Part shown: in pieces, positions 1 to 34,912 of the stretch | Position numbering within the stretch: the stretch's first letter is position 1 | How the letters are laid out: every line of letters begins with the position of its first letter | DNA from: a virus | Strand: one strand, 5' to 3' | Length of the DNA stretch: 34,912 nt | Virus record (IMG/VR): IMGVR_UViG_3300046791_000134 | Span: 1 to 34,912 of that record | Program-made: the position numbers and the translations under genes | The notes under the pieces: model-generated | What the model was told of the DNA's origin: nothing | Seen by the model: the letters and a program-made list of their open reading frames with translations, nothing else | Databases searched by the model: none

Positions 1-151
1 CGCCCTCGTCCAGCTTATGCTTGTCGATCCAGAAAGAACGACCCTGGAGAACAGCCTTTGACGCGGCCCACTTTGCGCCCTCGAGCGAGCCGTAGACGCC
101 AATGATTACGAAGTCCTCGTAATCCACGTCAGCCAGCACGAACACTTCCAT
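1..151 (-). CDS. Small phage protein, 3' end cut by window edge
   Basis: An open frame runs leftward off the window edge from an ATG at 151, with an AGGAAAGG ribosome site just upstream. The 50 visible residues begin MEVFVLADVDYEDF and end FWIDKHKLDEG. They look like a short regulatory or accessory protein of the kind common in phage early regions; no function is recognised. If the window is circular with one shared base, the frame continues into 34912-34868 and ends after AAWDITPVEAAAIS, giving about 64 residues. It lies just downstream of the next small leftward gene, in the same operon direction. Confidence 0.6.
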   Translation of the reverse strand, partial: MEVFVLADVDYEDFVIIGVYGSLEGAKWAASKAVLQGRSFWIDKHKLDEG

Positions 152-167
152 GGCCCACCTTTCCTCG

Positions 168-353
168 CTACTTGCCTTCACGGATCTTCTCGAGCGGGTC
201 AATCCTCTTGCTCCGCTCACACCACGCCCTGCAGCGATGGCACTCCATCAGTGAGATCACGGCGTAGGCCCCAGCCCTCATGTTGACCTCCTTCACGGAG
301 ATCCCTTTCCAGTCGTGGCCCCAGATGAAGCACCAGATTCTTTTGACCATCAT
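168..353 (-). CDS. Small Cys-rich protein, unknown function
   Basis: A 61-residue product that begins with two Met codons; the second, at 350, has slightly better spacing from a GGTGA sequence. It has an aromatic N-terminal stretch (residues 7-15, WCFIWGHDW) and a CxxCxxxC cluster (CHRCRAWC) near residue 40, then a charged tail. Small phage proteins with a W/H-rich start and a Cys pair are common and may bind one metal, but this is inference. It lies 9 bases after the upstream gene and belongs to the leftward accessory operon. Confidence 0.5.
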   Translation of the reverse strand: MMVKRIWCFIWGHDWKGISVKEVNMRAGAYAVISLMECHRCRAWCERSKRIDPLEKIREGK

Positions 354-362
354 TCACCGGTT

Positions 363-581
363 CTACTTGCTTTGATGTTTCCGCATCCACTTCAGGACCA
401 CTTCCAAGGCGGCGAGGGTGGCCGCAAGGAACTCCTCCTTGCACTCCTTGGGCTTCACGTAGATGATCTTCACCCCACGGTTGTAGGGGTACCGGTTCAG
501 TTCCCTCGCCTTCTTGCGTCCGGTGTTCGTCCCCTTGGCCCACGCTTCGCGCAGGACTGTCTTCGGAATCTTCTTGCTCAT
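363..581 (-). CDS. Small basic hypothetical protein
   Basis: A 72-residue, Lys/Arg-rich product starting MSKKIPKTVLREAW. The ATG at 581 is chosen because GGAGAAG lies 4-10 bases upstream and because it follows the HNH gene stop at 593 by 11 bases; a longer upstream frame would run deep into that gene. The C-terminal half is a predicted amphipathic helix (EEFLAATLAALEVVLKWM). No family is recognised. The basic charge would fit nucleic-acid binding, but nothing else supports that. Confidence 0.55.
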   Translation of the reverse strand: MSKKIPKTVLREAWAKGTNTGRKKARELNRYPYNRGVKIIYVKPKECKEEFLAATLAALEVVLKWMRKHQSK

Positions 582-592
582 GCTCTTCTCCA

Positions 593-946
593 CTAAAGCG
601 AAAGTCTCAACTGTCCGCGCTTCCGATCCCGCGTCTCGCTGGCGTTCTTCTGGTGGTGTTTCACGTCGTACCGCAGGTGGCACCGCTGGCACATGGCCTT
701 CAGGTTCCTACGGCGCGAGTCCTTCGGGTTGTGGTTCAGGTGCGCGATGGTCAGGATGATGACGCCCTTGGCCCACAGAGCGTAGGTCTTGTGCATCTCC
801 TGGCACCGCCGTGGCCCTGGGTTGGTGCGATGCAGACCACATTCTCCGGTGCATTCGCACTGCTCCCCGGCCCGCTTGAGGATCTCCTTGCGGATCTCCT
901 TCCAGTTCCGGGGGTACAGGGCCAGCTTTTCTTTCGTGAGTGGCAT
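593..946 (-). CDS. HNH endonuclease
   Basis: A 117-residue HNH nuclease. HNH enzymes cut DNA with a single metal held in a beta-beta-alpha fold. Visible features are the N-terminal YPRNWKEIRKEIL, a CxCxGECG cluster near residue 32, a long-spaced AHLNHNP motif carrying the catalytic His pair, and NLKAMCQRCHLRYD, which supplies the last Asn/His and a CxxC zinc pair. Start 946 (MPLTKEKL) is preferred over 967 because it avoids a 17-base overlap with the upstream gene and fits the family N-terminus as I remember it; neither start has a good SD. Small phage HNH proteins may act in packaging or as mobile elements; which applies here cannot be told. Confidence 0.8.
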   Translation of the reverse strand: MPLTKEKLALYPRNWKEIRKEILKRAGEQCECTGECGLHRTNPGPRRCQEMHKTYALWAKGVIILTIAHLNHNPKDSRRRNLKAMCQRCHLRYDVKHHQKNASETRDRKRGQLRLSL

Positions 947-950
947 ATGG

Positions 951-1181
951 TTACAAACAGCATTCATCGATTAGATCGATCTTCCCGAATGCCCGGATCT
1001 CACTCTCGAACTCGGCCCACTGTCCAGGGCTGGGATTACCACCATGGTCAGGCCCCCGGACGATGTGAATAGCCATGAGGGAAAGGGCTGCCTCCGTGAC
1101 TTTCTGAAGAGACATCTTCAGAGAGCCGATCTCCTCTGCCATCTTCATCCGCTTCTCGAAGCACGCCTCTAATTCAGTCAT
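951..1181 (-). CDS. Small helical hypothetical protein
   Basis: A 76-residue product. The ATG at 1181 is preferred over the longer frame from 1211 because GGAGGAG sits 7 bases upstream. The first half is probably a single long helix (residues 1-45, rich in Glu, Lys, Met and Ala). The second half has a His/Pro/Gly segment (RGPDHGGNPSPGQW) and ends in ECCL. No family is recognised. It lies between the Gly-X repeat gene and the HNH gene in one leftward operon. Confidence 0.6.
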   Translation of the reverse strand: MTELEACFEKRMKMAEEIGSLKMSLQKVTEAALSLMAIHIVRGPDHGGNPSPGQWAEFESEIRAFGKIDLIDECCL

Positions 1182-1204
1182 TGTCCGACTCCTCCAAAGA
1201 TCAA

Positions 1205-1825
1205 TCACCAAAGGTTCGGCACTTCCGCCAGGATCTCCCGCTTGAGAGCGCCCATCTTGTCTTCCTGTTCCTGCACTTCACCGATCAGCGCCACGACGAA
1301 ACAGCGTTCGCCTTTCCACTTCCATGGCGAGAGAGTCGCATGGAGAGCGTTCGGGGTGCAGACTTCCAGCGGCCCCTTGATCTCCTCGACCATGCCGACG
1401 CTGCGAGGGCCCCCGGAGCCGTTGTTCGCCGGGGTCCCGTCCTTCTTCGCCCGCCAGAAGCCGAGCCGAGCGCCGCCAGCGCAAAGCTGGGCGGCGCGTT
1501 CGCCTCCTGCGGAGGCGAGGATTGCTTCGATGTAGGATTTCTCCCCGGACCCGTCCCCGTACCCGGACCCGTCCCCGTACCCGTACCCGGACCCGGACCC
1601 GTCCCCGTACCCGTACCCGGACCCGTACCCGTACCCGGACCCGGACCCGTCCCCGTACCCGTACCCGGACCCGTACCCGGACCCGTCCCCGTACCCGGAC
1701 CCGGACCCGTCCCCGTACCCGGACCCGGACCCGTACCCGGACCCGTCCCCGTACCCGGACCCGGACCCGGACCCGTACCCGTACCCGTACCCGGACCCGT
1801 CAAGGCTCGCTTCGCTCGCCTTCAA
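1205..1825 (-). CDS. Gly-X repeat protein with conserved C-terminal domain
   Basis: A 206-residue protein. The only sensible start is a TTG at 1825 that overlaps the TGA of the upstream gene (TTGA), with GGGAGAG about 15 bases upstream; the long frame continuing to 1996 runs over the neighbour and has no start of its own. After nine residues come 43 dipeptides, each Asp, Ser or Tyr followed by Gly, then a C-terminal domain of about 110 residues (GFWRAKKDGTPANNG, EIKGPLEVCTPNALHAT, KWKGERCFVVAL, MGALKREILAE). I remember this last domain from phage proteins of unknown function, with similar Gly/Tyr-rich spacers. The Gly-Tyr tract could be a flexible or self-associating linker; this is inference. 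Confidence 0.75.
   Translation of the reverse strand: MKASEASLDGSGYGYGYGSGSGSGYGDGSGYGSGSGYGDGSGSGYGDGSGYGSGYGYGDGSGSGYGYGSGYGYGDGSGSGYGYGDGSGYGDGSGEKSYIEAILASAGGERAAQLCAGGARLGFWRAKKDGTPANNGSGGPRSVGMVEEIKGPLEVCTPNALHATLSPWKWKGERCFVVALIGEVQEQEDKMGALKREILAEVPNLW
1544..1801 (-). repeat. 43 x 6-bp tandem repeat (GGGNNN-type), coding
   Basis: There are 258 bases of uninterrupted 6-bp units. On the coding (minus) strand each unit is GAC, TCC or TAC followed by GGG, so it encodes Asp-Gly (8), Ser-Gly (18) or Tyr-Gly (17). Every Gly codon is GGG, which gives a G3 run every six bases on the coding strand and mRNA. Asp units are always followed by a Ser unit and, except for the first, always preceded by a Tyr unit, so the order is not random. 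The tract lies inside the gene at 1205-1825 and keeps frame. Confidence 0.97.
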
Positions 1826-2106
1826 GCCCAAGGGCCACTCTCCCAGGCTTTCGCGGCCTCTTCGCTGGCCTCCATGACGGACGTGACATCGCGGAGCGTG
1901 ATCGCAGGGACAGCGGGCCCAACCTTGCTGTTCTTGCTGGGGCCCGTCGCGGCGAGCCCGAGGATGCCTTTGACGTCCTGCGACCAGTAGACGCACATGC
2001 GGGCCTTCTCGATCCGGATGGTGGCCTTGTCGCTGGGATCCCCGTACCCGAAGAACACTCCCTTGTGGGCCGTGGTCACGACCACAGCGGATTTCTTGGA
2101 TGCCAT
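1822..2106 (-). CDS. DUF6948-like phage protein
   Basis: A 94-residue product starting MASKKSAVVVTTAHKGVFFG. ATG 2106 is chosen over 2112 because AGGAGG lies 7 bases upstream of it and only about one base upstream of the other. The motif set (VVVTTAHKGVFFGY, ARMCVYWSQDVKGILGLAATGP, ITLRDVTSVMEA) matches, from memory, the phage family DUF6948, whose function is unknown. The downstream repeat gene starts inside its stop codon, so the two are probably translated together. Confidence 0.75.
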   Translation of the reverse strand: MASKKSAVVVTTAHKGVFFGYGDPSDKATIRIEKARMCVYWSQDVKGILGLAATGPSKNSKVGPAVPAITLRDVTSVMEASEEAAKAWESGPWA

Positions 2107-2140
2107 ATTCATTCCTCCTAGTAAGTTCTTGCCTTTGGTC

Positions 2141-2344
2141 CTAGTCCTTCTGGATGTGGTACAACGCGTTCTCGCGCTCGTCCTGCGTCAGCGCCGAAGC
2201 GTGGATCAGCTTCCCCTGGATCTGCATTCCGAAACGGTTGCGGAGATGCCGCAGATCCTCCCGGCCGCTCGTCACCAGAGCCGAGAGCCGCTTGAACGCC
2301 CACTGGTCGAAGTCGATCCGGTCTGTCACCTTCTGGCTCACCAT
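2141..2344 (-). CDS. Small hypothetical protein
   Basis: A 67-residue product starting MVSQKVTDRIDFDQWAF. ATG 2344 is preferred over 2386 because GGAGGAAAT lies directly upstream. The sequence is mostly helical and charged (REDLRHLRNRFGMQI, TQDERENALYHIQKD). No family is recognised. It appears to be the first gene of the left-hand leftward operon, with a possible promoter 45-75 bases upstream. Confidence 0.6.
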   Translation of the reverse strand: MVSQKVTDRIDFDQWAFKRLSALVTSGREDLRHLRNRFGMQIQGKLIHASALTQDERENALYHIQKD

Positions 2345-2390
2345 ATTTCCTCCGTCAAAAGTCATAGGTCCAACCTGCTCATCCATGTAG

Positions 2391-2421
2391 ACTATACGCC
2401 ATATCTCTCAAATAGTTTCAA
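2391..2421 (-). promoter_or_regulatory. Possible weak promoter for the left-end operon
   Basis: On the minus strand TTGAAA (2421-2416) and TATAGT (2396-2391) are separated by 19 bases. This is a recognisable sigma-70 arrangement, but the spacer is longer than the usual 16-18. It lies in the AT-rich gap between the leftward operon and the rightward ribbon-helix-helix gene, and would start transcripts about 40 bases before the ATG at 2344. A regulator made next to it could act here. Confidence 0.3.
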
Positions 2422-2505
2422 ATAATCTGTTAGATAATGCGAATGTTGGTGAAATTGTCCTGTCGAGAGCGTATAACTAGGTGGATGAACAAGAAGGACA
2501 AGAAG

Positions 2506-2649
2506 ATGAGCCATGCTAGGGACTGGAAGACCGTTGGCATTGAAGAGAAATGGCTGGAGCAGCTCCGCGTAGAAGCGGAGAAGAACCGCCGCAGCGCCCA
2601 GGAAATGCTTGGGCTTATCCTTGAGGAGCGATACACCGCTCCGAAGTAG
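2506..2649 (+). CDS. Ribbon-helix-helix (Arc/CopG-type) regulator
   Basis: A 47-residue product starting MSHARDWKTVGIEEKW. The pattern is one short beta strand (KTVGI) followed by two helices (EEKWLEQLRVEAEKNRR and SAQEMLGLILEERY), which is the ribbon-helix-helix fold used by small dimeric DNA-binding repressors. ATG 2506 has AAGGA 7 bases upstream; 2485 and 2437 are longer alternatives. It is the only rightward gene in the left 6.7 kb and faces away from the left-end operon, a typical place for an autoregulating repressor. Its operator was not identified. Confidence 0.65.
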   Translation: MSHARDWKTVGIEEKWLEQLRVEAEKNRRSAQEMLGLILEERYTAPK

Positions 2650-2660
2650 GTAATAGAGGA

Positions 2661-2683
2661 CCGGTGAGGGGGTACCGCACCGG
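2661..2683. other. GC-rich hairpin between convergent genes
   Basis: CCGGTG (2661-2666) pairs with CACCGG (2678-2683) around an 11-base loop. It lies 12 bases after the ribbon-helix-helix gene stop and between two convergent genes, where a bidirectional terminator would be expected. Neither strand has a U-run after it, so it is not a clear intrinsic terminator. Confidence 0.35.
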
Positions 2684-2750
2684 CCCCGAGGAGAGAGGGT
2701 GGTGAACCCTTCGCCTCATCGCGCAAGACGCGACAATCCGAAGTGTTCAT

Positions 2751-2912
2751 CTACCACCGGTCCATAAACTTGAGCATTGCCCAGAGCACCAGGGCGAACG
2801 GAACGAGCACAATCCCAGCCACCTTCAGGTACAGCCGCACCTCATACCAGAACATGGCGCGGTCAACATCGCTGCGGCGCACAGCCGTCTGTTTGTTAGG
2901 ATTGAATTTCAT
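2751..2912 (-). CDS. Small single-pass membrane protein
   Basis: A 53-residue product starting MKFNPNKQTAVRRSD, with GAGGGGGAT directly before the ATG. Residues 1-27 are polar and positively charged; about residues 30-49 form one hydrophobic helix (VAGIVLVPFALVLWAMLKF), ending DRW. The charge pattern suggests the N-terminus stays in the cytoplasm. It starts 7 bases after the stop of the upstream winged-helix gene. The role is unknown; a single-TM peptide in a phage early operon could be an anti-host or exclusion factor, but there is no direct evidence. Confidence 0.7.
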   Translation of the reverse strand: MKFNPNKQTAVRRSDVDRAMFWYEVRLYLKVAGIVLVPFALVLWAMLKFMDRW

Positions 2913-2919
2913 ATCCCCC

Positions 2920-3174
2920 TCACAACAGCGTCAGATGCACGGGTTTCGGAGGCTCAAGCGAGAGGCGGTAGCGGACCACTCTCGAGCCGTTCTCGCTGAA
3001 GCCTTCCTCGATCGTCTGGATGGAAAGGCCACGATCGCGCAGTCGGCGGATGTAATCTCGAGCGGCGGCGACCTGACACTTATCCTCGATCTCTTTCGTG
3101 GTGGCTGAGAGATTGAGGGTCAAATAGTCGTACACCCTAAGCAGTCTTGGGGACTTCAGGTCTTCCCGTTTCAT
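2920..3174 (-). CDS. Winged-helix-like DNA-binding protein
   Basis: An 84-residue product starting MKREDLKSPRLLRVYDYL. The order is helix, short strand, helix (TTKEIEDKCQ), recognition-like helix (AAARDYIRRLRDRG), then two strands forming a wing (LSIQTIEEGF and SRVVRYRLSLE), as in small phage winged helix-turn-helix proteins. GGGGGTG lies 4 bases before the ATG. It overlaps the upstream zinc-site gene by 38 bases. It probably binds DNA; the target is unknown. Confidence 0.6.
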   Translation of the reverse strand: MKREDLKSPRLLRVYDYLTLNLSATTKEIEDKCQVAAARDYIRRLRDRGLSIQTIEEGFSENGSRVVRYRLSLEPPKPVHLTLL

Positions 3175-3331
3175 GCTTCACCCCCTCTTTTTCCGCGTAA
3201 CAAATCACATGCTCGATGACTCTTTGATGTTCGATGCCTGCGATCCAGGAGAAGACCATTTGTCCGGGCTTGATCTCTCCATGGCACTTGCCGCAGACAC
3301 CACGCCTACTCGCTCTCCACATCATTCCCAT
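3137..3331 (-). CDS. Small zinc-site protein
   Basis: A 64-residue product. The start at 3331 is set by GGAGG 7 bases upstream. Cys13-x2-Cys16 and His41-x2-Cys44 could hold one zinc ion; between them lies KPGQMVFSWIAGIEHQRV, which resembles the strand segment of small treble-clef or LIM-like sites. It ends inside the next gene (38-base overlap). A tract with TATAAA on the minus strand lies about 40 bases upstream, but no convincing -35 goes with it. Confidence 0.55.
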   Translation of the reverse strand: MGMMWRASRRGVCGKCHGEIKPGQMVFSWIAGIEHQRVIEHVICYAEKEGVKHETGRPEVPKTA

Positions 3332-3464
3332 GGTCTGCCCTCCACCTAGACCGGGACCCTTTCCCCTTTATAGGGGCTTCTGTACCCACTGACCCATTCG
3401 CTACAGGCTGAACCGCTGCTCCAGCCGCCCCTCTACGCTTCCGGCTGGAATGCCGACACTCTCG

Positions 3465-3653
3465 TCAAGTCAGTCCTTGACTCATCCGGCATCGCCTCTT
3501 ACTGAGCAGTCTCCAAGAAGCCCCAAAGGACCCCTTGGGGAACTGCTCTTCAGAGGTCGCCTTTTGTTCCGCCTCGGAGAGGCCGTGGCCGCGAAGCCCT
3601 TGGCCTTCTTTTCGGAGTACAGCCCCGTCCAAGACGACGCCTGTAGCGTTCAC
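3465..3653 (-). CDS. Doubtful small ORF after rusA
   Basis: A GTG at 3653 follows the resolvase stop by three bases, and the frame stays open for 62 codons (MNATGVVLDGAVLRKEGQG to RCRMSQGLT). A weak GAGAA lies 7 bases upstream. Support is the position and the open frame only; the composition is not distinctive and a strong stem-loop (3504-3548) lies within it. It may be a real short gene or simply structured untranslated RNA. Confidence 0.3.
   Translation of the reverse strand: MNATGVVLDGAVLRKEGQGLRGHGLSEAEQKATSEEQFPKGSFGASWRLLSKRRCRMSQGLT
3504..3548. repeat. Nested inverted repeat (stem-loop)
   Basis: Outer arms GAGCAGT (3504-3510) and ACTGCTC (3542-3548) enclose inner arms CCCCAA (3521-3526) and TTGGGG (3535-3540). 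The hairpin would form on either strand. It sits downstream of the RusA gene in the leftward operon and could slow or end transcription or stabilise the mRNA end, though no U-run follows. The stretch 3332-3464 holds no gene that I can support, only a CCCCT/AGGGG hairpin at 3363-3376. Confidence 0.5.
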
Positions 3654-3656
3654 TGC

Positions 3657-3998
3657 TTAATTCTCGATCTGAACCGTGATGCTCACTCTCTCGATGCCCG
3701 TCTGCTCGATGCGCGTGGCATGGACTTCCTTGATGCCGCGATCGCGCTTGAATAGGCCGTCCTCGATGGCCTTCAGGATGTTCGAGGTGTCGATCCTCGC
3801 CTTCTTCTTCCACGCGATGGCGATGGAGACGACGGCGGCGGATCCTTTTGGGATCTCGTCAGGGAGACCGCCCAAGTTCGCCAGCAAGCGGACACGGCGC
3901 TTGAAGGCCACGTACCGCTTGGCGGTTTTTGTCCAAGGGGCAGCGTGAACGGGGAAGCCCACCAGAGGCTCCGTTACGCTGATCGTCCAGTTTTTCAT
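3657..3998 (-). CDS. rusA: RusA-family Holliday junction resolvase
   Basis: A 113-residue protein of normal RusA length (about 110-130). RusA dimers cut four-way DNA junctions using acidic residues that bind Mg. The core here is RIDTSNILKAIEDGLFKRD: Asp70, Asn73, Lys76, Asp80 and Asp86 match the family pattern D-x-x-N-x-x-K-x-x-x-D followed by an acidic residue. The usual second Asp of the central pair is replaced (DRGIKEV), which deserves a check. It sits downstream of the SSB and ERF genes, so the operon provides annealing, strand protection and resolution for phage recombination. Confidence 0.8.
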   Translation of the reverse strand: MKNWTISVTEPLVGFPVHAAPWTKTAKRYVAFKRRVRLLANLGGLPDEIPKGSAAVVSIAIAWKKKARIDTSNILKAIEDGLFKRDRGIKEVHATRIEQTGIERVSITVQIEN

Positions 3999-4099
3999 GT
4001 TGTTCCACTCGATCTCTGGGCCTGCGGCTCATCCCGCGAGGCCCCATCCCATACCCCAGGTCACTTCCCAACCCCCTCTCGATCCCCCGGGCCAGGTGC

Positions 4100-4585
4100 C
4101 TACTCGTCGTCTTCTGGAGGCTGCCCTACGGCGTAGGGCGTGATCGTCAGTCCGGGTTCTCCGGTGGTCGTGCAGTTCGCAAGCATCCGCTCGACGTCCT
4201 TCTTGCCTTCGTCGCTCATCTCGTGATGCGCCCACTCCTTCACCATGGCGAGGAACCGTTTCCAATCGGTCGTCTCACGGCCCTTGGTGTCGGCGAGCTT
4301 CACCCCAAATGCTCCACGCTGGAGCATCCCGCGATCCTTGCCAGAGAGGGTCTTGACTTCGACCTTCAGCTCCTTCTCGTACTTCTCGAAGAGCTTGCGC
4401 TTCTTGACGACGACGTAGAGTTCCTTGAGCAGCGGCTCGCAGAGCTCGCTGTAGGCAAGGGGCGTCTCCGCGAGAGCTTCAGCGCTCTCAGGTCCAGGGA
4501 GATCCTTGCTGAAGTGCTCGATCACCTGCTGGGCGTCGGTCTTCGGCGCGTCGTCGAGCGATAGGTCGTCCAGTTCTTCATTCAT
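4100..4585 (-). CDS. Hypothetical protein of the recombination operon
   Basis: A 161-residue product starting MNEELDDLSLDD. ATG 4585 is chosen because it lies directly after the ssb stop (4588); longer frames read through ssb. The N-terminus is acidic and low in complexity; residues 50-90 form a likely coiled coil (LLKELYVVVKKRKLFEKYEKEL); then comes a basic segment with GAFGVKLADTKGRETTDWKRF. Its place between ssb and the resolvase suggests a recombination or replication accessory role. No family is named with confidence. The 100 bases between it and RusA (3999-4099) carry nothing I recognise. Confidence 0.65.
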   Translation of the reverse strand: MNEELDDLSLDDAPKTDAQQVIEHFSKDLPGPESAEALAETPLAYSELCEPLLKELYVVVKKRKLFEKYEKELKVEVKTLSGKDRGMLQRGAFGVKLADTKGRETTDWKRFLAMVKEWAHHEMSDEGKKDVERMLANCTTTGEPGLTITPYAVGQPPEDDE

Positions 4586-4587
4586 GG

Positions 4588-4977
4588 CTACACCTTCACG
4601 TCGTTCATGTCGTCCGATGCGGCCGGGGCTTCCTCGCCCTTCTTGCCTTGGCCGCCGATGAAGGTGAGCCGATCGGCCGTGACGCGGATCTTGGACCGCT
4701 TCTGCCCCTGATCCGTCTCCCACCGCTCTTGCTTGAGCCGCCCTTCGACGTGAAGCTGGCGGCCCTTCTTCAGGTACTCGCAGACCTTTTCCGCACCGTC
4801 CCCGAACTTCACGCAGTCGATGAAGGAGACTTCCTCGACCTTCTCGCCGCTCGACTTGGTGTAGTTGTTGTTCAGCGCCAGCGTGAACTCGAGGACCGCC
4901 GTTCCCGTGGGGGTGTAGCGCAGTTCCGGATCCGCCGTCAGGTTCCCGAGGATCATGACCTTATTCACGCAGCTCAT
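4588..4977 (-). CDS. ssb: Single-stranded DNA-binding protein
   Basis: A 129-residue SSB with the OB-fold of bacterial SSBs: MSCVNKVMILGNLTADPELRYTP-like start, then FTLALNNN, SFIDCVKFG, AEKVCEYLKKGRQLHVEGRL, and W residue in QERWETD. It coats ssDNA exposed by replication or resection. The ATG overlaps the stop of the ERF gene by four bases (ATGA), so the two are translationally coupled. The usual acidic tip ending in D-I-P-F, which recruits partner proteins in bacterial SSBs, is replaced by DDMNDVKV; the acidic character remains but the Pro-Phe end is missing. Confidence 0.95.
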   Translation of the reverse strand: MSCVNKVMILGNLTADPELRYTPTGTAVLEFTLALNNNYTKSSGEKVEEVSFIDCVKFGDGAEKVCEYLKKGRQLHVEGRLKQERWETDQGQKRSKIRVTADRLTFIGGQGKKGEEAPAASDDMNDVKV

Positions 4978-5696
4978 TGCTTGATCTCCTTGATGGTCTG
5001 GATGAGTTTCGAGCCGACTCCGTTGAGCTGGTAGGCGATCTCCACCATGCAGAGGGACTTCCCGGCCGTCTCCGCGATGGCCTTGTGCTCCGGAACGGAC
5101 GTGGCGAACGTCGTGGTGTCGCCGCCCGTCACCTTCCAGACCTTCGGCTTAATCTCCTCTACCGCTGCGATGGTGCCGCGCCACGCGACGTTCTTCGTGT
5201 CGGGCTTCTTGGGCTCTTCCTTCTTGGTCGGCTTCTCTTCCTTGGCGGGAGGCTTCGGCTTTCCGCCAGCGCGGCCTTCAGTGCCTTCACCGTCGTCATC
5301 CTCATCGGATTCTCCGCTCCCATCGTCATCATCAGCAGGAACCCCCAGAAGCGCCGCCAGACTCACGCGGCGGGCATAGGTGATGGCGGAAGCCAACTCC
5401 TGCGGCTTGACCCCTCCAGGGAGCGGGTAGACGCCGGAGATCGACTGCCCGGACTCGTGGGCAATCATGGTCTTGATGAAGTGGTTCCGCTGCTCGTCGA
5501 TGCCTGTGGGCTGAAGCACGGTCAAGCCATGCTTTGCCAGCGGCCCGTCGACCACCTCATGGAGAGCCGCCAGATCCGCGTACTTCGATTTGAAGAACGG
5601 GTTGACCTTGTTCCGAACCAAGGTCTTGAACTCCTTCTTTGCCGCGATGAGGGCCTTCACCAGTTCGGGCCCCATGCCGTTCGTGTCAGCGACCAT
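4974..5696 (-). CDS. erf: ERF-family single-strand annealing protein
   Basis: A 240-residue annealase of the ERF type. The N-terminal domain shows KKEFKTLVRNKVNPFFKSKYADL, a gap region with GLTVLQPTG, and TYARRVSLAALLGVPADDDDG, all typical of ERF. An acidic then Lys/Pro-rich linker (roughly residues 125-170) leads to a second, beta-rich domain of about 70 residues (WRGTIAAVEEIKPKVWKV to QTIKEIKQ), which looks like a small OB-type fold. ATG 5696 is preferred (GGTGA upstream); ATG 5720 and longer starts lack an SD. It anneals complementary ssDNA, probably with the SSB encoded next to it. Confidence 0.85.
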   Translation of the reverse strand: MVADTNGMGPELVKALIAAKKEFKTLVRNKVNPFFKSKYADLAALHEVVDGPLAKHGLTVLQPTGIDEQRNHFIKTMIAHESGQSISGVYPLPGGVKPQELASAITYARRVSLAALLGVPADDDDGSGESDEDDDGEGTEGRAGGKPKPPAKEEKPTKKEEPKKPDTKNVAWRGTIAAVEEIKPKVWKVTGGDTTTFATSVPEHKAIAETAGKSLCMVEIAYQLNGVGSKLIQTIKEIKQ

Positions 5697-5805
5697 TTGG
5701 TCACCGTGCCTTTCTCCCATCGCTACTTGGCGTGGGCCTCTCGGCCCTCCTGTGAAGAAGGCCGAGTGGTTCACCCCAACTGAGTTCGGAGAGTAAGGAG
5801 ACTAG

Positions 5806-5940
5806 TTAGAAGTCCTCCCGCCCTCGGTCGGAGATTTCCTCCGCATCCGAATGGGAGATGGGATCGAAGTGGCCGCCGCCGCTCATCACCAGATGAAGCT
5901 GGCAGAGCTCGTCGGTACTGGAGTCGCAGGTGCAGATCAA
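5806..5940 (-). CDS. Small Cys/His peptide with TTG start
   Basis: A 44-residue product, MICTCDSSTDELCQLHLVM to GREDF. The TTG start overlaps the TGA of the upstream gene (TTGA) and has GGGAGGTG four bases upstream, which makes it convincing although short. Three Cys (CTC, then DELCQLH) and His residues could bind metal. No family is recognised. The stretch from 5697 to 5805, between this gene and ERF, holds no gene I can support. Confidence 0.55.
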   Translation of the reverse strand: MICTCDSSTDELCQLHLVMSGGGHFDPISHSDAEEISDRGREDF

Positions 5941-6164
5941 AAGGCACCTCCCATGAAAAGAAGGACATTCGGGATCAGGAGAACCACGATCACCTTGAGC
6001 CAGCCCAAGCGGCGGGCCTTCTCGTTCTGGTAGTCGACGTACCGCTCGAGGCTGATTTTTCCGCTCCCTTCGCACAGGGCGCAGGCGTGAGACTCTTCCC
6101 CGTCGCACGATGGGCACACCTGGGGATCATCCTCGGGCGGGTCAAGCGGGCCGTCGTAGTTCAT
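5937..6164 (-). CDS. Zinc-knuckle plus membrane-anchor protein
   Basis: A 75-residue product starting MNYDGPLDPPEDD. Cys17-x2-Cys20 and Cys28-x2-Cys31 (CEGSGK) form a DnaJ-like zinc knuckle; residues 55-73 are one hydrophobic helix ending MGGAF. The predicted picture is a zinc site held at the inner membrane face. It overlaps the upstream gene by four bases (ATGA) and the downstream TTG gene by three, so the three are tightly coupled. The role is unknown. Confidence 0.7.
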   Translation of the reverse strand: MNYDGPLDPPEDDPQVCPSCDGEESHACALCEGSGKISLERYVDYQNEKARRLGWLKVIVVLLIPNVLLFMGGAF

Positions 6165-6358
6165 CGGAGGCCCTCCCGCTGGCAGACTTCCATCAGGTTT
6201 TGGAATCCGGCCTCGGTCAGATGGCCGCGATCCCGGGCAGCTTCCGCCATGAAGCGGAAGTAATCGAATTGTGGGGACCCGCCCATCCCATTCTGCGGCG
6301 GCTTAAGGAGTGCCCCCTCTCGGGGTAGGGTCCCCGAGTTTTCCCTGTCGGTCGCCAT
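6161..6358 (-). CDS. First gene of recombination operon, unknown function
   Basis: A 65-residue product starting MATDRENSGTLPREG, with a helical C-terminal half (FRFMAEAARDRGHLTEAGFQNLM). ATG 6358 has GGGAGG four bases upstream; an in-frame ATG at 6382 lies within the leader hairpins and has a poorly placed SD. The SD at 6358 can be buried in a hairpin with the segment just before it (see 6359-6557), so its translation is likely controlled by leader folding. No family is recognised. Confidence 0.65.
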   Translation of the reverse strand: MATDRENSGTLPREGALLKPPQNGMGGSPQFDYFRFMAEAARDRGHLTEAGFQNLMEVCQREGLR

Positions 6359-6557
6359 GACGCCTCCCGTTGCGGGAGACATCACCCTTTAAAAAGCAAT
6401 GGGCCGTGCTGGCCCAAGCCTAAAGGCGTGATGTCCCGCAGTTCGTAACGAGCCCGGAAAAAGTCGCCTTCCCCCGGAGATGGGCTGAGTTGCTACACAG
6501 AGCACAAGACAAGGGAAGGGCGACTCTCTTCGGGCTCGGGTCAACTCTGTGTAGCAC
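6359..6557 (-). ncRNA. Structured 5' leader, riboswitch-like (candidate)
   Basis: This stretch of about 199 bases has no gene and lies between a strong leftward promoter and the first ATG of the recombination operon. On the minus strand it contains, 5' to 3': arm B' (6556-6545), arm A' (6538-6513), B (6502-6491), A (6473-6449), arm C' (6440-6421), a small hairpin (UGGGCC/GGCCCA, 6416-6400), arm C (6391-6371) and the SD. B'/B pair perfectly over 12 bp; A'/A pair over about 24 bp with one bulge, one mismatch and two G-U pairs; C'/C give 19 bp with two small bulges. B and A interleave, as in a pseudoknot. Arm C also carries CUCCCG, which can instead pair with CGGGAG of the SD around a CAA loop. 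No known class is recognised. Confidence 0.65.
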
Positions 6558-6563
6558 GTGTTT

Positions 6564-6591
6564 AATATACGACCAAATCATTAATTGTCAA
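6564..6591 (-). promoter_or_regulatory. Strong sigma-70 promoter for recombination operon
   Basis: On the minus strand a perfect TTGACA (6591-6586) is followed, after 16 bases, by TATATT (6569-6564) in an AT-rich tract unlike the surrounding GC-rich DNA. The predicted transcript start is near 6557, which is the first base or so of the outermost leader stem. It would drive 6358 down through ERF, SSB and RusA. Confidence 0.75.
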
Positions 6592-6653
6592 CAGAATAAA
6601 ATAGAGAATGCTGAAAATCGTTCCGATAGTAATTGAACTCATTTCGGCAGTAT

Positions 6654-6666
6654 CGGGAAATTCCCG
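6654..6666. promoter_or_regulatory. 13-bp palindrome upstream of integrase
   Basis: CGGGAA-A-TTCCCG is an exact inverted repeat with a one-base centre, located between the leftward promoter and the integrase gene. Its size suits a dimeric regulator or an integrase accessory site. A second weak dyad, GAGGTTG (6694-6700) and CAACCTC (6724-6730), lies nearer the gene. Function is inferred from position only; no clear rightward promoter or attachment site was found in 6592-6747. Confidence 0.35.
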
Positions 6667-6747
6667 GGGACGAGACCGGGGACCCTGCGTACTGAGGTTG
6701 CGGCTTAGTGGAGTGCCCCCGCTCAACCTCTACCTTGAGGGTGACGG

Positions 6748-7641
6748 GTGGCTGAAAGCGACTGTCGTACACTTCGGGAGCTCGTCGGCGACTGGCTCTC
6801 GTCGTGTGGTCTCAGCGCGAACACGGTCCAGACGTACCGGACCGCCCTGGTTGACTTGGTGGAGCACTTCGAGCGGGAGAGCTTCGACCCGGCCGACATC
6901 CGCTACAAGCAGGCGAAGGGGTGGCTCTCTTCTCTCCAGAAGCGGCAGTACGTGGGCTCGACGATCAACTCGTATCTATCGGCGGCCCGGGGCTTCTGGG
7001 TGGAGCTGCTCAACCTGGAGATTGCGGAGCACAATCCATTCCGAGAACTGCGGAACGCGAGGTATCAGCGCCCGCTCCCTCATCCACTCGAAGAAGGCGA
7101 AGTCGTGTCGCTCATCGTGGGGGAGCCGGATCTCCAGCTCCGGACCCTCTGGGCATTCTTCTACAACACCGGCTTCCGGATCGACGTGACGCGCAGAGTG
7201 AAGCGGGATCAAGTCGACTTCGGAAACAAGCTCGTGCGGGTGGTCCACAAGCGCGGAAAGGAGCAGATTCAACCGCTCCGGGATCCGATGCTTCGGATGC
7301 TCGAGGCTCACTTGCTGAAGGCGAAAGAGTCGCCGTACTTGTTTCCGGGAGACGACTGGAAGGGCGGCCGGGCGATGCAGGGTGACACGATCCGGGAGAA
7401 GTTGCGCGAGGCGGCGAAGCGAGCGGGGTTCTCGAGGGATGTTCGGCCGCATCAGTTTCGGCACTCGATCGCGACGCATATGCACGAAAGGGGGGCTGAT
7501 TTGCGTGAAATCCAGGTGTTCCTGGACCACGACAACATTCAGACGACGGCGATCTATTTGAGGGTGAGCAAGAAGAGGCTACGGGAAGTGGTGGAGAGGA
7601 CGAAGCCACCGGCGCTCGATATGGATTTCCTGGGATCGTAG
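6748..7641 (+). CDS. Tyrosine recombinase / integrase
   Basis: A 297-residue tyrosine recombinase, of normal length for XerC/D-like phage integrases. Residues 8-100 form the SAM-like core-binding domain (TVQTYRTALVDLVEHF). The catalytic domain has Arg144 (TGFRIDVTRR), Lys171 (KRGKEQIQPL), His235-x2-Arg238 (HQFRHSIATHM), His261 (FLDHDNIQTT) and the nucleophile Tyr270 (AIYLRVS). The GTG at 6748 has GAGGGTG 5 bases upstream. It would join phage and host DNA at attachment sites or resolve multimers. It is the only gene between the early leader and the late block; no excisionase was recognised. Confidence 0.95.
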   Translation: MAESDCRTLRELVGDWLSSCGLSANTVQTYRTALVDLVEHFERESFDPADIRYKQAKGWLSSLQKRQYVGSTINSYLSAARGFWVELLNLEIAEHNPFRELRNARYQRPLPHPLEEGEVVSLIVGEPDLQLRTLWAFFYNTGFRIDVTRRVKRDQVDFGNKLVRVVHKRGKEQIQPLRDPMLRMLEAHLLKAKESPYLFPGDDWKGGRAMQGDTIREKLREAAKRAGFSRDVRPHQFRHSIATHMHERGADLREIQVFLDHDNIQTTAIYLRVSKKRLREVVERTKPPALDMDFLGS

Positions 7642-7991
7642 GGAATCGCTCCCTTCTGTATTGAAGGGATCGTTTCTACCATCGGGTGTAAGTCCTTGAT
7701 TAGACGTCGGTGTCGGATGGCTGCCTGACCGCTGAAATCATGCAGGAATCGCGGTTTAAGCTCCCGGCCGTCACTTGCCACTCTATTCCTACTCGGGCAC
7801 TTTTGGTGCCCTTGTAGGCCCAGAGCCGGAATGAGTGGTTGATCTAGCTATTCAGGATCATGCGGAAATCAACCAATTCCGTCATGACCGGCGATTTCCC
7901 TTGCTCGACGAGGCCCATAGTAGTATCGTTCGGGTGGCATAGGGGTATGTGGATATTGTTATGTCTAGTCGCCTGAGGTGAGGGGATTCGA
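7642..7991. other. 350-base gap after integrase
   Basis: No gene, tRNA or clear promoter is supported. It holds small hairpins: CCCTT/AAGGG around 7650-7670, GGGCAC-TTTTG-GTGCCC at 7795-7811, and GGTTGAT/ATCAACC across about 7840-7880. None has a U-run, so none is a convincing intrinsic terminator. Phage attachment sites often lie next to the integrase gene, so attP could be in this gap or in 6592-6747, but no core sequence can be picked without the host. Confidence 0.4.
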
Positions 7992-8267
7992 ATGGTCGGC
8001 TATCTACTGCTGTCCTTCCTGCTGGGAATCTCCTTCACGATCGCATCAGCCTTTGCAGTCCTTCAGGTCCTCTCGAGGTTCAAACTACTTAGAAACATAC
8101 AGAGGGATGTCGATGTCGACAAGCGTCTATTGGAATGTGAGGCAGCGATCAATCATATCGCTCTCAAGGTGAGTGAGGTTAGCAACACCCATCTCCAGTC
8201 TTCTCCCCCAGGGAAAGACCCTGAACTCTACGACGTCGCAGCGGAATCCATCGGCAGGGATTCATAG
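7992..8267 (+). CDS. Small membrane protein with cytoplasmic tail
   Basis: A 91-residue product starting MVGYLLLSFLLGISF. One hydrophobic helix (about residues 3-26) is followed by a charged helical tail (NIQRDVDVDKRLLECEAAINHIALKVSEV) that could form a coiled coil, and a polar end. GAGGTGAGGGG lies 6 bases before the ATG. It opens the rightward late block upstream of the terminase. The layout resembles small holin-like or i-spanin-like proteins, but no such identity is proven. Confidence 0.6.
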   Translation: MVGYLLLSFLLGISFTIASAFAVLQVLSRFKLLRNIQRDVDVDKRLLECEAAINHIALKVSEVSNTHLQSSPPGKDPELYDVAAESIGRDS

Positions 8268-8334
8268 TTTATAGTTTGTCATCTATGGAACGTGAGTGAT
8301 GACACACCATACGAATCACGAAACCCCAAGTGAC

Positions 8335-8353
8335 GGGGGTGGGGTGGGGGTGG
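8335..8353 (+). other. G-rich tract with quadruplex potential
   Basis: G5-T-G4-T-G5-T-G2 on the plus strand lies in the 164-base gap between two small genes, 10 bases before TATAAATTTT and a C-rich run (CCCCCCTCCC). TATAAA (8364-8369) could be a -10 element, but no good -35 lies 16-18 bases upstream. The G and C tracts could also pair in part around the AT segment. No gene is seen in 8268-8431. Confidence 0.4.
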
Positions 8354-8431
8354 ACATCCGCTCTATAAATTTTCCCCCCTCCCGAGTTTTCCCATCGACC
8401 TTCTGGATGGAGTCCTCTCGACGCATGATCT

Positions 8432-8638
8432 ATGGTCGGACCTGACTTCTATGCCGACAGACGGATCTCAAGGGACTCGGTCCTATCGAAGGGGCATCGG
8501 CATCGGTGGAGTCCTTGGGGTGTGGCGACAGGGTTGATGAAGAGAAAGCGGATCGCGGCATGGAGGTTCTGTCTGGATCCGGAGTGTGATGCCGTCGAGT
8601 ACCGCAGGAAGGAACGGAGACGTGCCCCAAGGCCATAA
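8432..8638 (+). CDS. Small zinc-site protein upstream of terminase
   Basis: A 68-residue, very basic product. His22-x-His24 and Cys47-x4-Cys52 (RFCLDPECDAVEYR) could hold one zinc ion; the tail is Arg-rich. The start at 8432 lacks a close SD (GGAG lies 20 bases upstream), so the N-terminus is uncertain. It overlaps the next gene by 50 bases in another frame. Small zinc and HNH proteins next to terminase genes are common in phages and sometimes aid packaging; this is inference here. Confidence 0.5.
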   Translation: MVGPDFYADRRISRDSVLSKGHRHRWSPWGVATGLMKRKRIAAWRFCLDPECDAVEYRRKERRRAPRP

Positions 8639-9383
8639 GAATCAGAAGAAGATCCCGAGTGATCCGCTGGTGAAAGCGGAGATGGAGCACGCGGTCAAGG
8701 CTGCGGAGCTTGCGGACATCGTGCCGCCCGGGCAGGTCCGCAAGCGCAGGAAGCCACGCACTGGGAGGGAGGGATACAAGGGGAAGATCGTCGAGGATCG
8801 TCGGGAGACGGATCCCAGGGGGTCCCTCTCGTTTGAGACGCTCGCGAAGGTCGAGACCCTCCGGCTCGTGAACGGCCGGTACATGTCGATGTCTCGGGCG
8901 CAGGCTGTCAAGCGGGTGGTGAGGCGTATCAGGCTCCTCATGGGGGTGGACTCCCCACCGAATGCCGTGCTCAAGTGGTGGGTCTCAGAGATGGTCGCGA
9001 ATCTCGAGGAGGATTCGGGCGTCGTGCGCCTGGGAGCCCTCCGGGTGCTCGCTGAGGCTATCGGGCTGCTCCGGCCGGGTGTGGGGCTCATGACCAGGGC
9101 CCAAGCCCCGAGCTGGATCCCCAAGGTGACGTTCAAGACCATTCCTCCCAAGCAGAAACTCGCCCATGCCTCCGGCGTCCAGAAGCTCGCGAACCTGGAG
9201 CTTGCAGAGAAGGGGCCGCCCGCTGTGCCGGTCGAGACCGTCCCGGCCGTCATCGTCCCGCCGCCACCGTCTGCACCTCCCAAGCCACTCGCCATGAACA
9301 ACGTCGTGAAGTTCTCCCAGTCGAACAACCCCGACGATTGGTCGACCTCTGGAAACGCCGGAGCCGTCACCGTGCAGCCGTGA
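8589..9383 (+). CDS. terS: Probable small terminase subunit
   Basis: A 264-residue protein placed directly before the large terminase and overlapping it by four bases. ATG 8589 has GGAG 4 bases upstream. The N-terminal 90 residues are basic, the middle is helical (LSFETLAKVETLRLVNGRYMSMSRAQAVKRVVRRIRLL is one such segment in part; keyed by ETLRLVNGRYMSMSRA), and the C-terminus is Pro-rich (PPPPSAPPKP). TerS proteins bind phage DNA as rings and feed it to the large subunit. The call rests on position, size and a helical DNA-binding-like core, not on a recognised motif. Confidence 0.5.
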   Translation: MPSSTAGRNGDVPQGHKNQKKIPSDPLVKAEMEHAVKAAELADIVPPGQVRKRRKPRTGREGYKGKIVEDRRETDPRGSLSFETLAKVETLRLVNGRYMSMSRAQAVKRVVRRIRLLMGVDSPPNAVLKWWVSEMVANLEEDSGVVRLGALRVLAEAIGLLRPGVGLMTRAQAPSWIPKVTFKTIPPKQKLAHASGVQKLANLELAEKGPPAVPVETVPAVIVPPPPSAPPKPLAMNNVVKFSQSNNPDDWSTSGNAGAVTVQP

Positions 9384-10852
9384 CCGAACCGCTCGTCGTC
9401 CCGGACGGGCAAATAGAGTACGATCTCTACCCTCATCAGTACCGGGCCCAGGAACTCGCATCCCTCTTCCCGATCTTCGTCCTCTCCGGCGGCGTCCGAA
9501 ACGGAAAGACGCGGGCGGCTATCTGCTGGTGCATGAGTCGCTCCGGTTGGGGGCCGTTCGGCAAGCTGCCCCCGCCGGATAAACCCCGCATCGGCTGGAT
9601 CGTCGTCCCCACCATCACTCCCATGTGGGAACACGTCCGTCCGGAATGGGAGATGATGTGGGGCTTCAAGGATTCCGGCGGCCTCATCATCGACCAGAAG
9701 CTCGCGCCGCAGCACTCGTACACCGTCATGTGCCCGGACGGCGGGGAGATGGTCTGGTACGTGAAAAGCGCCGAACATCCCGACCGCCTCCGCGCTGCGT
9801 CGATCTGGGCGGCTTGGCTGACCGAAGCCGCGATGAACGAAGAGGCCGTCTACTCCATCGTCCAGCAGCGCGTCATCGCCGCTGGCGGGTCCCTTTTCAT
9901 GGAGTCGTCGTCCTTCGGAATCAACTGGTTCGTCAAGCGCGTGAAACGCCGCGCCTCGCACTACGAAGACTGGAGCCCGACGAAACGCGGCGGCATTCCC
10001 AGAGTCGTCAAGGACGACACTCTCGACAAGCGCATCGCCGTCATCCACGGCGTGCCCATCGAAGCGAACGAGTCGATCGACCGTGAGGCCATCGCCGGGA
10101 TTCGCGCCGACGCTTCGACCGAAGAGGCACGCCGCGAGTACGACGGCGAAGACTTCGCCTACAGCGGCCTCATCTGGAAAGCATTCGATCCAGACAAGCA
10201 CGTCCTGAAACATCACCCTACCGAAGATGACCTCGACGGCGCGGAGATCCTGGCCGGGATGGACTTCGGGTGGGAACATCCGTTCGCCCACCTCTGGGTC
10301 GCCCGCAAAGGGAAAACCTACCTCGTGCTCGACGAGTACCGAGAGAGTGCCCGCGTGCTGAAGGACCACGCCGCCGCGCTCCACCGGAGCGAGTACAACT
10401 CGTTCGTGACGTGGCGCTATCGTGACCCCTCCGGCGTCCAGGCCGCCGCCGAGATGACCGACTACAAGATCGGATCGACGAACGCGGACAATGACGTCGA
10501 CCTCGGGTGTAACGCCGTCGCCCAAGCGTTCGAGAGCGGGAATCTCATCATCTCCCCTCGCTGCGAAAAGCTGATCGACGAGATCGGCGGCTTCCACCGC
10601 GACGAGAAGACAGGGAAAATCGTGAAGATCAAGGACGACCTCTGCGACTGCCTCCGCTACATCATCTATTCCGACAAGCTCTCCGGGGGTCCGATGAATC
10701 TCCCGCACTACTCGCCCGATCCGGTGAGCGGACACATGAAGCTCCAGAGCGACGACCCGGAGCTCCTGGAAAGCCTTGGCGCGGATGACACCATTCCGCT
10801 CGCGGACGGGATCGGCGGGGTGGAGGACGATTCTTCCGGCGAGATCATATGA
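9380..10852 (+). CDS. terL: Large terminase subunit
   Basis: A 490-residue packaging motor and nuclease. The Walker A motif is GGVRNGKT (37-44), the Walker B-like strand is AAWLTEA near 145-151 with the catalytic Glu, and the RNase H-like nuclease shows AGMDFGW near 292 and DDLCDCLRY near 418, which supply the metal-binding Asp residues. It hydrolyses ATP to drive DNA into the prohead at the portal and cuts the genome. A GTG at 9380 overlapping the upstream stop (GTGA) is preferred over an in-frame TTG at 9338; neither has a strong SD. The stop overlaps the next ATG (ATGA). Confidence 0.95.
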   Translation: MTEPLVVPDGQIEYDLYPHQYRAQELASLFPIFVLSGGVRNGKTRAAICWCMSRSGWGPFGKLPPPDKPRIGWIVVPTITPMWEHVRPEWEMMWGFKDSGGLIIDQKLAPQHSYTVMCPDGGEMVWYVKSAEHPDRLRAASIWAAWLTEAAMNEEAVYSIVQQRVIAAGGSLFMESSSFGINWFVKRVKRRASHYEDWSPTKRGGIPRVVKDDTLDKRIAVIHGVPIEANESIDREAIAGIRADASTEEARREYDGEDFAYSGLIWKAFDPDKHVLKHHPTEDDLDGAEILAGMDFGWEHPFAHLWVARKGKTYLVLDEYRESARVLKDHAAALHRSEYNSFVTWRYRDPSGVQAAAEMTDYKIGSTNADNDVDLGCNAVAQAFESGNLIISPRCEKLIDEIGGFHRDEKTGKIVKIKDDLCDCLRYIIYSDKLSGGPMNLPHYSPDPVSGHMKLQSDDPELLESLGADDTIPLADGIGGVEDDSSGEII

Positions 10853-10914
10853 CGAAATACCCATATAAATATGCTTGTATATTTGTTGGGCTCGGGCTAT
10901 GCTCCTTTGTGTGA
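10849..10914 (+). CDS. 21-residue hydrophobic peptide ORF
   Basis: ATG overlaps the terL stop (ATGA) and the TGA overlaps a GTG that can start the next gene (GTGA). The 21-residue product, MTKYPYKYA then CIFVGLGLCSFV, is a short hydrophobic peptide with two Cys. The chained four-base overlaps are the main support; it could equally be a translational bridge with no product function. The DNA here is AT-rich (about 10855-10885), unlike its surroundings. Confidence 0.35.
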   Translation: MTKYPYKYACIFVGLGLCSFV

Positions 10915-11171
10915 GGGCTGCCGCTGGATTTCGGTGGGTACGCTGCCGGAAGTGCTCAGAGCAGTACGAGGTGGCAGTGAACCCGTGGAATCCCAGTCTC
11001 TCGGGTTGTGTCATCCGCGTGGGCCCAGGCGGAAAGTGTGGCGGCATACTCGAGGCGGTGAAATCCGCCGGGCCGATCAAGCCGAAGATGGTGGGGGAAT
11101 TCGCCAGCCCAGACGAAAAGAACGAACTCGACGCCTTTTTGTCGAAGACCGATCTCTTAGGAGAAAAGTGA
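10911..11171 (+). CDS. Zinc-ribbon protein 1 of 5
   Basis: An 86-residue product. Cys12-x2-Cys15, Cys33 and Cys43 fit a zinc ribbon (RCRKCSEQYEV, GGKCGG); the rest is a charged helical tail (FASPDEKNELDAFLSKTD). GTG 10911 is preferred because it overlaps the preceding stop; ATG 10899 is an alternative. It is the first of five small Cys-pair proteins between terL and the portal. Function is unknown; zinc ribbons often mediate contacts with nucleic acid or protein. Confidence 0.6.
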   Translation: MRAAAGFRWVRCRKCSEQYEVAVNPWNPSLSGCVIRVGPGGKCGGILEAVKSAGPIKPKMVGEFASPDEKNELDAFLSKTDLLGEK

Positions 11172-11172
11172 C

Positions 11173-11514
11173 ATGCCCGACGCCGAACTCCCCGTAGGGA
11201 TGCAGGCTGGCCCCTCGCCTGAACCCCAGATCCCCGAGCAGCTCGTCGACGAGATGGGCGTCCAGAATCCCGTCTACGACGTGTCGAAGTTCGTGAAGTA
11301 CCGCTACTACAAGTGCCAGCGGTGCGGCAAGAAGGAGTTCGCGGGCGCAATGGACATGGAGGAGTACGTCGATTGCCCATGCGTCGCCGGTCCTGTCGAC
11401 CCGAAGACCAAGAAGACGCCCCACGGCCAGATGAAGCTGCTCGTCTACGTCTCCCGGCGCGACAAGCTGCCGATGACGACCGAGGATTACGAGGAGGCGA
11501 AGCTACAGAAATGA
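11173..11514 (+). CDS. Zinc-ribbon protein 2 of 5
   Basis: A 113-residue product starting MPDAELPVGMQ, with AGGAG 10 bases before the ATG. Cys48-x2-Cys51 (YYKCQRCGKKEF) and Cys68-x-Cys70 form a ribbon, embedded between a Pro-rich N-terminus and a C-terminal segment (GQMKLLVYVSRRDKL). The stop overlaps the next ATG (ATGA). No named family. Its strand-turn-strand spacing resembles eukaryote-like or RPB9-like ribbons only loosely. Confidence 0.7.
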   Translation: MPDAELPVGMQAGPSPEPQIPEQLVDEMGVQNPVYDVSKFVKYRYYKCQRCGKKEFAGAMDMEEYVDCPCVAGPVDPKTKKTPHGQMKLLVYVSRRDKLPMTTEDYEEAKLQK

Positions 11515-12002
11515 AGATCGAACGACGCGGATTTCTTGGCGGCATCCTCGGTCTGTTCGGCGCAGCCGCCGTCCAGCCGGAAGCCGCCGCCGCTCCGAAG
11601 CTCGAGCCGAAACCGGAACCCAAGCAGGAGTCGAGCGTCGAGTTCTGGATCGGCGTGGCCGCGCAGGAGTGTTTCGATCGGGATCTCAAACCCCTCATCG
11701 AACAGTGGCTCCTCGACAGCGTCCGGTGGAAGAAATATCGTCGGGCGAAGTTCATGCTCGATGGGCCGATGGACGGTGGGTACTACCTGACCGTGACGTC
11801 TCTATCGCCGAAGGAACTCGAACTTGGAAAAGATCATGCGGTAGGGGCTATCAAAATGAAGCTCCTGACCGGCGAGCTCACTTTCATGGAAGTCCTCTCG
11901 ACGTGCAAGCGGTTCACCGACGACCAGAAGTACGTGACGCTTCAGCGCGGCCGGGTCCGCGTTGTCAACGACGTTTTCTTCAACCGGAAGGAGAATGACT
12001 GA
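11511..12002 (+). CDS. Protein with Tat-like N-terminus, unknown function
   Basis: A 163-residue product starting MKIERRGFLGGILGLFGAAA. The twin Arg, Phe, Leu and the following hydrophobic, Ala-rich stretch match a twin-arginine export signal, though a phage protein with such an N-terminus need not be exported. After an Ala/Glu/Pro linker (residues 22-43) comes a globular domain of about 115 residues (SVEFWIGVAAQECFDRDL, WLLDSVRWKKYRRAKFM, TFMEVLSTCKRFTDDQKY). Start and stop overlap both neighbours, so it is co-translated with the zinc-ribbon genes. No family is recognised. Confidence 0.65.
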   Translation: MKIERRGFLGGILGLFGAAAVQPEAAAAPKLEPKPEPKQESSVEFWIGVAAQECFDRDLKPLIEQWLLDSVRWKKYRRAKFMLDGPMDGGYYLTVTSLSPKELELGKDHAVGAIKMKLLTGELTFMEVLSTCKRFTDDQKYVTLQRGRVRVVNDVFFNRKEND

Positions 12003-12175
12003 TGCCGACCATCGAGTGCCATACCTGCGGGCATAGCGGCCTGCTGGCGGAAGAGAAGTGCAACCGGTGCGGGTCCATCGACCACATCCTCGCGGCGCAT
12101 GAGGCCGAGAAGTCTGCGATCCGCGCTGAGGCTGAGGCAAAGGCCGCCACCGCGCCCGCAGCCCCCAAGGAGTAG
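12002..12175 (+). CDS. Zinc-ribbon protein 3 of 5
   Basis: A 57-residue product, almost all zinc ribbon: Cys6-x2-Cys9 and Cys20-x2-Cys23 (ECHTCGHSG, KCNRCGS), then a helical Ala/Glu tail (ILAAHEAEKSAIRAEAEA). The ATG shares one base with the upstream stop (TGATG). The clean four-Cys pattern makes it a rubredoxin-type knuckle pair by appearance. Function is unknown. Confidence 0.75.
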   Translation: MPTIECHTCGHSGLLAEEKCNRCGSIDHILAAHEAEKSAIRAEAEAKAATAPAAPKE

Positions 12176-12177
12176 CC

Positions 12178-12552
12178 TTGCCGATCTACGTTTTCGCCTG
12201 CGAAGCGTACCACCGCGAGGAAAAATTCCTTCGCATGGATGAGCGGGACACTCCCCAAAAGTGTTCCGTGTGCGCCAAGCCGTCGAAACGGAAGTTCGTC
12301 CCGTTCGGCATCACCACCGAACACGCATCGAAGCAGCTCTACGAATTCGAGCGCGAGAAGTGGGCGCTCGCGACGGGGGAAAAGCATCAGACCGCTGGCG
12401 ACGTCGAGAAGTGGGCCTTGGAGAGAGGAAAGACGATCCTGTCCCCTGGGGAGACGGTGAAGAAAAGCGAAAACCTCCCAAGCGACCGCGAGATCGAGAA
12501 GGCGCTCAACAAGGTCTACAGCGAGAACCATTCGCTTGGAGACGTCGGATGA
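12178..12552 (+). CDS. FmdB-like zinc-ribbon protein (4 of 5)
   Basis: A 124-residue product. The start MPIYVFACEAYHREE is that of FmdB-type zinc ribbons (usually M-P-x-Y-x-x-x-C), with Cys8, His12 and Cys29-x2-Cys32; here His12 replaces the usual second Cys. The C-terminal 80 residues are helical and charged. A TTG start is used, with AAGGAG 6 bases upstream. FmdB-like ribbons are common in phage head-gene clusters but of unsettled role there. The stop overlaps the next ATG (ATGA). Confidence 0.7.
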   Translation: MPIYVFACEAYHREEKFLRMDERDTPQKCSVCAKPSKRKFVPFGITTEHASKQLYEFEREKWALATGEKHQTAGDVEKWALERGKTILSPGETVKKSENLPSDREIEKALNKVYSENHSLGDVG

Positions 12553-12839
12553 ACCAGCCCAACGGACACACCGCACGACTCACGCAACGGATGGCGAAGT
12601 GCTCGAATCCGGTGTGTGAATTCTTCGAGAAGGAAGCTCTCTTCAAGGAAGTGAAGTTCCTACAGATCGTCACGGACGTTCTACGCCCTGGTGAGTTCGC
12701 GCCTATCGCCGTCGCTGCAAAATACTTCTGCATGTGCGGCTGGATCTTCACGCCGATACACCCCGACACGAACAAGCCCGGCACCGTCTCGCCTGAAGAA
12801 GACCTGGAGAGCGGAAAGACCGGGAGGATTGGGACGTAG
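12549..12839 (+). CDS. Zinc-ribbon protein 5 of 5
   Basis: A 96-residue product. Cys18-x4-Cys23 (KCSNPVCEFF) and Cys61-x-Cys63 (YFCMCGWIFTPIHP) are joined by about 37 residues of helix and strand, so the site resembles that of protein 2. It starts within the stop of the FmdB-like gene and ends 3 bases before the portal gene. Function is unknown; its place suggests a portal- or packaging-linked role. Confidence 0.7.
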   Translation: MNQPNGHTARLTQRMAKCSNPVCEFFEKEALFKEVKFLQIVTDVLRPGEFAPIAVAAKYFCMCGWIFTPIHPDTNKPGTVSPEEDLESGKTGRIGT

Positions 12840-12842
12840 GCC

Positions 12843-14741
12843 ATGGGAGACGAGGTACGCTACGACAGTCCTCAGACGAAAAACGGCGCGGGCGCTCGCC
12901 TCGAGCCGATGCTGGATACCGGCGACCGCGACGACGGGTACTACGTCAAGCGGACCCAGGCGAAGCTCGATTTGATGAGAGCGGACCGCCGCCAGTATGA
13001 CGGCAACTGGGACAGGCACCGCCGGTACTACGGCGGGGACCACTGGTTCAACAAGCAGCGCCCATCCTACAAGGCCCGCCCCGCCCCGAACTACGTGTTC
13101 GCGGACATCGAGACCATCATCCCGATCATGACGGACAGCCGCCCCGCCATCAACATCCTCGCGAAAGAGGAGAAGTACGCGTCGTCGGCGGATCTCATGC
13201 AGGATGCCGTCCGCGCCGTCTTCGCGAAGAACAAGATGGCGACCCGGGAAGTGTACGTCCTGAAGGACGCGCACATTTACGGGACCGGGATCACGAAGCA
13301 GTCCTACGACCCGAAAGCCAAGTGCATCAGGATTTCGTCCGTCGACACGCGGCATTTCTTCATGGCCCCCGGCCACACGGAATTCGAGACGACCCCGTAT
13401 TGCGGGATCGCGAGGAACCGTTTCGTCTCGGACATGGAGAGTGACTTCCCGCATCTGAAGGGGAGGATCGGCAAGGGCGTCGGTGTTGTCGACGAGTCGC
13501 TCACCCACAAGCCCGTCGAGCCGAACAAGCTGTACGAGCAGGACAAGGCATTCGTCATCAATGCCGATACCGGCGAGATGATGAACGCCTCGGACTCCGG
13601 GAGCGAGGATCCGGCCCGGCAGATTGCCACCGAGATCGAGCTTTGGGAGCGGGATCAGAAAGGGCAAGTCTGGCTCACCATCGTCTGCGGCGACCAGCTC
13701 GCCCGGCGCTCGAAGTCGCCCTACAAGAACGGACTCCCATCCAATCCTGGCGGCTCGAAGTACCCGTTCGCAAAATGCCTTTGCTATCCGATCAACTCGC
13801 AGTTCTGGGGGATGAGCGAGGTCGCCAATCTCGAGAGCCCGCAGGATATGGTCAACCGATCGGAGGCGCAGATTGCGGACCTCGGGCGGCTCTGCACGTC
13901 GCCCTACATGCGGATCCACCGCCGGAGCCGCGTGTCCCTCAAAGACATCACGAACCGCATCGCGTCGTTCATCGTGTGGGACGGGGACGTGCCGCCCGAC
14001 TGGATGCCGCCCCCCGGCGTCGCCTCGGAACTCTTCCGCATCGTCGAGAACTCGAAGTCCCACATGGACAACATGTCGAGCGTCCATGAGGCGAGTCGCG
14101 GAGAGCTTCCCTCGGACCGCATTTCCGGCGTTGCCCTCAAGACTCTCCAGAAGGCGACGACCGGCCGCGTTGCCCTCAAGACGCGGATGTTCGAGGAGTA
14201 CCTGATCGAAGTTGCGGGACAGGTGGTCGACCTCGCCAAGCAGTACTACCACAACACGACGATCCGCGTGGGACGAAAGTACCGCAAGATCAACGTGCAG
14301 GATCCGAAGACTGGCGCTGTCGATCCGAAGACAGACGTCTCGAACGCCGACTACGAAATCGAAATCGGCGTCGGGTCCACCCTTCCCGTCGACAAGGGCG
14401 TCCGCTTCGAGCAGGCGTCCCAGCTATTCGTCAACGGAGCCATTTCTCGGAAGACGTTTCTCAAGAGAACGGGGTGGACAGAGGATGAAGTGCAGAAGGC
14501 TCTCGAAGAACTCAAGCAGGAAAAGCTCGAAGACGCCCAGCAGCAGATCCAGCTCGAGGCCCTCTCGGCGGCCGAGCAAGCGGCCTCAGCCCCGGAAGCG
14601 ATGGGGGTCGCGCCCGCTGCTCCTGGCGGTGCTGGGGCTCCGGCTCCTGCGCCTCCTGGTCCTCAGGCACCGGCCGCTGGCGGCGGCGATGAGGTCGACG
14701 GCCTCATGAACGAGATCTCTGAACTCGAGGGAGCTGCCTAG
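12843..14741 (+). CDS. Portal protein
   Basis: A 632-residue portal of the P22-like type. It forms the dodecameric ring at one capsid vertex through which DNA enters and leaves, and docks the terminase. Visible hallmarks are YDGNWDRHRRYYGGDHW near the start, APNYVFADIETIIPIMTDSRP, a long wing/stem region, and SKSHMDNMSSVHEASRGELP with SGVALKTLQKATTGR before a helical C-terminus. The last 50 residues are Ala/Pro/Gly-rich and probably disordered. The start at 12843 follows the last zinc-ribbon gene closely; a weak TAGG precedes it. Confidence 0.9.
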   Translation: MGDEVRYDSPQTKNGAGARLEPMLDTGDRDDGYYVKRTQAKLDLMRADRRQYDGNWDRHRRYYGGDHWFNKQRPSYKARPAPNYVFADIETIIPIMTDSRPAINILAKEEKYASSADLMQDAVRAVFAKNKMATREVYVLKDAHIYGTGITKQSYDPKAKCIRISSVDTRHFFMAPGHTEFETTPYCGIARNRFVSDMESDFPHLKGRIGKGVGVVDESLTHKPVEPNKLYEQDKAFVINADTGEMMNASDSGSEDPARQIATEIELWERDQKGQVWLTIVCGDQLARRSKSPYKNGLPSNPGGSKYPFAKCLCYPINSQFWGMSEVANLESPQDMVNRSEAQIADLGRLCTSPYMRIHRRSRVSLKDITNRIASFIVWDGDVPPDWMPPPGVASELFRIVENSKSHMDNMSSVHEASRGELPSDRISGVALKTLQKATTGRVALKTRMFEEYLIEVAGQVVDLAKQYYHNTTIRVGRKYRKINVQDPKTGAVDPKTDVSNADYEIEIGVGSTLPVDKGVRFEQASQLFVNGAISRKTFLKRTGWTEDEVQKALEELKQEKLEDAQQQIQLEALSAAEQAASAPEAMGVAPAAPGGAGAPAPAPPGPQAPAAGGGDEVDGLMNEISELEGAA

Positions 14742-14753
14742 TGCATTATTCGT

Positions 14754-14782
14754 TTGACAGCGCCCTCGCATCCGGGTATATG
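14754..14782 (+). promoter_or_regulatory. Sigma-70 promoter between portal and head genes
   Basis: A perfect TTGACA (14754-14759) and TATATG (14777-14782) are 17 bases apart, starting 13 bases after the portal stop. The downstream tract is very AT-rich (TGCTAATATATCC), unusual for this GC-rich block. It would start transcripts about 30 bases before the ATG at 14822 and give the head genes their own supply of mRNA. Confidence 0.7.
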
Positions 14783-14821
14783 CTAATATATCCATATACA
14801 CATGCATTGATGGAGTGAACT

Positions 14822-15067
14822 ATGCCCAACGGTTATGAGAATCCGGCCTACTCTGGAACTGGCGGCGACCAGTCCCGCCCGAAGTCCGCAGGTGGAAGCA
14901 AGGGCGGTGCGTACGACAACGCGCCGAACTCCACGAAGGCGAAGACTGACGGCGAGAAGGCCAAGCCCGCCGGTCATTCCGCTCCGTCGAGCGGTTACGA
15001 CAACGTCGGGAAGGACGGGGACTTCAGCTTCAAGGGCACGCCGAAGAAGCGGTCCCCGAACATCTGA
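14822..15067 (+). CDS. Low-complexity Tyr/Gly/Ser protein
   Basis: An 81-residue, hydrophilic product starting MPNGYENPAYSG, with GGAG 6 bases before the ATG. Three loosely repeated segments, GYENPAYSG, GAYDNAPNS and GYDNVGKD, are spaced by Lys/Ser/Gly stretches; it ends KRSPNI. It is probably disordered. Placed first after a promoter in the head block, it may be a minor virion or assembly protein, but this is inference. Confidence 0.6.
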   Translation: MPNGYENPAYSGTGGDQSRPKSAGGSKGGAYDNAPNSTKAKTDGEKAKPAGHSAPSSGYDNVGKDGDFSFKGTPKKRSPNI

Positions 15068-15201
15068 TGGTGGCGTTCGAAGCCCTGTTCGTCGCCGTCT
15101 GTGTCATGACGCTGGTGAACTTGGCGATGCTGGGGATCAACGTGAAGCTGACGACTGAGATCCTGAAGAACCTGCTCCAGGCCAAGCTGAAGGACAAGTA
15201 G
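15067..15201 (+). CDS. 44-residue single-pass membrane peptide
   Basis: The ATG shares one base with the upstream stop (TGATG) and the stop directly touches the next ATG. Residues 3-25 (AFEALFVAVCVMTLVNLAM) are hydrophobic; the tail is basic and helical (LLQAKLKDK). The exact fit between two genes supports it. A holin-like or virion-membrane role is possible but unproven. Confidence 0.6.
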   Translation: MVAFEALFVAVCVMTLVNLAMLGINVKLTTEILKNLLQAKLKDK

Positions 15202-15531
15202 ATGGGCGATCCCGTTCGCGATCAGTTCGGATCCCAGACGGCGTTTCTCGACGCTGCGGCGGGTGGAGCGGATCAGGTCATCGTTGCGGCGGTGGCCGGG
15301 AAGCGGATCTACGTCGACCTCATCACCTTCACGAACGGCACGGCGGTCTGCACCGCCAAGCTCCAGTCCGACACCACCCAGATCGGGCCGGTACAGGCGT
15401 TCGCGATCGGCGGCAACCTGGTGATGCAGCAGCCGGACCTGAGGACCGCCATCGGTCAGGGCCTCAAGGTGACGACGGTCGGGGCCGGTGCAGTACTGGG
15501 CATCTTTGTCAGATTCCATACGGAGCCTTAA
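15202..15531 (+). CDS. Beta-rich head decoration-like protein
   Basis: A 109-residue product starting MGDPVRDQFGSQTAFLD. The core alternates strands and Gly turns (GGADQVIVAAVAGKRIYVDL, TFTNGTAVCTAKLQSD, GAVLGIFVRFHTEP). Size, beta content and place before the scaffold and capsid genes fit a capsid decoration or head-fibre base protein. No specific family is named. Confidence 0.6.
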   Translation: MGDPVRDQFGSQTAFLDAAAGGADQVIVAAVAGKRIYVDLITFTNGTAVCTAKLQSDTTQIGPVQAFAIGGNLVMQQPDLRTAIGQGLKVTTVGAGAVLGIFVRFHTEP

Positions 15532-15535
15532 AAGG

Positions 15536-15587
15536 CCCAGCGACGCCTAAACCCGGCAACGACGCCGGGAGGGTTGAACCCGCTGGG
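15536..15587 (+). other. Nested stem-loop before virion gene
   Basis: Outer arms CCCAGCG (15536-15542) and CGCTGGG (15581-15587) enclose a perfect CCCGGC/GCCGGG hairpin (15552-15569) with a six-base loop. It ends 8 bases before the AGGAGA ribosome site of the next gene. No U-run follows, so it is more likely an mRNA end-stabiliser, processing site or translational control than a terminator. Confidence 0.55.
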
Positions 15588-15605
15588 AAGCCATAGGAGA
15601 CGGCC

Positions 15606-16199
15606 ATGATCGGACGCTACAACTTCGCGAACAAGGGGACCGGCGGCCCCGGACAGACCCGCATCGGCAACGGCGACAACTGCGCGGCGGTGTCGACCAT
15701 CGCGCTCGCCATCGACAAGTTCTGGGCGTGCCCGATCCTCCTCCCGGCGGGCCGTCTCTCCAAGATCGGCTACGAAGTGTCGGGCGCGGGCGGCGCGGGC
15801 TGCAAGAGCCGTCTCGCTCTCTGCGGACCCATCACCAAGACCGGGATCGTCTACCCGGGCCAGCTTCTCCTGGAAACTGCCGAAGCCGACGCCACGGCGA
15901 CGGGCCTGAAGGAAGACTCGATCACGCTCGACGTCGACGAAGGGATGTACTGGATGGTCCTGTGGTCGGGCGGCGGCACTCTGGCGACCTTCCGTGGCAC
16001 TCCGCTCGCCGGGCTGCCCAGCCTTGTCGGCTACACGTCGACCCCCGCTCCGATCTCGATGATCTCGGCGGCGAAGACGTACTCCTCGTCCGGTTTCGCG
16101 GCGAACGGCTTCCTGACGACCAGCAACGCTTTCCCGTCGGCTTCGCCCACGCAGGAAGTCGGCATCCCGCCCCTGGTGTGGGTCGCCTACTCGAAGTAA
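15606..16199 (+). CDS. Putative virion protein, beta-rich
   Basis: A 197-residue product starting MIGRYNFANKGTGG, with AGGAGA 5 bases before the ATG. It is rich in Gly, Ser and Thr with many short strands (FWACPILLPAGRLSKIGYEVSG, DVDEGMYWMVLWSGGG) and ends LVWVAYSK. The pattern resembles head-fibre or appendage domains of carbohydrate-binding type. The position among head genes supports a structural role; no family is identified. Confidence 0.6.
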   Translation: MIGRYNFANKGTGGPGQTRIGNGDNCAAVSTIALAIDKFWACPILLPAGRLSKIGYEVSGAGGAGCKSRLALCGPITKTGIVYPGQLLLETAEADATATGLKEDSITLDVDEGMYWMVLWSGGGTLATFRGTPLAGLPSLVGYTSTPAPISMISAAKTYSSSGFAANGFLTTSNAFPSASPTQEVGIPPLVWVAYSK

Positions 16200-16211
16200 G
16201 CGGAGGCTGAT

Positions 16212-16499
16212 ATGAAACCTGGATTCATCAAGAAGGGGGTCAGTCGTCCGACCAACAACGGTCGGCGTGGCGCTCCTTCGCGTAGGCTCTTTGGCCTTGC
16301 GCATAGGCCCACGGCGGGCGATGCCCCCGGGTCGGACAAGGGTGCCCCAAGGCGTGGACTTGCTGGCCTCGCGATGGCCGAGAAGATGAACACCGCTGCC
16401 CCGGAGCCCAAGGCGGGGGGCGGTCGCCCGGTGAGCCCGGGGCGTGTTTCCGCTCTTTTGCGGTTCAGGAAGGGAGGCAATCGTGCCGGATCCGAATAA
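16212..16499 (+). CDS. Basic low-complexity hypothetical protein
   Basis: A 95-residue, strongly basic product starting MKPGFIKKGVSRPTNNG, with GGAGG 5 bases before the ATG. It is rich in Arg, Gly, Pro and Ala (GRRGAPSRRLFGLA, PRRGLAGLAM) and has no clear fold. It overlaps the EF-hand gene by 17 bases. A DNA- or capsid-lining role would fit the charge but is not shown. Confidence 0.5.
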   Translation: MKPGFIKKGVSRPTNNGRRGAPSRRLFGLAHRPTAGDAPGSDKGAPRRGLAGLAMAEKMNTAAPEPKAGGGRPVSPGRVSALLRFRKGGNRAGSE

Positions 16500-16764
16500 C
16501 GAGATGCCCGCCCCCCCTTCAACGGAAGGCGCGGTGAGCGACCTCGACGAAAACCAGGACGGCACGGTGTCTCTGGCCGAGATTGCCGACGCGATCGGTG
16601 CCTTCGTTGAAGGTGGAGACATCCCGCCAGAGGCGGCGGCCGATCTCTCCAAGGCCCAGGAACTCATCGAGAAGTGGTCGACGCGAGAGGAAGTCGGAGC
16701 CCTTGACGACGCAGAACAGGAGCCTGCACCGCCCGTGAGTGGTGGGGACGAGCAGGCTCCTTAG
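16483..16764 (+). CDS. EF-hand-like calcium-binding protein
   Basis: A 93-residue acidic product. Residues 22-33 (DENQDGTVSLAE) are an exact EF-hand loop: Asp1, Asn3, Asp5, Gly6, Ser9 and Glu12, with a hydrophobic residue at 8, followed by a helix (IADAIGAFV). Such loops bind calcium, usually in pairs; only one clear loop is seen, so it may dimerise or use a cryptic second site. A GTG at 16483 has GGGAGG 5 bases upstream. It lies before the scaffold gene and may help calcium-dependent head assembly, by inference. Confidence 0.65.
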   Translation: MPDPNNEMPAPPSTEGAVSDLDENQDGTVSLAEIADAIGAFVEGGDIPPEAAADLSKAQELIEKWSTREEVGALDDAEQEPAPPVSGGDEQAP

Positions 16765-16771
16765 AAATATT

Positions 16772-16792
16772 GGTCGGGGGTGGTCCCCGGCC
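16772..16792 (+). other. Hairpin before scaffold gene
   Basis: GGTCGGGG (16772-16779) pairs with CCCCGGCC (16785-16792), allowing one U-G pair, around a GTGGT loop. It lies about 12 bases before the CGGAGG ribosome site of the scaffold gene. No U-run follows. It is one of four hairpins in equivalent positions in the head-gene block. Confidence 0.5.
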
Positions 16793-16817
16793 GTGGCATT
16801 GAACACGGAGGCTTTTC

Positions 16818-17687
16818 ATGCCGAATCCTGGAGACGAGGAACTCGACCTGGAATCCATCGGCAGCGAAATCGACGCCGAGACTTCCGACCCTGCCGCTGG
16901 CGCGGAACAGGAAGAAGTCGTCGATCCCGCCGCTGATGAGACGACCCAGGACGCAGAAGCCGAGTCCGAAGGCAAGGGCGAGAAGCCCGAAGGGGCGTCG
17001 TCCGATTCCAGCGAGATCGAAGTGGCTGGCCGGAAGTACAAGGATCAGGCCGCGCTCATGCGTGCGCACGATCACGTCTACCGCCAGCTCTCCAAGATCG
17101 AGAAGGAACGGTCGAGCGAGCGAAAGGAACTGGAGCAGTTCCGCAGTCTGACGAAGCTCTGGCAGGAACACCCGGATCTCTTCAAGTCCTTGAAGTCGGC
17201 GGAAGCCAAGTACTTCGAGGCTCGAGAGGCGGGCGCGACCCACGCCGAAGCGAAAGCCGTCAGCCGCACCTCCAACGTCCCTCACGAGGTCATGCAGCAG
17301 CTCAAGGAGCTGCGTGAGTGGAAGCAGTCTCGCGAACTCAGAGAGCAGGCGGAAGAGGCCAAGGCAGAAGAGGCCCGCCTGAATGGCGAGTTCACGAACC
17401 TGCGGGCGAAGTACAAGCTGGACGATGCGGCGGTTGATGCCGTGTCTGCGATCATGCTCGAACGTGCCGAAGCGGGCGAGGAAATCTCTTCGCAGTACGC
17501 CTACGAGATCATGCTCGTGAGGCAGAACCGCATGGCCCGCACGGAACTGGAGCGGACGCGAGCGGCAGCCGACACCGGATCGACCGGCGGTTCTAGCCCC
17601 AAGGTTCCGAGGAAGTCCACCGACACCATGACCGACGCCGAGTTCAATGCCGAGATGGAGCGACAGCTCCAGAATCTCCCGGATTGA
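16818..17687 (+). CDS. Scaffolding protein
   Basis: A 289-residue, acidic, largely helical protein encoded just before the major capsid gene, which is the standard place for a scaffold. The first 65 residues are Asp/Glu/Ala-rich and disordered; residues 66-200 are long helices (RAHDHVYRQLSKIEKE, LKELREWKQSRELREQAEE); the C-terminus is short and charged (DAEFNAEMERQLQNLPD), as needed to touch the capsid subunit. It guides prohead assembly and is then lost. CGGAGG lies 6 bases before the ATG. Confidence 0.8.
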   Translation: MPNPGDEELDLESIGSEIDAETSDPAAGAEQEEVVDPAADETTQDAEAESEGKGEKPEGASSDSSEIEVAGRKYKDQAALMRAHDHVYRQLSKIEKERSSERKELEQFRSLTKLWQEHPDLFKSLKSAEAKYFEAREAGATHAEAKAVSRTSNVPHEVMQQLKELREWKQSRELREQAEEAKAEEARLNGEFTNLRAKYKLDDAAVDAVSAIMLERAEAGEEISSQYAYEIMLVRQNRMARTELERTRAAADTGSTGGSSPKVPRKSTDTMTDAEFNAEMERQLQNLPD

Positions 17688-17689
17688 AC

Positions 17690-17710
17690 CCAGAGGGCTT
17701 AGCCCACTGG
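17690..17710 (+). other. Hairpin before major capsid gene
   Basis: CCAG and GGGC (17690-17698) pair with GCCC and CTGG (17702-17710), with one A-A mismatch and a TTA loop. The downstream arm touches the GGAGAGAGG ribosome site of the capsid gene. No U-run follows. Confidence 0.45.
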
Positions 17711-17723
17711 AGAGAGGTGTTCC

Positions 17724-18674
17724 ATGGCTCTGTCGATTGTCGACAAAGCATCCTTTACCACGACGTTCATCATCCCTCGCGCTGTCCAGAACTTCTTCAA
17801 GTCCAACGCCATGTGGTTCCGGGCCAAGAAGAGGGGCCAGCGGTTTGACGGCGGTCAGCAGATCGAAGCGCCGATCTTCTTCGACAAGTTCGTCTCCGGC
17901 GGCGCGTTCGAGGACCGCGACGCCCTGACCGTCACGAACAACCAGGTTGTGACGTCGGCCGTCTACCAGCTCCGCGAGTACTTCGTGCCGATCTCCGTGT
18001 CGGACCGCGACATGGCGATCAACAGCGGGAAGGCGGCGGTTCTGTCCTTCGTCAAGCAGAAGATCAATCACGGTCGGGACCAGATCGCGGACATCCTGGG
18101 AACCGATTCCCAGGCGTCGAACGCGGGCGGCAAGGAGCTCGAGGGTCTGGGTCTCGCCATGTCGACGTCCTCCACGCTGGGAGCCGTCGCCCCGGCTGAC
18201 GCGGTTATCTGGAAGGCGAACATCCTGGCGGCTTCGGCCAACATCATGACGATCCTGAAGCTCCAGACGGTGCTCGGCCAGTGCACGTTCGGGGCCAGCC
18301 GTCCCACGCTGATCATCTCGAACCAGAGCTGCTACGACAAGTTCTCGACGTTCGGGGACTCCGTCCAGCGGATCGTGGACACGGACATGGCGAGCGTGGG
18401 CATTGCCCAGCTCAACTTCCGTGGCATCCCCTGGGTGGTGGACTCGCACTCGCCGGGCACGAACACCGGCGGCTCGACGGACAACGTCGTCGAGTTCCTG
18501 AACGAGGAGTACATGCAGCTCTGGACGGCGAAGGGCTGGGACTTCAAGCAGGAGCAGATGGCTCGCGTCTCGACTGAAGCCGTCCAGCGGTGGATGGTCT
18601 GGTGGAAGGGCAATTGGTCCTACCACAGCCGCCGCCATCTGGGCGAGCTGACGTCGATCGACCCCGCGCTGTAA
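17724..18674 (+). CDS. Major capsid protein
   Basis: A 316-residue protein with the features of HK97-fold capsid subunits of P22-like podoviruses as remembered: MALSIVDKASFTTTFIIPR at the start, the E-loop-like GGQQIEAPIFFDKFVSGG, a spine helix (AAVLSFVKQKINHGRDQIADIL), RPTLIISNQSCYDKFSTFGD in the A domain, and FRGIPWVVDSH near the end. It builds the icosahedral shell with the scaffold encoded upstream. GGAGAGAGG lies 5 bases before the ATG. Length and neighbours agree. Confidence 0.9.
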   Translation: MALSIVDKASFTTTFIIPRAVQNFFKSNAMWFRAKKRGQRFDGGQQIEAPIFFDKFVSGGAFEDRDALTVTNNQVVTSAVYQLREYFVPISVSDRDMAINSGKAAVLSFVKQKINHGRDQIADILGTDSQASNAGGKELEGLGLAMSTSSTLGAVAPADAVIWKANILAASANIMTILKLQTVLGQCTFGASRPTLIISNQSCYDKFSTFGDSVQRIVDTDMASVGIAQLNFRGIPWVVDSHSPGTNTGGSTDNVVEFLNEEYMQLWTAKGWDFKQEQMARVSTEAVQRWMVWWKGNWSYHSRRHLGELTSIDPAL

Positions 18675-18690
18675 ACCATGGCTTCAACGG

Positions 18691-18720
18691 GGAGGAGGGT
18701 CAGGCAACTGGCCCTCCTCC
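18691..18720 (+). other. 13-bp hairpin with GNRA loop between capsid and fibre genes
   Basis: GGAGGAGGGTCAG (18691-18703) pairs with CTGGCCCTCCTCC (18708-18720), with one T-G pair, closed by a GCAA tetraloop. It is the most stable hairpin in the late block. No U-run follows, so it may instead stabilise the capsid mRNA end or be a processing site. It falls in the gap between the capsid stop (18674) and the chosen fibre start (18741). Confidence 0.7.
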
Positions 18721-18740
18721 TCATCCTGAGGGGTGTGACG

Positions 18741-20969
18741 GTGGAATTGGTGGAGTCGGACGCCGAAAAGAAGGCGGCTTTCGAGGAGATCAACCCTCGG
18801 AAGCATGAGCCTGAAGAGCCGTACTCCATCCTCACCGGCAATACCCCCACGGCCAACCCTTCCGGCTACGAAGACTTGATGGGGAAGGGGCGGCAGGCAG
18901 TCCAAGATCAGATCTACGTCTCCATCTTGCAGGGGACTCTCGCGACTGGCGGGATCTACCAGTTCGCAGACGGAACGGTACTATTCCCGTCCGTCACGTT
19001 CAACAGGGAAATCACGACCGGCCGCTACCGGATCGGTACGAACAACGTCGGGGAGTCAGTCGGCGGCATTCTCAAGTACGACTGGGACGCCAGCCGGATG
19101 AAGCTGGCATCCGGCTACCATCTTGATGTCACGGAGCTTGATTCCACCGGCTCCGGTGGCCTTGTCTTCATTACGAGCGGCGTAGGGTTTCAGGGAAGAC
19201 TGACAACCGATGTTGGATCTTTCCAGTGGACTGGTGCGAGTCTCGTTCTTGGATTCACGAGTCTAGATGGAAACATTTCGATCTACAACAATAGCAGCTA
19301 CCAGGTCAGTCTCTACTACGATGCCACGAAAGGCGCGGACTTCCAGGTCAAGTCAGACGGCAATCTCTACATCTATCCGAATGACATCGGAGTTCCTGCC
19401 ACCGGAAAGGCGATCTTCAATCACTTCTCCGGGAACATCGCGGTAGAGCTTCAGTCGCCCGTTGCGAAGAACGCTTCGCTGATCTTCTCATCGGTGACTA
19501 CGCCCAAATGGACGGCGTACCGTGAAGCGACCACGCATGATTTCAAGATCGACAACGCGTCGGCCACGGTGTTGACGCTCTATCAGACCACCAAAGACGT
19601 GTCCTTCGGCACGGGGAACTTCTACTGGGATAGCGGGAATATCCGCCTTGGGATCGGCATCAACGCCCCCACCCGCAAGCTCCAGATCAAAAGCACTTCA
19701 GGCGATGCCCCGGACATGGGTTTCACGAATGCCGTTCCCGTGACGTGGCACATGGGGCTCTACCTCTCTCAGGATTCCTGGGCCGTGGCAAAGACTGGCA
19801 CCCAGGTCTACATGATCATCGACGGCAACACGCTTGCCAATTCAGACGGCAACGTGACCTTCAACACGACCATCACCGCCGGGACCAGCGGCCTGTTCCG
19901 CTTCAACATTCGCGGAGCCCCCGTAACTACGGACATCACCAAGCAGCCGACGTCCCTGCATCTTGATGTCACGTCCTACAACAGCGGGGACGCGATCATT
20001 CGCGCATCCGCCCTGACGGCTACTGGGAACCTCACCGGCATCTCCCTCACGGCTTCTCCGTCGACCTACTTCGTCCAGTCCTTCGGGAACAACGCGACGG
20101 GATCCGCGACCGCTGATTGCATCATGGAGTTGGCGACGACCTCGACTGGCGGGAGTCCATACTTCCGCAGCTTGATCAACACGGTGACGGCGTGGGCTTT
20201 TGGGGCGAACAATGCCGATAGCCAGAAGTTCATGATCGCCAATAACTCAGGCGGCACGTTCGCCTCTAACAAGTATTTCACGATCCTGACCTCGAGCGGC
20301 AGTCCTGCCGGGGCTGTCGGCATCAACACGACCACGCCTCGCACTCAGCTCGATGTCATCAATGCCGGTTCCGCGCAGGCACGGTTCACCTACACGGATA
20401 ACTCCGTCTATAGCGAGTTCACGACGGACTCCAGCGGCAACCTGTTCTTCGCGTCCACGGGCGGAAAGTTCTGCTACAACGGCGCCCCGTCTACCAGCTT
20501 TGGGGCGCTTCAGGTAGTCAACAGCAGCACGTACAACAGCGAATCGGCGGTGGCACTCTCCCTCAGAAACACGTCGACCTCACCGAACAAGATCGTCAAC
20601 ATGGGGTACGACAACGCAAACGATATCGGCTTCATCTACTGCCTGCATTCAGGTACGGCAGTCAAGCCGTTCATGATCAACACGACGGCCCTCGGCGTCA
20701 ACACCATCACCCCTCGCAAGATGCTGGACGTTCTGAACGCGGCGGCTCTCCAGATTCGCGCTACGAATACGGACAATTCCAAATATGTAGAAATGGGGCA
20801 TGACGGCACGGACGGCTCCCTTAACGCCGTAACGGGGGATCTGAAGCTGCTCGCCTCTGGAAACATCCGATTTGGGACGTTCACCGCTCTTGGCGCTGAG
20901 GTCTTGACTGGGTACATCACGATCAAGGATGCAGGCGGAACCACTCGCAAGGTTGCTGTGATTGCATAG
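18741..20969 (+). CDS. Tail fibre / receptor-binding protein
   Basis: A 742-residue, Ser/Thr/Gly/Asn-rich, beta-repeat protein. The GTG at 18741 has GAGGGG 7 bases upstream; the in-frame ATG at 18678 has no SD and would make the strong hairpin coding. Repeated modules of the form G-I/V-N-x-x-x-P-x-x-x-L-x-V/I start near residues 304, 526 and 651 (GIGINAPTRKLQI, VGINTTTPRTQLDV, LGVNTITPRKMLDV), each followed by strands, as in trimeric fibres. The C-terminus (GYITIKDAGGTTRKVAVIA) has no chaperone domain. It probably recognises the host surface. Location between capsid and adaptor genes is unusual but consistent with a virion protein. Confidence 0.8.
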   Translation: MELVESDAEKKAAFEEINPRKHEPEEPYSILTGNTPTANPSGYEDLMGKGRQAVQDQIYVSILQGTLATGGIYQFADGTVLFPSVTFNREITTGRYRIGTNNVGESVGGILKYDWDASRMKLASGYHLDVTELDSTGSGGLVFITSGVGFQGRLTTDVGSFQWTGASLVLGFTSLDGNISIYNNSSYQVSLYYDATKGADFQVKSDGNLYIYPNDIGVPATGKAIFNHFSGNIAVELQSPVAKNASLIFSSVTTPKWTAYREATTHDFKIDNASATVLTLYQTTKDVSFGTGNFYWDSGNIRLGIGINAPTRKLQIKSTSGDAPDMGFTNAVPVTWHMGLYLSQDSWAVAKTGTQVYMIIDGNTLANSDGNVTFNTTITAGTSGLFRFNIRGAPVTTDITKQPTSLHLDVTSYNSGDAIIRASALTATGNLTGISLTASPSTYFVQSFGNNATGSATADCIMELATTSTGGSPYFRSLINTVTAWAFGANNADSQKFMIANNSGGTFASNKYFTILTSSGSPAGAVGINTTTPRTQLDVINAGSAQARFTYTDNSVYSEFTTDSSGNLFFASTGGKFCYNGAPSTSFGALQVVNSSTYNSESAVALSLRNTSTSPNKIVNMGYDNANDIGFIYCLHSGTAVKPFMINTTALGVNTITPRKMLDVLNAAALQIRATNTDNSKYVEMGHDGTDGSLNAVTGDLKLLASGNIRFGTFTALGAEVLTGYITIKDAGGTTRKVAVIA

Positions 20970-21008
20970 AACGACGCATTGACGAACTTTATTTGAAATG
21001 GGTGAAAC

Positions 21009-21329
21009 ATGAAGATCATCGAAGTTCCGGCCACGGTGACGGTGAAGCCGATCACGACGCAGAAGGGCGAGGACAAGGCGATCCCGTTCAAGGAGTTCCT
21101 GGGACTCCACCTGGACGCCTATGGAAACATCAAGACGCCGAAGCAGGTCCGCCAGCTCGGGAAGCTCTTCGACGCGATCGAGGCTGGCAACGGCACGATC
21201 TCGATTGAGGATGCCGACTACGACCTACTCAAGGCGGCGCTCGAAGAGATCAAGTACATCCCCGGCGTCGCTCGCCAGATGGTGAGTTACTACGACGCCG
21301 TGGACAAGGCGCAGGAAGTGAAGAAATAG
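21009..21329 (+). CDS. Conserved-looking late protein, unknown function
   Basis: A 106-residue product starting MKIIEVPATVTVKPIT, with GGGTGA 4 bases before the ATG. It has an N-terminal strand region and a helical half (VRQLGKLFDAIEAGNG, DADYDLLKAALEEIKY). Its place between fibre and adaptor genes suggests a virion assembly factor. No family is recognised. Confidence 0.65.
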   Translation: MKIIEVPATVTVKPITTQKGEDKAIPFKEFLGLHLDAYGNIKTPKQVRQLGKLFDAIEAGNGTISIEDADYDLLKAALEEIKYIPGVARQMVSYYDAVDKAQEVKK

Positions 21330-21331
21330 CT

Positions 21332-21607
21332 ATGGGTGAGACAGGATCGGATCCCGCCAACACGAAAGTGACGGTCCCTAAGGAAGCGCCCTGGTGGGTA
21401 GCTGTGGCGTTCAAGTTCATCGCTCTCTTGGGCGTCCCCTGCGTGGTCCTCAGTTTCTATATGTACAAGGACTACAAGTTTGAGGATCGCAGGCTACAGG
21501 TTGAGCAGCAGCGCAACTCCGTGCAGGAGAAAACAAACGTCCTTCTGGAGCGGTTTGAGAAGGTGCTCTACCGCGTCGAGAAGAAGCTGCCAGACGAGAA
21601 CAGGTAG
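21332..21607 (+). CDS. Membrane plus coiled-coil protein (possible lysis protein)
   Basis: A 91-residue product starting MGETGSDPANTKV. Residues 22-45 are one hydrophobic helix (WVAVAFKFIALLGVPCVVLSF), and residues 49-87 a charged coiled coil (DRRLQVEQQRNSVQEKTNVLL). The arrangement is that of i-spanins or small late-block membrane proteins, but no partner o-spanin lies next to it. It is a candidate for the lysis role; no endolysin was found to pair with it. Confidence 0.6.
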   Translation: MGETGSDPANTKVTVPKEAPWWVAVAFKFIALLGVPCVVLSFYMYKDYKFEDRRLQVEQQRNSVQEKTNVLLERFEKVLYRVEKKLPDENR

Positions 21608-21616
21608 GAGTCTTTC

Positions 21617-22480
21617 ATGGCGACGCTGAGATCGGACCTCCGGACGGAGACACGCTCTCTCATCAACGAGCCGGTAGAGCGGGCGGTTCTTGATACCGAC
21701 TTGAACCGCTGGTTGACGGCGGCGGTGCGCGACTTCACAAGCCGCGTCCAGCAGTATGAGCGGATCGTGGCGCTTGGGGTCACGGCGAACAAGGGGGATT
21801 ACAGCCTTCCCACCGACATCCTGAAGCTGAACATGCTCCGCTTCCAGGAGAAGTATCGGGTGGAGGTGGTCGACTATTCGAAGTGGGCGGCATCGACTTT
21901 CTACAACGCGAATCCCATCGGGATCCCTTCCGTAGCGGTCCTCTCGCCACACGACAAGATCCTGCGCCTCTACGCGCCGCCCAGCGTGACGTCCCCGGCG
22001 ACCACGCTTTCCGGGGCTCACAACAGTTCCGTGACGACGCTTACGGTGGCGTCGACCACGGGATTCCCGAAGTCCGGGTACCTGCTCCTGGCGGGTGGTG
22101 AGCAGGTCCACTACGAGAACATCAGCTCGACCCAATTCCTCCTCTGCCGTCGCGGGGATGCGGACACCACGCCCGGGACTTACGTGGGCGGCGAGGCCGT
22201 GACGGAAGGGCGAGCTGTGCTCTTCACCTGCGCGATTCCGCCGGAACTGACCGACGACATCACGGCGATCAAGTTCCCGGATGCGTGGATGCAGGCCCTT
22301 CCGATGTTCATGTCTTGGCGCTCGGAGCTCAAGCGCCAGCGCCAGAAGGAAGCGGACTTCTTCCGCTCCGAGTACATGAGGATCCGGGAGGAAGCTGCGG
22401 CCGAACTCTTCTGGAAGGCGAACGACGGAAGCCCCGCCGTCCACGATGAGGAGTCTATGGGCTGGTACGGGCAGACCTGA
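21617..22480 (+). CDS. Head-to-tail adaptor protein
   Basis: A 287-residue protein starting MATLRSDLRTETRSLIN, with AGGAG 6 bases before the ATG. The N-terminal LNRWLTAAVRDFTSRVQQYE and DYSLPTDILKLNMLRF match the start of phage adaptor / tail tubular protein A-like subunits, and the C-terminal helices (FMSWRSELKRQRQKEADFFRSEY) fit a ring subunit. An inserted beta domain (residues about 130-200) is present. It joins the portal to the tail nozzle encoded next. Confidence 0.75.
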   Translation: MATLRSDLRTETRSLINEPVERAVLDTDLNRWLTAAVRDFTSRVQQYERIVALGVTANKGDYSLPTDILKLNMLRFQEKYRVEVVDYSKWAASTFYNANPIGIPSVAVLSPHDKILRLYAPPSVTSPATTLSGAHNSSVTTLTVASTTGFPKSGYLLLAGGEQVHYENISSTQFLLCRRGDADTTPGTYVGGEAVTEGRAVLFTCAIPPELTDDITAIKFPDAWMQALPMFMSWRSELKRQRQKEADFFRSEYMRIREEAAAELFWKANDGSPAVHDEESMGWYGQT

Positions 22481-23916
22481 TGAAGACACTGACGATCTCT
22501 GGGCAGGACTTCCAGCAGGGCCTCATTACGAGCCGCCCTAGTCATACCCTGCCCTACGGCGGTGCCGAGTACGTCAAGAACGTCGACTTCTCGCGCAGGA
22601 GCGGGCGCATCATCAAGCGCAAGGGAATCCAGTCCTACTTCGCGTCGATCGGAGCGGGCTCTATTTGCGGCCTCTTCCAGTTCGTGAAGACGACTGGCAC
22701 GAAGTGGGACATCTTCGCGGCCGGAAGCACGGTCTATTCCGTGACCGGGGGCGTCGCCACGGCCCGTCACGCTGGGTCGATGGCCGGAAAGAACGTCAAC
22801 TTCGTCATGCTCCAGAACCGCCTCCTCATGGTGAGCGAGACCGAGAGCACGATGAAGTGGGACGGGATTACCGCGAGCTTCGCGTTGCTCCTGGGCTCCC
22901 CTCCGGCGAACGGCAAGTTCATCTGCGTGTGGCAGAACCGGGTATGGATTGCCAACACGTCGGCCGGGAAGAGCCGCGTCCACTACTCGAACGATGGGAA
23001 CGCAGAAGACTGGACCACGGCCGGGGCCGCAGGTTTCATCGACATCAACATCGACGACGGCGACGAGATTACGGGGATGCTCCCGGTGGGAGCGAGCCTC
23101 TACGTCTTCAAGAACCGCTCCATCTACCGGATCACGGGCACCAAGCCCGACAACTTCACGCCGCTTCCGGTCATCCTGAACCGTGGCTGCGTCTCTCCTC
23201 GCAGCCTTCTCTCGATGGGCAGTTTTATCGTCTACATGAGCCAGTACGGGATTCACTCTCTGGCGAACGACGTGGACGGCTTCCTTTCGGACGACATCCA
23301 GTTCGACATCGAGGATCTCTCGGCGGCGGTGAAACTCGGGGCCGCCGCCGGAAAGTCGAAGAGCAACTATATCCTGGCGATCGACACGGACGCGGATGGA
23401 AAGAATGACAGCGCCTACGTACTCGACGTCGTGAACGGGACATGGACCTTCTACAACCCGGTCAAGGCCGCCGTCTTCTTCACCTACGATGACGGCACCC
23501 TCATTTCTGGCGCGAGCGACTTCATCATGCTCCGGCAGCACGACAGCGGGGAGGACGACCAGGGCTCTGCCATCGACATGATCTGGCGTTCCGGCAAGAT
23601 CGGAATGGACGACTTCACGGCCATCAAGCGGTGGCAAGACGTTTTCTGGAACGCGAAGCCCATCACCGGGAAGACGCTCACGACAAGAATGCGTGTGGAC
23701 GGCGTTCAGGTCGACGAGTCGAGCGATTCCCTCACGGCCCACCAGATCAGCGGCACCGATGAGGATATTAAGATCATCGGGAAGGACGGCGTCCAGGCGA
23801 GCTATGGGCGGTTCATCCAAGTTGAGTTCCGGAACAACGAATTGGCGGCCCCTGTTGAGATCAGCGAGTTGAGCGTGGCGGCGGAACTGACTCCGCGTCA
23901 GCAGCTCCCGACATAG
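22480..23916 (+). CDS. Tail nozzle / stopper protein
   Basis: A 478-residue beta-propeller-like protein. Repeated blade-type strands are visible (NRLLMVSETESTMKWDG, NRVWIANTSAGKSRVHYSND, GASLYVFKNRSIYRITG, GSFIVYMSQYGIHSLAND). P22 gp10-like and T7 gp12-like nozzles have such propellers and close the tail tube. The ATG shares one base with the adaptor stop, so the two are made together. Length is normal for the class. Confidence 0.75.
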   Translation: MKTLTISGQDFQQGLITSRPSHTLPYGGAEYVKNVDFSRRSGRIIKRKGIQSYFASIGAGSICGLFQFVKTTGTKWDIFAAGSTVYSVTGGVATARHAGSMAGKNVNFVMLQNRLLMVSETESTMKWDGITASFALLLGSPPANGKFICVWQNRVWIANTSAGKSRVHYSNDGNAEDWTTAGAAGFIDINIDDGDEITGMLPVGASLYVFKNRSIYRITGTKPDNFTPLPVILNRGCVSPRSLLSMGSFIVYMSQYGIHSLANDVDGFLSDDIQFDIEDLSAAVKLGAAAGKSKSNYILAIDTDADGKNDSAYVLDVVNGTWTFYNPVKAAVFFTYDDGTLISGASDFIMLRQHDSGEDDQGSAIDMIWRSGKIGMDDFTAIKRWQDVFWNAKPITGKTLTTRMRVDGVQVDESSDSLTAHQISGTDEDIKIIGKDGVQASYGRFIQVEFRNNELAAPVEISELSVAAELTPRQQLPT

Positions 23917-23930
23917 AAAAGGAGGATTTT

Positions 23931-24548
23931 ATGAGCATTGGCAAGTTGATTAAGAGGATCAAGAAGAAGGTGCTCAAGGTTGTGGACCCCCTTGGGTCAA
24001 AGCTCGGCGTCCACGACGCGATCTTGGGAAAGGACGGGAAGGGCGGGAAGCCTCTTGATCCCGGCCTCGACGTCTTCGGAAACAAGAAGCAGAAGGACGA
24101 ATACTACCAGAAGGCCATGGGCGAGGAGCAGGGGAAGTACCGGAGCGCCCCGGATGACGCCTATGCCCAGGCGAAGGCCGATGCCCAGAAGGCTGGTACG
24201 TGGGCTGACACCCGCGAAGCCGATGCAAGCGCCCATGGAGAAGGATCGGCGCGTGCCCGAGGGATGCAGTCGGCGTCGATGGCTCGCATCAACCTGCTCC
24301 GGCAGCAACTCGGATTGCCGTCGGCGGAAGGGGACACGGCTCCCTCCGATACGCCCCCGTCTCTCACTCCTTCGGCAGGGCAGTCGGCGCAAATGGCAAA
24401 TTGGACGAGCCGCCTCGAGAATAGCGCGACCAGCGCTGGGGCTCGCAGGAAACTACAGATACGACTCGATGCGCTCCGCTCCAGGCTCAAGATGCCGTCG
24501 ACGACCATCCAGCCGAAGGCCGTTGTTCCGCCCGCAGCGATTGCATAG
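23931..24548 (+). CDS. Probable ejection protein with cationic N-terminus
   Basis: A 205-residue product. The first 20 residues (MSIGKLIKRIKKKVLKVV) form a cationic amphipathic helix, suited to membrane insertion. The rest is polar and helical with Ala/Gln/Lys-rich stretches (AYAQAKADAQKAGTW). GGAGG lies 5 bases before the ATG. Podovirus ejection proteins leave the capsid before DNA and form a channel across the host envelope; the call rests on position and composition. Confidence 0.6.
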   Translation: MSIGKLIKRIKKKVLKVVDPLGSKLGVHDAILGKDGKGGKPLDPGLDVFGNKKQKDEYYQKAMGEEQGKYRSAPDDAYAQAKADAQKAGTWADTREADASAHGEGSARARGMQSASMARINLLRQQLGLPSAEGDTAPSDTPPSLTPSAGQSAQMANWTSRLENSATSAGARRKLQIRLDALRSRLKMPSTTIQPKAVVPPAAIA

Positions 24549-24560
24549 ACCGGAGGAATC

Positions 24561-25361
24561 ATGGCGATGGTCGACGATAGCGGCTCTGGTGGCGGCGGCT
24601 CCTCTGCCGCCGGTCTAGTCCAGGCCGGTGGCGGTGGCGTTTCCGCGCTTGCCGGTGCATTGCTCGGGATGCGAGCCCAGAAGAAGGCGGCAGAGATCGA
24701 CAAGATCCGGCGTCAGATGCGCCGGAAGGACTATCTCGACCAGGTGAACGAATCTCTCGTCAATGAGGGCGAGGGAGATAAGGATTTCGATCAGGGCTTG
24801 GGCGATGCCAAGAGCGAGTTGTCCGCGCACGGCCTTGCTGAGTCGAGCGCAAAGAATCATCTTGTGGAGCAGGCGAAGCACCAAAACATGCTGCGGACCT
24901 ACGCCCTGCGAAAGCATCGTGCGGACCTGAAGTACGGGTGGGAGAAGGCAGAGCAGGTCGACAAGCTCCAGCGAGACATCACCCGCATTCAGCAGCAAAA
25001 CGCGATGATCACTGCGGGGATCGACACCCTTACCAGTGTCGGCTCGATGGCCGCTATGTGCGATCGGGCAATCAAGCGCGACTTCGGGAAGATCGACCCG
25101 CACGAAATCCTGAAGAGGGTCATGGACCTTCCGATTACGACGTGGCGCTACGAGTGGGAAACGAACGGAGAGCGGCACTTGGGGCCGATGGCGCAGGACT
25201 GGCGCGACATGCTGGGCTACGGCTCGAAGGCAGACGGGACCCGGATCGACGTGGTCGACGCGCTCGGCGTCGCCCTCACCGCCGTCCAGGCGCTCGGGGA
25301 CCACGTCGCCACGCTCAACAGCCGCATCCAGAAGCTCGAGGGAAAGGGAAAGGGAAAGTAA
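24561..25361 (+). CDS. Ejection-like protein with C-terminal S74-type chaperone domain
   Basis: A 266-residue protein. Residues 1-165 are a Gly-rich start and long polar helices like those of podovirus ejection proteins. Residues 166-260 match the intramolecular chaperone (peptidase S74) domain of phage fibres: CDRAIKRDFGKIDP, LPITTWRYEW, RHLGPMAQDW, DVVDALGVALTAVQAL. The usual first Ser of S-D-x-x-x-K is Cys167 here, with Lys172 kept. S74 domains help fibre trimers fold and cut themselves off before that Ser. On a likely ejection protein this is unusual. GGAGGAATC lies before the ATG. Confidence 0.75.
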   Translation: MAMVDDSGSGGGGSSAAGLVQAGGGGVSALAGALLGMRAQKKAAEIDKIRRQMRRKDYLDQVNESLVNEGEGDKDFDQGLGDAKSELSAHGLAESSAKNHLVEQAKHQNMLRTYALRKHRADLKYGWEKAEQVDKLQRDITRIQQQNAMITAGIDTLTSVGSMAAMCDRAIKRDFGKIDPHEILKRVMDLPITTWRYEWETNGERHLGPMAQDWRDMLGYGSKADGTRIDVVDALGVALTAVQALGDHVATLNSRIQKLEGKGKGK

Positions 25362-25362
25362 C

Positions 25363-26811
25363 ATGGCGACGACAGGTGGCGACAACACGGAACATGCCCG
25401 CCGCGTGAAGGCGCTCCTGGAGAAGACTCAGGCCGTTCTCCCGAGGATCATGGACGATGCGATCGAGACGGGGGACTTCTCCAAGGTTGAAAAGGCGCAG
25501 CAGGCCGTGGCTCGGCTGTCTGAGCTTGGCAATCGCACCTTGGAGTCGATCTCCGGACACCTTCCGGTCACGCTCTCGGGTCCCGATGAGGGCGGCTCTC
25601 CTGAAGACCCTGGCGAGCCCACGGTCATGCCGCCCGACGATCCGGCTCCAGAGCCGCAGGGACGGCTCTCTGGGCTCGGAATGCCGGGTGGCAATGAGGG
25701 CGATTACTCCGACATCGACTTGGCCCTGGAGAGAGCGAAGAAGATCGACCATCCTAGGGGCAGCCTGTCAGGTTTGGAGGACATCGACAGCACGCTGGCC
25801 GACGCGCAGCGCATCAACTCAGGGGAGCCGCCCGATCCGGAGGGTCTCTACCCGGAGGGGGCTGGCACGCTTCTCGAACGCGCCCGGAAGCTGAGGGAGT
25901 CGTCCGAAAAACCAGACTTCCAAGTCTCTTCCCGGGAAGAGAATCCGCCTCCAGAGGAGCCCGAGGTGGGTGGTGAGATCCCGCCTCCCTCCGTCAATCC
26001 GCTCGAAGGCGAGCAAGAGCCGCCGCCCATCGAGAAGGTTGCGCCCAAGGTAGAGCAGGACTTCGGGGGCAACCCGCTCGCCGTGGCCGACGACATCGAG
26101 CGCCATGCCGAACAGCAGGGGGCCAGCGAGTCGGAGCGAGAATTCCTGCGCCGCGTGAAGGCCGAACTCGGGGAGCGCCCGAAAGCGTTCACGATCACCA
26201 AGCTCCTTGCCGCCCTCGCTCTCGGGGCCGGGTCCATCGTCGGAGCGTGGCTCACCCACCGCTATAGCGGTCAGGCCCTCGTCGATCTGAGCGAGGATCA
26301 GAAGGACTACGACAAGCGCAGGGGTGAGATCGGCCGCGAAGTTTATCACGAAAACAAGGCGCTTTCCCGTGCCCGTGAGAATCAGGCCGCCATGGAAGGG
26401 CGTCTCTCGAAGCTCGAACTCGGGCGGGATGCTCGGCAGGAAGCGCAGCTTGCGACACGTAAGGAGCTCGCAGCCAATACCGAAGCGGGCAGGGATTCTC
26501 GTCTCTCTACCCAGGAGGCCGGGAAGGGGCAGCGCCTTGACACGCTGGAAGGCGGCCGGAACGCACGGCAGGACAAGCAGATTTCCGCGCAGAAGGATCT
26601 CGCTCGCCTCCGTGCGGACCTGCACCCCGAGAAGATGGCCCACTGGAGCGACTCCGACAAGCAGGAGTCGATCCGGCTCCGGCAGGCCATCAACAACATC
26701 GACCGGAACATGATGTTCTCGGCGGATCAGCCGGGCGATGAGGCCAAGAAGGGCGATTTCATTCGGCAACTGAACGATCTAATCGAGCGTAACCGTCAGG
26801 CAGGGAAATGA
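25363..26811 (+). CDS. Ejection-type virion protein with TM segment
   Basis: A 482-residue protein. The first 70 residues are helical, residues 70-245 are Pro/Glu/Gly-rich and disordered, residues 276-298 form a hydrophobic segment (LLAALALGAGSIVGAWL), and the last 180 residues are long Arg/Glu/Gln helices with near repeats (LELGRDARQEAQLATRKEL, LEGGRNARQDKQISAQKDL). The layout fits a protein threaded out of the virion into the host membrane. It starts two bases after the upstream stop and ends in an ATGA overlap with the next gene. Confidence 0.65.
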   Translation: MATTGGDNTEHARRVKALLEKTQAVLPRIMDDAIETGDFSKVEKAQQAVARLSELGNRTLESISGHLPVTLSGPDEGGSPEDPGEPTVMPPDDPAPEPQGRLSGLGMPGGNEGDYSDIDLALERAKKIDHPRGSLSGLEDIDSTLADAQRINSGEPPDPEGLYPEGAGTLLERARKLRESSEKPDFQVSSREENPPPEEPEVGGEIPPPSVNPLEGEQEPPPIEKVAPKVEQDFGGNPLAVADDIERHAEQQGASESEREFLRRVKAELGERPKAFTITKLLAALALGAGSIVGAWLTHRYSGQALVDLSEDQKDYDKRRGEIGREVYHENKALSRARENQAAMEGRLSKLELGRDARQEAQLATRKELAANTEAGRDSRLSTQEAGKGQRLDTLEGGRNARQDKQISAQKDLARLRADLHPEKMAHWSDSDKQESIRLRQAINNIDRNMMFSADQPGDEAKKGDFIRQLNDLIERNRQAGK

Positions 26812-29800
26812 ACGAGGTCAGCTTCCCCGAGGTCGAGTCGACCATCTCCTTTCCAGAGGTGGAGGCCCCCGCTGTCTCGTTCCCTGAGGTGGAGACGCCT
26901 GCCGTGTCGTTTCCGGAGGTCGAGCAGGAGCAGCCGCAGGAGGCCGCCCCCGGCAAGCCTCAAGCTCAGAAGCCCGTCACCCCGGTTGGGGACACCATCG
27001 ACGCCATCACGAACCAGATGAATTCGTGGTTCGGACAGGACCCGAAGGCCGCTCCCGCTCAGCAGGAGAGGACCATCGGAGGCTTCGCCAAGAACATCCT
27101 CCCCAGCATCGGCAAGAACGTCCGGGACATCGGCAAGGGCATTCTCCTGGCCCCGGTCATGGGCGTAAAGGCGGCCTCCGATCTCTACCGGGAGGCGTCC
27201 AAGCCCGATCAGCGGTGGAAGAACGAGACCAGCGCCGGGAAGATGCTGAAGGACGTGTTCGGCGGCGCTGTAGAGCAGGTCGGGGACAGCCTGATCGACA
27301 AGTACGCCGAGGCGTACTACGACCGCAAGGGCCTGAAGCCTCACGAGCAGGGTGGTCATGGTGCTTGGGTGCCTGACCCAGAGAACCCCGGCCACCTCAA
27401 GAAGGACGAAAGCACGGTTTCCGGGGCCATCGGGAGGGCTGCCTATGAGGACCCCATGGGGGTGGCGCTCGACGTGGCTGCTGCGAAGGATATTCTCGCC
27501 GCTGGCGGGAAGGCCGTTGGAAAGACCGCTCGGATGGCTGGCGATCTCTCTGCTGCGCGGAAGGCAGAAGCGGCCATGGAGGCGGTGAAGCCGGGGGCCA
27601 AGGCCATCGAGGCGGGGCTCGAGGCGACCGCCAAGCCGAACATCGTCCAGCGGGTTGGCGGCGCGATCGAGAAGGGGTCGGAGTTGTTCGACACGGCCGG
27701 GAGCCGTGCGGCCCGCGCCGTCTCCGATGCGACCATGAAGGGGCTGAACAAGGTCTCAGGCGGGTGGCTTGGTGCGGCTGATCCGGAGGCCCGCCGTCTC
27801 GCCCTGAGACTCAAAGGCGAGGAGGGGGCGCGAGCCGCCGTCAAAGCCGCCGAAGACGAGAGGTCGCTCGTTCCCGCCTACCAATCCCTCTCGAAAGAGG
27901 AGATCGCGGCGCTCGAGGAAGTGAAGCGTCTCGGGGACGGAGCGTCTCCCAAGGCGCTCGACGTCGTCCACCAGAACCCCATCGCCATCCAGGCCGCCCA
28001 GGACTATGCGGATTACGTGAGCGGCGTCCGGGAAGACTACATGAAGGCGAACGGGCTCAAGAACGATGCTGCCCTGAAAACCCGCGTTGCCGCCCAGTAC
28101 GCCATCGAAAAGGGCTGGGGAACCAAGCCCGGGGCCCTCAAGAAGGCGGCGGCCGAGATCGACCAGATGAAGCAGTTCAAGCCCACCTACGTTCCGACCC
28201 GCGCGGAGGCCGCATCTGGGATGTCCATGGAGAAGGTGCTTGCGGAGCCCAGCACCATCCGGCAGGGGAAGGTTGGATTCCTCGAGCGGTTCAAGGGACA
28301 GCAGCCCTTCGCGTCCGATCCCTTCGAGTACATTCCGAAGATGGCGAAGGACTTCCGGAAGACCGAAGGCAACATCCGGTGGCTCCAGCGGATTCAGGAT
28401 GAGCCGTCCCTCGTCGCGGCCAAGACCGCGAAGGAAGCTCGTGGGCAGGAGCCGATCTTCACCCAGGGGGCCTACAGCAAGTACTTCGACGAGGGCGGGA
28501 AGTACAAGGCCCAGGGGATCTTCCAGCGCCAGCTTGTGAACGAGCACGGCGACCGGGCTTTCTCCATGATGCGGACCCCTGCCGTCCAGAAGCGCATCGC
28601 CCAGATCAGCAAGATCGTCCCGAACGAGACGGTTGGACGGATCCTGAAGCTGGAGTTCTCGAAGTGGGCGAACGAACCCGGGATGCTTATCCGTGGGTGG
28701 GACAAGATCAACAACGTCTTCAAGACCGCCGCCATCAAGTACAACCCGCATTACTACAGCGGGAACGCGGTCGGGGATGCGGTCCTCTCGCTCCTGGCCG
28801 GGGTGACGCCCGGTGATCTCCGGCTTGGGGACAAGCTGAAGGAGTTCGCCCCGTTCCAGGCGCGGCGTGCGGCCAGTGTCCATTCAGACGCCTTCACTGG
28901 GAGGTTCGGGAAGGCGATGGACTGGATCAACGACGTGGACGCCGCCGGGAAGCGCGGCATCATCACCAAGGAAGTTGCGGCAAAGCTCACGAAGGCCGGG
29001 ATCTCAAGAGCGGAACTCGAGGCAGAGCTTCAGCGCGTCCTTCCGTCCGTCGAGAAGTACGCCGACGCCCAGGTGGCTCGGAGCCAAGCCCATGAGATCC
29101 TCGCCAAGCGCCGGGAGGCGCTGTCGAAGGCAACGGGCCGTGGCAAGGCGGCAGCCCAGGCGAAGTACGATCAGGCCGCAGCGGCAGCGCAGGAGATCGA
29201 GAAGACTCTCCCGCAACTCCGCGTGGATGCGGAGCTCGTGCGCCCCGCCATCGAACGGGCGAACCAGTTCTTCGCGGACTATCACGGGCTGGGGCCGATC
29301 GAGCAGTACGTCCTCAGACGCATCTACCCGTTCTATGCTTTCAACAAGGCGATGTTCACGCTGGCCGTCAAGCTCCCGGCCGTGGCCCCGAAGATGGGGG
29401 CCACCCTCCGGCACTTCGCCGACTACATGATCGCGCAGACGAACGAAGACGACCGCCCCGGGCGGCTCAAGGGGTACACCCAGACTGGATTCAAGGGAGA
29501 GGGCGGGAAGCCGGTGTCCGCATCCTTCGAAAGCCTTTCTCCCTTCGGTGGGCTGAAGCCAGGAAGGCTATTGAACGTCGACATCCCCGGATGGATGGAT
29601 CCGCTCCAGAGTCCTATCGTTGCCGCAGGCTACGGGGCGATGGGCGGGAAGACGGTGTATAGCTCGCCGTACGGCGGTGGAGACGTTGTTCCGTCCAAGG
29701 GTGGCAAGGGCTACGAGACTATGCCTGACGGGTCGATCCGAAAGGTTGTTCCGCAGAGCGGGATCCTGGAGACGGCCGGAAAGATGGCCCCCATCCTTCC

Positions 29801-30098
29801 GCAGCTCGAGAGGGCGATCTTCCCGAACGGTGCTGGGGTGTTCACGCCGGAGGCAGCGAAGAAGCGCGGCACGGATAAGCCTCTCAACACGAAGGACCAC
29901 CTCGACGCGCTCTTGAGTTCAATCGGCCTGAAGACGGTGACGAAGACCGTTGGCGAAATGAAGCAGGAGAAGATGCCTCAGGTCTACTCCTACGTGCAGG
30001 ACGCCATCGACGACATCAAGAGGGCGGGCCCGGAGGAAAGACAGAAGAAGGTCCAGCAGCTCCGGACGTGGCTGAAGACAAAGCGGATCGCGGACTAA
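26808..30098 (+). CDS. Large internal virion / ejection protein
   Basis: A 1096-residue protein, the largest in the window, at the end of the structural block where podoviruses keep their giant ejection protein. It begins with four tandem copies of S-F-P-E-V-E spaced by four residues (residues 4-40), then long helices. Motifs near residues 645-665 (AIKYNPHYYSGNAVGDAVLSL) and 840-855 (RRIYPFYAFNKAM) resemble those of large phage polyvalent-type proteins. No lysozyme or transglycosylase motif was seen, unlike T7 gp16. It probably leaves the capsid with the DNA. The start overlaps the upstream stop (ATGA). Confidence 0.7.
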   Translation: MNEVSFPEVESTISFPEVEAPAVSFPEVETPAVSFPEVEQEQPQEAAPGKPQAQKPVTPVGDTIDAITNQMNSWFGQDPKAAPAQQERTIGGFAKNILPSIGKNVRDIGKGILLAPVMGVKAASDLYREASKPDQRWKNETSAGKMLKDVFGGAVEQVGDSLIDKYAEAYYDRKGLKPHEQGGHGAWVPDPENPGHLKKDESTVSGAIGRAAYEDPMGVALDVAAAKDILAAGGKAVGKTARMAGDLSAARKAEAAMEAVKPGAKAIEAGLEATAKPNIVQRVGGAIEKGSELFDTAGSRAARAVSDATMKGLNKVSGGWLGAADPEARRLALRLKGEEGARAAVKAAEDERSLVPAYQSLSKEEIAALEEVKRLGDGASPKALDVVHQNPIAIQAAQDYADYVSGVREDYMKANGLKNDAALKTRVAAQYAIEKGWGTKPGALKKAAAEIDQMKQFKPTYVPTRAEAASGMSMEKVLAEPSTIRQGKVGFLERFKGQQPFASDPFEYIPKMAKDFRKTEGNIRWLQRIQDEPSLVAAKTAKEARGQEPIFTQGAYSKYFDEGGKYKAQGIFQRQLVNEHGDRAFSMMRTPAVQKRIAQISKIVPNETVGRILKLEFSKWANEPGMLIRGWDKINNVFKTAAIKYNPHYYSGNAVGDAVLSLLAGVTPGDLRLGDKLKEFAPFQARRAASVHSDAFTGRFGKAMDWINDVDAAGKRGIITKEVAAKLTKAGISRAELEAELQRVLPSVEKYADAQVARSQAHEILAKRREALSKATGRGKAAAQAKYDQAAAAAQEIEKTLPQLRVDAELVRPAIERANQFFADYHGLGPIEQYVLRRIYPFYAFNKAMFTLAVKLPAVAPKMGATLRHFADYMIAQTNEDDRPGRLKGYTQTGFKGEGGKPVSASFESLSPFGGLKPGRLLNVDIPGWMDPLQSPIVAAGYGAMGGKTVYSSPYGGGDVVPSKGGKGYETMPDGSIRKVVPQSGILETAGKMAPILPQLERAIFPNGAGVFTPEAAKKRGTDKPLNTKDHLDALLSSIGLKTVTKTVGEMKQEKMPQVYSYVQDAIDDIKRAGPEERQKKVQQLRTWLKTKRIAD

Positions 30099-30232
30099 GG
30101 TGACGTGAAAAAGATGCGAACGACCGTCAATGCCCCGAAGACGCCAGCCACGACGAGGAATATGATCCACCCTGAGAGGCGTGCATTCTCACTCAGGAGC
30201 TTGGCGATCTTCTGCTTGTCTGTTGCGCTCAT
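30095..30232 (-). CDS. 45-residue single-pass membrane peptide
   Basis: A leftward product, MSATDKQKIAKLLSENARL then one hydrophobic helix (residues 20-42, GWIIFLVVAGVFGALTVV), ending FFTSP. AGGTG lies 7 bases before the ATG. It starts one base after the lipoprotein stop, so the two form a small leftward unit. Its end overlaps the stop of the large rightward gene by a few bases. Role unknown; holin-like or exclusion roles are both possible. Confidence 0.6.
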   Translation of the reverse strand: MSATDKQKIAKLLSENARLSGWIIFLVVAGVFGALTVVRIFFTSP

Positions 30233-30233
30233 A

Positions 30234-30572
30234 CTATTTCACCTTGTTTACGTTTGCCCGGTACGTCTTCAGCACTCCGGTCTTTTTGTCGAACGTCAGG
30301 ACCAACTCGTCAGCCTGGATATAGACATTCCCGCCGCTACTGAAAGGTACCCCTCGAACCTTGCCGACTTGGTTGGTCTTGTAGACCCACACCTCCACCT
30401 CGCCGATCTCCTCCTTCTGGGCAGGAAGCCCCATCAGCGCAACAATATCCTCCCGCCTGTCGTTGCCGAGGCGCTCAGCGAACTCCGTATCCGCCTGACG
30501 GAGCTTGTTCTTGGTGGATCCGGAACAGGCGGGACTCAGGAGTACTATCACCGCCAACAGTACGTATCTCAC
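30234..30572 (-). CDS. BamE/SmpA-like lipoprotein
   Basis: A 112-residue protein. GTG 30572 has GGGAGGG 6 bases upstream and gives a normal lipoprotein signal: MRYVLLAVIVLLSPAC, with Cys16 as the lipid site. The Pro before Ala is slightly off the usual lipobox. The mature part (FAERLGNDRREDIVALMGLP, EEIGEVEVWVYKT, VLTFDKKTGVLKTY) has the Gly-Leu-Pro turn and aromatic strand of the small BamE-type outer-membrane lipoproteins. It would sit at the outer membrane of a Gram-negative host. Running against the late block suggests independent control, perhaps for prophage-borne host modification. Confidence 0.65.
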   Translation of the reverse strand: MRYVLLAVIVLLSPACSGSTKNKLRQADTEFAERLGNDRREDIVALMGLPAQKEEIGEVEVWVYKTNQVGKVRGVPFSSGGNVYIQADELVLTFDKKTGVLKTYRANVNKVK

Positions 30573-30626
30573 AGGAAACCCTCCCAGCAAAACGAACTAT
30601 ACCTCATGTTTTAAGAAGGGGGAACC

Positions 30627-30854
30627 ATGCGTTGCATTCTTGCATTCCTGATCCTGCTCCCGCTGTGCGGGTGCTCCGTGAACCCGGCGTTCGTCGATCG
30701 GATGGACGCCCCGGCAAAGCTGCTCCTTCCGGACCTCCGCAAGGTCTACGAGGGCGGTGCCTTGGACTACACCAAAGAGCAGCGGGAGCGACGTCTCCTT
30801 CTCCTGACGGAGTGGGAGAAGACCATCAAGGAAGCCAAGGATTCGATCAAGTAG
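30627..30854 (+). CDS. Small lipoprotein (possible o-spanin)
   Basis: A 75-residue product: MRCILAFLILLPLCGC, with a clear lipobox (L-C-G-Cys16), then a short charged helical part (LRKVYEGGALDYTKEQRERR). AGAAGGGGG lies 5 bases before the ATG. The size fits o-spanins or other phage lipoproteins, but it lacks the Pro-rich stretch usual in Rz1 and no i-spanin overlaps it. Confidence 0.65.
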   Translation: MRCILAFLILLPLCGCSVNPAFVDRMDAPAKLLLPDLRKVYEGGALDYTKEQRERRLLLLTEWEKTIKEAKDSIK

Positions 30855-30863
30855 GGAGGAACT

Positions 30864-31163
30864 ATGCCTATCGACCTGAAAGACCTCGGGAATCAACTCC
30901 TGCCCATCCTGAAGGATGGGGTAAGCGACCTCTGGGACGGCCCGGAGGACACAGAATTTCTCAAGCTGATCGCGCAGGACATCGCCAAGCTGACGGCTCA
31001 GAAGGTCGCGGGCGATGCGACGGCTGACGGAGAAATCGCCATCCTCGCGGAGGCGGTGCGCCAGAAGGCGATGCAGAAGACCATCCGCCTCAACGGCGTC
31101 GGGGAGAAAGTGTTCCACAAGATCATCTCCATCGTCGGGAAACTCGCCCTTGCGATGATCTAG
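30864..31163 (+). CDS. Last gene of late block, unknown function
   Basis: A 99-residue product starting MPIDLKDLGNQLLPIL, with GGGAGG 4 bases before the ATG. It is mostly helical (FLKLIAQDIAKLTAQKV, ILAEAVRQKAMQKTI) and ends in a hydrophobic stretch (IISIVGKLALAMI) that may touch membrane. It follows the lipoprotein by nine bases and is followed by the terminator. No family is recognised. Confidence 0.65.
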   Translation: MPIDLKDLGNQLLPILKDGVSDLWDGPEDTEFLKLIAQDIAKLTAQKVAGDATADGEIAILAEAVRQKAMQKTIRLNGVGEKVFHKIISIVGKLALAMI

Positions 31164-31191
31164 AAAACCTACCTGTTTTGCCCCTCATTTG

Positions 31192-31214
31192 ACCCCCTCG
31201 TAGGAGGGGGTTTT
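31192..31214 (+). terminator. Intrinsic terminator of the late block
   Basis: ACCCCCTC and GAGGGGGT form an 8-bp GC-rich stem with a GTAG loop, followed by TTTTC. It lies about 30 bases after the last rightward stop and faces the leftward right-end operon. The leftward strand has no U-run after the stem, so it should act mainly on rightward transcripts. Confidence 0.9.
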
Positions 31215-31233
31215 CATTGAAGGTTGGAATCGT

Positions 31234-31617
31234 CTAAGGGAAGTCCTGAATCTCCACGTCAGGAGGCAGGCAAGCATTACAGTAGAAGCCATCTCCGGGG
31301 ACCATGAAACTTGCCGTCATATTCCCGCAGGACTTGCAGGGCATGATGTCAGGCTTCGCGGAGCCCATATCACAGAGGTTCTTGACCCTCTTGAGATCCT
31401 CTAGCGTCAACGGCTTGTCGCTCACGGGTACGTTAGCTATCCAAGCGGCTTGGTTGTCGTCCCACTCCTCCGTTGCGTGGCCAAGCGAACAGGCCACATG
31501 CTTCCCAGCGTGGCCTTTCTCTCTGGTGCAAGCGTAGCCTGGACAGAAGCCCTTCGCGGGTCCGAAAGATGGGCAATCCTTGTTGCCCTCGCACCACTCG
31601 CAATCGTCCTTGTTCAT
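31234..31617 (-). CDS. Cys-rich zinc protein
   Basis: A 127-residue product starting MNKDDCEWCEGNKDC, with GAGGGATAAT before the ATG. It contains about a dozen Cys and several His: a CxxC start, KGFCPGYACTREKGHAGKHVAC, and a C-terminal ribbon (CKSCGNMT, FYCNACLPP). It likely binds two or more zinc ions. It is the last gene of the right-end leftward operon. No family is recognised. Confidence 0.65.
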   Translation of the reverse strand: MNKDDCEWCEGNKDCPSFGPAKGFCPGYACTREKGHAGKHVACSLGHATEEWDDNQAAWIANVPVSDKPLTLEDLKRVKNLCDMGSAKPDIMPCKSCGNMTASFMVPGDGFYCNACLPPDVEIQDFP

Positions 31618-31618
31618 A

Positions 31619-31801
31619 TTATCCCTCGGACCTAGGCTTTATCTCGGGTTCGACCTGTCCCTTATGTCTGGCGAGCTGCTCCTTGACGGCGATCTCTTCG
31701 CACACCAGAGTGCCATTGACGGGATCAATCCAGCACGGCCAAGGCTTCCAGCCATTGATCTCAAGGAACCGCGCCCTGTCGGGGATGTCTTCGTATTCCA
31801 T
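31619..31801 (-). CDS. Small hypothetical protein
   Basis: A 60-residue product starting MEYEDIPDRARFLEING, with GAGGAG 8 bases before the ATG. It contains a W-rich centre (WKPWPCWIDPVNGTLVCEE), suggesting a small beta fold. It ends one base before the next gene. No family is recognised. Confidence 0.6.
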   Translation of the reverse strand: MEYEDIPDRARFLEINGWKPWPCWIDPVNGTLVCEEIAVKEQLARHKGQVEPEIKPRSEG

Positions 31802-31830
31802 GAGCGTATCTCCTCGGAAAGTATCTAGAT

Positions 31831-31886
31831 TGCCGATCGTTTCCTATAGTGGAAACACCATTTTACTGCCGATCTTTTTGCCGATC
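31831..31886. repeat. Three TGCCGATC repeats around a dyad
   Basis: TGCCGATC occurs at 31831-31838, 31867-31874 and 31879-31886. Between the first two lies an inverted repeat, GTTTCC-TATAGT-GGAAAC (31839-31856). The stretch 31802-31897 has no gene. Repeats plus dyad between two leftward genes could form an operator, but no promoter with a good -35 was seen. Confidence 0.4.
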
Positions 31887-31897
31887 TCATCGACTGC

Positions 31898-32065
31898 CTA
31901 TACGAACTTCATCAAAACGCACCCCACGGCCATCGACGCCGGGAACGCCAGCAGACCACCACCGGGCCCCCATAGGATCATCGCCCCAAGAACGCTTGGG
32001 AGGATGAAGAAGGCGAACATGAAGGCTATCTGCTTCCCGATGTCTTCCTTCTTTTCGTCGCTCAT
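31898..32065 (-). CDS. Two-helix membrane protein, 55 residues
   Basis: Starts MSDEKKEDIGKQIAF with AGGGAAAG directly before the ATG. Residues 12-32 and 36-54 are hydrophobic (FMFAFFILPSVLGAMI and GLLAFPASMAVGCVLM), joined by a WGPGGG turn. A small two-helix protein with a charged start resembles class II-type holins or prophage membrane peptides; the assignment to lysis is only a possibility. Confidence 0.6.
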   Translation of the reverse strand: MSDEKKEDIGKQIAFMFAFFILPSVLGAMILWGPGGGLLAFPASMAVGCVLMKFV

Positions 32066-32074
32066 CTTTCCCTA

Positions 32075-32257
32075 CTACTGCGTAATGAGTTCCTTGGTCC
32101 GCTTCAGCGCGTCGGTGAGCCGCAGCGCCGCGTCCGTCAGCGCCTTCCGATCTTCCGGAGACATCGAGGCCCCCTTGCACAAGCCCTCGACGATCCCGTT
32201 CATGCGGAGCTGGAGTTCCAGCGACCTCTCAAAGCACAACTTGGTCTTGGCATCCAT
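32075..32257 (-). CDS. Small helical hypothetical protein
   Basis: A 60-residue product starting MDAKTKLCFERSLELQL, with AAGGGG 7 bases before the ATG. It is helical throughout with a central break (GLCKGASMSPEDRK). It starts four bases after the methyltransferase stop. No family is recognised. Confidence 0.6.
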   Translation of the reverse strand: MDAKTKLCFERSLELQLRMNGIVEGLCKGASMSPEDRKALTDAALRLTDALKRTKELITQ

Positions 32258-32261
32258 TCGT

Positions 32262-32993
32262 CTACCCCTTATCCGCTGAAACGTCTAAATATGCCCCTAT
32301 GAACTCTGCCGCAACTTGCGGGACGATGGCATTTCCGTAGGCGCGGAGCTTGCCCACTCGGGCGGGAACCCCATTAGCCACCCGATCCAGTCGGGGTTCG
32401 GCTTCCCACTGCCGCCGTACAGCCGCCGAAGCTGGTTGCAGATCGACTCTCCTTCGCGCATCGTGTAGCCCTTCCAGTCCCTTGAGGTCGGAGTCGCCCA
32501 CTGCAACCCAGTAAAGTCTCTGCCTGCAATGCGGCGAGGCGACGCCCGCAGCGCACAGATCGGCGGCCCCGACTGCATATCCCAAGTCTTCCAGGTCAGT
32601 CGATACCCCGGAGAGCCATTGACGTCCATCCGCGCTTGCAACCTGTTCGCCAAAGACGATTGAAGGGCGGCGCTCCGCGATGAGCCGATGAAAAGCGGGC
32701 CATAGGTGCCTCTCGTCGCCCAGGCCAGCAGCTTTGCCTGCGACAGAGAAAGGTTGGCAGGGGCAGGAGCCGGTCCAGACTTCTCGGTCTTCGGGCCATC
32801 CAGCGAGGCGCAAGGCGAGGGGCCATCCACCGATGCCAGCAAAGAAGTGCGCTTGGGTGAACCCTTCAAGGTCTTCCGCGCTGACATCCTTGATGCTCCT
32901 CTCGTCTACCTTCCCGATCGGGATGTGCCCGCCGGCGCCAAGGTTCCGCAGCCAACCGGCCGCGTACCCGTCCCACTCGTTGTAGAAGTTCAT
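32262..32993 (-). CDS. Compact DNA cytosine-5 methyltransferase
   Basis: A 243-residue C5 methyltransferase, shorter than the usual 300-400. It transfers methyl from S-adenosylmethionine to cytosine. Motif I is FAGIGG (51-56), motif IV is SCPCQPFS with the nucleophile Cys79, motif VI is GEQV (115-118, Gln instead of the usual Asn), motif VIII is RQRLYW (157-162) and motif X is YGNAIVPQ (219-226). The target-recognition part between VIII and X is only about 55 residues. The N-terminal 45 residues (YNEWDGYAAGWLRNL) are an extension seen, from memory, in a phage subfamily. It likely protects phage DNA from host restriction. No SD is evident at the ATG. Confidence 0.9.
   Translation of the reverse strand: MNFYNEWDGYAAGWLRNLGAGGHIPIGKVDERSIKDVSAEDLEGFTQAHFFAGIGGWPLALRLAGWPEDREVWTGSCPCQPFSVAGKAAGLGDERHLWPAFHRLIAERRPSIVFGEQVASADGRQWLSGVSTDLEDLGYAVGAADLCAAGVASPHCRQRLYWVAVGDSDLKGLEGLHDARRRVDLQPASAAVRRQWEAEPRLDRVANGVPARVGKLRAYGNAIVPQVAAEFIGAYLDVSADKG
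32297..32887 (-). CDS. Overprinted ORF inside the methyltransferase gene
   Basis: A 196-codon frame lies wholly within the methyltransferase gene, on the same strand, in another frame. Its ATG has GAGGAG exactly 8 bases upstream, a better SD than the host gene has. The product is basic and shows LTWKTWDM (97-104), ATPTSRDWKG (131-140), WLMGFPPEW (170-178) and PSSRK near the end. I remember stand-alone phage proteins with this same set, often annotated beside cytosine methyltransferases. The C-terminal motif lies over methyltransferase motif X in the DNA. It may be a real second product or a frame kept open by composition. Confidence 0.55.
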   Translation of the reverse strand: MSARKTLKGSPKRTSLLASVDGPSPCASLDGPKTEKSGPAPAPANLSLSQAKLLAWATRGTYGPLFIGSSRSAALQSSLANRLQARMDVNGSPGYRLTWKTWDMQSGPPICALRASPRRIAGRDFTGLQWATPTSRDWKGYTMREGESICNQLRRLYGGSGKPNPDWIGWLMGFPPEWASSAPTEMPSSRKLRQSS

Positions 32994-33000
32994 AATTCGG

Positions 33001-33192
33001 TTATAGACAATCGCAAGCCTGCTTTGCGGGATCTTCGGTGCTTAGGCACACGGGGCAGAGCCAGCGGGCGAACTCTTGGCATCCGCAACGATCTGCGGAG
33101 CCATCAACACCGATCTCGCCAACTTCGCACGGGCCATCTGAGTGGTAGCCAGCGTCATGGGAGCAGCGCATACACATAATGTCTTTGCTCAT
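33001..33192 (-). CDS. Small Cys-rich zinc protein
   Basis: A 63-residue product starting MSKDIMCMRCSHDAGYH. Cys pairs MCMRCSH, DRCGCQEF and LCPVCLS, with His, suggest two zinc sites; it ends QACDCL. The start is uncertain, since neither 33192 nor 33177 has an SD. It precedes the methyltransferase in the leftward operon. Confidence 0.5.
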   Translation of the reverse strand: MSKDIMCMRCSHDAGYHSDGPCEVGEIGVDGSADRCGCQEFARWLCPVCLSTEDPAKQACDCL

Positions 33193-33205
33193 TCGGTTGA
33201 TTGGT

Positions 33206-33388
33206 CTACTTCTTGTCCTTCTTCTTCCCGATCAACTTCACCTGGAGGTAGAAGCCGTCGTCCTTCAAATCCACGAGCGTCGAAACGAGCTTGGAAACCG
33301 TCTCGTACCCGAGGCTCTGATCGCCTTCGATAGTCGTCTCGACCGAAACCCGCGCCTCGACCTTCGGGCATTCCTTCTCAGGTGCCAT
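33206..33388 (-). CDS. Small beta-type hypothetical protein
   Basis: A 60-residue product starting MAPEKECPKVEARVSVE. GGAGGAAAGC before ATG 33388 decides the start over 33436. Alternating strands are visible (EARVSVETTIEG, GFYLQVKLIGKKK). No family is recognised. Its first codons overlap the end of the upstream gene by 11 bases. Confidence 0.6.
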   Translation of the reverse strand: MAPEKECPKVEARVSVETTIEGDQSLGYETVSKLVSTLVDLKDDGFYLQVKLIGKKKDKK

Positions 33389-33602
33389 GCTTTCCTCCGT
33401 TAGATAAATCGCTGGTAGGTTCTTTGTCCCATCCACGTGGCAACTCGAATTCCCACTGGCCGTTCAGGTGTCGAAACTGGGCATGGGCCTTGGTGCAGGA
33501 GTACACGATTACGTCGCCGACGACGGCCCGCTGCCGCGCCAGTCGCTTGCAGCGGTTCCCGCTCTCCGTTGCCTCGCATCTCGGCCATTTCGTTTTTGTC
33601 AC
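33378..33602 (-). CDS. Small Cys-pair protein with GTG start
   Basis: A 74-residue product starting MTKTKWPRCEATESGNRC. The GTG overlaps the stop of the HNH gene (GTGA), which decides the start over longer frames. Cys9 and Cys18, then SCTKAHAQF, suggest one metal site; the rest is polar. It forms a coupled unit with the HNH gene. No family is recognised. Confidence 0.6.
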   Translation of the reverse strand: MTKTKWPRCEATESGNRCKRLARQRAVVGDVIVYSCTKAHAQFRHLNGQWEFELPRGWDKEPTSDLSNGGKHGT

Positions 33603-34165
33603 GTGAGATCTTGTACCTTTCTCCCGGGCTTCTTCAGTCCCCGGGCGTGCCTCTCTTCCTGCTGCTTCTTCAGGAATTCCGCGTAGCAGACTCCGCAGCA
33701 CGATCTCCCAGACTTCCACACCCTCCGCGTCTCAGACAGCTTGTGGCCCTTGGCGCAGAACAACCTCGACCGCCGCATGTTCTCCAGGTGCGTCACGGGC
33801 TCAAGGTGAGCCGGTCTTACGCATCTACGCACCTTGCACAGATGGTCGATGTCCAGGCCCTCGGGGATAGGCCCAACCAGTAGCTCGTAGGCGAAGCGGT
33901 GAGCCATGACGGTCCTAGGCTTCTCCCGGTCGGTCATGGTGTAGATCCCGTAGCCGTTGGACGGGATCCGGCCAGTCCAGAGCCAGCAATCACCGGACTT
34001 GTCCACCATCTCCCAGAAGAGGGCTGCCGTGGGCGTACCGGCGCGTCCTAGCGTGTTACACCGAATGCAGCGCCGGTAGCCGTCCGAGGCGATCCTCATG
34101 CGATGCTGGGTATAGACCCCACCGCAGTATCGCTTCTTCGTGCCGGTTCCCCGGTATCCTCTCAT
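33599..34165 (-). CDS. HNH homing-type endonuclease
   Basis: A 188-residue HNH nuclease. ATG 34165 has AGGGAG 8 bases upstream; 34192 is an alternative. The core is CWLWTGRIPSNGYG, AHRFAYELLVGPIPEG, LDIDHLCKVRRCVRPAHLEPV and THLENMRR, which is the HNH catalytic unit of free-standing phage homing endonucleases. Both ends add zinc-ribbon-like Cys pairs (CIRCNTLG and CCGVCYAEF). Such genes often spread as selfish elements; no intron is seen here. It is the second HNH gene in the window. Confidence 0.85.
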   Translation of the reverse strand: MRGYRGTGTKKRYCGGVYTQHRMRIASDGYRRCIRCNTLGRAGTPTAALFWEMVDKSGDCWLWTGRIPSNGYGIYTMTDREKPRTVMAHRFAYELLVGPIPEGLDIDHLCKVRRCVRPAHLEPVTHLENMRRSRLFCAKGHKLSETRRVWKSGRSCCGVCYAEFLKKQQEERHARGLKKPGRKVQDLT

Positions 34166-34184
34166 CTGTCTACTCCCTAGTAGC

Positions 34185-34457
34185 TCATCCACGCAACAGT
34201 TCCAGAAGCCGGTTGCAGGCGGGGGAGTAGTGCGACTTCGGGGTGTCGCTCATCTCCAGGCCCTCCCGCGCCAGCCGCTCCCGCATCTCGTCACGGAGCG
34301 CCGCGCCGTTCTTTCGCCACTCATCAATCTGAAGGAGGATCAAATCCTTTTCAGCGTCCTTCTCCGCAAACTCCTTCAGGAACGCCTCCATCGCCGTGTA
34401 GTAATCAAGGGTTGGGCCAGCGTTCCAGGCCCGCTTGAATCGCTCTTCGTTTGTCAT
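34185..34457 (-). CDS. Helical hypothetical protein
   Basis: A 90-residue product starting MTNEERFKRAWNAGP, with AAGGACACT before the ATG. It is a charged, largely helical protein (AFLKEFAEKDAEKDLILLQIDEW in part, RDEMRERLAREGLEM). It lies between two leftward genes. No family is recognised. Confidence 0.6.
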   Translation of the reverse strand: MTNEERFKRAWNAGPTLDYYTAMEAFLKEFAEKDAEKDLILLQIDEWRKNGAALRDEMRERLAREGLEMSDTPKSHYSPACNRLLELLRG

Positions 34458-34474
34458 AGTGTCCTTGTCGTCCG

Positions 34475-34867
34475 CTAAGAAGCGTCTAACGCGGTCTTGG
34501 CGATGCGCCTCAACGGGAGAACGCAGCCGCCATCATGGGCCGTCTCAAGGATCTTCAACATCTCCTCAAGAGCGGCCCGATACCGGCCCTCTCTGGCCTG
34601 TTTGTTGGCGATCTTGTCCCACCGTTCGTTATATTTCCGCGTCCTCTCAGCAGCCTTGGCAGCAACTGCCACGGGATCGTGCTGCTTGCAGTAGAGGCCG
34701 CCTTCGCCGTGGCCGCGCTTACGGTAGCATTGGTGGATCATGCCGCCGCGCCCCGGCTCACAAACCGATTCGATACAGAGGGAGACATCCTCTTTGTGAC
34801 CGGCAGGATTCCCGGCCCATGTCCCGTAGATCCTGAGTCCGTCTTTCGTTTTCATAGTATTGGTCAT
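34475..34867 (-). CDS. Hypothetical protein with Cys/His site
   Basis: A 130-residue product. ATG 34867 directly follows the upstream stop (TAGATG); ATG 34855 is an alternative without SD. A central cluster of Cys and His (CIESVCEPG, QCYRKRGH, YCKQHD) looks like a zinc site, followed by a long basic helical part (AERTRKYNERWDKIA). Similar zinc-site proteins in phage early regions are of unknown role. Confidence 0.6.
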   Translation of the reverse strand: MTNTMKTKDGLRIYGTWAGNPAGHKEDVSLCIESVCEPGRGGMIHQCYRKRGHGEGGLYCKQHDPVAVAAKAAERTRKYNERWDKIANKQAREGRYRAALEEMLKILETAHDGGCVLPLRRIAKTALDAS

Positions 34868-34912
34868 CTATGAAATTGCCGCAGCCTCGACGGGGGTGAT
34901 GTCCCACGCGGC
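34868..34912 (-). CDS. 3' end of a small gene, cut by window edge
   Basis: Fourteen codons and a TAG, encoding AAWDITPVEAAAIS, run from the edge and stop directly before the next ATG. Alone this is too short to be sure. If the window is circular with one shared base, it is the end of the gene that begins at 151. Confidence 0.4.
   Translation of the reverse strand, partial: AAWDITPVEAAAIS

Follow-up and report, generated by a model that had tools for sequence, protein, structure and literature searches.

The leftward operon and its leader

The window analysed here, a linear virus record of 34,912 bases, is that of a tailed phage, with terminase, portal and head protein genes on the rightward strand. 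Leftward genes run from about 6358 to 168 and a tyrosine recombinase family integrase gene (6748-7641, plus strand) lies divergent from them. An earlier note on this DNA placed expression of ERF, SSB and RusA under control of a structured leader at the head of the leftward genes. Pfam matches support the identification of ERF and SSB whilst that of RusA is weak (PHROG E 1e-3), and the first gene after the leader is not one of these but the small ORF1 (Table 1), for which no family match was obtained in Pfam or PHROG. The minus frame of ORF1 is the best of six by codon usage, albeit by a modest margin, and its stop overlaps the start of ORF2 (6164-5937) as ATGA, making coupling to the second gene likely. 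The direct target of leader control would be ORF1, with control of ERF and SSB requiring such coupling or an effect on mRNA fate. Further along, a minus-strand ORF at 1205-1996 encodes a long glycine-tyrosine-serine repeat (GSGYGYGDGSG) in repetitive DNA.

Table 1. Positions in the window of the leader elements, the promoter and the first leftward gene
Feature	Position	Strand	Remarks
Promoter TTGACA-16-TATATT	6564..6591	-	TTGACA 6591-6586, TATATT 6569-6564; 11/12 consensus bases
Arm B'	6545..6556	-	perfect 12-bp complement of B; 5' end of predicted transcript
Arm A'	6510..6538	-	27 pairs with A
Arm B	6491..6502	-	within A'/A loop
Arm A	6449..6476	-	competing local 10-bp hairpin possible from 6477-6454 alone
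Arm C'	6428..6440	-	resembles SD arm; rivals it for Y
Terminator-like hairpin TGGGCC-AGCAC-GGCCCA	6391..6416	-	TTGCTTTTT tail; enclosed by C' and Y
Arm Y (GTGATGTCTCCCGCA)	6371..6385	-	switching arm; partners C' or SD arm
SD arm CGGGAGGCGTCAU	6357..6369	-	holds SD 6368-6363 and AU of AUG
ORF1	6161..6358	-	65 aa; heads leftward operon

The minus-strand promoter proposed in the earlier note was recovered and is the sole site of such quality in positions 1-9000. Shuffled sequence contains a mean of 1.3-1.5 such promoter sites per region and the argument for this promoter is therefore one of position, not count. The stretch at 6564-6594 (CTGTTGACAATTAATGAT...GTCGTATATT) bears a close likeness to the E. 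coli trp/tac promoter. Promoter spacing puts the predicted +1 at about 6557, consistent with the proposal that the transcript begins right at the perfect stem B'/B, and the leader would then extend for about 199 bases to the AUG at 6358. Codon usage gave no coding signal over these bases, in agreement with their description as non-coding, and a leader-encoded protein was rejected on this basis. Approximately 60 bp upstream of the promoter, CGGGAAATTCCCG at 6654-6666 forms a 13-base palindrome with an odd centre, a possible operator.

The predicted leader fold has an energy of -99 to -103 kcal/mol with z -5.4 to -6.7 (no shuffle matched it in the run giving z -5.4), the lambda pL leader giving z -3.3 as a yardstick; here and below, energies and states are thermodynamic model values from one sequence. 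When 140-nt pieces were folded across the whole window on both strands, the leader accounted for four of the top 11 among 994 segments, but since segments elsewhere in the window score equally high, fold strength alone is no proof. One further stretch, the apparently non-coding 350 nt between the integrase gene and the next ORF (7642-7991), folds with z about -4.2 in 140-nt pieces and -2.1 overall.

Folding of both strands, as the earlier note had advised, gave a more stable minus-strand RNA (z -5.4 vs -3.1 for the plus strand), although both beat chance. The latter result, together with the adjoining integrase gene, fits a DNA-level element such as an operator pair or a recombination or replication site, the inverted repeats of which would fold as RNA incidentally. 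We consider this very improbable, given the better fold and favourable G-U pairs of the minus-strand RNA, the lack of any further occurrence of the B arms and the placing of a hairpin over the SD, described below, exactly on the start codon.

The interleaved 5' domain

Arms B' and B form the perfect 12-bp stem reported previously, the only 100% inverted repeat pair of at least 12 within 200 nt in the window. The A'/A stem, earlier put at about 24 bp with two imperfect positions, is also real but comprises 27 pairs, four of them G-U in minus-strand RNA, and its imperfections were undercounted, with an A.C mismatch at 6530/6457 and a bulged C at 6518. The argument that G-U pairs assign function to the leftward RNA still leans towards the minus strand (four G-U against one), although the 6530/6457 pair is G-U only in plus-strand RNA. 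The interleaved order B'-A'-B-A was likewise borne out. In a scan requiring at least 12 Watson-Crick pairs for B and a run of at least 11 for A, this arrangement was present once in the window and also in one of 24 whole-window shuffles; the order in itself is uncommon, not unique. A slightly looser scan detected interleaved stems in unrelated viral loci (L012, L013, L015, L017, L020, L029, L054, L073 and L085), and the B/A topology thus has no diagnostic value by itself. Two of these loci carry, in a gap between ORFs, an 18-bp hairpin with a loop that pairs with a downstream segment in an H-type pseudoknot pattern (L017 1184-1281 and L020 5905-6002, z -3.6).

Stepwise folding predicts that B'/B forms first (nt ~62), that a local hairpin in arm A then appears and that A'/A takes over the minimum-energy fold at nt ~110, the forced B state having an energy of -41.9 vs -52.8 kcal/mol for the free A state. 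A pseudoknot containing both stems is conceivable, with estimated loops of about 5, 10 and 16 nt. Arm C' was not found to pair strongly with the 5' B/A domain, the best duplex reaching only -9.7 kcal/mol, and a link from this domain to the ribosome site is therefore not supported. Rather than sensing a ligand, the domain most likely serves in RNA stability or processing, and the 27-bp A'/A duplex is a plausible substrate for RNase III.

Alternative pairings at the ribosome site

Arm Y forms duplexes of equal energy with its two partners (Y/C' and Y/SD both -23.5 kcal/mol). The former confirms that pairing with C' ties up CUCCCG, and among 2000 shuffled versions of the 60 nt upstream, 18 offered a partner as good as C' (about 0.01). 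The latter produces a hairpin (6385-6373 / 6369-6357) of 13 pairs with a CAA loop, covering all of GGGAGG plus the first two bases (AU) of the start codon, so that the pairing of CUCCCG with CGGGAG predicted earlier to bury the SD is in fact stronger than described, at 13 bp rather than 6 bp. At -21.1 kcal/mol this SD hairpin is the most stable among 49 gene starts of our own selection from the ORF list (mean -5.2, sd 3.8), and its stability was reached in none of 5000 shuffles of that stretch. It contains G-U pairs where the other strand would give A.C. Among the 49, the integrase start (6716-6750) ranks second in the stability of its ribosome-site hairpin, at -16.2 kcal/mol.

Folding thus yields two exclusive pairings, one of which buries both SD and start codon, and in the model energies these pairings are stable beyond chance and mutually exclusive. 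For the whole leader the C' (ON) state beats the OFF state by 4.2 kcal/mol, with a predicted occupancy of 0.999 at 37 C, and ON is further favoured by the transcription of C' and Y ahead of the SD arm. The predicted default state is therefore ON, a feature absent from the earlier account, and OFF would need a trigger that removes C'; with ON so strongly favoured, OFF may never occur without one. Portions of the SD are still predicted to be locally paired in the ON fold, which weighs against reading the leader as a switch. A temperature switch was rejected, as the model keeps ON dominant from 4 to 70 C.

A terminator-like hairpin at 6416-6391, overlooked previously, has a stem of -11.5 kcal/mol, is directly followed by TTGCTTTTTA and is retained in the ON fold as the tip of C'/Y. 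It could act as a weak attenuator or just form the apex of the C'/Y hairpin. Were transcription to stop here, a short separate RNA of ~165 nt would be made and upstream structure would set the level of read-through, and the site does lie on the correct strand within the leader and is one of only two minus-strand terminator-like sites in positions 1-7000. Attenuation of this kind is nevertheless improbable, the T tract being broken (TTGCTTTTT) and the stem modest, with no antiterminator pairing identified in the leader and the predicted fold accounting for the hairpin simply as the tip of C'/Y. A plus-strand terminator-like hairpin is present within ORF1 at 6319-6338, facing the leader.

The earlier proposal was of a translational riboswitch. 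Its translational part is supported by the exclusive SD pairings, seen by folding, in shuffles and in the gene-start comparison, whereas the case for ligand sensing goes no further than a likeness of shape: a complex 5' domain lies ahead of a ribosome-site platform with mutually exclusive pairings, as a ligand-binding riboswitch of a new class might have. Rfam 15 covariance models gave no match anywhere in the window at the gathering threshold (the best match at a relaxed threshold was sX2, at 15.9 bits vs 40 needed), in keeping with the observation that no known riboswitch class was recognised. Given also that no homologues were found and no coupling between domain and platform was predicted, ligand binding is highly improbable as the basis of control.

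Relatives, known phage leaders and a candidate mode of control

Searches for homologous leaders, among them covariance searching as suggested in the earlier note, returned none across the loci, records and IMG/VR sequences covered. Relatives were sought via ORF1, integrase, terminase, ERF, portal and one further virion-region protein, and close relatives proved nearly absent from the collections searched. The only one was L092, a 14-kb contig with a portal protein 67% identical, and its alignment begins at window position ~8904 and runs onward, leaving the leader uncovered. Single-sequence covariance models R1 and R2, which detect near homologues only, matched nothing in 616 kb of loci except the leader itself and, weakly, its opposite strand, and R1 gave no match in 22 whole records. 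No similarity to the leader DNA was found in phages and plasmids, nor was the exact B-stem pattern found in IMG/VR. Gaps in ERF relatives screened for structure were mostly ordinary; the one at L087 2610-2810 is structured (z -3.3), yet its predicted fold differs from that of the leader.

The leader was consequently compared with characterized phage leaders and, although assigned to no named family, it resembles lambda pL/N by layout and lambda cIII by logic. As in the lambda pL-N leader, a folded RNA of ~200 nt would connect a strong leftward promoter to the first early gene, but the fold is stronger here (z -6.7 vs -3.3) and the first gene is unrelated to N. The lambda nut/N leader carries boxA and boxB downstream of pL, and no boxA-like motif was found in 6350-6600 of the minus strand, which separates the two. 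With the lambda cIII leader, in which RNase III opens an occluded ribosome site (PMC5371410, PMC2777011), there is a shared logic of an early phage gene whose ribosome site is hidden by one fold and exposed by the other; the three-way competition of Y, C' and SD arm and the interleaved 5' stem pair are peculiar to the present leader, and no sequence relation was apparent.

These likenesses raise the alternative of an early leader of pL/N or cIII type processed by RNase III, in which A'/A or C'/Y is cut or bound, cleavage governs mRNA stability as well as access to the ribosome site, and the alternative fold is only part of processing. Stems of 27 bp and of 13 bp or more in a ~200-nt leader right behind a strong leftward promoter would suit such a role, the lambda pL leader being comparably long and folded (z -3.3) and RNase III acting on the cIII ribosome site as cited above. 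In view of the missing relation to lambda in sequence, and of the missing boxA-like motif, we regard this as unlikely, if deserving of attention.

In the T4 gene 32 operator a pseudoknot of ~28 nt precedes a UUAAA-rich ribosome site that has less structure (PMC535899). The T4/RB69 operator and our leader share a pseudoknot-like 5' structure ahead of the ribosome site and an operon with an SSB gene, but here the SSB gene is distal and the ribosome site is highly structured (ranking first among the 49 compared), and the leader falls outside the definition of that operator.

Put RNA is conserved in sequence and binds RNA polymerase. Were the leader put-like, it would act in this manner so that terminators along the long leftward operon are ignored, and, as a structured RNA with which the early leftward transcript opens, it is placed as is HK022 putL (PMC9378689). 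The leader fold differs from that of put, which is of ~70 nt with two stem-loops (PMC9378689); no second copy of the leader, as a putL/putR pair would imply, is present in the window, and there are few minus-strand terminator-like sites to overcome. Similarity to HK022 26000-33000 was also lacking, in a record that leaves put unmarked and of which the right stretch may thus have been missed. A put-like function is, overall, very doubtful.

We give about an even chance to our preferred interpretation, that the region is an orphan non-coding leader exerting translational control in cis over the leftward early (recombination) operon. RNA initiated at the promoter (6591-6564) would form the 5' hairpin B'/B first and then the much stronger A'/A, with B'/B possibly persisting alongside it as a pseudoknot. 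Y would be captured by C' once made, before the SD arm emerges, leaving the SD accessible, so that ORF1 would be translated by default. Were C' instead bound by a protein, small RNA or other factor, or removed, as might happen through processing upstream of Y, the freed Y would fold on the SD and start codon as the 13-bp hairpin, halting translation of ORF1 and the coupled ORF2. That this RNA is made, that the cell contains both of its states, which way control runs and what, if anything, acts as trigger are all inferred.

A more ambitious reading, which we consider rather improbable, is that the leader belongs to a class of phage regulatory RNA not described before. In such an RNA a pseudoknot of 12-bp and 27-bp helices at the 5' end would be coupled to a ribosome-site switch of three arms, and the timing of the early recombination genes would respond to a metabolite, a phage protein or RNA processing. 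If the proposed translational control is real, it would place a compact point of regulation by RNA at the head of an early phage operon, and its three-arm design would be open to test by few mutations. The leader is at present an orphan, and its worth hinges on homologues or a transcript being found.

A direct repeat of ~25 nt (22/25 with one gap) is shared by ORF1 (6298-6321) and the integrase 5' region (6700-6724). Through this repeat the leftward ORF1 mRNA would be a trans-acting antisense RNA to the integrase mRNA, complementary to it just ahead of the integrase start, with a predicted duplex energy of -62 kcal/mol equalled by one of 1500 random segments.

Follow-up and report, generated by a model that had tools for sequence, protein, structure and literature searches.

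The DNA analysed here, which we refer to as the window, is the whole of a virus record in IMG/VR (IMGVR_UViG_3300046791_000134, 34,912 bases). Its minus strand carries a cytosine-5 DNA methyltransferase gene, which we named alpha, and a second gene-sized reading frame, beta, on the same DNA (Table 1). A 196-codon open frame inside the methyltransferase gene and on the same strand had been predicted from the sequence, and comparison of the ORFs confirmed it: the beta ORF, counted from its ATG, lies wholly within the alpha ORF at an offset of 106 nt, which places beta in the +1 frame. The original prediction had the overlap running along methyltransferase motifs VIII to X; these motifs are indeed covered, but the overlap takes in nearly all of the enzyme, beginning ahead of motif I at alpha codon 36 and reaching codon 233 (motif X). 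The predicted beta motifs WLMGFPPEW, ATPTSRDWKG and PSSRK are all present, and the serine-rich tail of beta is, as had been proposed, the shifted reading of motif X. The well-spaced GAGGAG ribosome site of the prediction is also seen, as an AGGAG within GAGAGGAGC that ends 8 nt before the beta ATG.

Alpha matches Pfam PF00145 (E = 7e-16; 58.9 bits, above the gathering cut-off of 22) and, in PHROGs, phrog_363 (E = 4e-73). Its motifs follow the order II-III-I-IV to VIII and then X, without motif IX, and by analogy Cys79 would be the catalytic cysteine. Beta matched nothing in Pfam or NCBIfam; in PHROGs it matches phrog_1008 (E = 4e-21) and phrog_31772 (E = 2e-7), both labelled DNA methyltransferase, and phrog_1008 is matched by all 62 betas of our first alignment (A1). 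We found no promoter or terminator above chance around the alpha-beta gene. Elsewhere, the window carries portal, major head and internal virion genes, an HNH endonuclease gene that lies upstream of alpha and is likewise on the minus strand (33599-34192; PF13392, E = 3e-16), and two very long ORFs with no PHROG or Pfam match: one of 1096 codons (26808-30098, plus strand) and one of 1037 codons (8642-11755, minus strand), which runs against the direction of the structural genes.

Table 1. Features of the alpha-beta locus, in window coordinates.
Feature	Position	Strand	Basis or remark
Alpha, cytosine-5 DNA methyltransferase, catalytic subunit	32262..32993	-	243 aa; PF00145, phrog_363
Beta, overlapping +1-frame protein, putative motif IX / DNA-recognition subunit	32297..32887	-	196 aa; phrog_1008, open frame, constraint, motif IX match
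Beta ribosome-binding site, AGGAG	32896..32900	-	8 nt upstream of ATG 32885-32887
Alpha residues 1-37, motif II/III-like, preceding motif I	32883..32993	-	Profile match and structural alignment; overlaps beta in the start codon only
Alpha motif I, FFAGIGGW, residues 50-57	32823..32846	-	M.HhaI alignment and profile match
Alpha motif IV, Pro-Cys-Gln, residues 78-80	32754..32762	-	C79 column invariant (alignment A2); M.HhaI alignment
Beta core, residues 70-117, helix and two strands	32537..32680	-	Best-predicted part of beta, pLDDT about 80
Beta WxTPxxRDxKG unit, residues 130-141	32465..32500	-	1 to 6 such units in homologues
Beta motif IX, residues 162-180, KPNPDWIGWLMGFPPEWAS	32348..32404	-	In the alpha frame, the same DNA lies just before motif X
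Alpha motif X, GNAIVP, residues 220-225	32319..32336	-	Beta's tail reads PSSR here

Homologues of the gene were collected from IMG/VR, phage records and bacterial genomes, and their second frames were compared with a null model in which synonymous codons are permuted within each gene, leaving the protein and its codon usage unchanged. The longest +1 run of the window gene is 202 codons, against a null mean of 88 (p = 0.004), and the null was rejected by the same measure (p < 0.05) in 53 of 60 homologues. These 60 genes contain 217 stops in the +1 frame where 397.5 are expected; the corresponding numbers for the +2 frame are 840 and 874.5. Of 100 full-length genes, 95 have a +1 frame that stays open along 75% or more of the methyltransferase (median 0.91); the five that fall short are L030, L037, L055, L061 and L086. 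By comparison, this extent of open frame was reached by 3 of 121 neighbouring ORFs and by the methyltransferase +2 frame in 0 of 100 genes.

We then compared bases and products between homologues. In the overlap, the third bases of fourfold sites whose amino acid is conserved had identities of 0.468, 0.477 and 0.523 for pairs of 35-45, 45-55 and 55-65% protein identity (random, 0.27), versus 0.256, 0.305 and 0.328 in the non-overlapped N-terminus; the difference is smaller in the closer bins (0.701 vs 0.497 at 65-80%, and 0.873 vs 0.828 at 80-97%). Identity of the +1 product, measured in 66 non-redundant sequences, is 43.4% over motifs V-VIII and 43.9% at the C-terminus, where the null gives 24.2% and 24.6%, compared with 26.2% in the non-overlapped N-terminal control (null 25.5%). 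The first ~60 residues of beta are barely constrained (32.8% vs 28.4% for the null). Since sequence pairs are not independent and the counts come from related sequences, we attach no overall p value to the constraint. Synonymous-site constraint is confined to the region where the frames overlap, and we conclude that beta is a conserved gene and that the dual coding is under selection.

Two internal ATG positions recur as putative starts of beta, each of which lies inside conserved alpha codons. The AGGAG stands 8 nt before the later of these (ATG+22) and is created by an AGG arginine codon. Among 95 loci with a recognisable anchor (109 examined), AGG is used in 36 of the 41 loci that rely on ATG+22 alone, many of the 36 being close relatives, and in 0 of the 54 others; elsewhere in the genes examined, AGG makes up 8.7% of arginine codons. 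A bacterial replicate of 68 loci showed a weaker trend, with AGG in 22 of 44 loci that have ATG+22 (alone or with the other ATG) and in 1 of 24 without it; under another grouping the counts were 14 of 27 and 9 of 41 (p = 0.018). The internal ATG and the AGGAG thus co-vary, and the start site is conserved.

The same double-coded gene is present in many phages and prophages. With a beta profile built from bacterial genomes only, beta was recovered at 98 of 102 viral loci, in each case on top of alpha and in the +1 frame; two of the four loci without a match are cut at contig ends. When genome contigs were scanned with the beta profile, 80 of 204 relatives were kept, and beta overlaps a +1 alpha in every one of the 80. 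None of these 80 is a stand-alone beta gene; the search is not exhaustive, as its pattern is biased towards betas whose motif IX is intact. Related proteins had been described in the original prediction as stand-alone phage proteins deposited beside methyltransferases; relatives are deposited, but those that we examined overlap the methyltransferases instead, as do the kept genome loci. Genome searches at the family and phylum level added 10 loci at 8 distinct places, each of which has both frames. A further seven came from plasmids and E. coli: in five the overlap is clear, and the other two, L190 and L191 on plasmids of Klebsiella aerogenes and Citrobacter amalonaticus, have a shorter overlap and fragmented alpha and beta frames. 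The E. coli matches inspected adjoin phage-type genes.

Beta is uncommon in the genomes sampled: counting the seed genomes, it was found in 5 of 99 genomes in the family of G011 and in 3 of 149 in the phylum of G007. A PF00145 survey of 15 genomes containing these genes returned 30 loci, 27 of which match the alpha profile. Six of the 27 are family members, with +1 open fractions of 0.71-0.99 and beta scores of 249-406 bits, and none of the six shows MGxP, the motif IX pattern, in frame. The other 21 are ordinary or fragmentary, with one ORF appearing twice; their +1 open fractions are 0.14-0.42, none has a beta match, and 16 show the in-frame pattern. Annotation of the family varies. In the PMG1 record (L004) the beta frame alone is annotated, as a DNA methyltransferase, and in the SAP012 record (L006) neither frame is. 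That the overprint recurs and is no accident, as originally proposed, is borne out by the open frame, the synonymous constraint, the start site and the coupling of alpha and beta. The homologues revealed neither frequent stops in the shifted frame, nor a lack of the Shine-Dalgarno sequence, nor a lack of excess constraint, the three observations that the prediction had named as counting against it.

In ordinary C5 methyltransferases motif IX lies between motifs VIII and X, and together with a variable region of the WxTPxxxD type it forms part of the small DNA-recognising domain. Alpha has no motif IX of the MGxP type between VIII and X of its own chain; the match falls in beta, where the consensus is NPxxxxWLMGFPxEW. 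When the beta profile was compared with 13 canonical methyltransferases, the sole match was beta residues 162-180 on motif IX (score 30.3, P = 0.0016, hhalign probability 15.8%, about 20 residues), and 200 column shuffles of this comparison reached a maximum of 18.9, none attaining 30.3. The predicted structure of alpha (pLDDT 82, pTM 0.79) covers the catalytic domain, without a small domain, and is of low confidence at about residues 180-210, where the small domain would be expected; the model aligns with M.HhaI (2z6a) over 183 residues (Z = 14.7, rmsd 3.3). The predicted structure of beta is weak (mean pLDDT 66, pTM 0.31), and a comparison with solved structures gave no sequence relative and, in a fold search, nothing above Z = 3.6. 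We conclude that beta very probably supplies the DNA-recognition side that alpha is missing.

WxTP units, one to six per protein, are present between motifs VIII and X in 69 of 78 betas. All 181 units are free of stops in the alpha frame; in the third frame, 123 contain a stop. Identity in this region by beta codon position is lowest at the third (0.329, vs 0.395 and 0.394), so the sequence there seems to be dictated by beta rather than by alpha. Window positions 32348-32500 and positions 1067-1681 of the locus in mycobacteriophage Hades (L198) hold a near-identical beta segment around ESICNQLRR, and the two alphas are only about 40% identical; the common segment looks like an exchanged cassette. 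The N-terminal part of alpha also departs from the usual arrangement. Profile comparison matched alpha residues 44-70 to motif I and residues 1-46 to canonical motifs II-III, with 0 of 100 column shuffles equally good for the latter. The structural alignment of alpha begins at M.HhaI residue 35, and a profile of the N-terminal part matched no methyltransferase among PDB sequences. Judging from the profile match and the M.HhaI alignment, alpha of the window's subfamily has a local motif permutation, II-III-I-IV.

Natural variants of the arrangement were found among 15 more distant methyltransferase loci, of which all but L060 and L061 (13 loci) match the beta profile in their +1 frame. Hades, S9-5, PS-1 and Genki have an alpha in canonical order with an overlapping beta (the usual, unpermuted order being seen in Hades, Genki and S9-5), and the Genki record annotates both. 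In Shaka and RemusLoopin the chain is split after motif VIII, and the +1 frame carries IX and X together. In the records, each pair is given as two slightly overlapping methylase genes (Shaka gp77/gp76, L197; RemusLoopin 34/35, L200). The second frame remains open well before its annotated start (248 codons in L197 and 298 in L200) and matches the beta profile in that part, which probably places the true start within the first gene. A Gordonia locus (L202) has the first part of beta only. In mycobacteriophage Wachhund, a single frame of 473 aa has its motifs VIII and X separated by the C-terminal part of beta (frame 0; profile positions 146-271, E = 6e-7), and beta positions 58-180 can still be recognised in the +1 frame (E = 7e-12). 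This in-frame fusion is the most direct evidence that beta is a methyltransferase part. The original suggestion that beta might fill in for a short target-recognition region is accordingly the best fit, given the motif IX in beta and the Wachhund fusion.

A similar division of labour has been described for a known enzyme, M.EcoHK31I (YGGCCR). Its small-subunit gene is reported, in a paper from 1995, to lie inside the large one in another frame; the two products have 309 and 176 aa. The window resembles it in having a large chain with motifs I-VIII and X and a small chain with motif IX, and in the nesting of the beta gene within alpha in another frame, as reported for M.EcoHK31I; it differs in being phage-borne, in the II-III-I-IV order of its alpha subfamily and in the variable WxTP units of its beta region. 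Our plasmid and E. coli genome searches recognised no EcoHK31I locus. In PMC3404938, the large subunit of M.EcoHK31I is given motifs I-VIII and X and the smaller polypeptide motif IX alone, and M.AquI is described as naturally made of two polypeptides. Given the precedent of a small subunit with IX alone, the best explanation by analogy is that alpha-beta would work like M.EcoHK31I, a likeness of motif distribution that does not imply descent. M.AquI (CYCGRG) is likewise a two-polypeptide methyltransferase, but its small subunit keeps IX and X, whereas motif X of the window, GNAIVP, is in alpha; its split is resembled more closely by Shaka gp77/gp76 and RemusLoopin 34/35.

The same overlap, with both frames annotated, is found in Escherichia phages K1ind2 and fTaEco03 under the name 'Mte8-like protein', described as a 'putative methyltransferase' in fTaEco03 only; the one phage paper found to mention it gives the name alone (PMC5582158). 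Alpha and beta belong to phrog_363 and phrog_1008, both labelled DNA methyltransferase, and the PHROGs output does not mention the overlap. A search of the open-licence PMC literature found no paper on this overlap in phages, which does not imply that it is unpublished. No partner restriction enzyme is named among the annotated neighbours in the phage records that we viewed. An out-of-frame homing endonuclease, as reported for the ShiLan methylases (PMC11855218), was considered for beta and rejected, since beta lacks any HNH match and does not form an insertion.

Building on the selected dual coding, the conserved start site, the motif IX homology and the in-frame fusion of beta's C-terminal part, we propose that the locus probably encodes an overlapping-gene, two-polypeptide C5 methyltransferase that would work like M.EcoHK31I, with beta as its DNA-recognition side. 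One mRNA would serve both proteins, with beta translated from the internal ATG through its own AGGAG. Alpha, in frame 0, would provide the catalytic domain (AdoMet site, Pro-Cys-Gln loop, motifs up to VIII and the closing motif X helix), and beta, in frame +1, the variable WxTPxxxD region and motif IX. The two would assemble into an active heterodimer, the complete enzyme, which would methylate its target sequence in the phage's own DNA, most likely as protection against host restriction.

Other readings of the second frame fit the data less well. A chance open frame in a GC-rich gene might be considered because the gene has a GC content of 0.62 and seven of the 60 homologues fail to reject the codon-permutation null, but the other 53 reject it and the fourfold-site and product-identity tests both speak against chance, and we regard this explanation as already refuted. 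Third-position constraint could by itself arise from RNA or DNA structure or codon bias, with no second protein; this is very improbable, as such constraint would have to keep a frame of 200-450 codons free of stops, follow the codon phase of beta (with its third position the most variable around the WxTP units), break off where the overlap starts and come with a ribosome-binding site.

If beta is a real protein, it might have another job, as a regulator or an anti-restriction or anti-defence factor overprinted by happenstance, and its helix-hairpin core, with no known relative, leaves structure alone silent on function. We nevertheless think this unlikely: beta holds exactly the motif absent from alpha, never occurs without alpha in the 80 kept genome loci, and has its C-terminal part fused in frame with the methylase in Wachhund. 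Nor does any evidence point to beta modulating methylation, the other option raised by the original prediction. Programmed ribosomal frameshifting from alpha into +1 would instead yield one long enzyme with motifs I-VIII and the C-terminal part of beta. Shaka and RemusLoopin, with IX and X in the +1 frame, would suit such a mechanism well, since a slip after VIII would restore the full canonical order; in the window type, motif X is in frame 0 and the slip product would lose it, and beta has its own conserved ATG with a co-varying AGGAG, which makes frameshifting quite improbable.

The two-polypeptide methyltransferase may extend to a whole clade of phage and prophage enzymes, a broader proposition on which we find ourselves evenly divided. 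In such a clade the recognition half would lie in the +1 frame atop the catalytic half, be inherited with it as one stretch and change as dual-frame cassettes, of the type that the window and Hades share. Few conserved same-strand gene overlaps in tailed phages would be as long or as widespread; the arrangement would predate the permuted alpha subfamily and would have given rise to the in-frame and split forms in mycobacteriophages. If so, specificity and catalysis would be double-coded. Hundreds of phage and prophage genes annotated as 'DNA cytosine methyltransferase' may be half-annotated, and the annotated protein expressed alone may be inactive or untargeted, which would affect methylome assignments and studies of how phages escape restriction. 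The family would also offer a large natural data set on the evolution of two full protein domains in one sequence.
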